Positions 1 to 64,000 of a DNA stretch of 64,000 nucleotides are shown here, one piece after another. Source of the DNA: Anthopleura xanthogrammica (lineage: Eukaryota; Cnidaria; Anthozoa; Actiniaria; Actiniidae); the NCBI GenBank assembly GCA_964019055.1, contig OZ025208.1:12273597-12337596 (forward strand), in the 5' to 3' direction. The notes under the pieces are model-generated. The model was not told the DNA's origin. It ran no database searches and worked only from the letters and a program-made list of their open reading frames with translations. Each line of letters starts with the position of its first letter. The stretch's first letter is position 1. Position numbers and translations under genes: made by a program.

Positions 1-3000
1 TGACGAATCCTCGTGTACCTGGAATAAACTTGTTCGGAGACTCAGGTGTGGGAAAGACAATGTTAGCAAAAGAAGCTTCTAAAAAAATGGAGAAAGACTT
101 TGTACCGTTCGTCATTGATCTGAGAGGTACAAAAGATACAAACACTGTCTATTTCCAAGTACTCGAGACGTTTGAGCTAACACCATGGGACTACAGCAAG
201 GAAAGAATCTACACGCATCTTCAAAATTTAAAAACTAAAACCCTCTTAATTCTTGATAATGTTGAACAGTTCCTTGCAAGTAAGAATGAAGTTGATGAAA
301 AGAGAAGGAAAGAATTTTTGGAATTTCTTAGAACCATGATGAGTTCTGAAGCAAGTAAAAGAGGAAGCTTGAAGGTGATTCTTACCTCGAGAATACAAAT
401 AAAGGACGCCATGTTGAAGTATATAAATTTCAGTGAATACAAACTCAAGCCTTTAACCAAGGAAGCTTCCAGACAGTTGATGAGTTGGAGACTAAAAGAT
501 GAAACTGATGATGAGCAGGATAAAGCACTGATTCAAGTTGCTGATCTTTGCCGTAATACACCCTACCTACTGGAAAGGGCAGAGCAATTGCTGCGACAAA
601 ATTACTCCAAACCTTCAGAGGTGCTGGAGAAATTGAATACCTTGAAAAATATGGGAGTATCAGAACAATTTGCTTGTATCAGTGCATTGTTTGATTCTCT
701 ACCAAGTGATCACCTGAAACAAGTTGCTGTAAAGATTTCTTTACTCCAACGGCCTTTCTCTGTGTCCACTGCAATGAAAATTGCTGAACTCTCCTCAGAT
801 TATGATGCAGAGCTTGACCTTGAACTGTTAGCAGTCCAAAAAATCATCACAGCAGAAGATGTGAATGGAGAGAGGAAGTATGACCTCCATGCACTGTTCA
901 GAGAGTTTGTTACTTCGTATCTGTGTAAAGATCCTGTCTACAAAGATGCTCACGAGAAAGCAGAAAACCAGTTCGCTGAGCACTTTTCTAAGAGATTTAC
1001 TCAACTTGCAAAGAATTTAGATAAAGATTTTGTTGGTACATACAAAGAGCTTGAAGAAGACAAAGCCAATCTAGAATTATCAATTGACCTCATAACCCGG
1101 AAGGAAACTCTTGACTTAATTCTCCAATCTGATGATGTTAAGGAGACAGGAAGCGTAGCTTTATTGTTTGAGGCATTCAAAAGTGTTAAAGAGAGAAGAA
1201 AGCTTTTTGGTGAATGGGCAAAGATTGTGGAAAAGAAAGGTAAGAATACATTATCCTCGTTTTGATTTATTTTATGAGCGTACAAAGAAATGTATGGAAA
1301 AATATGTTGGGAGGCAAGCTGTTCGTCCTTTGGGTCGGTTCGCAGGTGCGATTCAGTTTGGACTCCACATGTGAATACACTTTTTGTTGAATGTGTTCTC
1401 CTCTCCCTTAACTCAAGTGTTTTATTTCGGGTTCTCCGGTTATCCTTCTTCCGACCAACAGCATTTGAGTTGAGAGTTGTGTGTTAAGGATAAAGCGGTA
1501 GTGGTAGCCGTTGCTGTATACTCGATATTAACCTCTGGCTTTGGATAAGTCGGCAACGAATCCCTTTATCACGACGTGAATTAGGAAAAAAATATATTGT
1601 TCATTTCAATGTCGTATTTTGCATTGCCCCCTTCCTCCCCCCCCCCCCCCCCCCCCAAAAAAACACACCAAATAACCGCTGAAAGTCAGTGAACAATATT
1701 GTATCCTATGCAATAAAAATTATTTTAACTTTTTAACAAGTTAATAAACTATTTTATTTTTCTCACAGGAGGCTGGTTATCCAGTGCTAATTTTAGATGC
1801 TGGGAGTCTATCCAGTTGGCTGACATGGAGGGAACACAGAGTGCTTGTGAAGCACTAAAAAGAGCTGAAATGTCGCTCGCAAAAGCCATGTTAATATCAA
1901 CGCCTGAGCAGGTTAAGGCTGCAAAAGGCTTCTGCAAGTACTGTAGTGGTCAAATAAAACGCATGACCAGTGAAAACCTGATAGACGAATCGAGTAAAAT
2001 AGAAAAGGAGCGGCTTCTCGAACAAGCACTTTTTGATTTAAAACATTCACTAGCCATACACAGAAATATCTACGGTGATCATCATACTCTTACTGCAAGG
2101 ACATTAAATCACATTGGAAATTGCTACATGGAATGTGGTAAGCCAAAAGAGGCAGAGAAGTTTTACAAGCGAGCCATGGACATGAAGATCAAACTCGTTG
2201 GCAGTGAGAAACATTTCGATATACCAACATACTACAATCAGCTATCACAGGTCTATGAAGCACTTGGCAAAAGCGAAACGTCATCAGAGACGTCTTGGAG
2301 TTTTCAAAGCTTTGCCAACCGCATTTGGAGTTTGATTTCTCAAGAAAAAAGACAGAATTACGACAAGGCCGTTGATTACCTGAAGAAAGCACTAAGTCTG
2401 CAAAAGGAACTGGGAGTAAATGACACAGTCGATACAGCTACTTTCCAAAGGAACCTTGCAAATATTCTTATCGGACTTGGAGAATATGACCAGGCCCTTG
2501 AGTATGCCCAGAAATCCTTTGAAATAAGAAATGCGCACCTTGGTGAACATCCAGAGACCGTGAGGATTTTGTACCTGATTGGGATCATTCATGAATGGAG
2601 AGAAGACATTGATGCAGCTCTACGAAGTTATGAAGAAGCTTTTGTAATGGAGGAGTCTTTATCTGAAGACAACCACAGTATTGTAAGAAAACTACTGTGT
2701 GAAAGACTTGAAAAAATGTGTAAGAAACTAAACAAGAAAGACAAACTGGGAGAGTATGGACCAAGAATGGACAAAATTCGAAAGGTAAGGAAATGTTCTT
2801 TGTTCAGTTATAAAATAATCGATCTGTCGTTAGTAAACATGTTAGTCATAGTAAAGTAAGAAACACTTGAATGGCAATGTAAATTGAAAACTCAAGCTGA
2901 CATGTAAAGAAGATAATTAAGTCACTTTTCCTATTATATATATTATATATACAATATACAATAAATAAATATGAGGTCATGAATCTTAAATACATTAAGA

Positions 3001-6000
3001 GAGATAAAAATACTGTATTGAATGGTAGTATGGCTTGCTCTATCCACTGATTTAAAGTGTTAAGTCTGACCATCATACACTTGCCTCACTGTGGCATATT
3101 TCCTGCATCAACACGAGTGAAAAACGTCTGAGCACATGCTCGTGGTCTGGATGCAAACTAGTTAGTCAGAAATGTCTTCGTGCCATTCTAAAATATGCAT
3201 ATTTGATTTTGAAACATCTTCACAAAATTTCAAATGCTTTAAAAAAGTAGGGGGAAAACAGTTTTGGGGTCGTTGGGTCGTTGGGTCGTATAGGGCTAAG
3301 AATAACTTTTTCATACAAGTTTCTTCGCTGTTGTTGGAAAGGAAACTGATGCTGATGCTGATGCTGAAGAGCGGGGTGCTGCTGCAAAGAAGACTGACGT
3401 TGATGCTGGAGAGGAGAGTGAAGTGATAAAAATGTAAATCTTATGTTTTTGTTTTTCTTCTGTCGTTGCATTTTTTGTTTTTGTTTTGCTATTTGCAAAC
3501 AAATGTTTTGTTTGTGTCATTGCTTTCCAGGGACGATAAAGGAAGATACTATGATTTTTCAAGCGACTACTTTCTTCTTGAAGTTCCACCCAATGCAGTG
3601 AAAACGCCAGTCAAAGTCAACTACAAAGTTGACCCTTGTCGTTGTCAACCGCCTATGGCAGGGATAACTACGAGTGTTAGTTATTTCTTGGAAATGGGTT
3701 CCAGTATGACTGTGGAGCTCAAAGAACCTATCACTGTGACTCTAATGGATTCTGGACCTGGAAGAGAGTATGGTTATAAAACTGCTGTAATGGCCTTCAA
3801 TCAACACAAATACGTTTGGGAAGAACTAGAAGGTATGTTATAGCATACCTAAAATAGTGCATGGGACTGCACGGCAAGAATTAGTCTTTAATATTTTTTT
3901 ATTATCAACACTTCATGTTTATCTAATAACAAATGAAGCTGGGCGCGTGCGAGTAGTGTGTGATCTCATAATGCACGCCCTCTCAATCAATAAGGAAGAG
4001 AGACAACAGTCATTATATAAATTAGAAATAAAACAGCTTTCCTTACCGTGCCCCGTTTAGTAATACAACACGCGGAGTGATAACGCACGACAGAATTGTG
4101 AGTCAGCAAAGCTTTAAACCAAACAAAGTGAGGTGACCATGCACCTCTATTAAGAATCGATGGATCCACGCTAAGTCAATTTTATGGACATGCATTTTTG
4201 ATGTGTTATTTAAGTAGTATAAGTGCTGCAATTTCTTTTATTTCATTTCTTTTGTATCAAAACTATAGAACTTAAACAAGAATCACCAGCATCCAAAACA
4301 GATTCCATTCGAGTACAGATCAGTAAGCTGACTATCTTAGCAGTTGTAACCAGACTCATCACAGATCGATTCCAAGTCACACCCAGAGGATGTGTTGTCA
4401 GGTCTTCTGTATGTGATGAGGTCACAATTGAGTTCCCTGAAGGAGCTATAGACAGGACTGTAGAAGGCACCATTAAGGTTTGTAGACTTTTCACTCTTCA
4501 AAAAAACAGTTATCAATAGTTACTGATGATTTTGCACCCTTGAATGGCAAGATTTTTTAGTTGTCTTTCTCTTGAAAATAAGATTCTTTGCTTGAACAAT
4601 ATCCATTGATTCATGTGGAAATGTTAAACAGAGGAGTTATTATTCATTATATATTTATTACAGACTAGAATATTAGAATAACGAATTACAAAAGTAAAAA
4701 AAGGAGATAACTAAAGTAAGGGTTATAGAATAGACGCGAGTGTGATAAGGGATTTATCATCGCATGTGAAGCTTAAGGTATCAGGATATGATTAAGACCC
4801 CTCTACGCGCTACCTCAAATTTCGCACGGGCTTTACAATATTTTGCCATAAAAGTATACATACGTATCCTGATACCTTAAAACTAGTTGGTAACACAGTA
4901 GTGGTAATTTCTAAAAATATCATGAATTTCACACCAACTCATCCTTGAGATTTTTTGAGGGATGATAAATCCTTTATCACACGAGTGACCATTCTATAAC
5001 CAATTTGTCGTATTACCGTTGGCAAAAATTGATAAAACCATTTCGTCTTAGACATTGAGACATCGTTAATATAAAATTTCCAAAACAAAAAACAAAAAAC
5101 ATGAACACCAACGAATTATCTCACAGTGTAATGGTTATAGTCCAGCAATATTGTGCTCGAATTGTGCATCATTTTGGTTAAAAGCACCAAACTTGGCGCG
5201 ATATGATAGCATAAAACAATCCGATTGATTAACTATGGGTCCACCTCGATTTCATTTAGGGGAATGGAAATTTGGTACACTCAGGGGGAAGGGGGAGGGC
5301 AATTTTTAAATTCTATTATACTGTATCTTATCAAATTAGCACTATTACAACTCATAACTGAGATAATAGTTCTTTGCAGATTATATACATACATACTTTA
5401 TTAAGATTTCCCATTGGGCTTTTCAAATCTAATTACAAATAAGAATAATAAAATATAGATATAAATAGATATTAACAATATAAGAATTAAGTATAGATTA
5501 TTAAATAGTTATAATATGATATGATATTTGATAAAAATATAAAGTGCTATTCGTCAAAGTTCATCTAATAATAATGTTTTAAGTCTGCTCTTAAATTGAC
5601 TGACTTGAGATTTTTAACGTTTTTATCCAGTTCGTTTCATGTCTTGCCTGCTCTATCATACACAAATGCCGGCTAGTGAATCATTCTACAATACCACATG
5701 GATATTTTTGAATAAAAAACAAAGAAATACATGGATTTTTCATATTTCGCTCTTTCAGCGCCCTCAAAAATATCATTAAGTCGAACCAAAATTTCTACGA
5801 AAATCTATTTATTCATGCGTTAAGCATAATAAAAGTATAGAGTCCCGTGCAAAATTTGCTTTGAGATTCATTGGTGTTAAGGCTTGACGAGGAAACAAAA
5901 AATTCCTCCAGCATATGATATCTAAATTTAAAGAATTACTAAAAGCATCATTCTTGAAGTCGTATCTAGATTAATATTCTCCAAAACTCTCTTTACTTTC

Positions 6001-7821
6001 GTGTGCTATAATTATAGAAATATACATACATTATATATTCATTTCCTTTTCATAACTTATTTCTTTTTTGCCTATTTCTTTTTTTACGAATACATCGTTT
6101 ACATTATGACTAAAAAATGTTGCTACTTAATATAGAGAGCTCACTGGCTCGTATAGCCACCTTTCGTTATTCCAGTTAGCTAACACCGAAAATAAAAGGC
6201 ATTGTAAATTATTTTTCAACATGTAAACTTAAGGTGTAAATAAACATATTGTCATTGCCATTGTCATTGTCAAATTTGAGGGTTTTGCCCTGTTGAAGTT
6301 CAGAACGCGTACGTGTATGGTTCCTCATGATCAATAAAATTTCGTGGGCTAAAATCGAGCGTTCAAAAGTAGGCGGTCACCTTAAAGAAATGATACATTA
6401 ACATTAAAAACGTTACATTAACATTAACATTAACATTAACATTAAAAACGTTATTTTTTGAATTTTTTTTCTTCATCAGTTGCTATTAATACCAGAGGAC
6501 GTCTCCTCTCTACTTCCTGGCATTTTGCCATGTCCAGTACTATTCGTCCATGGTCTGAAAGACTGTACGTTCAAAAAACCCGTAACGGTACGAGTGCCTC
6601 ACCCTCGTCCAGAGGAATATTCCGCTCAAGACAAACCTGTTCTATTCTGCTACAAAGTTGACAAATGGGTAGATATTACGAATGACACTGAAGTCATACT
6701 TCACAAATCTCATATAGAATTCAAGGTGCAACATTTTTGCAGGTAAAGGTTTAGTAAAAAACGTTTTTTAACTCATTTTGTTGTATGTAACCCAGAAATG
6801 GACTCAAAATCCTCGGTTGCTTCGTAGCATGAAAACAAATAACATTATAGCCGTTTTCCACCAAATTGTGCAAGTTGTTGTATCATCATTACACCCAACG
6901 AAGCCAGGGGCATGTTCCGGGAGGCTTTTGTGGTTTATGACCCATATTCCTATGTGTTTTTAATATTGGATAAGGAGGCGAGGAAATAGTGACCCTCGAC
7001 TCTGGACACGCCCCTTGAATATGGCTCTCCCATACTTAATTATTCACTAAATTACACGACGCGAGATGACCAGTTCATTGTATGTCTCATTGATCTTTCC
7101 AGATTTTGGAGTTTAGTGATCACAGCTTCAACTGCTTTTGTTACTGGAATAATGGTTTGTAAGTTGTATGAACATATAAGAAGAGAAAAACGTAAGTACT
7201 TTGATTAATTGTAAAGAAGATCATTGTTATTAGAGTGAAAAATTTGGAAATTAACAATTTTACCATAACTGCGACATTTTTCGCGCACTGATTGGTCGAG
7301 AGCCGTGGAAAATAAGAGGACATAATAATTTAATAATTTTTAATAATTAATAATGATGAATCACTCGCGCACAGAGCCAGCGCGCGCTTGAAACGGTTTT
7401 TTCTTTCAAACTTTTTCCTCATTCTTGGATCTTTTATGTGACTGCAAATAGATCAGGTTTCGCTATATTCTGTTCTCTGATAAAACACTCCTGAAGCTGT
7501 AGAACACATAAAAAGTGTTCGTGTCCTACAGCTCCAGTCGTGTTTTATCAGAGAACAGAACATAGCTAAACCTGATCTATTTAATAATTGTTATTGAAAA
7601 AAAAATTGTTGAAAGAAGAAGCTGGCTCCGTGCGCGGGCGATTCGTCATTCTATTGGTATGTCCTTTTATTTATCACGGCTCTCGACCAATCAGCACGCG
7701 AGAAATTTCACAGTTATGGCAAAACACAGTATTTACAAATTCATTATTTTAACGAACAGATGAAACTAATCCTACCCCGAGTGCACCACCTTATGAAGGT
7801 GACTCAGAAGATGAATATTAA
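1..7821 (+). CDS. NLR-like NB-ARC/TPR/ZU5 protein, copy A (5' end outside window, membrane-anchored 3' end)
   Basis: First of three tandem paralogues. Exons: <1-1239, 1769-2784, 3342-3433, 3531-3832, 4269-4477, 6480-6742, 7103-7191, 7760-7821; all joins keep frame. The first exon is cut by the window edge inside the NB-ARC domain. Visible motifs: P-loop FGDSGVGKTM (last Thr of copies B/C replaced by Met), Walker B LLILDNVE, sensor-like VILTSR, and an MHD-like YDLHALFREF near 887. Exon 2 encodes kinesin-light-chain-like TPRs, exon 3 an Asp/Glu/Ala linker, exon 4 a first ZU5-like domain, exons 5-6 a second. The ZU5b end reads HFC where B and C have HFS. There is no UPA or caspase. Instead exons 7-8 give a hydrophobic helix and a short acidic tail to a stop at 7819-7821. 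The donor after exon 5 (gtttgt, 4478) is weak. Intron 1 lacks about 270 bp present in copy B. Role as a nucleotide-binding oligomerising sensor is inferred from the family. The alternative is a decaying copy, but no frameshift or premature stop is seen. Confidence 0.83.
4721..5001. mobile_element. Miniature inverted-repeat element in copy A intron 5
   Basis: The ends are imperfect inverted repeats of about 40 bp: ggttatagaatagacgcgag at the left, and its complement ending attctataacc at the right, with a gataaatcc core in both arms. A second inner inverted pair (aaggtatcaggata / tatcctgatacctt) lies at about 4773 and 4866. No coding capacity. Class is uncertain. Confidence 0.7.
5383..5690 (-). 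mobile_element. LINE 3'-end fragment in copy A intron 5
   Basis: The stretch starts with tacatacatactttatta and shares the following aagcctttccc/gggcttttcaaa-type sequence with the start of the LINE 3' end at 49018. Read on the minus strand it is the 3' untranslated part and degenerate C-terminal coding end of a non-LTR retrotransposon. No intact ORF. Confidence 0.5.
5815..6385 (+). repeat. Dispersed repeat split by a retroposed insert in copy A intron 5
   Basis: 5815-5849 (aagcataataaaagtataga...) and 6277-6385 (ttgagggttttgcc... to the taggcggtcacc region) together match one continuous stretch at about 40126-40300. The intervening 5850-6276 is therefore an insertion. It ends in a (cattgt)n tail, as expected of a 5'-truncated LINE or SINE. 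A short (acatta)n run follows at 6402-6442. Confidence 0.55.
7103..7821 (+). other. Copy A alternative 3' end: predicted transmembrane helix plus acidic tail (two exons)
   Basis: Exon 7 (7103-7191, after tctttccag, before gtaagt) continues the frame of exon 6 and encodes about 20 mostly apolar residues starting FWSLVITAST, followed by a basic stop-transfer run (KLYEHIRREK). Exon 8 (7760-7821, after gaacag) adds a tail with PPYEGDSEDEY and a stop. This is a typical single-pass membrane anchor layout. It replaces the UPA and caspase exons at the equivalent place in copies B and C. The first residues after the junction (FW) resemble the start of UPA, so the helix may have evolved from the UPA beginning. 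Use of the exons in mRNA is inferred from splice sites and frame only. Confidence 0.65.
7257..7724. mobile_element. Fold-back element in the last intron of copy A
   Basis: Outer arms (ttttaccataactg with gattggtcgagagccgtg at the left; cacggctctcgaccaatc with cagttatggcaaaa at the right) are inverted. So is a central pair around 7461-7570 (ttctgttctctgataaaaca and its complement). The whole 468 bp would fold into a long hairpin. It separates the predicted membrane-anchor exon from the tail exon. Confidence 0.7.
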
Positions 7822-8187
7822 GGTAACATTTTAAGTACAAAAATGTTTGTTAGGGCTAATAGCTTAGTAAGAATAAAGTTAACGGGAAGTTTAGAAATAG
7901 GTCATTTAAAAAACGATCAAGGACAGAAGCGATTTATGAATTTTCTAGCAAATTTCTTTTTGTAATCAGTTTTTTAAAGAGTATCAGAAGATTAGTATAA
8001 GTCTGGCAAATTTGAACAAGTTTGTATGAAAATAACCAAAAAAACGTTCAACAGTTTCAAAACTTTACAAAACTTTACAAAAGATCAATCAATCAATCAA
8101 TATATGGTTACAGGAGACAAGTTACTTGAAATGCGAAAACAACAGCCAATGAATAAAAATAACTTTGGATCTTATTTTTTATTGCAG

Positions 8188-8442
8188 TTTGCCTCTGTTT
8201 GCCTCCTTGATAAGGAGAAAAGATGGCTCATGGTTGGAATTGGCCTGAATAAAATCCTTTTGCCATCTTTACGAGATTTCCTAAAGAAGGAAATAAATAT
8301 ACATTACAGTGATCTGAAAACCAAGCACAGCATCCACAATCAAATTCATGGAAGGCACTTAGTGATGATCATGGAAAACAATTGCATTATAAGAGCATTA
8401 ATCATATCCATTTTGAAATCATTAGCAAATCCTGCAATCTGA
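8188..8442 (+). pseudogene. Exon-like gene fragment with a WLMVGIGLNK motif
   Basis: An open stretch follows a good acceptor (ttttttattgcag at 8175-8187) and encodes FASVCLLDKEKRWLMVGIG, then a LNKILLPSLRDFLKKEI-type helix. The pattern W-L-x-V-G-I-x-L-N-K-x-L-x-P-x-L-R recalls uncharacterised cnidarian multigene proteins, but this is from memory and not checked. After about residue 55 the sequence loses character. No partner exons are recognised around it, so it is called a fragment. Confidence 0.3.
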
Positions 8443-8586
8443 TTGGCTACAAAGTGTGCAATTTAAGCATTAATTGCACTATTTTGAATCATTAATTGCA
8501 TCATTTTGTCAACCAATCACTTTTGAAGCTACATATAACTGTTGAGTATTTGAATATATTAAGTTTCAAAATGGATATGATTAATA

Positions 8587-8728
8587 GGTAATAGAACTTA
8601 GTGTCTTGCAATTTTGGGCTGAAATCACACTCGTGATTAACAAATTGCACTCCCGCTGCGCGGTCGTGCAATTTTGTAATCACTCTTGCGATTTCAGCCC
8701 AAATTGCACTCCACTCAGTTCTATTACC
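8587..8728. mobile_element. Short fold-back (MITE-like) element
   Basis: Inverted arms: ggtaatagaactta...ggctgaaatca at the left and tgatttcagcc...cagttctattacc at the right, around a GC-rich loop (ctgcgcgg). Loop-proximal parts repeat ttgcaatttt-type blocks. No coding capacity. Confidence 0.6.
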
Positions 8729-9419
8729 ATTATTAATAACAATGAAACAAGAAGGAATCGAGACACGTGACTACGATTACAATGTGAAATCTGCAGTTGA
8801 CGTGTTGCAGTTATTTAAAGTGAAATGGCTAAATTATTGTTTTTTGGCCAAATTATCACTAATCATAATTGATTAAGAAAATTGCTGACCTTGGGGTCAT
8901 GGGCTTATTAAAGAACCAAAGCCTTAGAAAGTATTCGGAAAGCTTTGGAAAAGGACAAATAAGATATCTTGAAAACGATTGAAGTTCTGAAACAGCCAGA
9001 AGATTTGCATGACAAAAAATATACATTTCCCAAATTCGCTTGAGTGGCCACGAAATCGAGATTGGACTTGATACACTGATTTACTGTATTTATCACGACA
9101 AGAGCTATAATTATTGCTAAGCGTTACTTCATCCGGATACATCCCCAACCAAAAGATACCCAGGGAATATGTCCAAACGTAAAGGAATATTTTTGGTTTG
9201 TGAGCCACTGCTATGCTATTCTCGGTAAACTTAAGGTCATCTTTTGTCAGTGAGAGTTATTCTAGACACTGAACCACGGCATTCGTCTTCTTTTTAAATA
9301 ATCTGCGCTAGTTGATGGTGAACAACATTCTTTCACATATTGCCTTTTAACAGTTACGCAGAAACTGAGCCTACTTGGCGTTTTCTACATCATCATCATC
9401 ATCTACATCATCCTAAGCT
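8729..9419. other. Intergenic stretch without recognised gene
   Basis: AT-rich unique-looking DNA between the fold-back element and a LINE remnant. Only short spurious open frames and a (atc)n-like run near 9390-9412 are visible. Confidence 0.5.
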
Positions 9420-9667
9420 TAATACAAGGGCGAAAACAAATAAGCTATTCAGTAACGATTCCACTTTTTAAAAAGAATTTAAGGCAACGCACATTTACCT
9501 AAATAGGCACTGGCGTTTGGAATTCATTACCAATTGACATACGTAATTCTAACTCTTTGGCAAGTTTTGAATATAGTTATCATAAATTTACAGCTTCTAG
9601 ATTGTATTCTATTACACAAGGCTCTCCACTCATACCTATTGTTATTAAGAGATTGGGAGCAGTTGAG
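9420..9667 (+). mobile_element. LINE C-terminal coding remnant
   Basis: Read in the frame beginning near 9427, it contains GVWNSLPIDIRNSNSLASFE. This is the W-N-S-L-P...I-R...S-L-x-x-F signature found at the C-terminal end of many CR1/L2-like LINE ORF2 proteins. One in-frame stop precedes it. The last 63 bp (9605-9667) are repeated at 9935-9997. Confidence 0.55.
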
Positions 9668-9934
9668 CGGAGCGCCCTGAAGGGAGAGTTAGGACAGTTT
9701 GACTGGTAATCACGAATTTTCCAGCGATATGGTGGGAGGGTGGGCCGTCCACTTGCTCTCCGTCAATGACTGATCTTGCGAGACTGGCAACGTAGAAGGG
9801 ATTCTTGTTCCATTTATACTTATCCCATATTCCCAAGGGGACGCACGCTTTCATTCCGACAAGCATGGTGGAATTTATTATTGTTCATCTCTTTATTTCA
9901 TTATCGGTCTTTCATTTGAGAGCATTATGAATAG
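9668..9934. repeat. Dispersed repeat flanked by a 63-bp direct duplication
   Basis: The 267-bp segment lies between two copies of the same 63-bp sequence (9605-9667 and 9935-9997, starting tattctattacacaaggctc). Its right part, 9741-9934, is nearly the same as 17428-17627. Both copies keep an open minus-strand stretch beginning MLVGMKACVPLGIWDKYKWN. The pattern looks like insertion with target duplication, or a small tandem duplication. Element type unknown. Confidence 0.55.
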
Positions 9935-9997
9935 TATTCTATTACACAAGGCTCTCCACTCATACCTATTGTTATTAAGAGATTGGGAGCAGTTGAG

Positions 9998-11030
9998 ACT
10001 CCGCGCTACCCCCTTCGGTTCATTATCCCAATGACACCTTTCGTGCGAGCCTGAGTAGCTAACTACCCACCCTAAAGACCCCAAATACATCCAATTCTTA
10101 AACCCCAATCCCTTAACCTAATTCCGCACTATAATATATTTGCACCCATTGTCAACCTATTCCGAATGTTGTCTCTTTGAGGTTTTGTTTCCTGGGAAGC
10201 TAGATGGGCTCTTCCCACGACTGCCGACCCCCAACCGGTCCTGACAACTTCCCAGTTCACCCACTTAATGGGATTCAGATTAATATCTGGCAAACATCTG
10301 ATGGCAGAGTCGAATTCCTCGCTCATTTCCCAAGGCCAGCTTGTGGAGCTGGGGTCCTAAGGAGAGTAAACACATGTTGTTTACCACTACGAACAGTCAG
10401 GACCGGTTTGGGGGTGACAATCGTGACCTAGTTAACTAGGAGAGTTTATTTAGGAGCTCCTTTTTCACAACTGACACGCCCAACCTTCCTGGTATCCACC
10501 ATCGCGGCGGATGAAGAAATCATAGTGATAATAACTTGGTTGAGGTTTGAGGTTAAATATTCATTAACGTTTTGTGGCGCTCTTCTAGCCTTTAGGTGTC
10601 TTTGTTTCAATTGAAATCATAATATATCGAAGAGAAAACCAACATACATTAATTTGTACCACGTGTTCGCCTGGTGTTCAGTGCATGTAGCCCTTTGACC
10701 TGATTAAACCACTCTGATGTAATTCTCGACACTCATAGCCTTCGAATGAGGTATATTCTTAGGTCGATCGGATAAAGATTCCCCCGAAAGAAACGCCCGC
10801 TCGCTATCTAATGTTATATATACATATGAGTTCGGGTTTCCTGTGCCAGGTAAAAAGAGTAAGAATACCCGGGTACTAGAGCAGATTTGCGACATTAAGA
10901 TAGTTCGCGGTGCATGCGTAGTAACTACAGCGCATATAGCATTGTTCCAACAAAGTCGAGAGTATAGTATAACATTAATTCAGTAATTCCTATTCAATAA
11001 ATAAAACACCTCCATAAGTTTTGCACCCAG
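9998..11030. other. Intergenic stretch, no gene recognised
   Basis: No convincing coding exon. One notable pair of inverted blocks flanks about 150 bp: ccccaaccggtcctgac near 10230 and gtcaggaccggtttgggg near 10398. Open frames here are short and show no family signature. Confidence 0.45.
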
Positions 11031-11077
11031 ATTCCCATTCCCATGGGAGGAACCATTTGAACAAATCTACATGTCTG

Positions 11078-11284
11078 ATTATACTTCACAAACTCCGGTC
11101 GAAATATATTTATGGTATAGCTTGATATTACTCAGTGCAAACCACACTTTAACGCCTAAAGTTAAAAAACATTATGAAAAATGAATAGGCGGGAAACCAG
11201 CCCGCCAATACCCCTGGGAATGTATCCCATAATACCTCCCCTATATAAGCCCTGTGCCGCACTGTCTCGACGGCTTTATTTTCA
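11078..11284 (+). repeat. DIRS left inverted terminal repeat
   Basis: Reverse complement of 15736-15942 with very few differences. It starts attatacttcacaaactccg and ends at the ggctttattttca block. It contains a TATA-like ctatataagccc near 11241, plausibly the element promoter. Confidence 0.9.
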
Positions 11285-11308
11285 GTGCGCTTGCAAAGAA
11301 GCCACACG

Positions 11309-11410
11309 GTAAGTACAAATATAATCTTGTGATTACTAACCCCTTTTTTTTTTTACATAACAATCGTAGCCCTTGTTAGTATATATTTTTTATTTTCACC
11401 TAGCTTACAG
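11309..11410 (+). other. Candidate intron in DIRS 5' leader
   Basis: A strong donor (cacacg|gtaagta at 11309) and a pyrimidine-rich acceptor (cacctagcttacag ending 11410) frame 102 bp just upstream of the gag-like ATG at 11433. Splicing is inferred only from these consensus sites. Confidence 0.4.
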
Positions 11411-11432
11411 GTTTATTGCTTTAATACCTACA

Positions 11433-12603
11433 ATGGGGCGTTCCAGTTCTAAGAAGCGAAAATCTCGCTCACGATCTCCTTCGCGGTCGCCCAGCAAGCG
11501 ACATAGATCGGGTTCAAAATCCCCCGAAACAAGAAAAGAACCCTCGCATGAAAAGAACTCTAGTAACCGAGACAAAGAAAAAAACAGCTACAAACCCACT
11601 GAGCCAAATTCTGGCTAAACTAGAGACTATGGAAGGTAGAATAAAATCTCTAGAGAGCTCTCGCGAAGAGGTCAACAATGTTTACATTTCAGACGCTATG
11701 TCAGTTTACGCGGGAGAGGAAGATGATTTCCCCGAAGAGGGTTCAGAGAGCAATTCGCTTACTCCATCAGGCAATTGGCCTACAGAAACGGGCAGTTCGC
11801 CCACTAACACGGACAATTCGTCCAAAAACACGGGCAATTCGCCCAAGATACTAGACACAGACCGAAAGGAAGTGTCCACTGATTCCGATGAGAATAATTT
11901 CTTTGACCCGGAATCAACCGAATCCAGTTGGAAACCTTCGAAAGAACTGACCGCGTTCATTCAGAAAAACTTTAATAAAAAGTTAACAGCCCCTCAATTC
12001 CAAGAGATTTACGATTCATTCTCACCATCCGAGGTGCAAGAATGTTATACACCAAAGCTCGATAGGGATCTACTGAAACAAATTCCAAAGACATTGGCGC
12101 GTAAAGCAACTGAGCTCAATGATAAGGACCTAGCATTAGCACAACGCTCACTGCTAGCAACCACTGGCCCGTTATGTGGCCTTCATGATATGCTAGAAAA
12201 CAAAGACAAGATAGATTCAGCTGAAATTCTCGGCATCGTACAGAAGACTTTATGCCTTGTCGGCTCAGCATCACACATGTTGACAGTCACTCGTCGGGCT
12301 AAGATCCTTCGGGCGATAAACCCAGCCAAAGCAGGTTTAGCTGATAAACCGTTCCCAAACGCGGGTAAAAATTTGTTTGGCCCTGATTTGGCATCCATTG
12401 CCTCTAAGGAAGTAGATGTATCAAAGAGCCTGGCTAAAGATTTCAAAAGACCCGGTCCTCCAGCCAGATTCAATAGAAATCAAACAAACAATGAATATTC
12501 AAACACTAGATATGGCAATCGCTACAACAATAACAGGCCAAATTTTTTGTCAACAAAGTACCAATCAAACCGTGGCCGGGGCCGGGGCTATTTTCGCCCC
12601 TAA
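11433..12603 (+). CDS. DIRS ORF1, gag-like protein with RS-rich N-terminus (frameshifted or programmed shift)
   Basis: The ATG at 11433 opens a frame rich in Arg-Ser repeats (RSRSPSRSPSKRHRSGS) that stops at 11618. From about 11548 the next forward frame is open to a stop at 12603. It encodes an acidic Ser/Thr/Asn-rich region with repeated GNSP-type units, a helical core, and a basic Arg/Gly/Asn-rich C-terminus (RYGNRYNNNR, RGRGRGYFRP) suited to nucleic-acid binding. The two frames overlap over the A-rich run near 11573-11585, so they were probably one ORF broken by an indel; a programmed shift is possible. No zinc knuckle seen. The position upstream of RT is the evidence for a gag-like role. 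Confidence 0.65.
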
Positions 12604-12674
12604 AGGAAACCCTTCCTCAGGCTGCCAGGCTAAAGTATTTTATACACGTTTGGGAGAATTTAACAAAGGACCAG

Positions 12675-14621
12675 TTGGTTTTAAACATCGTAAAGGGCCT
12701 AGAAATCCCGTTCCTAGAGCGCCCAACTCAAACGAAACCGATGTTCACTCAACCGGAACCTCAAAACAAGTTGTTATTTGTTCAAGAAATTCAGGATCTC
12801 CTAAGGAAAGGAGCAATCCGAAACGTTGCGTTCTCTTCTCAGAGCTTTTACAGCCGAATGTTCCTAGTTCCGAAGAAAGGGGGCTCATATCGGCCCGTAG
12901 TAGACTTAAGTCATTTAAACGCGTATATCTACAACGAACACTTCCAAATGGAAGGCCTACATCTGTTAAAATCAGTTCTACGAAAAGGGGACTTTATGAC
13001 AAAAATAGATCTCAAGGATGCGTACTTAACTGTCCCAATCCATCCAAATTATCAGAAGTTCCTCAGTTTTATCATGGAAAATCAAGCCTTCCAGTTTTGT
13101 TCCCTACCGTTCGGGCTAAATATAGCTCCAAGAATTTTCACAAAACTAATGAAACCAGTTATAGCATTCCTAAGATGCCAAGGCACGCGAATGATCGTGT
13201 ATCTAGACGATATACTGTTAGCGGCCCAAACCAGGGAGGAATCCAAGTATCGAACATCCCAAACAATAAATCTGTTGGAGTCTCTAGGCTTCATAGTAAA
13301 TTACGAAAAGTCTCAGCTGATACCAGGCCAACGTCTGGAATTCCTGGGGTTTATCATAGATTCAGAAAACATGACCATAAGTCTGCCCCGAAACAAACAA
13401 AAGAAAATCCGAGATTTATGCAAAAAAGCGGGACAGAACACCGAAATAACAGTTCGCAGCATCGCCCAAATTTTAGGGGTACTAGAAGCCACTCTCCCAG
13501 CCTTACGAGCAGCTCCGCTTCATTTTCGTCAGCTCCAACAACTACAAGTATCGGCACTTCGCCAGTCGAAGTCGTACACCAATTTAATAACGCTGACAGA
13601 AAATGCAAAACGAGATCTAGACTGGTGGGTACAAAATATATACACAGTCCCAGAGGGACCCATCAACCCACCAGAGCCAACAACAACAATTTACACAGAT
13701 GCCTCCAAGGCAGGTTGGGGAGCCACAAACAACAAATGGTCAACGGGCGGTTCGTGGTCCGCAGAAGAAGCCAAATTGCACATAAACGTACTAGAATTGC
13801 GAGCAGGAATCCTAGGTCTCAAAACATTCTTAAAAGATCAACATTCAATTGTGGTTCGTCTGTACCTAGACAACACTACTGCAGTTGCGTACATAAACCA
13901 CTTAGGAGGAACTCGCTCCCAAGCTCTATTGAAGGAGGCTCTAAAACTATGGGAGTGGTGCTCACGGCACGAAATCTTCCCCATGGCTCAGCATTTACCA
14001 GGAAAAGAAAACATCCTGGCGGACTCAGAGTCAAGGAGGTCCGAAGACACCAGCGACTGGCAATTAAACCCTTTGATAGTCCGCCCTTTCCTGAAAGACA
14101 GACAGGTAGATCTCTTCGCCTCACGGCTAACAACACAACTGCCAGTATATGCGAGTTGGAGGCCAGACCCCATGGCAAAATACACAGACGCCTTTACAAT
14201 GAACTGGGGAGAAATAAAAGGATATGCATTTCCCCCATTCAATCTCGTATCTCGAGTGCTGCAGAAAGTACTGCAGGATCAGGCAGAGATAGTTCTAGTA
14301 ACACCGGTTTGGAAAACACAACCTTGGTGGCCCATTCTCCTAGAAATGTCGATTCAGCAGCCAGTCCTTCTAGGGAACGACAAAACACTATTGATCAACC
14401 CGAGAGACCCTTCGAGGTCACACCCACTGTTCCCCAGGCTTCATCTAGCCGTCTGGTTAATATCAAGCAACGTTACGAAGCAGAGGGACTTTCAGAAGAC
14501 GTTGCCAATCTTCTTGCAGCATCCACTACGTCAAGCACCCAAAAATGCTATCAATCAGCATGGAACACTTGGAGAAGCTGGTGCATTCAGAGACAGATTG
14601 ATCCACTTTGTGCACCCCTAA
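12675..14621 (+). CDS. DIRS reverse transcriptase / RNase H
   Basis: A 648-residue ORF that copies element RNA into DNA. RT motifs in order: VPKKGGSYRPVVDLSHLN, KIDLKDAYLTVPIHP, LPFGLNIAPRIFTK, and the catalytic YLDD at about 13199-13210 within MIVYLDDILLAA. RNase H follows: IYTDASKAGWGA near 13690, an ELRA segment, and LDNTTAVAYINHLGG. The tail has DLFASRLTTQLPVYASW, a segment typical of DIRS-group polymerases. The true start may be slightly upstream, since the frame overlaps the preceding ORF. Its 3' part overlaps the recombinase ORF in another frame. Confidence 0.9.
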   Translation: MVLNIVKGLEIPFLERPTQTKPMFTQPEPQNKLLFVQEIQDLLRKGAIRNVAFSSQSFYSRMFLVPKKGGSYRPVVDLSHLNAYIYNEHFQMEGLHLLKSVLRKGDFMTKIDLKDAYLTVPIHPNYQKFLSFIMENQAFQFCSLPFGLNIAPRIFTKLMKPVIAFLRCQGTRMIVYLDDILLAAQTREESKYRTSQTINLLESLGFIVNYEKSQLIPGQRLEFLGFIIDSENMTISLPRNKQKKIRDLCKKAGQNTEITVRSIAQILGVLEATLPALRAAPLHFRQLQQLQVSALRQSKSYTNLITLTENAKRDLDWWVQNIYTVPEGPINPPEPTTTIYTDASKAGWGATNNKWSTGGSWSAEEAKLHINVLELRAGILGLKTFLKDQHSIVVRLYLDNTTAVAYINHLGGTRSQALLKEALKLWEWCSRHEIFPMAQHLPGKENILADSESRRSEDTSDWQLNPLIVRPFLKDRQVDLFASRLTTQLPVYASWRPDPMAKYTDAFTMNWGEIKGYAFPPFNLVSRVLQKVLQDQAEIVLVTPVWKTQPWWPILLEMSIQQPVLLGNDKTLLINPRDPSRSHPLFPRLHLAVWLISSNVTKQRDFQKTLPIFLQHPLRQAPKNAINQHGTLGEAGAFRDRLIHFVHP

Positions 14622-15445
14622 AGAGCATCCTCTCTTTCCTAACAGTTCAATTCCATACAGGAAAGCAATATCGTACAATCAATGTACTACGCTCAGCTAT
14701 CTCATCAGTACACCCACGTATAGATGGTCACCCAGTGGGACAACACCCCTATGTGTGTCAATTAGTTAGAGGTATTGCGGTCAAACGCCCACCTCAACCA
14801 CGCTACTCTGCGACCTGGGATGTAAGTAAAGTTACATCACTACTTTATTCGTTGGGTTCTAACGCAAAGCTGAACCTGAAGACATTGACTCTCAAGCTTA
14901 CCATGCTTTTGGCTCTAGTAGCACCGGAAAGGGTGTCCACGCTAGCACGACTAGATTTACGTTTCGTACATTTGCGTCCAGAGGGATTTACTTTCACCTT
15001 GACAACCCCAAGGAAAAGAGGAAAACCAACTGTTGCCGGGAAAGTTAATATCGCTAAGTACACAGGCAACAAACGCCTTTGTCCTCTAGAGTGTTTGACC
15101 ACATATCTTAAGGCAACACGAGAAATCCGTCAGGCATCGTCCGCCCCCCAACTGCCAGACCTTCTCCTCCGCTCCTTTAAAAAGCCCCATAAGTCAGTGG
15201 GCCCAGCCACGATATCACGTTGGCTACGTGAAGTCATCAAGATGAGCGGTATTGACAGCTCGATCTTTAAAGGACACTCAACTCGAGGTGCCTCCACGTC
15301 TTCGGCTGCTTCAGGTGGAATAAATACAGCATCAATAATGGAAATGGCAGATTGGTCTACACCATCCACATTCAGATCATTTTATTACAAACCAGTTATT
15401 AACACTGAATATGCTTCGGCAGTCTTATCAACCAGTGATAATTAG
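14390..15445 (+). CDS. DIRS tyrosine recombinase (C-terminal functional part of a longer open frame)
   Basis: The frame is open from 12416 to the stop at 15443-15445, but recognisable protein begins near 14390. It has a SAM-like N-terminal core-binding region (YQSAWNTWRSWCIQ), first catalytic Arg in APERVSTLARLDL (about 14929), the H-x-x-R box in KGHSTRGAST (His near 15274), a W in MADWSTPSTFRSF, and the nucleophile Tyr in FYYKP near 15385. It would integrate the circular DNA intermediate. The real start is unclear. The 12416-14390 part lies antiphase over RT and has low-complexity Ser/Arg/Thr content, so it is probably a shadow. Confidence 0.88.
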   Translation: MDQPERPFEVTPTVPQASSSRLVNIKQRYEAEGLSEDVANLLAASTTSSTQKCYQSAWNTWRSWCIQRQIDPLCAPLKSILSFLTVQFHTGKQYRTINVLRSAISSVHPRIDGHPVGQHPYVCQLVRGIAVKRPPQPRYSATWDVSKVTSLLYSLGSNAKLNLKTLTLKLTMLLALVAPERVSTLARLDLRFVHLRPEGFTFTLTTPRKRGKPTVAGKVNIAKYTGNKRLCPLECLTTYLKATREIRQASSAPQLPDLLLRSFKKPHKSVGPATISRWLREVIKMSGIDSSIFKGHSTRGASTSSAASGGINTASIMEMADWSTPSTFRSFYYKPVINTEYASAVLSTSDN

Positions 15446-15473
15446 GAACAAGCAAAAACAATGCGTTGAACTC

Positions 15474-15559
15474 TACCATAAATATATTTCGACCGGAGTT
15501 TGTGAAGTATAATAGAAATTATACAAGGGCCGCGAAGCGGCCCGCTCGTATAATTAGGA
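15474..15559 (+). repeat. DIRS internal complementary region
   Basis: First half (taccataaatatatttcgac... to agtataat) is the complement of the outer left terminal repeat. Second half (agaaattatacaagggccgc... to aattagga) is the complement of the right-end extension 15943-15990. Together they equal the complement of a right-end/left-end circle junction, the template DIRS elements use to complete their ends. Confidence 0.88.
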
Positions 15560-15735
15560 TTATACGAGCAAACGTAGGGAGAAATATACATATACTCCCA
15601 CCCTACCCTCCCTACGTTTGTTCTCATTGTAAGGTGATATATTGATATGTTGTTGTTTGCTAATAAACAAAAAGGCATAAACTACTCTGTTTCTGGAGCT
15701 GTTTTTTCCTTGACACCTGAACACGCAATTCGCCT

Positions 15736-15990
15736 TGAAAATAAAGCCGTCGAGACAGTGCGGCACAGGGCTTATATAGGGGAGGTATTATGGGATACAT
15801 TCCCAGGGGTATTGGCGGGCTGGTTTCCCGCCTATTCATTTTTCATAATGTTTTTTAACTTTAGGCGTTAAAGTGTGGTTTGCACTGAGTAATATCAAGC
15901 TATACCATAAATATATTTCGACCGGAGTTTGTGAAGTATAATCCTAATTATACGAGCGGGCCGCTTCGCGGCCCTTGTATAATTTCTATT
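15736..15990 (-). repeat. DIRS right inverted terminal repeat with end extension
   Basis: 15736-15942 is the inverted partner of 11078-11284. 15943-15990 adds a GC-rich hairpin (gggccgcttcgcggccc) present once here and once, complemented, in the internal region. The asymmetry between left and right ends is characteristic of DIRS. Confidence 0.88.
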
Positions 15991-17060
15991 ACAAACACAT
16001 TTATCACCACAGGCTCTATTAACTTTGCCATATTTGTTGTCAAACTCGCTTTATTCCCCCAGGAGGAATCATTGGCACTAATATGCATGCCTGATTGTAA
16101 ACATATTTCATTACCAAAAGCTTCATAATGCCTGTTAATTACCATCCTCGCTTTATACGCGGGAACAATCATTCGAACAAATCCACATGTCTGATTTTCA
16201 GCACATTTATATCACGGCAGTCTTTATAACCTTTGCAATATTTGTTGTCATCCTCGCTTTATTCCCGCGGGAGAAATCATTCCAACCAATAAATACACAT
16301 GCCCGGTTTTAAACACATTTCATTACCGCAGGCTTCATAAACTTTGCAATATTTGTCGTCATCCTCGCTTTATTTCCGCGGGAGGAATCATTCAAACAAA
16401 TAAATATACATGCCTGGTTTTAAACACATTTCATTACCGCAGGCTTCATAAACTTTGCAATATTTGTCGTCATCCTCGCTTTATTCCCGCGGGAGGAATC
16501 ATTCAAACAAATAAATATACATGCCTGGTTTTAAACACATTTCATTACCGCAGGCTTCATAAACTCTGCAATATTTGTCGTCATCCTCGCTCTATTCCCG
16601 CGGGAGGAATCATGCAAACAAATAAATATACATGCCTGGTTTTAAACACATTTCATTACCGCAGGCTTCATAAACTCTGCAATATTTGTCGTCATCCTCG
16701 CTCTATTCCCGCGGGAGGAATCATTCAAACAAATAAATATACATGCCTGATTTTAAACACATTTCACTACCGCAGGCTTCATAAACTTTGCAATATTCGT
16801 CGTCATCCTCGCTTCATTCCCGCGGGAGGAATCATTCAAACAAATAAATATACATGCCTGGTTTTAAACACATTTCACTACCGCAGGCTTCATAAACTTT
16901 GCAATATTGGTTGTCATCCTCGCTTTATTCCCGCGGGAGGAATCATTCCACCAAAAAATATACATGCCTGGTTTTAAACACATTTCATTACCGCAGGCTT
17001 CATAAACTCTGCTAATTATTATCCTCGTTCTATTCACGCAGGAGGAGTCGTTCGATAAGT
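15991..17060 (+). repeat. Satellite array, about nine monomers of 111 bp
   Basis: The block attcccgcgggaggaatcat recurs at about 16261, 16372, 16483, 16594, 16705, 16815 and 16926, i.e. every 111 bp, with more divergent units at 16052, 16154 and 17033. Other conserved blocks are cattaccgcaggcttcataa and tttgtcgtcatcctcgcttt. A half-unit (attcccatgggaggaacc) lies left of the DIRS element at 11035-11077. Because 111 is a multiple of three, the array gives a false open frame. Confidence 0.92.
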
Positions 17061-17227
17061 ATACATTCGTCATTCTAAGCATATTTAAAGTCAAACCCAA
17101 TCGTCCATTTAGAGTACATACACGTAGATTACTACGCTTCACGTGGTTTTAGCATCATTAAACACTCCCGAAATACAAATATGTAATCCGATAGAACACG
17201 ATATGATATAGAACCTTACCACGAGTT

Positions 17228-17345
17228 TCTCTTCGGCCGTTAGTACTGGTCGCACTGCTGGTTGTACTGCTGGTTGTACTGCTGGTCGCACTGCTGGTTG
17301 TACTGCTGGTTGTACAGCTGGTTGTACTGCTGGAGCTGGAGCAGG
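17228..17345. repeat. 12-bp minisatellite
   Basis: About seven imperfect copies of ctgctggttgta (variants ctgctggtcgca). On the minus strand it reads as Pro-Ala-Val-Gln repeats in an open frame, with no other evidence of a gene. Confidence 0.8.
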
Positions 17346-17427
17346 GGCCAACGGTGGGGCCGGGTTTACAACCTGAGGCGGGCCACGAGGTATGTGGTTT
17401 CTCAACATCGCTGGAGAAAATTCGTGT

Positions 17428-17627
17428 AGTAGTCCACTTGCTCTCCGTCAAAGATGGCTGATCTTGCGAGACTGGCAACGTAGAAGGGATTCTTGTTCCA
17501 TTTATACTTATCCCATATTCCCAAGGGGACGCACGCTTTCATTCCGACAAGCATGGTGGAATTTATTATTGTTCATCTCTTTATTTCATTATCGGTCTTT
17601 CATTTGAGAGCATTATGAATAGTATAA
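17428..17627. repeat. Second copy of the dispersed repeat seen at 9741-9934
   Basis: Nearly identical to 9741-9934 from ccacttgctctccgtcaa through gcattatgaatagtat. It sits in different flanking DNA and so is a dispersed or duplicated unit. The minus strand again opens with MLVGMKACVPLGIWDKYKWN and stays open for about 50 codons to a TGA. Confidence 0.7.
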
Positions 17628-17764
17628 TGATTCCTTTTTCTTAGATAATTAACGTACTTCATCTATAAATAATTTAATTCTATTTACATAAATTTTATTT
17701 CACTCGGCTTAGTAATTTTTTCCTTCCTTATAGATTTATATATCATATTGTAATTATTTTTATC

Positions 17765-17950
17765 ACAGGTAGCCCTAGCTGAGTTTCTGTGGTGTCATAT
17801 TATGAGAAAATGTATGGGGATCTATAAAAACACCTCAATGAAATCGTCAAAATGTGAAATCAAGTAAAGAAATCTTAGCTGACCTTTGAGAAGTTATACC
17901 TCTATCGTCCTCCCTGGTTAGAATTCGGATTAAGCCAGTCTTAGCGTTTT
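17765..17950 (+). mobile_element. MITE-like repeat, family member 1
   Basis: The same sequence occurs inverted at 31046-31242 (copy C intron 1), and its end also at 39991-40042. Shared blocks: cacaggtagccc, tttctgtggtgtcatattat, gacctttgagaagttatacc, tcggattaagccagt. No coding capacity. Confidence 0.7.
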
Positions 17951-17967
17951 TTCCCCCACTGTTCTTA

Positions 17968-18264
17968 TAATAAAGAAGCATCTACTTGCTCTATTAATTA
18001 TAAAACCAATATTCAATGGAAACACGCGTCAGCGGTCATGCACACGGAAGTACTAGATCATCTTTGACCACCTGTAGTGGATGGCGTGACGTTTATTCTT
18101 GGAATCAATGTTAACATAGATCAAGCACGCGTCTACTGAACTTGTTATTCATGCAAATCCAAGATGGCGCTCAAGGCTCAATAATCATTTGGATTCTGTA
18201 AGAGTACACTTTGCAGATATAATTTCTAGGTAGTAAATATGTGATACGTACAACTACACAATAA
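17968..18264 (+). promoter_or_regulatory. Conserved 5' flank / putative promoter of copy B
   Basis: About 290 bp align with the flank of copy C (29104-29376) although neighbouring intergenic DNA does not. Conserved blocks: acttgctct, cacctgtagtggatggcgtg followed by acgtt (CRE-like TGACGT core), acatagatcaagcacgcgtc, a YY1-like aagatggcgctc, and ggattctgt. Copy B also has an octamer atgcaaat just before the YY1-like site. No TATA box is evident. An in-frame TAA directly precedes the ATG, supporting the start. Confidence 0.6.
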
Positions 18265-21200
18265 ATGACAGAGGTTGTCGCTGTTCCTGCATCATTGGAC
18301 TCGCTTTTAGGTCAAATTTCCATAAAGTTTAATCAAGCCGAAGCAGCAGATGTCATCCATGAACTGAAAAGACTTTATCCAACAAGAGACTCTTTCGATC
18401 AAAATTACTTATATGGCGCCTTGAAACAACTATATGTACTGGGCGCGATTGATGATGAGGGAGATCAGAAACTATTGGAAATCTTGGTTAAGAAAACATC
18501 GAAGAAGGACGAAATTTTGAATTCAATAAGTGGCTACAAGAAAGCTTCTTCGTCACGCAAAGATGATTTTGTCGGTAGGGATGTTGATGTGGATAACATT
18601 CTAAAGCGTGTGACGAATCCTCGTGTACCTGGAATAAACTTGTTCGGAGACTCAGGTGTGGGAAAGACAACGTTAGCAAAAGAAACTTCTAAAAAAATGG
18701 AGAAAGACTTTGTACCGTTCGTCATTGATCTGAGAGGTACAAAAGATACAAACACTGTCTATTTCCAAGTACTCAAGACGTTCAAGCTAACACCATGGGA
18801 CTACAGCAAGGAAAGAATCTACACGCATCTTCAAGATTTAACAACTAAAACCCTCTTAATTCTTGATAATGTTGAACAATTCCTTGCAAGTAAGAATGAA
18901 GTTGATGAAAAGAGAAGAAAAGAATTTTTGGAATTTCTTAGAACCATTATGAGTTCTGAAGCAAGTCAAACAGGAAGCTTGAAGGTGATTCTTACCTCGA
19001 GAATACAAATAAAGGACGCCGTGTTGAAGTATATAAATTTCAGTGAATACAAACTCAAGCCTTTAGCCAAGGAAGCTTCCAGACAGTTGATGAGTTGGAG
19101 ACTAAAAGATGAAACTGATGTTGAGCAGGATAAAGCACTGATTCAAGTTGCTGATCTTTGCCGTAATACACCCTACCTACTGGAAAGGGCAGAGCAATTG
19201 CTGCGACAAAATTACTCCAAACCTTCAGAGGTGCTGGAGAAATTGAATACCTTGAAAAATATGGGAGTATCAGAACAATTTGCTTGTATCAGTGCATTGT
19301 TTGATTCTCTACCAAGTGATCACCTGAAACAAGTTGCTGTAAAGATTTCTTTACTCCAACGGCCTTTCTCTGTGTCCACTGCAATGAAAATTGCTGAACT
19401 CTCAGCTCATGATGCAGAGCTTGACCTTGAACTGTTAGCAGTCCAAAAAATCATCACAGCAGAGGATGTGAATGGAAAGAGGAAGTATGACCTCCATGCA
19501 CTGTTCAGAGAGTTTGTTACTTCGTATCTGTGTAAAGATCATGTCTACAAAGATGCTCACGAGAAAGCAGAAAACCAGTTCGCTGAGCACTTTTCTAAGA
19601 GATTTATTCAGCTTTCAAAGAATTTAGATAAAGACTTTGTTGGTACATACAAAGAGCTTGAAGAAGACAAAACCAATCTAGAATTATCAATTGACCTCAT
19701 AACCCGGAAGGAAACTCTTGACTTAATTCTCCAATCTGATGATGTTAAGGAGACAGGAAGCGTAGCTATACTGTTTGAGGCATTCAAAAGTGTTAAAGAG
19801 AGAAGAAAGCTTTTTGGTGAATGGGCAAAGATTGTGGAAAAGAAAGGTAAGAATACATTATCCTCGTTTTGATTTATTTTATGAGCGTGCGTGATATACT
19901 GAAATTGTTGCTCGCAGTTTTAGTTTATTTTGCCGGTATCGTTCGTCTTGTTTGCTTGTTTTATTTGTTGGTTATATTTTATTGTTGCTTTTAGCATTTT
20001 TGCATTTGGTTTACTAGTTATCAATGAGGGTTTATCAGGTCTTGCGTGACATTTTAAATTTTAATCCAACAAAAAAGAAAATATGAAATTTGAAAAGAGC
20101 ATAGTAAAATTAGTAAAATTGGAAAGTTTGAAGTGGTTTTATTGAGTAGCGCCGAAGATATGGGTGACCGAAGTTGGCTGCCTTTACAAAGAAATGTATG
20201 GAAAAATATGTTGGGAGGCAAGCTGTTCGTCCTTTGGGTCGGTTCGCAGGTACGATTCAGTTTGGACTCCACATGTGAATACACTTTTTGTTGAATGTGT
20301 TCTCCTCAACAAGTGTTTTATCTCAGGTTCTCCGGTTATCCTTCTTCCGACCAACAGCATTTGAGTTGAGAGTTGTGTGTATTAACCTCTGGCTTTGGAT
20401 AAGTCGGCAACGAATCCTTTTATCACGACATGAATTAGGAAAAAACTATATTGTCCAATCATTTCAATGTCGTATTTTGGATTGCCCCCCCCCCCCCCCC
20501 CCCGAAACCCCGAAACCGTCAAATAACCGCTGAAAGTCAGTGAACAATATTGTATCCTATGCAATAAAAATTATTTTAACTTTTTAACAAGTTAATAAAC
20601 TATTTTATTTTTCTCACAGGAGGCTGGTTATCCAGTGCTAATTTTAGATGTTGGGAGTCTATCCAGTTGGCTGACATGGAGGGAACACAAAGTGCTTGTG
20701 AAGCACTAAAAAGAGCTGAAATGTCGCTTGCAAAAGCCATGTTAATATCAACGCCTGAGCAGGTGAATGCTGCAAAAGGATTGTGCAAGTACTGCAGTGG
20801 TCAAATAAAACGCATGACCAGTGAAAACCTGATAGACGAATCGAGTAAAATAGAAAAGGAGCGGCTTCTCGAACAAGCACTTTTTGATTTAAAACATTCA
20901 CTAGCCATACACAGAAATGTATACGGTGATCATACTCTTACTGCAAGGACATTAAATCACATTGGAAATTGCTACATGGAATATGGTGAGCCAAAAAAGG
21001 CAGAGAAATTTTACAAAGAAGCCAAGAAAATGAAGATCAAACTTGTTGGCAGTGAGAAGCATTTCGATGTACCAACATATTATAATCAGCTATCACAGGT
21101 CTATGAGGCACTTGGCAAGGGCGAAACGTCATCAGAGACGTCTTGGAGTTTTCAAAGCTTTGCCAACCGCATTTGGAGTTTGATTTCTCAAGAAAAAAGA

Positions 21201-24200
21201 CAGAATTACGACAAGGCCGTTGATTACCTGAAGAAAGCACTAAGTCTGCAAAAGGAACTGGGAGTAAATGACACAGTCGATACAGCTACTTTCCAAAGGA
21301 ACCTTGCAAATATTCTTATCGGGCTTGGAGAGTATGACCAGGCCCTCGAGTACGCTCAGAAATCCTTTGAAATAAGAAATGCGCACCTTGGTGAACATCC
21401 AGAGACCGTGAGGATTCTTTACCTGATTGGAATCATTCATGAATGGAGAACAGATCCTGAAGAAGCTTTACAGAGTTATGAAAAAGCCTTTGTAATGGAG
21501 GAGTCTTTATCTGAAGACAACCATAGTATTGTGAGAAAACTACTGTGTGAAAGACTTGAAGAAATGTGTAAGAAACTGAAGAAGAAAGACAAACTGAAAG
21601 AGTATGGACCAAGAATGGAACAAATTCGAAAGGTAAGGAAATGTTCTTTGTTCAGTTATAAAATAATCGATCATGATAGTCAATAGAGAGACTCAAACTC
21701 CTCCAAACAAAACGGAAGATCCTGAACCAAAGGGATCCCACGGACTGCCTATACTATATTGAATGGTAGTATGCTCTATCCACTGATTTAAGATGTTAAG
21801 CCTGATAATACACTTGCCTCACTGTGGCATATTTCCAGCATCAACACGAGTGAGGGGGAAACGTCTGATCACATGCTCGTGGTGTAGATGCAAATTATAG
21901 TCAAAAAGTTCTTCATGCATGATATTCTAAAATATGGATATATGACTTTCAAACCTCTTATCAAAATTTCAATACTTTTAAAATGTGGAGGGGGAGCAGT
22001 TTTGGGATCGTAGAGCTAAGCCTATCTTTTAATATACAAGTTTCTTTATTATTGCTGGAAAGGAGACTGGTGCTGATGTTGAAAAGGAGACTGGTGCTGA
22101 TGTTGAAAAGGAGACTGGTGCTGATGCTGGAAAGGAGGCTGATGCTGATGCTGGAGAGGGGACTGACATGATAAAACTGTAAGTTTTATGTTTTCGTTTT
22201 CCTTCTGTCGTGTTGCCTTTTTTTCGTTATTAGCAAACAAATGTTTTGTATGTCATTGCTTTCCAGGGACGATAAAGGAGGATACTATGATTTCGCAAGC
22301 GACTACTTTCTTCTTGAAGTTCCACCCAATGCAGTGAAGACGCCAGTCAAAGTCAAGTACAAAGTTGACCCTTGTCTTTGTCAACCGCCTATGGCAGGGA
22401 TAACTACATGTGTAAGTTATTTCTTGGAAATGAGTTCCAGTATGACTGTACAAAATGTGGAACTCAATAAACCTATCACTATGTCTCTAATGCATTCTGG
22501 ACCTGGAAAAGACTATGGTTATAAAACTTCTGTAATGGCCTTCAATCAACACAAATACGTTTGGGAAGAACTAGAAGGTATATCATAAATGTATTTGTTA
22601 TATTTATTTGTATATCATAACATACCTACAACAACAGAGCTCTACCAATAGTGTTCATCTGTTACACACGGCACGGTACACTTCGCCGGCCACTGCATTA
22701 TTAGCTCCTTTGATTTTGTACTCCTCAGCCTAATCTATATTCTATGAAGAAACAGAAAGCATGCGCGTGTAGCTAGTGCTCTCATAATGCACGCTCGTTT
22801 ATCCAGTCAGAAAAGGAGACACAACAGCCATTTTAGAAACAGAAAATGAAACAGCTTTGCCGGTGCCCCAATGAGTGATACTTCACACAGAAAGTGATTT
22901 AACCCTATTCAGACCGGGCCTTTTCGGCGGCCTGGGAGAAAAGAAGTAGTGTAGTGGATTTAATGTTTGATCAAAATAATCACGCTAAAATGGCAAATTT
23001 GATTACTTCTCTTTTGTTCTATCAAAACTACATAGGACTTGCATTTGAACAAGTATCACGAGTCTCGAACCTTGGACGATGCAAAACAGATTTCATTCAA
23101 GTACGCATCAGTAAACTGACTATCTTAGCAGTCGTGACCAGACTCATCACAGATCGATTCCAAGTCACACCCAAAGGTTGTAGTGTCAGGTCTTCTGTAT
23201 GGGAGGATGTCACAGTTGAGTTTCCTGAAGGAGCTGTTGAGAAGACCGTAAAAGGAACCATGAAAGTAAGAAACATTTCCAATAAATAAAGACGTTCTAC
23301 GTATGTTCAGAATCGATGCAATAATGATAGAGCACAGGAGAGAACAACACTCTCAAACAAACTCAACTCACACATGATCTAGCCCGAGCCGGGGCTTTAA
23401 CCCGGAGCACAGTGGTAAGAAGCGAGCGGTAAACCACTATACGCCACGCATGCCCCCTTTTATGTCAAATTTAGTGACCTCGAGACATCCCTTTTTCCTT
23501 TCCAGATTTGAAATCAGCATTAAATTTGAGTTTAAGAAACTTAGATTCAAAAACTTTTTAATGGATTTTCTCAATAGTAGACAGCCACCTTAATCTAATC
23601 GGTTCTTTCAAGTGACGATAGCATTCAGTCAGGCCGAACTGAACATGTTTTGCAAATTAAAATATGTCGTCTTAATCTTAAACATTTTATTCCCTAGCTG
23701 TTACTAATGGCACAGAAGAAGTACCTTGAAAACGATGAGTATGGATATCCGTGCCCAATACTATTGGTGGATGGCTTTGAAAGTATTAATCTCCAAAAAC
23801 CCGTCACCATCACGATGCCACACCCTTGTCCAGCGAAGTATCCTATGAAGAAAGCAAATTTGATGCGTCTTCCAAACGAACCTGAGAAAATTCTTGAAAA
23901 TAAGTGGGAAGACATTACGGACCAGATAATTTATAAAGAGATAAAGAAGGATCAGGAATATTTTGTAGAGCTTCAAGTACAGCATTTTTCATGGTAACGT
24001 ATTGAGCTTGTATGACTACTCTAAAAATGCCAATAGTAAACATCCACAGCAATTCTCCATATATATGCATGCGCCTTGCAATGCGTTTGCAAGGGAGACA
24101 GCCCATTAATAAGAACTGGATTAATTTCTACATTACCACTGTCAGCTTTTATCAAAAAGTCGGTCTTTACGTATCTGTATGCTTTTCTTGTTTTGTTTTC

Positions 24201-27158
24201 AAAGTTCTATTTTTTTTACTTCTAAGGGAGTGGCTTTGGTTGTCATTCGTACCAATGAAGATGCTGAAAAATGTTTTCCAAGATTTAATTTCTTCGCCTC
24301 CCATATTTGTTCGCGTTGGACTTTTCAAAGAGAAAGATGATCAACGACGCCCTGTTAGTATGTTGGAGGCTTTCAAAGTGATCTTAACATGTGTTGTTGC
24401 TAACCATGATGACGGACACATGAAAGAGATGAAAGGTAAACAATATAATCAAAGTACAAACTCTCCAAAATCTTTATTTTTGAGCGCGCGCAAGTCATCT
24501 GGTTTTCTGCCTGCCTGCTCGCCTATTTTTTTCCAACAATCCTTCTGCATATCTCTCTCCTCTCGGCCTCCATGCATGCAGACCATTGTAGATCATTTAA
24601 GTCATAATTCGCCGAACTGAACCAATTTTCAAATCAGTCCTTTTTAATGTAATATGCATGTATTACGTACTTCTGAGTCTATCCGGCCTATGGCTTATGT
24701 AAGAGTGCCATGTTCATAAACAGTCTATAATTCTGTCTACTAGCCGTAAATGTATCTTCTTTTTTTTATCTTTCTCTTAATTTAAGAAACTTACGAACAG
24801 CTGGCTATTGCAACCTCGAGAAAACCAGTGCGACCAGGTGACGAAGCCGTCGTAAAGGTAGAAGGAGACTTTGAGGAAAAAGGCAAAAGAAACGAGGAGG
24901 AAAAACCCACTCTTGTGTAAGTGAAAGTTTTACAGGAATTAAGGCGAAACTTGGTTACGTAGTATTGGACTGCGCGAAAATTTAATTTTACAAAATCTTT
25001 AATTTTTGAAGTAGGCCATTCAAATAGTATAGTTAATACCACGTTACTTAATAGCACGTTATATAGACCATGTTATATAGACACCATGCCCGACTGCTAT
25101 TCTTTGTAAGTATTCACCACTTTCCATACATCGGTTCACTGGTCAAACACAAAGCATTCAATCGAGGCTGCAAGGTTCAAATTTGAATAATCCTTTGAAA
25201 TTACCTTGAAGCCTCGATTAAATGCTTTGTGTGTGACCAGTCAACCAATGTATGGAAAATAGTGAACAGTTCCCTTGCAGCACTTCGGAATGCAGCTCAA
25301 TTTGGAGGATAAAGCAATAGACCTCATCAACTTGGGTGTAATGTTGTCCCATTTCAGACCACGTGTCATTCCCCAGAGTATCATTTCATTGTTTAACGGT
25401 TGCGCATGAGAAGATACATGAATATGGATACAACTCAAACAAAGAATCTTATTCTCAAGAGAATGACACGTGGTCTGAAATGGGACAACATTACACCCAA
25501 GCCGATGAGGTCTATAGGCTCAAATACTCAGCAGATTCTTTTGTTTTGTCCTCCAAATTGAGCAGCTTTGACGTCACGTGAAATACATGGGTCTATATTC
25601 TTGTATATCATTAAATCATCTCCCGTGGGATTATGTTGCCATTTGAGTAGACCTCTTTAGCTAAGACGTAATGTTTTCCTATTTCAGACCACGTGTCATT
25701 CCATAGGGTATCACTTCGCATGAGAAGACATGGATAAAACTATAAGCTTATTCTCAAGAGAATGACACGTGTTCGGAAATGGGAACACCTATTGGCGCTT
25801 TTATTCCAGATGTTAGAATAAATGATTGGATTTTATAAATCATATAAATTTAATTTTAATTAATATATAAATTAGATTTTATAAATTTTGGCAATAAATC
25901 TAAGGTATTTGTTTATGTAAACAATGGAGCGCAGTACATTTTAGTTGACTAGGATTCTAATAAGTAATTTCAAATTTTCCTATAGATTTGTAAAAGACGG
26001 AAAGCCGTTTGGCGAAGCAGAGCTAAATGTCTGTCGAAAGAAAGATGACATTCAGAACGAAAACGACAGGAATAGAGAACTCATTATCTCACTTTACAAA
26101 GAAATGGACGAGCTTCAGTTTTTGTGCAAACTTTCCACTTGTGAAACAAGAGGCATTGAGGTATACCTGAAATAAATGAACAATATATAATCATGATTAT
26201 TTCTTTCCATCCTTTTTTTCTTTCTTCCTTATTTGCTTGCTTCCTTACTTTTTCCCGAATGGTTCCTTAATTACTTGTTTATTTGCTTGCTTGTTTAATT
26301 TCGTCCACCCATCCATCCATCCTCTTCCTTTCATCCTTGTTAGTTTGTCTCTTTCAATGTTTCCATTCATGACCATGTGTTTACTTGTTTTCATTTCAGG
26401 AGACCTTATGTCATCATAGAGTGTATAAGATGCGCAGAACGTCTCCCAGAGGTTATTTCGTAATCGTCAATGTCAACAAGTTTGACTCATCAACCGGTTT
26501 TCAGGAACGTACGGGCTCTGACCAAGATGTGCAAAACCTAGAATCTGTATTCAAAGATTTACTAGGTTTTGAAGTTAAACTTCTATGTGATGATCCAAAT
26601 GCTCAAGCGATTCTAGACAATATTTACGATATTTCCGAAAGGGATTTCTCCAATCACGATTGTTTTGGTTTATGTGTCATGAGTCATGGTAATGACAACT
26701 GTTTTTACGGTTCAGACGGAGAAAGAATTACATGGTCTACGATCCTTAGCTTGTTTTATAAAAACATGGGTCCTAGTCTTAAGGACAAGCCAAAATTGTT
26801 TTTTCTCCAAGCATGTCGGTTTGCTGCTAAAATTAAACACGAAATAGGGGCTGAACAGCAACCATCCCCTCCAATCACCTACTTGACTTCTGTCGTCCAA
26901 GATACACTAGTAGTACATAGCTGTTTTCAAGGTCATGAATCATTTCGTGATGAACAGGATGGGACTTTTTTTATTCAAAGTCTCGTAAAAGTATTAAAAG
27001 AAAATGTAAACAACGAGGACATGTCGAGTATGGTAACCATGGTTACTGACGAGTTAGCCACCCAATTGGGACCAAAGCAAGTGCCGCAAACGCTTAGCAC
27101 ATTAAGAAAAAAGCTTTACTTCAAACCAGAAATGAAGTTTCGACATTTTTATACATGA
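18265..27158 (+). CDS. NLR-type NB-ARC/TPR/ZU5-ZU5-UPA/caspase protein, copy B (complete, 1606 aa)
   Basis: Exons: 18265-19846, 20620-21632, 22063-22178, 22267-22577, 23036-23265, 23698-23993, 24227-24435, 24787-24916, 25986-26160, 26400-27158; the total is a multiple of three with no internal stop. Domains: residues 5-90 death-fold, DED-like; NB-ARC about 110-430 with P-loop GDSGVGKT (128-135), Walker B LLILDNVE (about 196-203), VILTSR, and MHD-like YDLHALFREF (about 408); TPRs about 560-850; Asp/Glu linker 866-904; ZU5a 905-1007; ZU5b 1008-1181; HFSW at 1180-1183; UPA 1182-1354; caspase 1355-1606. NB-ARC proteins switch by nucleotide exchange and oligomerise. ZU5-UPA in PIDD and NLRP1 self-cleaves before Ser of HFS/FS. 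A sensor that clusters and releases a UPA-caspase fragment in the cytoplasm is therefore inferred. An in-frame TAA immediately upstream fixes the ATG. Exons 1-2 are closest to copy A, caspase exon closest to copy C. Confidence 0.9.
22063..22178 (+). repeat. In-frame 24-bp coding repeat in the linker exon of copy B
   Basis: Three imperfect copies of gagactggtgctgatgttgaaaag-type units encode ETGADVEK repeated in register, followed by DADAGEGTD. Copies A and C have only DADA-type remnants in the same exon. The linker joins the TPR array to ZU5a, and its Asp residues are potential caspase sites (inference). Confidence 0.8.
23370..23460 (-). repeat. tRNA-derived SINE-like fragment in copy B intron 5
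   Basis: On the minus strand it reads ggcgtatagtggtttaccgc, like a tRNA A-box region, then ccgggttaaagcc, like a B-box. Flanking sequence does not form a full tRNA cloverleaf, so this is a SINE head rather than a functional tRNA. Confidence 0.45.
23983..23993 (+). other. Candidate autoproteolysis site HF|SW, copy B
   Basis: Codons cat ttt tca tg(g) encode H1180 F1181 S1182 W1183 at the end of ZU5b, with the Trp split by the intron. Human PIDD and the NLRP1/CARD8 FIIND cleave themselves before Ser in an HFS/FS motif at the same ZU5-UPA boundary; the following WLWL resembles the PIDD UPA start. Activity is inferred. Confidence 0.7.
25115..25265. mobile_element. Fold-back element in copy B intron 8
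   Basis: Arms ttccatacatcggttcactg and its near complement (cagtcaaccaatgtatggaa) and aagcattcaatcgaggct / agcctcgattaaatgctt enclose a short loop. Confidence 0.7.
25266..25800. mobile_element. Palindromic MITE-like elements in copy B intron 8
   Basis: 25266-25580 is a long palindrome with arms gtcccatttcagaccacgtg / cacgtggtctgaaatgggac and tgcagctcaatttggagga / tcctccaaattgagcagc. A second partial inverted pair (atttcagaccacgtgtcatt / aatgacacgtgttcggaaat) follows at 25680-25785. The end block tcctccaaattgagc also occurs at 35008-35115 and 53660-53770, so this is a dispersed family. Confidence 0.65.
26400..27158 (+). other. Caspase exon of copy B
   Basis: Single exon holding both subunits. 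p20: PRGYFVIVNVNKF start, catalytic His1450 in VMSHGND, catalytic Cys1493 in LQACRFAA, where the usual QACRG Gly is Phe. p10: DTLVVHSCFQGHESFR (Arg of the S1-pocket SxR motif present) and DGTFFIQSLVKVL. The His-Cys spacing of 43 is normal. The inter-subunit linker (AAKIKHEIGAEQQPSPPITY) has no Asp, unlike copy C. Confidence 0.88.
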
Positions 27159-27273
27159 AACGATCGTTTTGGATGAACAATCTGTAAATATTCATTGAAA
27201 CTTTATTCGCCATCTTGTCAACAATCTTAACCTTTTATTTCCTTTAACATTGAATAGATAGAATTTAATAGAA

Positions 27274-27310
<37 letters not shown>

Positions 27311-27954
27311 ACAGTTCTAGGGCACCACAACTGGGTCTCAGTGCCCTCACAATCACGAAACAATAAAACTAGTAAATAAAAAAAAATAAAATAAAATAAA
27401 ATAAAATAAAAAAATCCTCGATAATAAAAAACTCAACGAAGCTAAAACTAATTGAAACTAGATATGAAGGCCAAATTATAAATAGACTGATGATAATACG
27501 ATAATAAATAAAACTCTACGAAATTCAAACTCATAAAGAAAGTTGGATGAGCAGGCTAGGTATACACCTATTTCCGTCACATAACGCCGATAACGGGAGA
27601 CCCGGAACGGCCGATCCAAGGCCACCAGGAATCGACGATGTCACAAGTACATAAAACTGACCCATGATTTTCAAAACTAGAATGACTTTTATTCTGTGCA
27701 GGGAATATTTAAAAAAATATACAACGTTTCTATATCAGGTTATACCAAGGAAAAGATTTGGCCATCTTTCTCCATACGCCAGAGAAATTGCTATCTAGTT
27801 CAATTTCTGTTATTATAGAGGAATGATCACTGATGTGTGTTAGCCTCACTGACGACCCTGAGGATGAGTACGAGGATGAGTTTACAAACTTTAAAAAAAC
27901 GTCGAGTTGAAAAGATTCAATCATCGAAGCTAAGACCGAAGGGTGATCTGGGTA
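27159..27954. other. Copy B 3' flank
   Basis: Contains a (aat)n microsatellite at 27272-27308, (aaaat)n at 27383-27412 and candidate polyadenylation hexamers (aataaa near 27362). A minus-strand open stretch (27924-27730) ending in SDHSSIITEIE could be LINE endonuclease debris but is too weak to call. Confidence 0.45.
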
Positions 27955-28700
27955 ATTATAATTTATAATTTATAATTTAATAATTTATAGAGCGCTTTAA
28001 TCTAAATTCTAAAGCGCTTAACAACATGCAAAGTATAAGATATATATAATAGTTATTAACAATAATTATTAACAATAATAAGAATTAAAGATATTATACA
28101 AAATGAAAAGTTCATAAAAAGGCAGACCTAAATAAAAAAGTTTTTAAATTAGTCTTAGGGAGCATTCATTTTTTAGGAGGGGGGGGGGGGGTGGGGCGAA
28201 GGAATTAGAGGAATCAAATGGAAAAAAAATGCTAGCCCCCATGGTAAAGAATTGAATATTTCGATAACCCCCCCCCCCCCCCCCCCACTTCCAAATATAA
28301 AAATTTTCTAGCCCCCACCCCCCCCCCCCCTCCAGAAAAAGACTAAAAACAAAAAACACTGTATTTTTATTCATGACCCCCCTGGTTCTACATTCAAAAA
28401 AATGTGACCCCCCCTTTTTATCTAGTAATTTTTTAATGACCCCCCCTAATTCCTCCGCCCCCCCCCCCCTCCTAAAAAATGAATGCTCCCTTAAAGCTGT
28501 TTAGATTATTGCTTTCTTTGATATATTGTGGAAGGCTGTTCCATATCTTTGGGGCAGCAACTGCGAATGCACGGTCTCCAAAGGTTTTACATTTAGTTCT
28601 AGGGATCTTGAGAAGTTGCTGATTATCACTACGAAGTGCGTAGCGACAAGGTGTTTGTTCAGTGATTAGTTTACATATGTAAGATGGAGCCATTCAAATG
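27955..28700 (-). mobile_element. LINE 3' end interrupted by a miniature element
   Basis: The minus strand from 28693 encodes a LINE C-terminus (RYALRSDNQQLLKIPRTK..., FAVAAPKIWNSLP). Its frame runs into an insert at 28490 and resumes at 28154 in frame to a nearby stop, followed by a 3' tail ending in (ttataa)n at 27955-27990. A related tail is at 38030-38120. Confidence 0.7.
28158..28490. mobile_element. MITE with poly-C/poly-G tracts and TTA target duplication
   Basis: Terminal inverted repeats gggagcattcattttttagg / cctaaaaaatgaatgctccc with TTA on both sides (28155-28157, 28491-28493). The interior holds several C/G homopolymers of 10-15 bases. It sits inside the LINE remnant, so it inserted later. 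Confidence 0.8.
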
Positions 28701-29103
28701 CAGCTAGCTCTTGAACATTGATTCAAGTTCCCAATGCAAACAATCCATTTTGTCACTCTTCAATCATGCATGTGTCTGTATGCAAACACTCTAAAAATGC
28801 CAAGGATCTCGACTACCCAGAATACCCGGTATTAGAAGTAGAAACAAGTTATCGAGAGGGGTCTGATTAGGACTGAATAGAATCATTCAAAAATACAACA
28901 GGGAATTTAAAAGTACCTCTTGAATTATGTAATTATCTCATTGTAGTTTTTCAGAACTGAGAAAAAAGGAGGAAAATTTCCATCATTCAACTTGTTTATT
29001 GGTTCGTATTTCTGACAAGTTTGATAAACCGAATTAATCAGGAGATGTTGTTATCCACAAATTTAAATTATGATTCAGCTACAACTGAGTAGTTCGATCA
29101 AAA
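28701..29103. other. Intergenic stretch upstream of copy C
   Basis: AT-rich, no exon, repeat or motif recognised. Confidence 0.5.
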
Positions 29104-29376
29104 TCTACTTGCTCTTTTAATTATAAAACCAATATGTAATCGAGACACGCGTCATGTACTAGACGGAAGTAATAGATCATCATGACCACCTGTAGTGGAT
29201 GGCGTGACGTTTCTTGGAGCGAAATCAATATTTACATAGATCAAGCACGCGTCTACTGAAATTGTTATTCATACAAATGCAAGATGGCGCTCAAGGTTCA
29301 GTAATCTTTTGGATTCTGTGAGAGTACACTTTACATATAGAATTTTTAGGCAAAATACAACTCAGTTCACAAAAAA
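29104..29376 (+). promoter_or_regulatory. Conserved 5' flank / putative promoter of copy C
   Basis: Aligns with 17968-18264. It keeps cacctgtagtggatggcgtg with the following acgtt, acatagatcaagcacgcgtc, aagatggcgctcaaggttca and ttggattctgt. The octamer of copy B is atacaaat here. Conservation limited to this block suggests shared promoter/5' UTR. Confidence 0.6.
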
Positions 29377-32300
29377 ATGGCAGAGGTTGACGTCTTTCCA
29401 GCATCATTCAAATCACTTTTAGGTCAAATTTCCATAAAGTTTGATCAAGCCGAAGCAGCAGATGTCGTCCATGAACTGAGAAGACTCTATCCAAACAGAA
29501 AAGATTCCTTCGATAAAACTGACTTATGTGGAGCCTTGCAACAACTCTATGAACTGGGAGCGATTGATGATGATGGAGATCAGAAATTATTGCAAATATT
29601 GACCGGGAAAACATCGAAGAACAAAGAAATTGTGAAATTACTTACTGCATACAAAGAAGCTTCTTCGTCACGCACAGATGATTTTGTCGGTAGGGATGTT
29701 GATGTGGATAACATTCTAAAGCTTGTAACGATGGAAAATGGTCGCGTACCTGGAGTAAACTTGTTCGGAGACTCAGGAGTGGGAAAGACGACTTTGGCCA
29801 AAGAAGTTTCTAAAAAGTTAGAGAAAGACTTTGTACCGTTCATCATTGATCTGAGAGGTACAAAAGATACAAACACTGTCTATTTCCAAGTACTCGAGAC
29901 GTTTGAGCTAACACCATGGGACTACAGCAAGGAAAGAATCTACACGCATCTTCAAAATTTAACAACTAAAACCCTCTTAATTCTTGATAATGTTGAACAG
30001 TTCCTTGCAAGTAAGAATGAAGTTGATGAAAAGAGAAGAAAAGAATTTTTGGAATTTCTTAGAACCATGATGAGTTCTGAAGCAAGTCAGAGAGGAAGCT
30101 TGAGGGTGATTCTTACCTCGAGAATACAAATAAAGGACGTCATGTTGGAGGATATACGGTTCAAAGAATATGAACTTAAGCCGTTAGCCAAGGAAGCTTC
30201 CAGACAGTTGATGAGTTGGAGACTAAAAGATAAAACTGATGTTGAGCAGGATAAAGCACTGATTCAAGTTGCTGATCTTTGCCGTAATACACCCTACCTA
30301 CTTAAAGGAGTAGAGCAATTACTGCGGCAAAATTACTCAAAACCTTCGGAGGTGCTGCATAAAGTGAATTCCTTGAAAAATAAGGGAGTACCAGAACGAT
30401 TCGCTTCTATCAGTGCATTGTTTGATTCTCTACCAAACGATCACCTGAAACAAGTTGCTGTGAAGATTTCCTTTCTCCGTCGTCCTTTCTCTGTGTCCAC
30501 TGCAATGAAAATTGCTGAGATCTCCTCAGATTATGATGCAGAGCTTGAGCTTGAAATGTTAGCAATACACAAAATCATCACAGCAGAAGACGTGACGGAA
30601 AAGAAATCAAACGAATCGAAGAGGAAGTATGACCTCCATGCACTGTTCAGAGAGTTTGTTACTTCGTATCTGTGTAAAGATCCTGTCTACAAAGATGGGT
30701 ACGAGAAAGCAGAAAACCAGTTCGCTGAGCACTTTTCCAAGAAATTTAGCCAACTTGGAAAGAATTTAGATAAAGATTTTGTTGGTACATACAAAGAGCT
30801 TGAAGAAGACAAAGCCAATCTAGAATTATCAATTGACCTTACAACCCGGAAGGAAATGCTTGACTTAATTCTCCAATCTAATGATGTTAAGGAGACAGGA
30901 AGCGTAGCTATACTGTTTGAGGCATTCAAGAGTGTTAAAGAGATAAGAAAGCTTTTTGGTGAATGGGCAAAGATTGTGGAAAAGCAAGGTATACATCATC
31001 CTTATTTTGATCTATTGTATGAGCGTGCGTGATATACTGGCTATAGCTCTATCGCCCTGCCTGGTTAGAACTCGGATTAAGCCAGTTTTAGGGCAGGGCG
31101 ATAGAGGTATAACTCAAAGGTCAGCTAAGATTTCTTTACTTTATTTCACATTTTGACGATTTTATTGAGGTTTTTTATAGATCCCCATACATTTTCTTAT
31201 AATATGACACCACAGAAACCCAGCTTGGGCTACCTGTGGTGATATGTGGCTTCATTTCATTGCCGTATTTTGTATCTCACTCTTCCCTCAAAAAAAACAA
31301 AAAAAAACAAAATGAACGGTAAGGTATGCAATAAAAATTATCAAAAATTATTAAAAATTATTAAGCTATCTTTTTCCCCACAGGAAGCTGGTTATACAGT
31401 GCTAATTTTAGATGTTGGGAGTCTATCCAGTTGGCTGACATGGAGGGAACAAAAAGGGCTTGTGAGGCACTGAAAAGAGCTAAAATGTCGCTTGCAAAAG
31501 CCATGTTAATATCAACGCCTGAGGAGGTGAAGACTGTAAAAGGATTATGCAAGTACTGCAGTGGACGAATAAAGTGCATGACCAGTGCAAACCTTATTGA
31601 TAAATCGAGTAAAATAGAAAAGGAGCGGCTTCTCGCACAAGCACTTCTTGATTTAAATGAGTCACTTGCCATACACAAGGAGGTCTACGGTGATCATACT
31701 CTTACTGCAAGGACATTAAATCTCATTGGAAATTGCTACATGGAATGTGGTAAGCCAAAAGAGGCATTGACGTTTTACCAGCGAGCCATGGACATGAAGA
31801 TCAAACTCGTTGGCAGTGAGAAACATTTCGATATACCAACATATTATAATCAGCTGTCACAGGTCTATGAAGCACTTGGTAAGGAAGAAACGACTCCTCA
31901 ACGAAATTACGAGAAGGCCGCGGAAAACATAAAGAAAGCATTACGTCTGCAAGAGGAACTCGGAGTAAACGACACGGTCAACACAGCTACTTTTCAAAGG
32001 AATTTTGCAAATATTCTTATCGGACTTGAAAAAAATGACGAAGCCCTCGAATATGCCCAGAAATCCTTCAAGATAAGAAACGCACACCTTGGTAAACACC
32101 CAGAGACTGTGAGGATTTTGTACCTGATTGGGGCCATTCATGAACATAAAGGAAACAGTGAAGCAGCTCTACGAAGTTATGAAGAAGCTTTTGTAATGGA
32201 GGAGTCTTTACCTGAAGACAACCACAGTGTTGTGAGAAAACGACTTTGTAATAAAATTAAAGGATTGTGTCTGGACCTGGACGAGAAAGAGAAACTAGAA

Positions 32301-43300: not shown

Positions 43301-46300
43301 TCTAACATGAAACTACCAAGGTTTGTATAAAAAAATTATTTTATTGTATTCTTACAGGTGTTACAAAATATGCCTAGATGAGGTGAACTATTTCCTGGAA
43401 AAGCTGATACAAAAAGAGGATACATGTACATTGCTTGAAGATATTTTAAGGTATACACTTTAATAGTTTCCTAGTGTAAATTACTGGAGGCTAATAGTAA
43501 TGAATACAACAATGACACCCTACCAATATTCTACTGACATCCCACAAACTCCCTACTGAGAACCCACTAACATCCCAATGACACCCTTTCACCAACCTGC
43601 CGACACCCTACCAACAATTATCAATTCTTATAATTTTCAGATCATTGGCGGCTTGGAAGTATGTCTTGAATGTATCTGTTATAGAAGAACAACCATTACT
43701 GGCACTGGGTGAAATATGCAAGAAGATATTGGAAGTGTGTCAAAAAATCAGTGATGTCAGCTCCATCTCACCAATGGCAGGAACAATCAGGAACTTTTGG
43801 ACCAGTTTTGAGGACAGCAAGTTTTTTAATGATGTATTACCAACACTTGTGCAAGATGAGGCTTGGCAAGGAGAAAATGTACAACTGGTGAAAAACTTTC
43901 TTGATAATCTACTAAAACATCTTCCAGAATGTGGAGTTAGAGCATTGGAAATTGTAGAAAATTTGAGCATTCAAAATACTGAGATGAAGTTCATGAAAAA
44001 GTTGTTATCAATCCTTGCGCTGAATGTCAGTGGGGTCAAAGATAATCCGAAGCATCTAAAATGGAATCAACAGTCATTCATTCCTGTTTCTCATGCACAA
44101 CTAACCACAGGTTAGTTATTGTATATTACCCTGAAACAACCTCTGGGCTGATTAAAGTCAGGGCAAGGCAACCCACAGATATAATTGGAATTTAGTGTTA
44201 AGTTTTGCAGAGGAAGGAAAACTGGAGAACCTTGAGAAACGCCCATGAATCAAGGTAGAACCTAACAAATTCTATTTACTTGTGATTCCAGGTCCAGGAA
44301 TCAAACCTGAGATCCAGAGTTGAGAGGCAAATGTACTTACCTACCACTATGCCATTCCTGATCTCCAGCTTGCTAATTTGCAAGCTCTGAATAAATATTC
44401 CAAATTATGTTTATCTTGACAGTCACTCATTGGAAAGACCTTCCATGTGTTAAAGTAGCAGATGGGAAGAAAAAATCATCTGCAGAGTATGTGTACAAGT
44501 CTGAAGAAGAGTACATCATGACCTACTATACTCTGATGAGAGAAGAATGCTTCCACAAGTTAAAGAATGGTATCAACCATTTCTTGTTGACTGGAAAATA
44601 TGAACCCAAAGACATTATGATGTACAGGTATAATATACATGTGCCAACTCATGTGTGACATACACGTATGATAAATGAGAGCAGAGGTTGGATGATGACA
44701 TGAAGATTGATGATGACACAGTAATTGTTGACATTTCGAAACCTTCACAATTTTTAAAATATTTTTTGTTTGTAAGGCTTGCAATAATCACATAGGTATA
44801 TATATTTTTTGTAGGGTACATCTTCTTAAAGCAGCTCCCAATATCAAGCAATCAATAAAAGAAGGATTGTCTCTTGTATTTGAATTCAAAAACAAGAAAA
44901 ATGATGAATCTGATGATCCAGAGTAAGTGTACTGCATTACCATTATCATCAGTGCTACTATCATAATCATTAACATCATCATTAACATTTAACTATCACC
45001 ACTATTATCATCATCACCACTATGATCACAATCACCACTCCATCACCATCATCTTTATTATCTTGATTAACATCAGCATATCCATTAATAATGGATAATC
45101 GTGTACTTTATGACTAGCTTACACATGTGAAGGTCGACAATAGACCAGCTGGCCAACAATTGGCTGAAACTTAACCAACACTGTGCAGACACATCACCAA
45201 CAACTAACCAACACTCACTATTACCTTACAATCATCATAATCCATCATTGTCAACATCACCATCACTTCTTATGTTAGTACCATCATCACTATTGCCATC
45301 AGCACTATCACATGAGTTCATGGCACCATCAAAACTACAATCATCATAATCCATCACCATTAGTGACCTTTTACGCATGAGGACAGCAAGACCAGGATGG
45401 CAACCCTGGGACATTGACACAAACATGTTTTGAAAATGGATGTGAAAAAACCCCAACTGAGGTTCTAGCGAGGACTGCAATGCCAAGGACAACTGTGCTC
45501 ACATGAAAAAACATTTTGAAAATGTGCCGGCATCATCGTCCGGGCATTGCCATCCTTGATGGTTGTCAATGTGTCTCTATTACCAATATACAATCACAAT
45601 CAAAATTATCATCATCATTCAATTCAACATCAGCATCATGAGGGATTAAAAATCTTTACCTTCCCCTCTTTCACCACCTCACCTTCCCTTCTATGACCAG
45701 ACCCACTCTTTTTCTTGTAGTAACAGCAACTGGCTGATGTTTGGTAACCTTCTGTGTTTGTCATTTGATGGAACTTTCCAGTGTCCTGTCTGGGGTGTTA
45801 TTAGTGGAGATTCAGAGATAACCAAAGATGGGTAAGTTGTACCAGTATTGTATCACTCAGTATTCCAGTGCAGTAACTATTAATTATAATTTATTTATTA
45901 TGCTTCCAACAAACTTTCTGGGAGAGCTAAACAGGTGACAAAAAATTTAGACTGGAAACAAGAAACTTAGACCACCATTTTTAGGCATCATGGTTTCTTT
46001 TTTACACTTTCTTATTTTATTGATTTCATAAATAATTCATAAATAATTTATTTCATAAATAATTTGGTATGATTATCATAAAACAGATTAAATTTCACCA
46101 CATTTGATAAGCACAGTAGGGTAACTTCAATTGACAAAATGTATAGGCAGAATGAGTGTAAAACTGTGTCTGTGATGTGGGCGCCAAGTGTTGGTAAAGT
46201 GTTGACCATGCGTTGGCCAACAGTTGGTCAATTGTGGGGGGTCCAGTATATCAGGTTCTGCTTCCTGCAGCTGGAAGCATAAAATGTTACCTCTTGTATG

Positions 46301-49300
46301 TCTACAGGCTTGGAAAAATGTGTTAAGAATTTCTCTCCTTTTTCCTATTTTTGGAGCTACAGGGAGTTGGGGGAGGGAAGAAGTAAGAGTATTGCCGCTC
46401 AAACTTGACTTGTGTACTCAAAGTATAATCTTGATTTTCATTTATTTTTTAATATCACGGTGTATTATCAGTAAGACCCAGATTCAGGTCAGCTTGTGCT
46501 CAGAAAGAAACAAGTTGAGCGAAGCTGAAGTAATCACCAAGCTACAACAGATTGAGGATCAAGGTATACATGTAGTATTGTAACGGACCGAGATTTAGAC
46601 TGAGTGGAGGTTTAACGATTGAGGTTTATTTACAGGCTAATCATCTGTGAGATTTACAGGATCTAACACCGGAGCTACATGTACAAGCTACTGCGAGTCT
46701 CCAACTTAACTAACTAATTCTTACAAAGCTAGCGTTATTTAAAGGCATCTATGGTGCTATTTTCAGATCCTTACAATAATCATAATGAACATTGTGACAC
46801 AATTTACGCAATGTTTACACAGTAAGTGGATTAGTTACGTCATAGGGGAGTGTCAGAGTGCTGGCAGCTGACCTGGCCAATGTCACGCTACGACCCTAAC
46901 CCGCTACAGTATACACTTAGGGGTATTTCTAGTCTTTTTTTGGTTAAATTCCCCCTTGTCTTGTTTTGTGTACTTGTTAGGTTTTCCAGCTTACATGGTT
47001 GAGAGCAGTACTTTCTATCATGCTTATGGTCCACCCTTGGAAGTACTGCAACAGAAAGGTATGGTGTTTATGGGGAGTCAGGATGGTGTGGTGGTAAAAC
47101 ACTCGTCTCTCACCTCTGAGGTCCAGGATTCAAATTCCAGTAACCCTATTTGTAGCCTCCTACGCAGACGCTCTTAGGGTCGTCACGCAATACTTCTCTC
47201 CCCACGAACGTCTGCTTACTTGAGCAGAACATTCCTTTCCAATTGTGATCATGAGCCAATCCAAATCGACCAATTGTTTTCGATGACCCAATTACAAACG
47301 TCGATAGAAAAAATTCTGCGGTGACACTAGATCGATGTTGTTCTTAGTCTATCATCAAGTTGTCCTAAAGCCAATTAAAGCGAACTGGTTTTGTATAAGT
47401 AGAAATGATGGCACTGATATAAATACATGTAAATAGCTTGAACACCGTGTAATAAACTAAATTTCAGAAGTTACTTCTTCGTCGTCGGAGCCTGTAAAAG
47501 TCCTTTTTTACACATATCTTCTTGCCATTTGGTTTTGTGCTGAGATTTTTACGGACAAACAAGACGGATTGTTCTTAGATTTATTTTTATGTGGGTGACC
47601 TTAGGGTGACCTTAGGGTGACCTTAGCGGCACCAATGAAGATGAATGCATTTGGAAAAACTTCAGTGCTCTTTACATTTCATATCCGCCAAACAACTTGA
47701 TTATATTTCAGATTTGTGTTACGAGCGCTTACTTCAATATATCGCTTATTTTCTCAAATAAAATTGTAGGATCTCCAGTTAATATTGGCTAGAGAAAGAG
47801 ATAACCATGATAAATAAGTCAGCAAAGACCAAAGTTTGAAATCAGATACGTTATCGTATGGTTCTCGCAAAAGTATTGCGGTCAAAGTCGTCCAACGACC
47901 AATCAGCATGAACCTTCTCGATTTTAGAAGGTTCATGCTGATTGGTCAATTCTTGGAAAGGAATGTTCTGATCAAGTAAGCAGACGTTAGTGGGGAGAGA
48001 AACGTTGCGTGACGACGTGACGACCCTAAGAACGGCTGCAAAGGAGGCTACCCTATTTGAGCTGAGTTGGTTGATTCTCCTTCTGACTCTAAGGGTTTTT
48101 CCGGTCCTCCATTTTTTTTCCTCCCTCCTCTCGTGTCAGCCGTAACTAATTCAAACTGGTTAGAGCTATGCTCTGGGGTCATACATGAACTGTATAGACA
48201 GATGCACCTTCATATTCTTCCAGTTCAACCATGCTGAGTAGCACCATTTGCTGTACTTGAGCTGGTGATTAACGATAACAAGTTTTTAAAAGAGGGTTTT
48301 CATTGCCCTAAATTGCTAATAAGCTGCTAATAAATCGAGGGAGCTGCATATTGGGTGTGGGAGGCTTGTCCCTTAGCTCCCCCCCCCCCCCCCCCTGGGG
48401 GGGGGGGGGCTTAGAAGAAGGTCGTGGTAATTGCTACCCCCTGAAATCATCCTGGATCCACCACTGAGTGCATGGCAGATAATGATTAAATATTGGCCAA
48501 CATATTCACACGCACTTCTATTAACTATTTTGCTGTTTATAGAAACTGTGCCATTCAAGGAACAGCTTGTTCAAGTCCAAAAGTGTACTGATCAACCCCC
48601 AGAGTACCTCAAGAATCTAAAGAAGTGTCCTGACTGGAGCATCATTTTCAGGAATCCTAGCTGTATTGAACTCCATGACAATGATGATTACAGCTATGAG
48701 ATACTCATCAAGGAATTCATGGAGCTGAGACAAAATCCAGAGTCGAGCCAACCAAAATTAGATGAAAAGCAGTTAGATGCCGTAGAACAAGCACTGCGCA
48801 ATAAAGTGACTCTCATCCAGGTTGGTTTAGTTTAATTTGTTTTATTCTGGGCCACACCGCTGTGACATCTAGCACTTGGGTGTGGTTAATGCAAAGAGGA
48901 TACCTTATTACATGAAATTTTCGCGACACTATAATTTCGCGATTTCATTGAGTAAATCATCCGTGATTTCTTTCCAAATGCACACATTTCTTTAACAAAA
49001 TGACTTTATTGCATGTACATACATACATACTTTATTAGGCTTTCCAAACAAGGCTTTTCAAAACCTATTACATTAATAATAATCAATAATGAACTAAAAT
49101 ACAAAATCTAGCTGATATAAACCATGAAAATCTAATTATAAAATTTGTCTAATAATTTTGACTTTAAAATGCGTTTAAACTCTCTTACCGACTTAAGTTC
49201 TTTTAGTTCTAAATCCAATGAGTTCCAAATCTTAACAGCTCTAAAATACGAGATCTAGCTGATATAAACCATGTACATCTAATTATGAGATTTGTCTAAT

Positions 49301-52300
49301 AATTTTGACTTTAAAATGCGTTTAAACTTGCTTAACGACTTAAGTTCTTTTAGTTCTAAATCCAATGAGTTCCAAATCTTAACAGCTCTATAATTAAATG
49401 TTCTTTGTCCAGATGCTGAGGTGTACTTGGGGATTTGAAGTTGGTCACGGTTGCGGGTGACGGCCATGAATCGTGGCACGGTTACAAAATTTTTTGCATA
49501 GATAAGAATGTGCCATCTCATTCATGCATTTGTAAGTCATAATAGTGTCACGATATAATAAGTGTTCCTTAACAGGGAGCCAGTTTAGTTCCTCCATTGC
49601 TGGAGTTATGTGATCGTACTTCCGTGTCTTTGTTGCAATCCTGCATGCAAAGTTTTGTACCGCTTGAAGCTTTTTCACATTCTTTGTTGAAGTATTCGAC
49701 CAAACGGAAGAACAGTAAAGAAGCTTGCTGATGACTAGAGTAGAAACCATTAGGCATAATGAATCTTTATCGAAACTATCCTTCACGCGATTTATTTGGC
49801 ACAGTTTAGCCATGCATGATTTAACGATGGTATTTATATGATCGTCATAAGTGAGGTGAGAATCAAAAACGACGCCCAAATCCTTGCCACTTGTTGCGGG
49901 TTCGATCTGCTTGCCAAGGAAGGATAGTTTCAAGCTGCAAGGAAGTCTTTGAAGCATAGAAATAACAACAAAAAGTAATAATTTTGTGTTAGTTCCATGC
50001 ATGGTTTTGATTTTAATATAAAGGAAGTGCTAGTACCTTGTTCTCAATAGAACATCTTTCATCCCTGCTTTTAATGGTTACTGTTAATTCTCTATTTTCG
50101 CAATAATTAAAGGTCACTTAGTTTTCGCGTCATTATATTTTCGCGACACTTAATTTTCGAGTCACTTTAATTTCGCTATTTTTTCAAAGTCGCGAAAATC
50201 GCGAAATTAAAGTGTCGCGAAAATTTCATGTAATACGGTATATTCCATTTCATTGCTCAGCAACTGTGAGTTGTTTGACCATGTTAGAGGATGGTCTACA
50301 TTTGAACAGTAAATTGACTGCAGCTATGCCTGACGGCAGTTGTCTATGACAGGGCTTAAAGTAACGGTCATCATGACCAAGCAAACTAGTTTTAGCTCAG
50401 TCATGCCTCATTTCTGGCTCGACGTTACTGATCAAATTGACCGGCAAGGCAAAGATTTAACCGAACAAGTTCCAATTCTGGCTGGACATTGTCGGATAAT
50501 TAGCCGTTATTTTAACCCCTGCTATAAATGAGTGGCTGACTCATTGCAATATGTTCAACCAATCAAATACACGTTCTGAAACTATACATACTGTCAAGGT
50601 GCTCAATTTTAGTTGATGTGTAAGTTGTCTTTGTGTTATCAACTGCTAATTGAGTCTGAGATTTTCCTAAACGCAGGGACCACCAGGCACTGGTAAATCT
50701 TATGTTGGTGAAGCACTTCTTCAACTACTTCTCTCCATGGAGGTACCACAGGATAATGGTCCTATACTGGTAGGCTGATTAACTTGACATAATAAACTAA
50801 ATATGTACTGCATTAACCTGGGTTCCAAAGGCTGAAGTTCTCTTGTGATAATGAAACTTTTGACTGAGAGGCAGTGGAGTGAGAGAGCCTCTGGAACGTT
50901 AACCCAGGGCAGTACGGCAATGATCTAGTGTGTCAAAATAAACAATTGAATAAGAATGGAGCTAAATGTACTGTTTCTGATGTTATAGGTTGTGACCTAC
51001 AAAAACCATGCACTTGATAACTTCCTTCAGACCTGTGCAGAAAAAATCCCTGGTTTTCTAGACAACCTGGTACGTGTTGGAAGAGGCAGTGATGATGCAT
51101 CAGAGAAGCTAAAGGAGCGCAGGATAACTGAGGTAAACATACAATCATAAAAACACCAAGCGACAGGCTAAATCTGTCAAACGGAACATAATTCATGGTT
51201 CCGACTCCCCTTAGTTACTGTTGTTATGTCCCATATGTAAGCTCAACAAATTAATAGACCTTTTTACCGATACGAATTATGCGATGCTGAGGGGGCAAAA
51301 GTGGAAATATTTATAAAGCATAGAGTGGCGGGGTTACTTTCTCAAATAATTGTATGCTTTCATGTTTCACATATTGCTCCAGCTACCAGCCAATCCAATT
51401 GGTTTTTAGATGTATTTTTCATTGGATAACGTTAAATTATATAAAAAGACACCCTGGCAGATGTGCATACTCATGATAATTTTTCGGCCAATAATGTCTT
51501 ACAATAGAATTCAGGATGGCCGCTGTATCGGTAAAAAGGTCTATTAGCTGGAATATCTTTAAGAATATAAAACTCTGATCGCTGGAAATTGATTATTCAT
51601 AAATTGTTTACTGTTCTGTGAAAATAAAATAAAATTGCCTCGTAGTAGTACTCTTTAAAACAGATACTATGTAGTTGTTTGTGGGACAAGATTTTAATTT
51701 CACTGGAAAAACTGCTGCAAAAGTGAACCAGTCGCTGAAGTGCGACCCACAACGTTTGATATCTTATTTGCAAACTACTGCATTTCGACGGCCGTCAATC
51801 AAATAACTTTGATAAGAAAAAACAATTTCTTGAGAAAGATTTTGGACTGAATTATAGATTTTAATCCTCTAATCATCTAAAATCTTTAAATTCAGTCTAA
51901 AATTTCTCTCAAAAATGTAATTTTTCTAGTTTAGTTATTTTTATTGACGGCCGTTGAAATGCAGTAGTTGGCAAACAAGACAGATAAAACAGGCCAAATC
52001 ATATGATCAGCAAATATGTTCCTCTTTTTTTATCTTTTTATGTATAATGATTATTGAACTGATATAATTTACATAATTCGATACCATGAGTCATGGTCAC
52101 ACCGACACTAGAGAAAAACGTTTGCGCATGCGTGCCTTTCAGCACGCTTTCCAAGAATTTACAAGAGTTTTAGTGAGAAAGTAAATGCTTGTTTTCTCCA
52201 AGTATACAAAAAATTTCGTGGGTATACTTTTGTGAGACCAAGATACTGTATTAATAAAGACAATATGAAAGAATCAGCCTTAAGTTTCAAGAACTGACTT

Positions 52301-55300
52301 TAAGTTTTGGCATTTTGTAAAGACTATTCTTCAGGCAAGTGTGAAAGTCAAATTTGCATATTTTTACAATAGCACGAAGACGCTTTTGACTAATTTGCAT
52401 GCGGATTTAGAGCATGCGCAGACGTTTTTCACGCGTGTCGGTCACACCTAAAACCCCAACATGAAAAATTACCCAGGATATATTCTTCTATTAAAGATTG
52501 ATCATGAGGAAAACCTTTCCTTTCAGTTACTAAAGAACTCACCCAGGGATGGCTACTTTCAGACATCACAGAGACTCAAACTAAATCTGGAAGCAATGAA
52601 ACCTGAAATTGATGAATACGTAAAGAGGTTACAATTTTCCAACAAGTTTACTGTGTCTGTATTCATTAAGGTATACATACTTACTAATAATATACGAGAG
52701 AATCAAGTGTGGCGTAGCGGTAGGCGCTTGCCTCTCACCTGTGGGGTCTGAGATTCCATTTCTGGACTCGGCATCACATAACTGCCACACGGTTGGCTCA
52801 GTTGGTTGAGCACTGGACTTTCGTGCGGGAGGTCGTGGGTTCAACTGAGCCCCGGCGGCCGGACCAACATCCAGGGTCTTAAAATAACTGAGGAGAAGGT
52901 GCTGCCTTTGTAATTACATCTGCAAATAGTTAGAAATTCACGTGGCTCGGATGACCACGTAAAAAGGCAGTCCCGTCTCTCCACACTACCTCACCCTGCA
53001 TTGGAGGGACGTAAAAGAACCACTGAGGACGTAAAGAAACCAGCAAACTTAAACTCGAGGCTGCAGTCATATGTATATGTGGGGTGCCCCCAGGCTATAG
53101 CAGGGCCGCTATGAGAGCCCACCATTGCAGATCATTGCGATCTCACTTGCAGATCTCAGATCTTACGTTCGATCGAGCATGTCTTGCTTTAAACTAAAAA
53201 CTTATACATGACTGTGATAAATACATTTCAACTCATTTTTTTCAGGAAGCTGATGATAAACAGATTCAACACCTCTGTACAAAACCTTACTATACTGAAA
53301 GAATGGAACAAATCCTGAGGGACAAATATTTTCGAGTCAAGCACTTCAGAGGTATGCTTTATATATATGTAGTCATAGGGTGTTGAAAGGACTTTGTTCA
53401 GTACTTACTTTGTGTGTGACTGCTGTTCTCATATCCATTCATTTTTCATTAATCATTCATTCCTTTGAGGGTGTTTCATGTACTGTCTGGTTCATGCTGG
53501 GTTTTTTTCTTCATCATGATGCATTATACTACACCCCGACAACTTCATCCTACAGAAGAAGCAGGACTGTATATAGTGCAAAAAAAAAATTTTTCATCTT
53601 TTTTCAGCCAACATTCTTGATTGGGCTTATTACAATTCAATAAAATTTAAAAGATATAGACCCCTTGCAGCATGTCGGAATGCAGCTCAATTTGGGAGAC
53701 AAAACAATAGGTTCCAATTCTCAGGAGATTGAAATTCTTTTGTTTTGTCCTCCAAATTGAGCTGCTTTGAAAGAGTAGTTCATCATGCAGACTGTAGTTC
53801 TATTTGATCTTTTAGAGGATTTGTTTGTAATTGAGTAAGCTGTACAGTAAAATTAATGATAATATTCCATAACTTACTATTGGTATTGCCAGAGCTTTGC
53901 AAGATGATTGAAGAACCTCTAAAAAAGTGGTTGCCAGATAAGACAGAATTTGAAATGTTTGCTGGCAAGGTCACAGAGAGAGATCTTCAGAGCTACATAG
54001 ATGAAGATTATGGAATGGCTAAACAACCCGTTACACAAGAAAGGTTTGTTTCTTGTGCTTCTAAGGTTGTTGTTTAAGGTTATTGGCAGGGTAATAGTAA
54101 ATTATATGGGTAAGGGATCGGCTAACAGCATATAGATAACCTGCCTATAGTGTTGTCATTGGTAAGGTCGTTAACCCCCAACATTAGCAAACTTCAAATC
54201 CGTCTATGAGTGCGAGTATGAGTTTTGAACACTGATTTCTTAGTCGTGATTGCATAATATTACATAGATTGAAACTTTATATTTAGATTGTTAAGAATCG
54301 GAAATTGAATAAGATACAGTGTTAGGCACGTCCAAAGGACCAATTTCAAAACTCGTTCTCATTCTCATATACACTGTACTTGAGCCGGATCTCAAATTCG
54401 TTATTCTTTCTTTTTTTTTTTAGCACTGATGAAGCATGTTATACTTGTCAACTCTTGCCTTCTGAAGAACGTGAAGAACGGCGAGCTGATTTTAATGATG
54501 AGCAAGAAAACGAAAGTGCTTACAATGAAACACCCTCTTTACCAGAGGAAACACCATTGATTTTGTTGCCTGAAATACCAGATGAAAGTAAGCAATAAGC
54601 ATATCAGTCACTGGTGTTAATCAAACGGTCTGGTTCTTCTTTTACCTTATTTATTGTGCATTATAAGAGCACACAGCACGCATGCACACTTCTGTTCCAC
54701 TAAGCGTCATGCTTCTCCTAACACTTGTGTTCTGCCAACCCTCGCATGCTTTATAACTGCACACAACACACGTGCGCGTTTTAACTGCCACAATTTATTC
54801 TTCATCTGATTGCAGAACTAGGAAATGTGAAGGCAATTTTGAGTGCTGGTAACATTCAAGAGCTGACTGGTCGTGAGAGAATCCAGATGGTATATGCTCT
54901 ACAAAGAGAAAGATATAAAATGGTCAACACTGAGTTTTTGCAGCTAACTCAAACCTTTACTCAGGTATCGTCAGTATATCAAAATATATTGTAGTTATGC
55001 AAAATGCAAACATGAAGATAAACACTACTCTTATTAAGCTAAGGGTGTACATAGTAGAGTTGTTTAAAATAGCTATAAGATCAATGGATTGATGAAAGAA
55101 TGGATGGATGGATGGATGGATGGATGGATGGATGGATGGATGGATGGATGGATGGATGGATGGATGGATGGATGGATGTTAAAAATATTAATGATTAAGT
55201 GTATGGTATCTAAGAAACGAAGCTATGGTAAGTATGGAAATAATTTGTAACTATGGTAACATGGGATAGCCTTATGCACCTCCTGGTGCGGAGAGCAATA

Positions 55301-58300
55301 ACATAAATATAACATAACATGGTAACTATGGCTACCTAGTAACTAGGATTCATCATATCTCTGTGTGGTCTTTCATTTTCAGAAACAGCAAAAAAGGAAA
55401 GAGGTTTATGACCAGCGACAAATCAAAATCTTACAGCAACACAGTGTTATTGGTATGACAGTCAGTGGTGCGGCAATAAGAGCAAGCTGGTTAGGTAATA
55501 CTACAGTTTCAAATTGTCAGTCTTGAGTGTTCCAGTATATGTAACAGTCTGTGGGATTTTAAAGTCTTTGTGAAGTTGTGTAAACTGTCTTTAATTTACC
55601 ACGGTATACCCCCTCCCTCCCTCTCCCTGCCCCCCCCCCCCCCCCCGCCCACCGGATGGACAGGTGTCAGAATGTTTGGATCTTGTTCTGTGCAGTATGT
55701 GTCACTTTACTCAGGTCTCAATGGCCACCTTGCTTATGAGTGACTGCTAAAATGTTTTTTCCTAATCAGAATCCATCAAACCCGCGGTAATGATCGTTGA
55801 GGAAGCTGCAGAAATCCTTGAATCCCAGCTTGTAGCAGTGATCCCATCATCAGTACAACATTTGGTCATGATTGGTGATCATCAGCAGCTACGTACACAA
55901 GTGCACTATGAAGTACTGTGCCGCAGGTGTAACTTTCATATTTCAATGTTTGAGCGCCTGATCAAAGGTGGTCTTGAATACGCCCAGCTAAACCAGCAAG
56001 GAAGAGTGAGTGATGACCTTGCACAACTAGTTAGAGAGCTGAGAATTTATGATGAGTACGAGACCAGAGATTCTGAAGAGGTACAGATATTGCACACATA
56101 TAACTTTAATGAAACAGGGCTTGAAATAACGCTTGAAATAAGTTGCCGGTCATGATGGCCTGCCAATTTACCCCATTTCTGGCTCAACGTTACTGGTCAA
56201 AGTGACTACCAAGGCAAAGTTTTGACTGAACAAGTTCAGATTCTGCCCGGACTTTGTCTGTTGGCCGGCTGTTATTTCAAGCCCTGTGAAACTTGTCAAC
56301 ATCCAACACAGGATACAACCTCAAGTCACATCGTGTGTAAAACTTTAACAGGGCTGATTGAAATAGAGATTTAACCAATAAGTTCACATTTCCAAACAAG
56401 TGAAGTGTCAGATCTAAAGGCAAACCTTGAGGTGAATGTAATGATGATAATGTTATAGTTAAGAAAAATAAGGTTAGCATAAAATATTTTATTACTGCAT
56501 TCTGTCAAGAGTGTTTTTGCTTATCAAACAGTATTCGTCCTTAGTGGTCTGGGTATGAAATACCATCTTGGCATCAATAAGACATTTGCACTATTCAAAC
56601 TGGCCACATAATCCAACAAGAGATGATTTAATAATATGCAAGACTATATATATAACAAGCAACGTGCTAGTAGTAATCATTGTTAGTTGCCCAAACCAGC
56701 GAGATGAAGAACATCGAAGCTGATAAAACTAGCGGGTAGGGCGGGGGGAGGGCCCGGCGCAGTGGACTTCAGTGTGGCTCGATCTTGGATCATGTATCGA
56801 GGAAGAGAATAGAAACAAGGGGTGAGAAATAGCCCATTTTTCTTTTTACCCTCCCACCCTCCCTCTTCAATCAATCTCGCTCTTGGCTTCTGTCCTCCGG
56901 ATCTATTCCCATTGTTTCGCCACTGGAACAATGGATCTTCATCCTTCCCCATTCTTAATCATCGATCCGGGGGACAATGGCCAGTTTGGACCCTGCCCCC
57001 TTATAACCATTTTCATTGAAGTGTGACCTGCAAAGTTTGATGTCTCATTTGCCAACTAGCATTTTAACTGACGTCAATCAAATAACTCAACTAGAAAAAC
57101 TACATTTTTGAGAGAAATTTTAGAATAACTTAAAGATTTTAGATGATTAGAGGATTAAAAATTAAACGTCGCGGGTTACACTTCAACGAAAACGGTTATA
57201 AAACAAGCAGTTTTGATCAATTTTAACTCTTCATTTCTGGTGTTGGTTTTGATACAACTGCTAGTTTAAGGGGGTAGGGTCACGCGACCTGTTATGTAAT
57301 GAAGAAACAAAACAAATCTTTAAGAAAATTTTTACAATATTGCAGGGTGTGCAAAATAATAAAGGCCTTGACTGCTTGTCCAAATCCATGTTCTTCTATG
57401 ACCACAATAGAGAAGAAAAGATGCAAAGGGGATCACATAGCTTCTACAATGAACATGAAGCTGATGAGATTGTTAAGGTGGCCAAGTACCTGGTATGTGA
57501 TAACAATGTGGAGACTGGAAGAATCACTATACTCTGCTCCTATCGTGGCCAGGTTGGTACTGTCTTATGGTTGTATCCATTCTCCTCTATCAACAGAAAT
57601 GATGCTAAAGAATAAATAAATAAATGGGCTTTAGCAGTGGCATCTCTACAGAGTAGCTATTCGTCCACTGAAATTTTAATTGGAATTTAGAAGTTGATTT
57701 TTGTGGAGGGAGGAAAATCGGAGAACCTGGAGGAAAACCCTCAAAGCACAGGAGAGGAGAGAACCAACAAGCAACTCTAATAACATATGAGACTGAGTGC
57801 AGTGGGACTTAAACCCGGGTTGCATTGGTGAGAGGCGAGTGCTCTCGCTGCTATATATATCTCACGTGCTTCCCAGATGTTTGATTAATTCGAAGGGTTT
57901 GATATGAGAGAACTATTGGAAAGAAAAAATCCATTTACCCACCCTTGCATGATTAATTTTTGTTCAACCTTTTTCAGGTCGGGCACCTACAAAAGAAGTT
58001 AAAAATGCAAGATGCTTACAGGCTATCAGATATAACAGTAACCACCATTGACTCATTCCAGGTACTAATCATTAAAAAAAATGTGTGCGATGATTCTACC
58101 ATATTTAATAAATACAGGATCAAAGGCAGGGTGTTAATTGGGAGGGGGTATTAGTACTCTGATTTGCATGGCGACACTCTTACATGTCTTGTGGCAAGTG
58201 GGAAATATTGGCAGGTCACTTAAGTCCCCTCAGCTCACCCATCTTTTGTGGTCAACCCTTGAGATCAGATGTTAGCTATATTTATAGATAAACTTAATAA

Positions 58301-61300
58301 AGGTCTTAGAGTAGTTTTAAAAATCGTCTTCACCCCAGAAGGTGCGTGCATGCATAAGTATGCAAAAAAAGGCAGCAAGACTTAATTAAAGGTGTATGCA
58401 TGTCCTTATGATAACAGGGCAACAATTATTCCATATTTAACATGCTATTTCCTTTCTGCATTTCAGGGAAAAGAAAATGACATCATTTTGTTGTCACTGG
58501 TTCGCAGTAGCAAAGGCATGAATGCCAAAATTGGATACCTCAGCTCCATCAACAGGATATGTGTAGCAGTGTCCAGAGCTCGCATTGGACTCTATCTGTT
58601 TGGCAATACATATCTCCTGAAAAAAAAATCATCAAGAGGATGGGGGGTAAATCCTTTAAAGCCATTTTGACTTGCAATTTAACTGAAATGTTCTTGTAAA
58701 GGAAATAATTGTTTTCACAAATTTTGCTATAACATATCATAAATTTTCAGATTCTCATATGGTGCATCTCAGTAGTGGAGTCAAAATGAATGACCTTCAA
58801 AATTTATTAACATCTCAAAACAACCAGCTCTGGGCTGATCTAAGTCAGGGCATGGCTAACTCAAAGATGGAACCCCAAAACAACCTCTGGGCTAATAAAG
58901 TCAGGCGATGGCTAACTCACAGATTGAATTGGAACTTAGCTTGTTGCAGAGGGAGAAAACCAGAAAACCTGGAGAAAAACCCTCAAACAAGGGAGAGACC
59001 CAACAAACTCTACACACGTGATGCCAAGTGCAGGGATCAAGGCCCTAGACGTGGTTTATCATGAGATGAGGGTCAAATGAAAGTGGGGGCTTAAGCCATT
59101 ATTCAATTCCCTGCATGACTGAGTGGGGGTGAGGTGGGGTAAGGCAAGATCCTGGTTATTTTGAAGGGGCAGCAAGTTAGAGTGATATTTTAAAGAAATT
59201 TAGAGAAAGTCCTCTTATGGATTAGAAGCCGATGATGTAAAAAAATTATTTATGGATTTGATTTGAAATATTTTTGTTTTCAATTGGTTTCTACAGAGAA
59301 TTATTAATCATATGTGTAAGAAGGACCTTGTTGGAAAGCATATTGAAATCTTGACAGGGGTGAGTTATGTATTAGGTTGGTTGTCGGCAAGTTACAATAC
59401 AAAACGAGGGTCCATAAATGGGTTTACTTCGGTGTAAGAACCGCCATTACCCATTGTTATGCTTCGTTCTATTTTCAACACGAGCTTTGTTTTGGGCTAT
59501 TGTGATGTCATTCGTGGGTTCTTACACCGAGGTTTAGCCCAATAAATATGTCAATAGCGCAGCGTGGCCATTACGTCACAAAAATTTGGGCCCTACCGTG
59601 ACTCAGAGAAAAGTCACATACATGGGGAGGAAGGGTCTACATTCTCTGTAAATCACAGGCCGTTTCCTTCAACTTTCACTCATAAATCGTGTAACGGTGT
59701 AAATTATTGATCCAATGTCGCTGATTAAGGTTTTATGAAATACCAAACGACTGGAAACTTGCTACATACTATGATAGACAGGGGCGGTAACGGATTTTCG
59801 CGTGAAATCGTGAACGGGTTCTTTTCGTGATCTGTGATGAGCATGTTCTAAACGTCGTGAATCGTGAATTTTGTTGAATTTGAGCGTTTGATATTTTCCT
59901 TCAGCCATGATCGTCCTTTTTTAAATTTTCGTGAACCGTGCAGAGACCACCGCCCCCCCTCCCCCCTTACCGCCCCCCCCCCTCCCCCCTTACCGCCCCC
60001 CCTCCCCCCTTACCGCCCCCCCCTCCCCCCTTACCGCACCTGTATAGAGGTCAGACTCAGACAGGGCACTTGGAAAATTTAGATCGGGGTTGCAGTTCTT
60101 AGTACTTTCTATCTAATTAATTTGAGCATAAACGTAGAATTTCCTATATGAAAGTTTAATAATAAGTCAGATAATATGACCGTTCTATATTTATATATTC
60201 GTCAAAGTTTTTTGCTCGATCCTTTTCGTACGATGAGAATAAATTCAAACAAATGCCATGCGTCGAAAATAGGAAGTTACTCATAGACAAGTTCATCTCA
60301 GTCTCCCCTATAGTGGTGCTTAACGTTAGCCGGGTTTAAGGCTAAAAGTTAATGTCATTCAAACCTGTTCAAATTTGCTAGACTTACTAATCTTGTGATG
60401 ATCTTTCAAATTACAATTTTTTTTGCTAATTAGATTAAAATTCAAAACTCGTCCCAGTCCCTTGCTCGTTTCTGAAATGGCCTATTGATAAATTGCTTTG
60501 GGGTCATGATGCTAAGGTTTCTTTCAGTATGTTGAACTTTCCATTTGCAACCACAAAGTGCTGTAAGAGTAGGTCCCTCTCCCCCTAAATGCCTTGCAAC
60601 TGGCAGCTTAATTGTTCACTTTAATTATCAGAGTTGCAAAGAGGAACCTGAGTATGCACAATTCAGTGTCTAAATATTCACAAACACCACTATGAACGGT
60701 AAATTAAATAATACACAACTTAACAGGGGCGTAGCGAGGACCCAGGATCTGGGGGGCACCTAGAATAAAAAAACGTAAAATTTGCGTGCCTGCCCCCTCT
60801 CTACGCCAGTAGCATTGCCATCATCCCGAGCCATCAAACAAACAAAGGTTCGATCCCAAAATTTTAAGGGAACGAACTCCCCCCCCCTCGCTACGCCACT
60901 GCAACTTTAACAGTACAGACACTTTGAAATTCTACAGACCTTCACTGGAATGCATGAATATTCAATCATTTAATTCCATATGAACTGAAGTATTGCCTTC
61001 AATTACAAAAGTATCACATTAGAAAAAATGGCTTTGATTGCAAAAGTCAGAACCTCAAAAATGGATTATTTTTTTTATTACAGAGTGCAGTTTCAGCTGG
61101 TGCTGCCTCCCCAGGCCCCAAGACAAGACAGAAGCAGTCTCCTGATCAAAGTAACTAGTCTTGATAGTATTAAATTGGCACTTTATTTCACAACCACAAC
61201 AGCTGCAACTCATTTTGGGGCATGTTTTATTAGTTTGGCTTTAAACTAAAATATAATGATAAATAATAATCATGGTCATCATCTTCATCAACATCATTAC

Positions 61301-63470
61301 CACCATTATCACCATTATCATCGCCATCATGATCATCATCATCCATTAACAAATACAGCTATAGAGGCTGGTTACCAATACACCAGTTTCACATTCCATG
61401 CAAACCACTGATTTTGAAGACCACATTTGTACAAAAATTGAAACATTAATTTCTAAGTCAGGACCCCACCCCATCCAATCTCCCTAGCCAAAGATTCATG
61501 GGCTACAAGTCTGGGGGAGGGGGGTCGTAGAAAACCGGAAAAATCTTATATGAAGTTACATTAATTGTAGCAACAATTGTGTCCAAGATTATAGGTATTT
61601 TACTTTATTGTAAGTGTTTATTGACTGGTAAGCTTTGCCAGAAACAAAGACACGGCTAAGTATCGGGTGCATTAGGCAGGGGCGGGGAGGGGGGAGGGGC
61701 AGGGCCTGGAGTCGCCGTTCTGGGGTGGGGAAAGCAGGAGAGAAAGGGAGCCAAAGCGACGAGAGGGGAGTAAAACCACCTCCCTTGAAAGTAAGTGTGA
61801 ATTTAGTACAGAAAATGTAGAATTCATTGTGCAGCATTTACTTAGTCTTGGTATTTCTCCCCTAGAAATTCAAGACCTTGTTTCGCATTTTAGCGAAGTA
61901 TCACTGGCTACTCTCAGCGCAGGAAAAGTGGCAGAAAGATTGCTTCTGTATTTAGGTGTTGACAAAACCTTAATTGCGGACCCTCCGCATGAAATTATGC
62001 AGAAATGTCAGCAATTTTGCCGTTGGCTGAAAAATAATGGAAGAAAAGATATCGTTGAAGCACTTAGAGATGAATTGCCTAGTGGAATGACAGGTGAGAG
62101 CGGATGTAACGGATCTGGATGTTATATATCATACCTCTCTAAGATCGGCGTACTTGATCATGATTTGACCAAAAATCAAGGAATTCATCTTTTAATTACA
62201 ATTAAAATCATGCCATTTTTCTTTTCTTTTTTTTCTTCCTTTAAATGTTTTACGTCGTCTTGATCCGCTTTCCGAATTTTTCCATCTGTTTTTTCTACTT
62301 TAGGGCCTATTTCGGGAATAGTATACGTTCGAGAACATACTTCACCGAGTTTAGCCTTTTTCAGGTTACCTTAACGCCAGCTGAAAAAAAAATTACAAAG
62401 AAACACCGATCATACTAAGTCTGCGTTGTTTCAAGGGAGTTAATCTTTTAAATAATAAACTAATTGAAATATATCCTCACAGGTCCACTTTTGGATGGAA
62501 ATATCTTGGTCAAGGATCTGAACATAAAAACGAAATTGAAATTGTCTAGAGCTTTATCAGGTAAGATTACGGTGTGTGTGATGGTTAGAGCAGTTTTCGT
62601 ATGACTTCGAAAAGTTCGGTGCCGCAAGTATACGTGCTTTGTCGCGACCTGATGTTTATGACGACCTGAATTTTGATTGGCTATTTTTTCTCGCGCATTG
62701 TGATTGGTCTGGTAGTGCCGTGACCGTGTCTGCGCCGTGTCCGTGCCGTGTTTCGGGCATTTGATTGGATGGAGCGTAAATTCTAACGCAATGTAAATGG
62801 TCTGGCGGCAGTGCCTTGCCGTATCACGACATGCGTTCGTGCAGCAAGCTTTTTACAGTCATACAAAAACTGCTGAAGAAATGTCTTCCATGAAACGTGG
62901 ACCTCGACGTTTTAACTGTACGTTGCAATTGCAATTTGTAATTTCGTTGTGGTTAGCCGAAATTAACCAGTTGGTACTTCTTACTCTTTTGATTGGCTGT
63001 CATGGGTATCATCCATCCACCCACCCACCCATGCATCCATCCTTCTCCTGCCATTCCATCCAACATTTGATTCGCGCACCCATCACATTTCATCCACCCA
63101 TTTTAGTACATCCATCCATCCATCCATCCATCCATCCACCCATCCAACATACGCCGTCCATCCATCCATCCATACATACATCCCTTTTCATCCATCTAAT
63201 ATCTGAGGTGTCAATAATTTTTGTCAAAATTCCTCCAAATTTCCTTTATCAATGTAACTTTTTTGTTTGTTCGTTTCAGTAAGAGATGAATGGCAAATTT
63301 TTGCAGAAGAAATCGACGACATAACACAAATTGATATCCGATTTTATTCAGAGAGAACAAAAAACCCTGTTTTGGAAATATTGAACGATTACTGTGACAA
63401 CATGGAGATTGACACACTGTACAGACTTCTTGTTGAAAGTGGAGCAAATGCTTTCGCTGATTTCCTTTGA
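40310..63470 (+). CDS. ZNFX1-like: ZNFX1-like superfamily 1 helicase with C-terminal death-fold region (1505 aa)
   Basis: 26 exons: 40310-40866, 43358-43450, 43641-44110, 44423-44627, 44815-44922, 45721-45831, 46472-46563, 46981-47058, 48543-48820, 50677-50769, 50989-51132, 52527-52670, 53246-53351, 53893-54043, 54424-54587, 54816-54964, 55383-55494, 55770-56080, 57346-57552, 57978-58061, 58467-58646, 59297-59359, 61084-61150, 61812-62093, 62483-62560, 63280-63470. All joins keep frame; exons 23-24 have the weakest splice sites. ZNFX1 hallmarks: HWKDLP with [42 protein letters not shown]; Walker A GPPGTGKS (665-672); [29 protein letters not shown] DExx box; [36 protein letters not shown]. Human ZNFX1 is an antiviral dsRNA-binding helicase at mitochondria; its NFX1 zinc fingers are absent here, and exons 24-26 encode death-fold-like helices. 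An in-frame TAA lies 9 bp before the ATG. RNA sensing coupled to death-domain signalling is inference. Confidence 0.85.
40975..42330. mobile_element. Large fold-back element in helicase intron 1
   Basis: Arms of roughly 250-300 bp are inverted: at left, ggttgaatccacat, agctcgtgctcctgcatgca, agctgcttacattgctagtg, aatataatgacaaggg; at right, the complements ccttgtcattatatt, gctagcaacgttagcagct, aagctcgtgcgggagct, gtggctgtgggctccctgtg. The interior 41300-41860 is unique. Smaller fold-backs follow at 42518-42625 (gcatgatatcattaatatca / ttacgatatcatgc) and about 42935-43305. Confidence 0.65.
44130..44370 (-). repeat. SINE-like repeat in helicase intron 3
   Basis: Minus-strand reading of 44278-44360 gives a tRNA-like head (gtggtaggtaagtac...ggtttgattcctgg). 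The attached tail (aaactggagaaccttgag) is shared with 57680-57860 and 58870-59050. Confidence 0.5.
44930..45380. repeat. (atc)n-rich low-complexity stretch in helicase intron 5
   Basis: Imperfect catcat/caccat runs at 44940-45075 and 45230-45360. No coding exon. Confidence 0.6.
46579..46908. mobile_element. Solo LTR in helicase intron 7
   Basis: 330 bp starting tgtaacgg and ending ccgctaca, so a TG...CA terminus with short inverted ends. It is flanked by the direct repeat gtat (46575-46578, 46909-46912). Size, termini and 4-bp duplication fit a solo LTR left by recombination of an LTR retrotransposon. No internal coding region remains. Confidence 0.7.
47085..47145 (+). repeat. tRNA-derived SINE head
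   Basis: ggtgtggtggtaaaacactc (A-box-like) and ggattcaaattcc (B-box-like) at 30-40 bp spacing. The tail is interrupted by the element at 47152-48051. Not a functional tRNA, as no acceptor stem pairs. Confidence 0.45.
47152..48051. mobile_element. 900-bp non-autonomous DNA transposon with long inverted ends
   Basis: Inverted termini of about 110 bp start gtagcctcctacgcagacg and end ggctgcaaaggaggctac. They are flanked by cctattt on both sides (47145-47151, 48052-48058), a 7-8 bp duplication suggesting a Mutator-like class. The inside has a further hairpin (gaccaatcagcatgaacctt / aaggttcatgctgattggtc). No transposase. Confidence 0.75.
48378..48412. repeat. Poly-C/poly-G hairpin
   Basis: About 17 C followed after one T by about 13 G, able to form a G/C hairpin or quadruplex. 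It is the right region to expect assembly or sequencing error. Confidence 0.8.
48896..50241. mobile_element. DNA transposon remnant interrupted by a LINE, helicase intron 9
   Basis: Ends cttattacatgaaattttcg and cgaaaatttcatgtaatacg are inverted, with TA at each border. Repeated ttcgcgac motifs lie at both sides. A LINE lies inside (49018-50035), so the LINE inserted into an existing element. Confidence 0.7.
49018..50035 (-). mobile_element. 5'-truncated LINE, C-terminal RT coding region and tail
   Basis: The minus strand from 50002 encodes [37 protein letters not shown], a segment with [20 protein letters not shown], and [20 protein letters not shown]: the post-catalytic part of a CR1/L2/RTE-like reverse transcriptase. 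After one frame change it continues at 49521-49279 with the [12 protein letters not shown] signature and ends in a tail with (tatg)n. 49080-49240 and 49240-49395 are near-identical tandem copies of the 3' end. Dead copy. Confidence 0.8.
51254..51544. mobile_element. MITE with TA target duplication, helicase intron 11
   Basis: Inverted ends atagacctttttaccgatac / gtatcggtaaaaaggtctat, bordered by TA on each side; 291 bp, no ORF. Tc1/mariner-like by target site. Confidence 0.8.
51690..51990. mobile_element. Fold-back MITE, helicase intron 11
   Basis: Arms aaactactgcatttcgacgg / ccgttgaaatgcagtagttg and attttggactgaatt / aattcagtctaaaat. A relative of the inner part occurs at 57040-57160. Confidence 0.7.
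52700..53060 (+). repeat. SINE(s) in helicase intron 12
   Basis: Two tRNA-like heads in tandem: 52703-52765 (gtggcgtagcggtaggcgct) and 52785-52850 (ggctcagttggttgagcact ... ggtcgtgggttcaa), followed by a body with gagaaggtgctgcctttgta. The body shares blocks with 63700-63960. Confidence 0.65.
53655..53775. mobile_element. Short palindromic MITE, helicase intron 13
   Basis: Inverted relative of 35000-35120: aatgcagctcaatttggga ... tcctccaaattgagctgc around ggttccaattctcaggaga. Confidence 0.65.
55104..55178. repeat. (ggat)n microsatellite, helicase intron 16
   Basis: About 18 uninterrupted ggat units. Confidence 0.95.
56081..57000. other. Helicase intron 18, first part
   Basis: No exon recognised. 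Contains gggcggggggaggg at about 56736 and a short stretch (56120-56280, agttgccggtcatgatggcc) also seen inverted/diverged near 50345-50525, so a dispersed repeat. Confidence 0.4.
57001..57201. mobile_element. MITE, helicase intron 18
   Basis: Inverted ends tataaccattttcattgaag / cttcaacgaaaacggttata with gtgtgacctgc / gcgggttacac adjoining. The interior resembles the element at 51690-51990. Confidence 0.65.
57640..57870 (-). repeat. SINE-like repeat, helicase intron 19
   Basis: Shares ggagaacctggaggaaaacc with 44200 and 58960. A minus-strand tRNA-like head covers 57790-57860 (agcgagagcactcgcctctc). Confidence 0.5.
58800..59060 (-). repeat. SINE-like repeat, helicase intron 21
   Basis: Two partial copies of a block beginning aaaacaacctctgggctaat, then aacctggagaaaaaccctca, as at 44130 and 57700. 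Confidence 0.5.
59360..60723. other. Helicase intron 22, mostly unrecognised
   Basis: Contains a C-rich minisatellite at 59948-60034 (five units of ccgcccccccctccccccttac). No exon-like sequence seen. Confidence 0.5.
60724..60901. mobile_element. hAT-like MITE with 8-bp target duplication
   Basis: Inverted ends caggggcgtagcgagg / cctcgctacgccactg, with caacttaa before and caacttta after. Length 178 bp, no ORF. The 8-bp duplication and CAGGGGCG end are typical of hAT-derived MITEs. Confidence 0.8.
61812..63470 (+). other. Death-fold-like 3' exons of the helicase gene
   Basis: Exon 24 encodes a helical region ([20 protein letters not shown] ... [20 protein letters not shown]) resembling a death-superfamily fold without a sure assignment. 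Exons 25-26 encode [20 protein letters not shown], then [13 protein letters not shown] and [17 protein letters not shown] to the stop. The W, the NP and the terminal L-x-x-x-L-x-x-x-G-A-x-x-x-A-x-x-L pattern fit a death domain. A separate small gene for these exons cannot be excluded, because the acceptor of exon 24 (agtacag) is poor. Confidence 0.6.
63010..63195. repeat. (catc)n microsatellite, helicase intron 25
   Basis: Imperfect ccatccatccaccc-type runs. Confidence 0.9.
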
Positions 63471-63689
63471 TAGTGCTATGACGGTGTACAAGGAGTTCGA
63501 AGATTATGAAGGCAAACTGAAAACCAAGCATTTGATATCAAGCTAATATATAGGCATGCAGAGGTTTTATTTATTGGCTGCTATCAAATAGGCATGAGGA
63601 GGGTGTCACCAAAGACAGACGGTTCTACAATCCAAGAGATTCTAAATCAGCTAGTTGGATATCTCAGTATAAATGTTTAACCCTAGATA

Positions 63690-63960
63690 GTGTGGTTGGC
63701 TTGGTTGGATTGGCTTGGTTGAGCTGTTGTGTTGTGCGGGAGATCGTGGGTACTTATCCTGACATACACTGACAAGGTGGTGTAAGGAGAAAGAGCTGCG
63801 TTGCTAAATCTATCTGCAATTGGAAACACTCTCGCGTCTTCTCAGATGGGGACGATAAACCGTCCTTGGTCCTTAGAAATCTCAGTGTTCTCTATTGAGC
63901 AAATCGTATCACGGTCTCACAACTATTCCCTAATAATTTTTTTTTAAAGTGAGGACTTTT
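63690..63960 (+). repeat. SINE downstream of the helicase gene
   Basis: Degenerate tRNA-like head (ggttgagctgttgtgttgtg, gatcgtgggtactt) followed by a body with gcgttgctaaatctatctgc and ggggacgataaaccgtcc, shared in part with 52785-53050. Confidence 0.6.
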
Positions 63961-64000
63961 GTATCTGCAAATGAATACATCCTCACGTCTTCTCGACCGT

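Follow-up and report, generated by a model that had tools for sequence, protein, structure and literature searches.

In vertebrates, self-cleavage of a ZU5-UPA module yields a fragment that recruits a caspase via a death-fold domain. The available text of PMC11637483 describes two cuts in PIDD, at S446 and S588, the latter between ZU5b and UPA; in the cell lines tested, death was caused by PIDD-CC, acting via RAIDD and caspase-2, and not by PIDD-C. The cut motif takes the form HF/S (the slash marking the bond) in PIDD and Nup98, and the form SF/S in CARD8 and NLRP1, where the Phe is believed to lie buried and to put the bond under strain (PMC3210808, in the sections available). According to the same sections, His-270 and Glu-279 matter in CARD8, and changing the His of the Nup98 HFS affected cleavage just slightly; in rat NLRP1 a His has been suggested to be catalytic (PMC8081665, available part). 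Given the slight effect in Nup98, a conserved His alone does not show that a protein is cleaved. In CARD8, the UPA lowers the concentration required for filaments from 15 to 0.25 uM (PMC7794386, available text).

We examined how a locus of the sea anemone Anthopleura xanthogrammica compares with these systems. The window, that is, the whole stretch of DNA analysed, is 64,000 nucleotides long and is part of contig C3 of the 290 Mb genome that was searched. An earlier note on this DNA had described a self-cleaving NLR fused directly to a caspase in two copies, B and C. In our spliced models, whose splice sites were picked by hand from reading of the sequence and copy-to-copy comparison, copy B spans 18265-27158 (1606 residues) and copy C 29377-37814 (1588 aa), both on the + strand. 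Both models comprise ten exons with GT-AG borders, zero internal stops and exon phases that match between the copies. The possibility that B and C are fragments of separate genes was dropped, as the exon phases argue otherwise. The domain order in both is STAND/NACHT ATPase, TPRs, ZU5a, ZU5b, UPA, caspase, and the ZU5-UPA-caspase architecture described earlier is confirmed at the level of these gene models: the order ZU5b, HF/S, UPA and then the caspase itself is seen in two open copies. The interval initially assigned to the fusion in copy B, 23698-27158, holds exons 6-10 only, copy B beginning at 18265.

Exon 1 of copy B (18265-19846, donor AGAAAG/gtaaga) is an open frame encoding residues 1-100, which gave no Pfam match above cut-off, and a STAND/NACHT-type ATPase (residues 101-527; Pfam AAA_22, E 2.5e-9; NACHT, E 6.5e-7, 29.8 bits against a cut-off of 26.7). 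Exon 2 (20620-21632, GT-AG, fitting phases) encodes TPR repeats (residues 528-865; Pfam TPR_12, E 4.6e-29). The NLR label therefore suits the NACHT ATPase, which scores over cut-off, but less so the sensor repeats, which are TPRs; the 25 Pfam families shown (of 32) for copy B include no LRR. An acidic repeat linker follows in exon 3 (22063-22178), an open frame in fitting phase with a shorter counterpart in copy C. Exon 4 (22267-22577) carries the first part of ZU5a, a domain that Pfam did not recognise in copy B and that was assigned by alignment with P0001, a protein of Actinia, and by the phases. Exon 5 (23036-23265) carries the end of ZU5a and the start of ZU5b in a block strongly conserved relative to P0001; the single Pfam ZU5 match in copy B (residues 1049-1131, E 4.5e-8) is the second ZU5. 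At the start of ZU5b (23134-23265, residues 1041-1084) conservation relative to P0001 rises sharply, the remainder being 35% identical overall. The second part of ZU5b, in exon 6 (23698-23993, donor TTCATG/gtaacg), ends in QHF/S(W). The three parts of UPA lie in exon 7 (24227-24435), assigned by a family profile that matches ankyrin ZU5-UPA across the junction, and in exons 8 (24787-24916) and 9 (25986-26160), assigned by phases and paralogs. Exon 10 (26400-27158) encodes the caspase domain.

Copy C was found to match copy B as had been claimed, with HFS at residues 1152-1154, the same domain order and an open frame. Its exons 1-5 (29377-30988, 31384-32333, 32559-32638, 32728-33029 and 33686-33909) and 6-10 (34497-34792, 35169-35374, 35675-35804, 36063-36228 and 37014-37814) have phases as in B; exon 6 ends in QHF/S(W), at Ser1154, and exon 10 encodes the caspase. 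Point estimates of Ka/Ks between B and C are 0.46 overall (1564 codons), 0.49 for the caspase exon and 0.45 for UPA. The two ZU5b parts, with few substitutions, give 0.69-0.71 and are less constrained than the other domains, and the point estimate for the 27-codon linker is 1.29. Elsewhere in the window, ORFs between copies A and B at 11425-15445 resemble those of a retroelement, with sequence like that of a reverse transcriptase and of a tyrosine recombinase (DIRS-like by eye), and ORFs resembling helicase pieces (ZNFX1-like by eye) lie at 48431-58670.

The predicted cleavage site lies at the ZU5b/UPA junction in both copies. In copy B, HFS occupies residues 1180-1182 and the predicted scissile bond is F1181/S1182, the Ser codon being 23989-23991. 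The Trp codon past the Ser is split by the intron (TG/G, 23993/24227 in copy B), and the spliced reading is HFS-WEWLWLSF in B and HFS-WLWLWGSF in C. The earlier note had HFSW continue as WLWL; HFS is indeed present in both copies, but B reads HFSWEWLWL once spliced, so that the rest was a slight misreading. Its position of the Ser, 1182, and its UPA-caspase fragment of 425 residues are exact for copy B, for which we predict 49.1 kDa; a cut before the Ser of copy C would yield 435 residues and 50.5 kDa. The motif had been likened to those of PIDD and of NLRP1/CARD8 alike. It is the PIDD form, whereas NLRP1 and CARD8 use SF/S (PMC3210808, in the sections available).

The HFS tripeptide alone is weak evidence, as each protein holds two (0.09 expected per protein by composition), and the other one in B, at residues 442-444, lies in the STAND exon. 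Its fixed place carries more weight. A genome search with copy B exon 6 gave at least 16 matches (E <= 1) covering 79-98 query positions; among the 16 ZU5b exons found, 14 end in HFS and two in HFC (copy A and L018), the query having itself ended in HFS, which favours matches ending likewise. In all 16 a GT donor lies two bases past the Ser/Cys codon. Together with the 14/14 ZU5b-UPA sequences that carry HFS (see below), the HF[SC] end of 16/16 ZU5b exons is what gives the position its value. A chance tripeptide was considered and dropped; the argument rests on position, since HFS also occurs at B residue 442. A second site comparable to PIDD S446 is not predicted in B, because HF[STC] occurs only at 442-444 and 1180-1182.

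Whether the sequence past the junction is a UPA was assessed with an alignment (A3) of 14 rows; in 13 of them the ZU5b exons of one of the 16 genes were joined to its UPA exons, and the remaining row is P0001. B and C were taken from the gene models and 11 loci from a UPA exon search; copy A, the gene containing L018 (L032) and L035 were excluded, as no UPA exon was found there. Some of the UPA exon matches included are weak (L036/C18, E 0.4 and 0.2; L037, E 0.06 and 7), and for 4 of these 11 loci the script did not detect a third UPA exon. In A3, H, F and S are invariant in 14/14 at a mean column identity of 50%, and the third and fifth columns past HFS are almost always Trp. Pfam ZU5 matched 11 of the 14 members (E <= 1). 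Pfam includes a UPA model, which gave zero matches in copy B or in any member of A3 or of a UPA-only alignment, A5 (11 of the 14 rows); the A5 profile likewise gave zero PDB matches up to E 10. The A3 profile, searched against PDB, matched ankyrin-2 (4d8o, E 1e-15, positions 14-222), running through the junction, and also passed through it in ankyrin-3 and ankyrin-1 (7tw3, positions 16-301); the alignment pairs HFS with VSA of the ankyrins. NLRP1, CARD8 and UNC5 chains were not among its matches up to E 10. Ankyrin served as the ZU5-UPA comparison, the set of compared sequences holding no PIDD ZU5-UPA. A profile of ZU5b alone scored 48.9, 43.4, 37.4 and 28.8 bits for 4d8o, 6m3q, 6m3p and 7tw3, respectively, and one of ZU5b plus UPA 61.1, 55.3, 50.5 and 41.0 bits, a gain of 11.9-13.1 bits in four ankyrin chains. 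With 3ud1, a 326-residue ankyrin-1 construct in which the match ends near the C-terminus, the score went from 34.1 to 31.3 bits, down 2.8. Because adding the UPA part raises the scores of four ankyrin chains, this part resembles the ankyrin UPA, and sequence comparison indicates that ZU5 is followed directly by UPA in this family. Predicted folds were of low confidence (mean pLDDT 31.8 for P0001 run without an alignment and 38.8 for the STAND exon when run with three sequences from the window). In prokaryote genomes, relatives were confirmed by the A3 profile for 0 of 90 pattern matches.

The caspase domain of copy B spans residues 1372-1594 (Pfam Peptidase_C14, E 2.9e-43), and its nearest solved structures among the best 60 of 202 are caspase-7 and caspase-8, at E about 1e-28 (9.5e-29 for caspase-7 with exon 10). 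The catalytic residues, as aligned with caspase-7, are His1450 (SHG) and Cys1493 (QACRF), with Arg1391 and Arg1537 for the S1 pocket; those of copy C are His1418 and Cys1461 (QACRR). The pentapeptide departs from QACxG, reading QACRF in B and QACRR in C and in P0002. P0002 is a database caspase of 256 aa from short contigs, identical to C at 243/256 positions and to B at 205/256; as it starts inside the caspase exon, it is no evidence for the splicing. No Asp lies between the active Cys1493 and Asp1522 in B, so that ordinary two-chain maturation is unlikely there, and a dimerisation-driven enzyme would suit B better than one needing chain cutting. Copy C has three Asp residues past the active site (1470, 1476 and 1482). 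In view of these pentapeptides and the missing Asp of B, the label of executioner given to these caspases is no more than a presumption. On a tree of 11 caspases, B and C share a long branch (1.34).

We then considered the other ZU5b genes of this genome. Four of the 16 have a same-strand caspase exon downstream: B, C, a gene on another contig (C18, 2096-2105 kb) and, less surely, one at C3:12350-12364 kb (D12). The C18 gene, with open frame and fitting phases that differ from those of B and C, probably has the same domain order with a canonical caspase: ZU5b-HFS-UPA-caspase, a predicted fragment of 428 residues and the caspase motifs SHG, QACRG and SFR. Its UPA exon matches are the weak ones given above (E 0.4 and 0.2), its third UPA exon was located by eye, and RWTVSP directly past HFS makes the Trp pattern looser. 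The D12 gene is a possible further UPA-caspase fusion. Its UPA and caspase come into phase only across an intron of 8.65 kb, in which lie a retroelement that looks BEL/Pao-like by eye and a sequence weakly matching (E 0.03) the linker of P0001; the caspase reads QGCRG and lacks a match to [ST][WFY]R. In two genes, copy A and L032, the putative payload is a TM-like exon, recognised by eye and by mutual likeness, and in four (L025, L026, L028 and L033) it consists of pieces like the P0001 C-terminus, assigned by match and not by splice join. For the other six (L027, L029, L030, L034, L035 and L037), no payload was assigned among the matches listed for the 9.9 kb examined.

Copy A (3-7821, + strand, beginning outside the window) encodes STAND, TPR, ZU5a (3532-3831) and ZU5b (4271-4477 and 6480-6742) with an HFC end, followed by an exon with a TM-like stretch (7103-7191) and, at 7760-7821, by an acidic tail; the exon borders and the TM-like stretch were placed by eye. 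Copy A and L032 are neighbouring paralogs in which ZU5b is followed by HFC and a TM-like stretch, and UPA and caspase matches are absent downstream of the HFC-ending ZU5b in both. At the other end of the window, stretches at 61868-62095, 62479-62559 and 63273-63467 are 67-78% identical to the C-terminus of P0001 and probably form the terminal part of a related gene. A neighbouring STAND-TPR gene, L038 (C3:12264700-12269500), has a TPR exon followed by an in-phase caspase exon, a ZU5 match being absent between them; it may be broken, as the TPR runs in two frames and a TGA lies inside the caspase match. With four rows labelled as fused and P0002 treated as unfused, the tree of 11 caspases requires three changes, a number matched in 229 of 500 shuffles, and a one-change grouping occurred in 0% of 200 bootstrap trees; D18, C6 and C21 sit on long branches. 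The idea that the fused caspases have a single origin was dropped, the four rows not forming one group; there may have been several fusions, or losses.

From the domain order and the invariant HF/S, we think it reasonably likely that the proteins of B and C are autoproteolytic ZU5-UPA death sensors, each made of a single chain, their action being modelled on PIDD, NLRP1 and CARD8. On folding, ZU5b-UPA would put strain on the bond between F1181 and S1182. This bond would be attacked by the hydroxyl of the Ser and the chain cut, the halves remaining together. The STAND-TPR part would then sense an input and loosen ZU5b, or the N-terminal half might be degraded as in NLRP1 and CARD8. The freed UPA-caspase would self-associate via UPA, pairing two caspase domains and switching them on. 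UPA would thereby take the role of the death-fold domain of PIDD and of its adaptor, with the caspase as a payload in cis. The earlier interpretation is, as a whole, partly supported.

The cleavage of B and C is itself a prediction, and the proteins could instead stay uncut, HFS being kept for some other reason and the caspase being activated in cis by oligomerisation of the STAND ATPase, as in an apoptosome. The STAND-TPR part needed for this is present in B, and in L038 a STAND-TPR part may run in phase into a caspase, a ZU5 match being absent from the interval. However, H, F and S are invariant in 14/14, whereas VSA stands at this place in the ankyrins, in which the fold is retained, and L038 may be non-functional; we consider an uncut protein rather unlikely. 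It is distinctly improbable that the gene models are in part an artefact, the caspase exon belonging to another transcript or isoforms swapping their ends, such that no single sensor-caspase chain exists. The joins of B and C do come from sequence-derived models with hand-picked splice sites, P0001, the sole database relative with ZU5-UPA, ends Death-like, and two paralogs run on into a TM-like stretch. Against this, UPA and caspase are joined in phase in B and C, as they are, by different phases, in the C18 gene; these three share the order, and neither ten-exon model has an in-frame stop.

A different question is whether the caspases of B and C are competent proteases. They might be weak or regulatory, like cFLIP, and be released to modulate other caspases, as QACRF and QACRR in place of QACRG, the lack of an Asp between Cys1493 and Asp1522 in B and the long B/C branch could suggest. 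Yet the His, the Cys, the Arg residues of S1 and the Gln before Ala-Cys are kept, and the caspase exon has a Ka/Ks of 0.49. Moreover, Drosophila Dredd is active despite a non-Gly residue at the end of its pentapeptide. We therefore hold a regulatory role to be unlikely, and retain the self-cleaving sensor with an active caspase as the preferred reading.

If it is correct, it would show how exon shuffling can combine sensor, autoprotease and effector in an animal lineage that branched early. Because the donor lies two bases past the Ser/Cys codon in 16/16 ZU5b exons, payloads (UPA-caspase, UPA-Death or a TM anchor) could be swapped by exon shuffling. We tentatively suggest, short of holding it probable, a modular family of cut-and-release receptors, with a self-cleaving ZU5b cassette and shuffled payloads, in which the UPA-caspase form would unite sensor, autoprotease and death protease in one chain, free of an adaptor and of a separate caspase. 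Should UPA alone be able to activate an attached caspase, it would be the activator itself, and UPA-caspase a minimal two-domain death switch. The C3 and C18 genes offer natural replicates for this, and the TM- and Death-ended paralogs natural controls.

Searches of protein databases (4155, 5597 and 342 candidates), which may hold few animals, returned only P0001 and P0002 as relatives. P0001 (LOC116293177, Actinia tenebrosa) is 35% identical to copy B (155/438) over ZU5a-ZU5b-UPA and has HFS at the junction, but its C-terminus is Death-like (E 7.7e-4, below the Pfam cut-off) where B and C have a caspase, and its three Pfam matches include none of the NACHT, TPR and caspase domains present in B. 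Chains that unite a sensor with a caspase, as B and C do, are known from the TNFR-caspase and LRR-caspase proteins of amphioxus (PMC2575513), and CASc is named in a figure legend on sponge NLR architectures (PMC12909245); a ZU5-UPA joint is not described for these hybrids in the available text of either paper. In that of PMC8195603, ZU5/FIIND autoproteolysis is predicted for animal immune proteins, but with TRADD-N as fusion partner, the ZU5-UPA-caspase order not being described there. Nor was this order found in the literature text available, figures and supplements aside, including PMC7586219, PMC2246300 and PMC4715348, and likewise PMC11508797, PMC3482391 and PMC5094078. In the accessible portion of the last, NLRs of actiniarians are described as carrying several TM domains at the N-terminus, as against the C-terminal TM-like stretch of copy A.

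Among the well-studied systems, PIDD1 (LRR-ZU5-ZU5-UPA-Death) resembles B and C in its tandem ZU5 followed by UPA (PMC11637483) and in its HFS motif (PMC3210808), as far as the available sections describe them, but PIDD has LRRs and a Death domain dependent on RAIDD and caspase-2, whereas B and C have STAND-TPR in front and the caspase behind. NLRP1 and CARD8, whose FIIND (ZU5-UPA) is followed by a CARD, share self-cleavage and UPA-driven assembly, and NLRP1 also an NLR sensor (PMC3210808 and PMC7794386, available parts); they differ from B and C in their SF/S motif and CARD payload, and the A3 profile did not reach them. Working without an adaptor, as had been proposed for B, fits a caspase that follows UPA in the chain but would not be unique, as CARD8-CT recruits caspase-1 directly (PMC7794386, available text). 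We read B and C, from their sequences, as a variant of the PIDD/NLRP1 ZU5-UPA platform that carries its caspase in cis, in an order that appears to be new.
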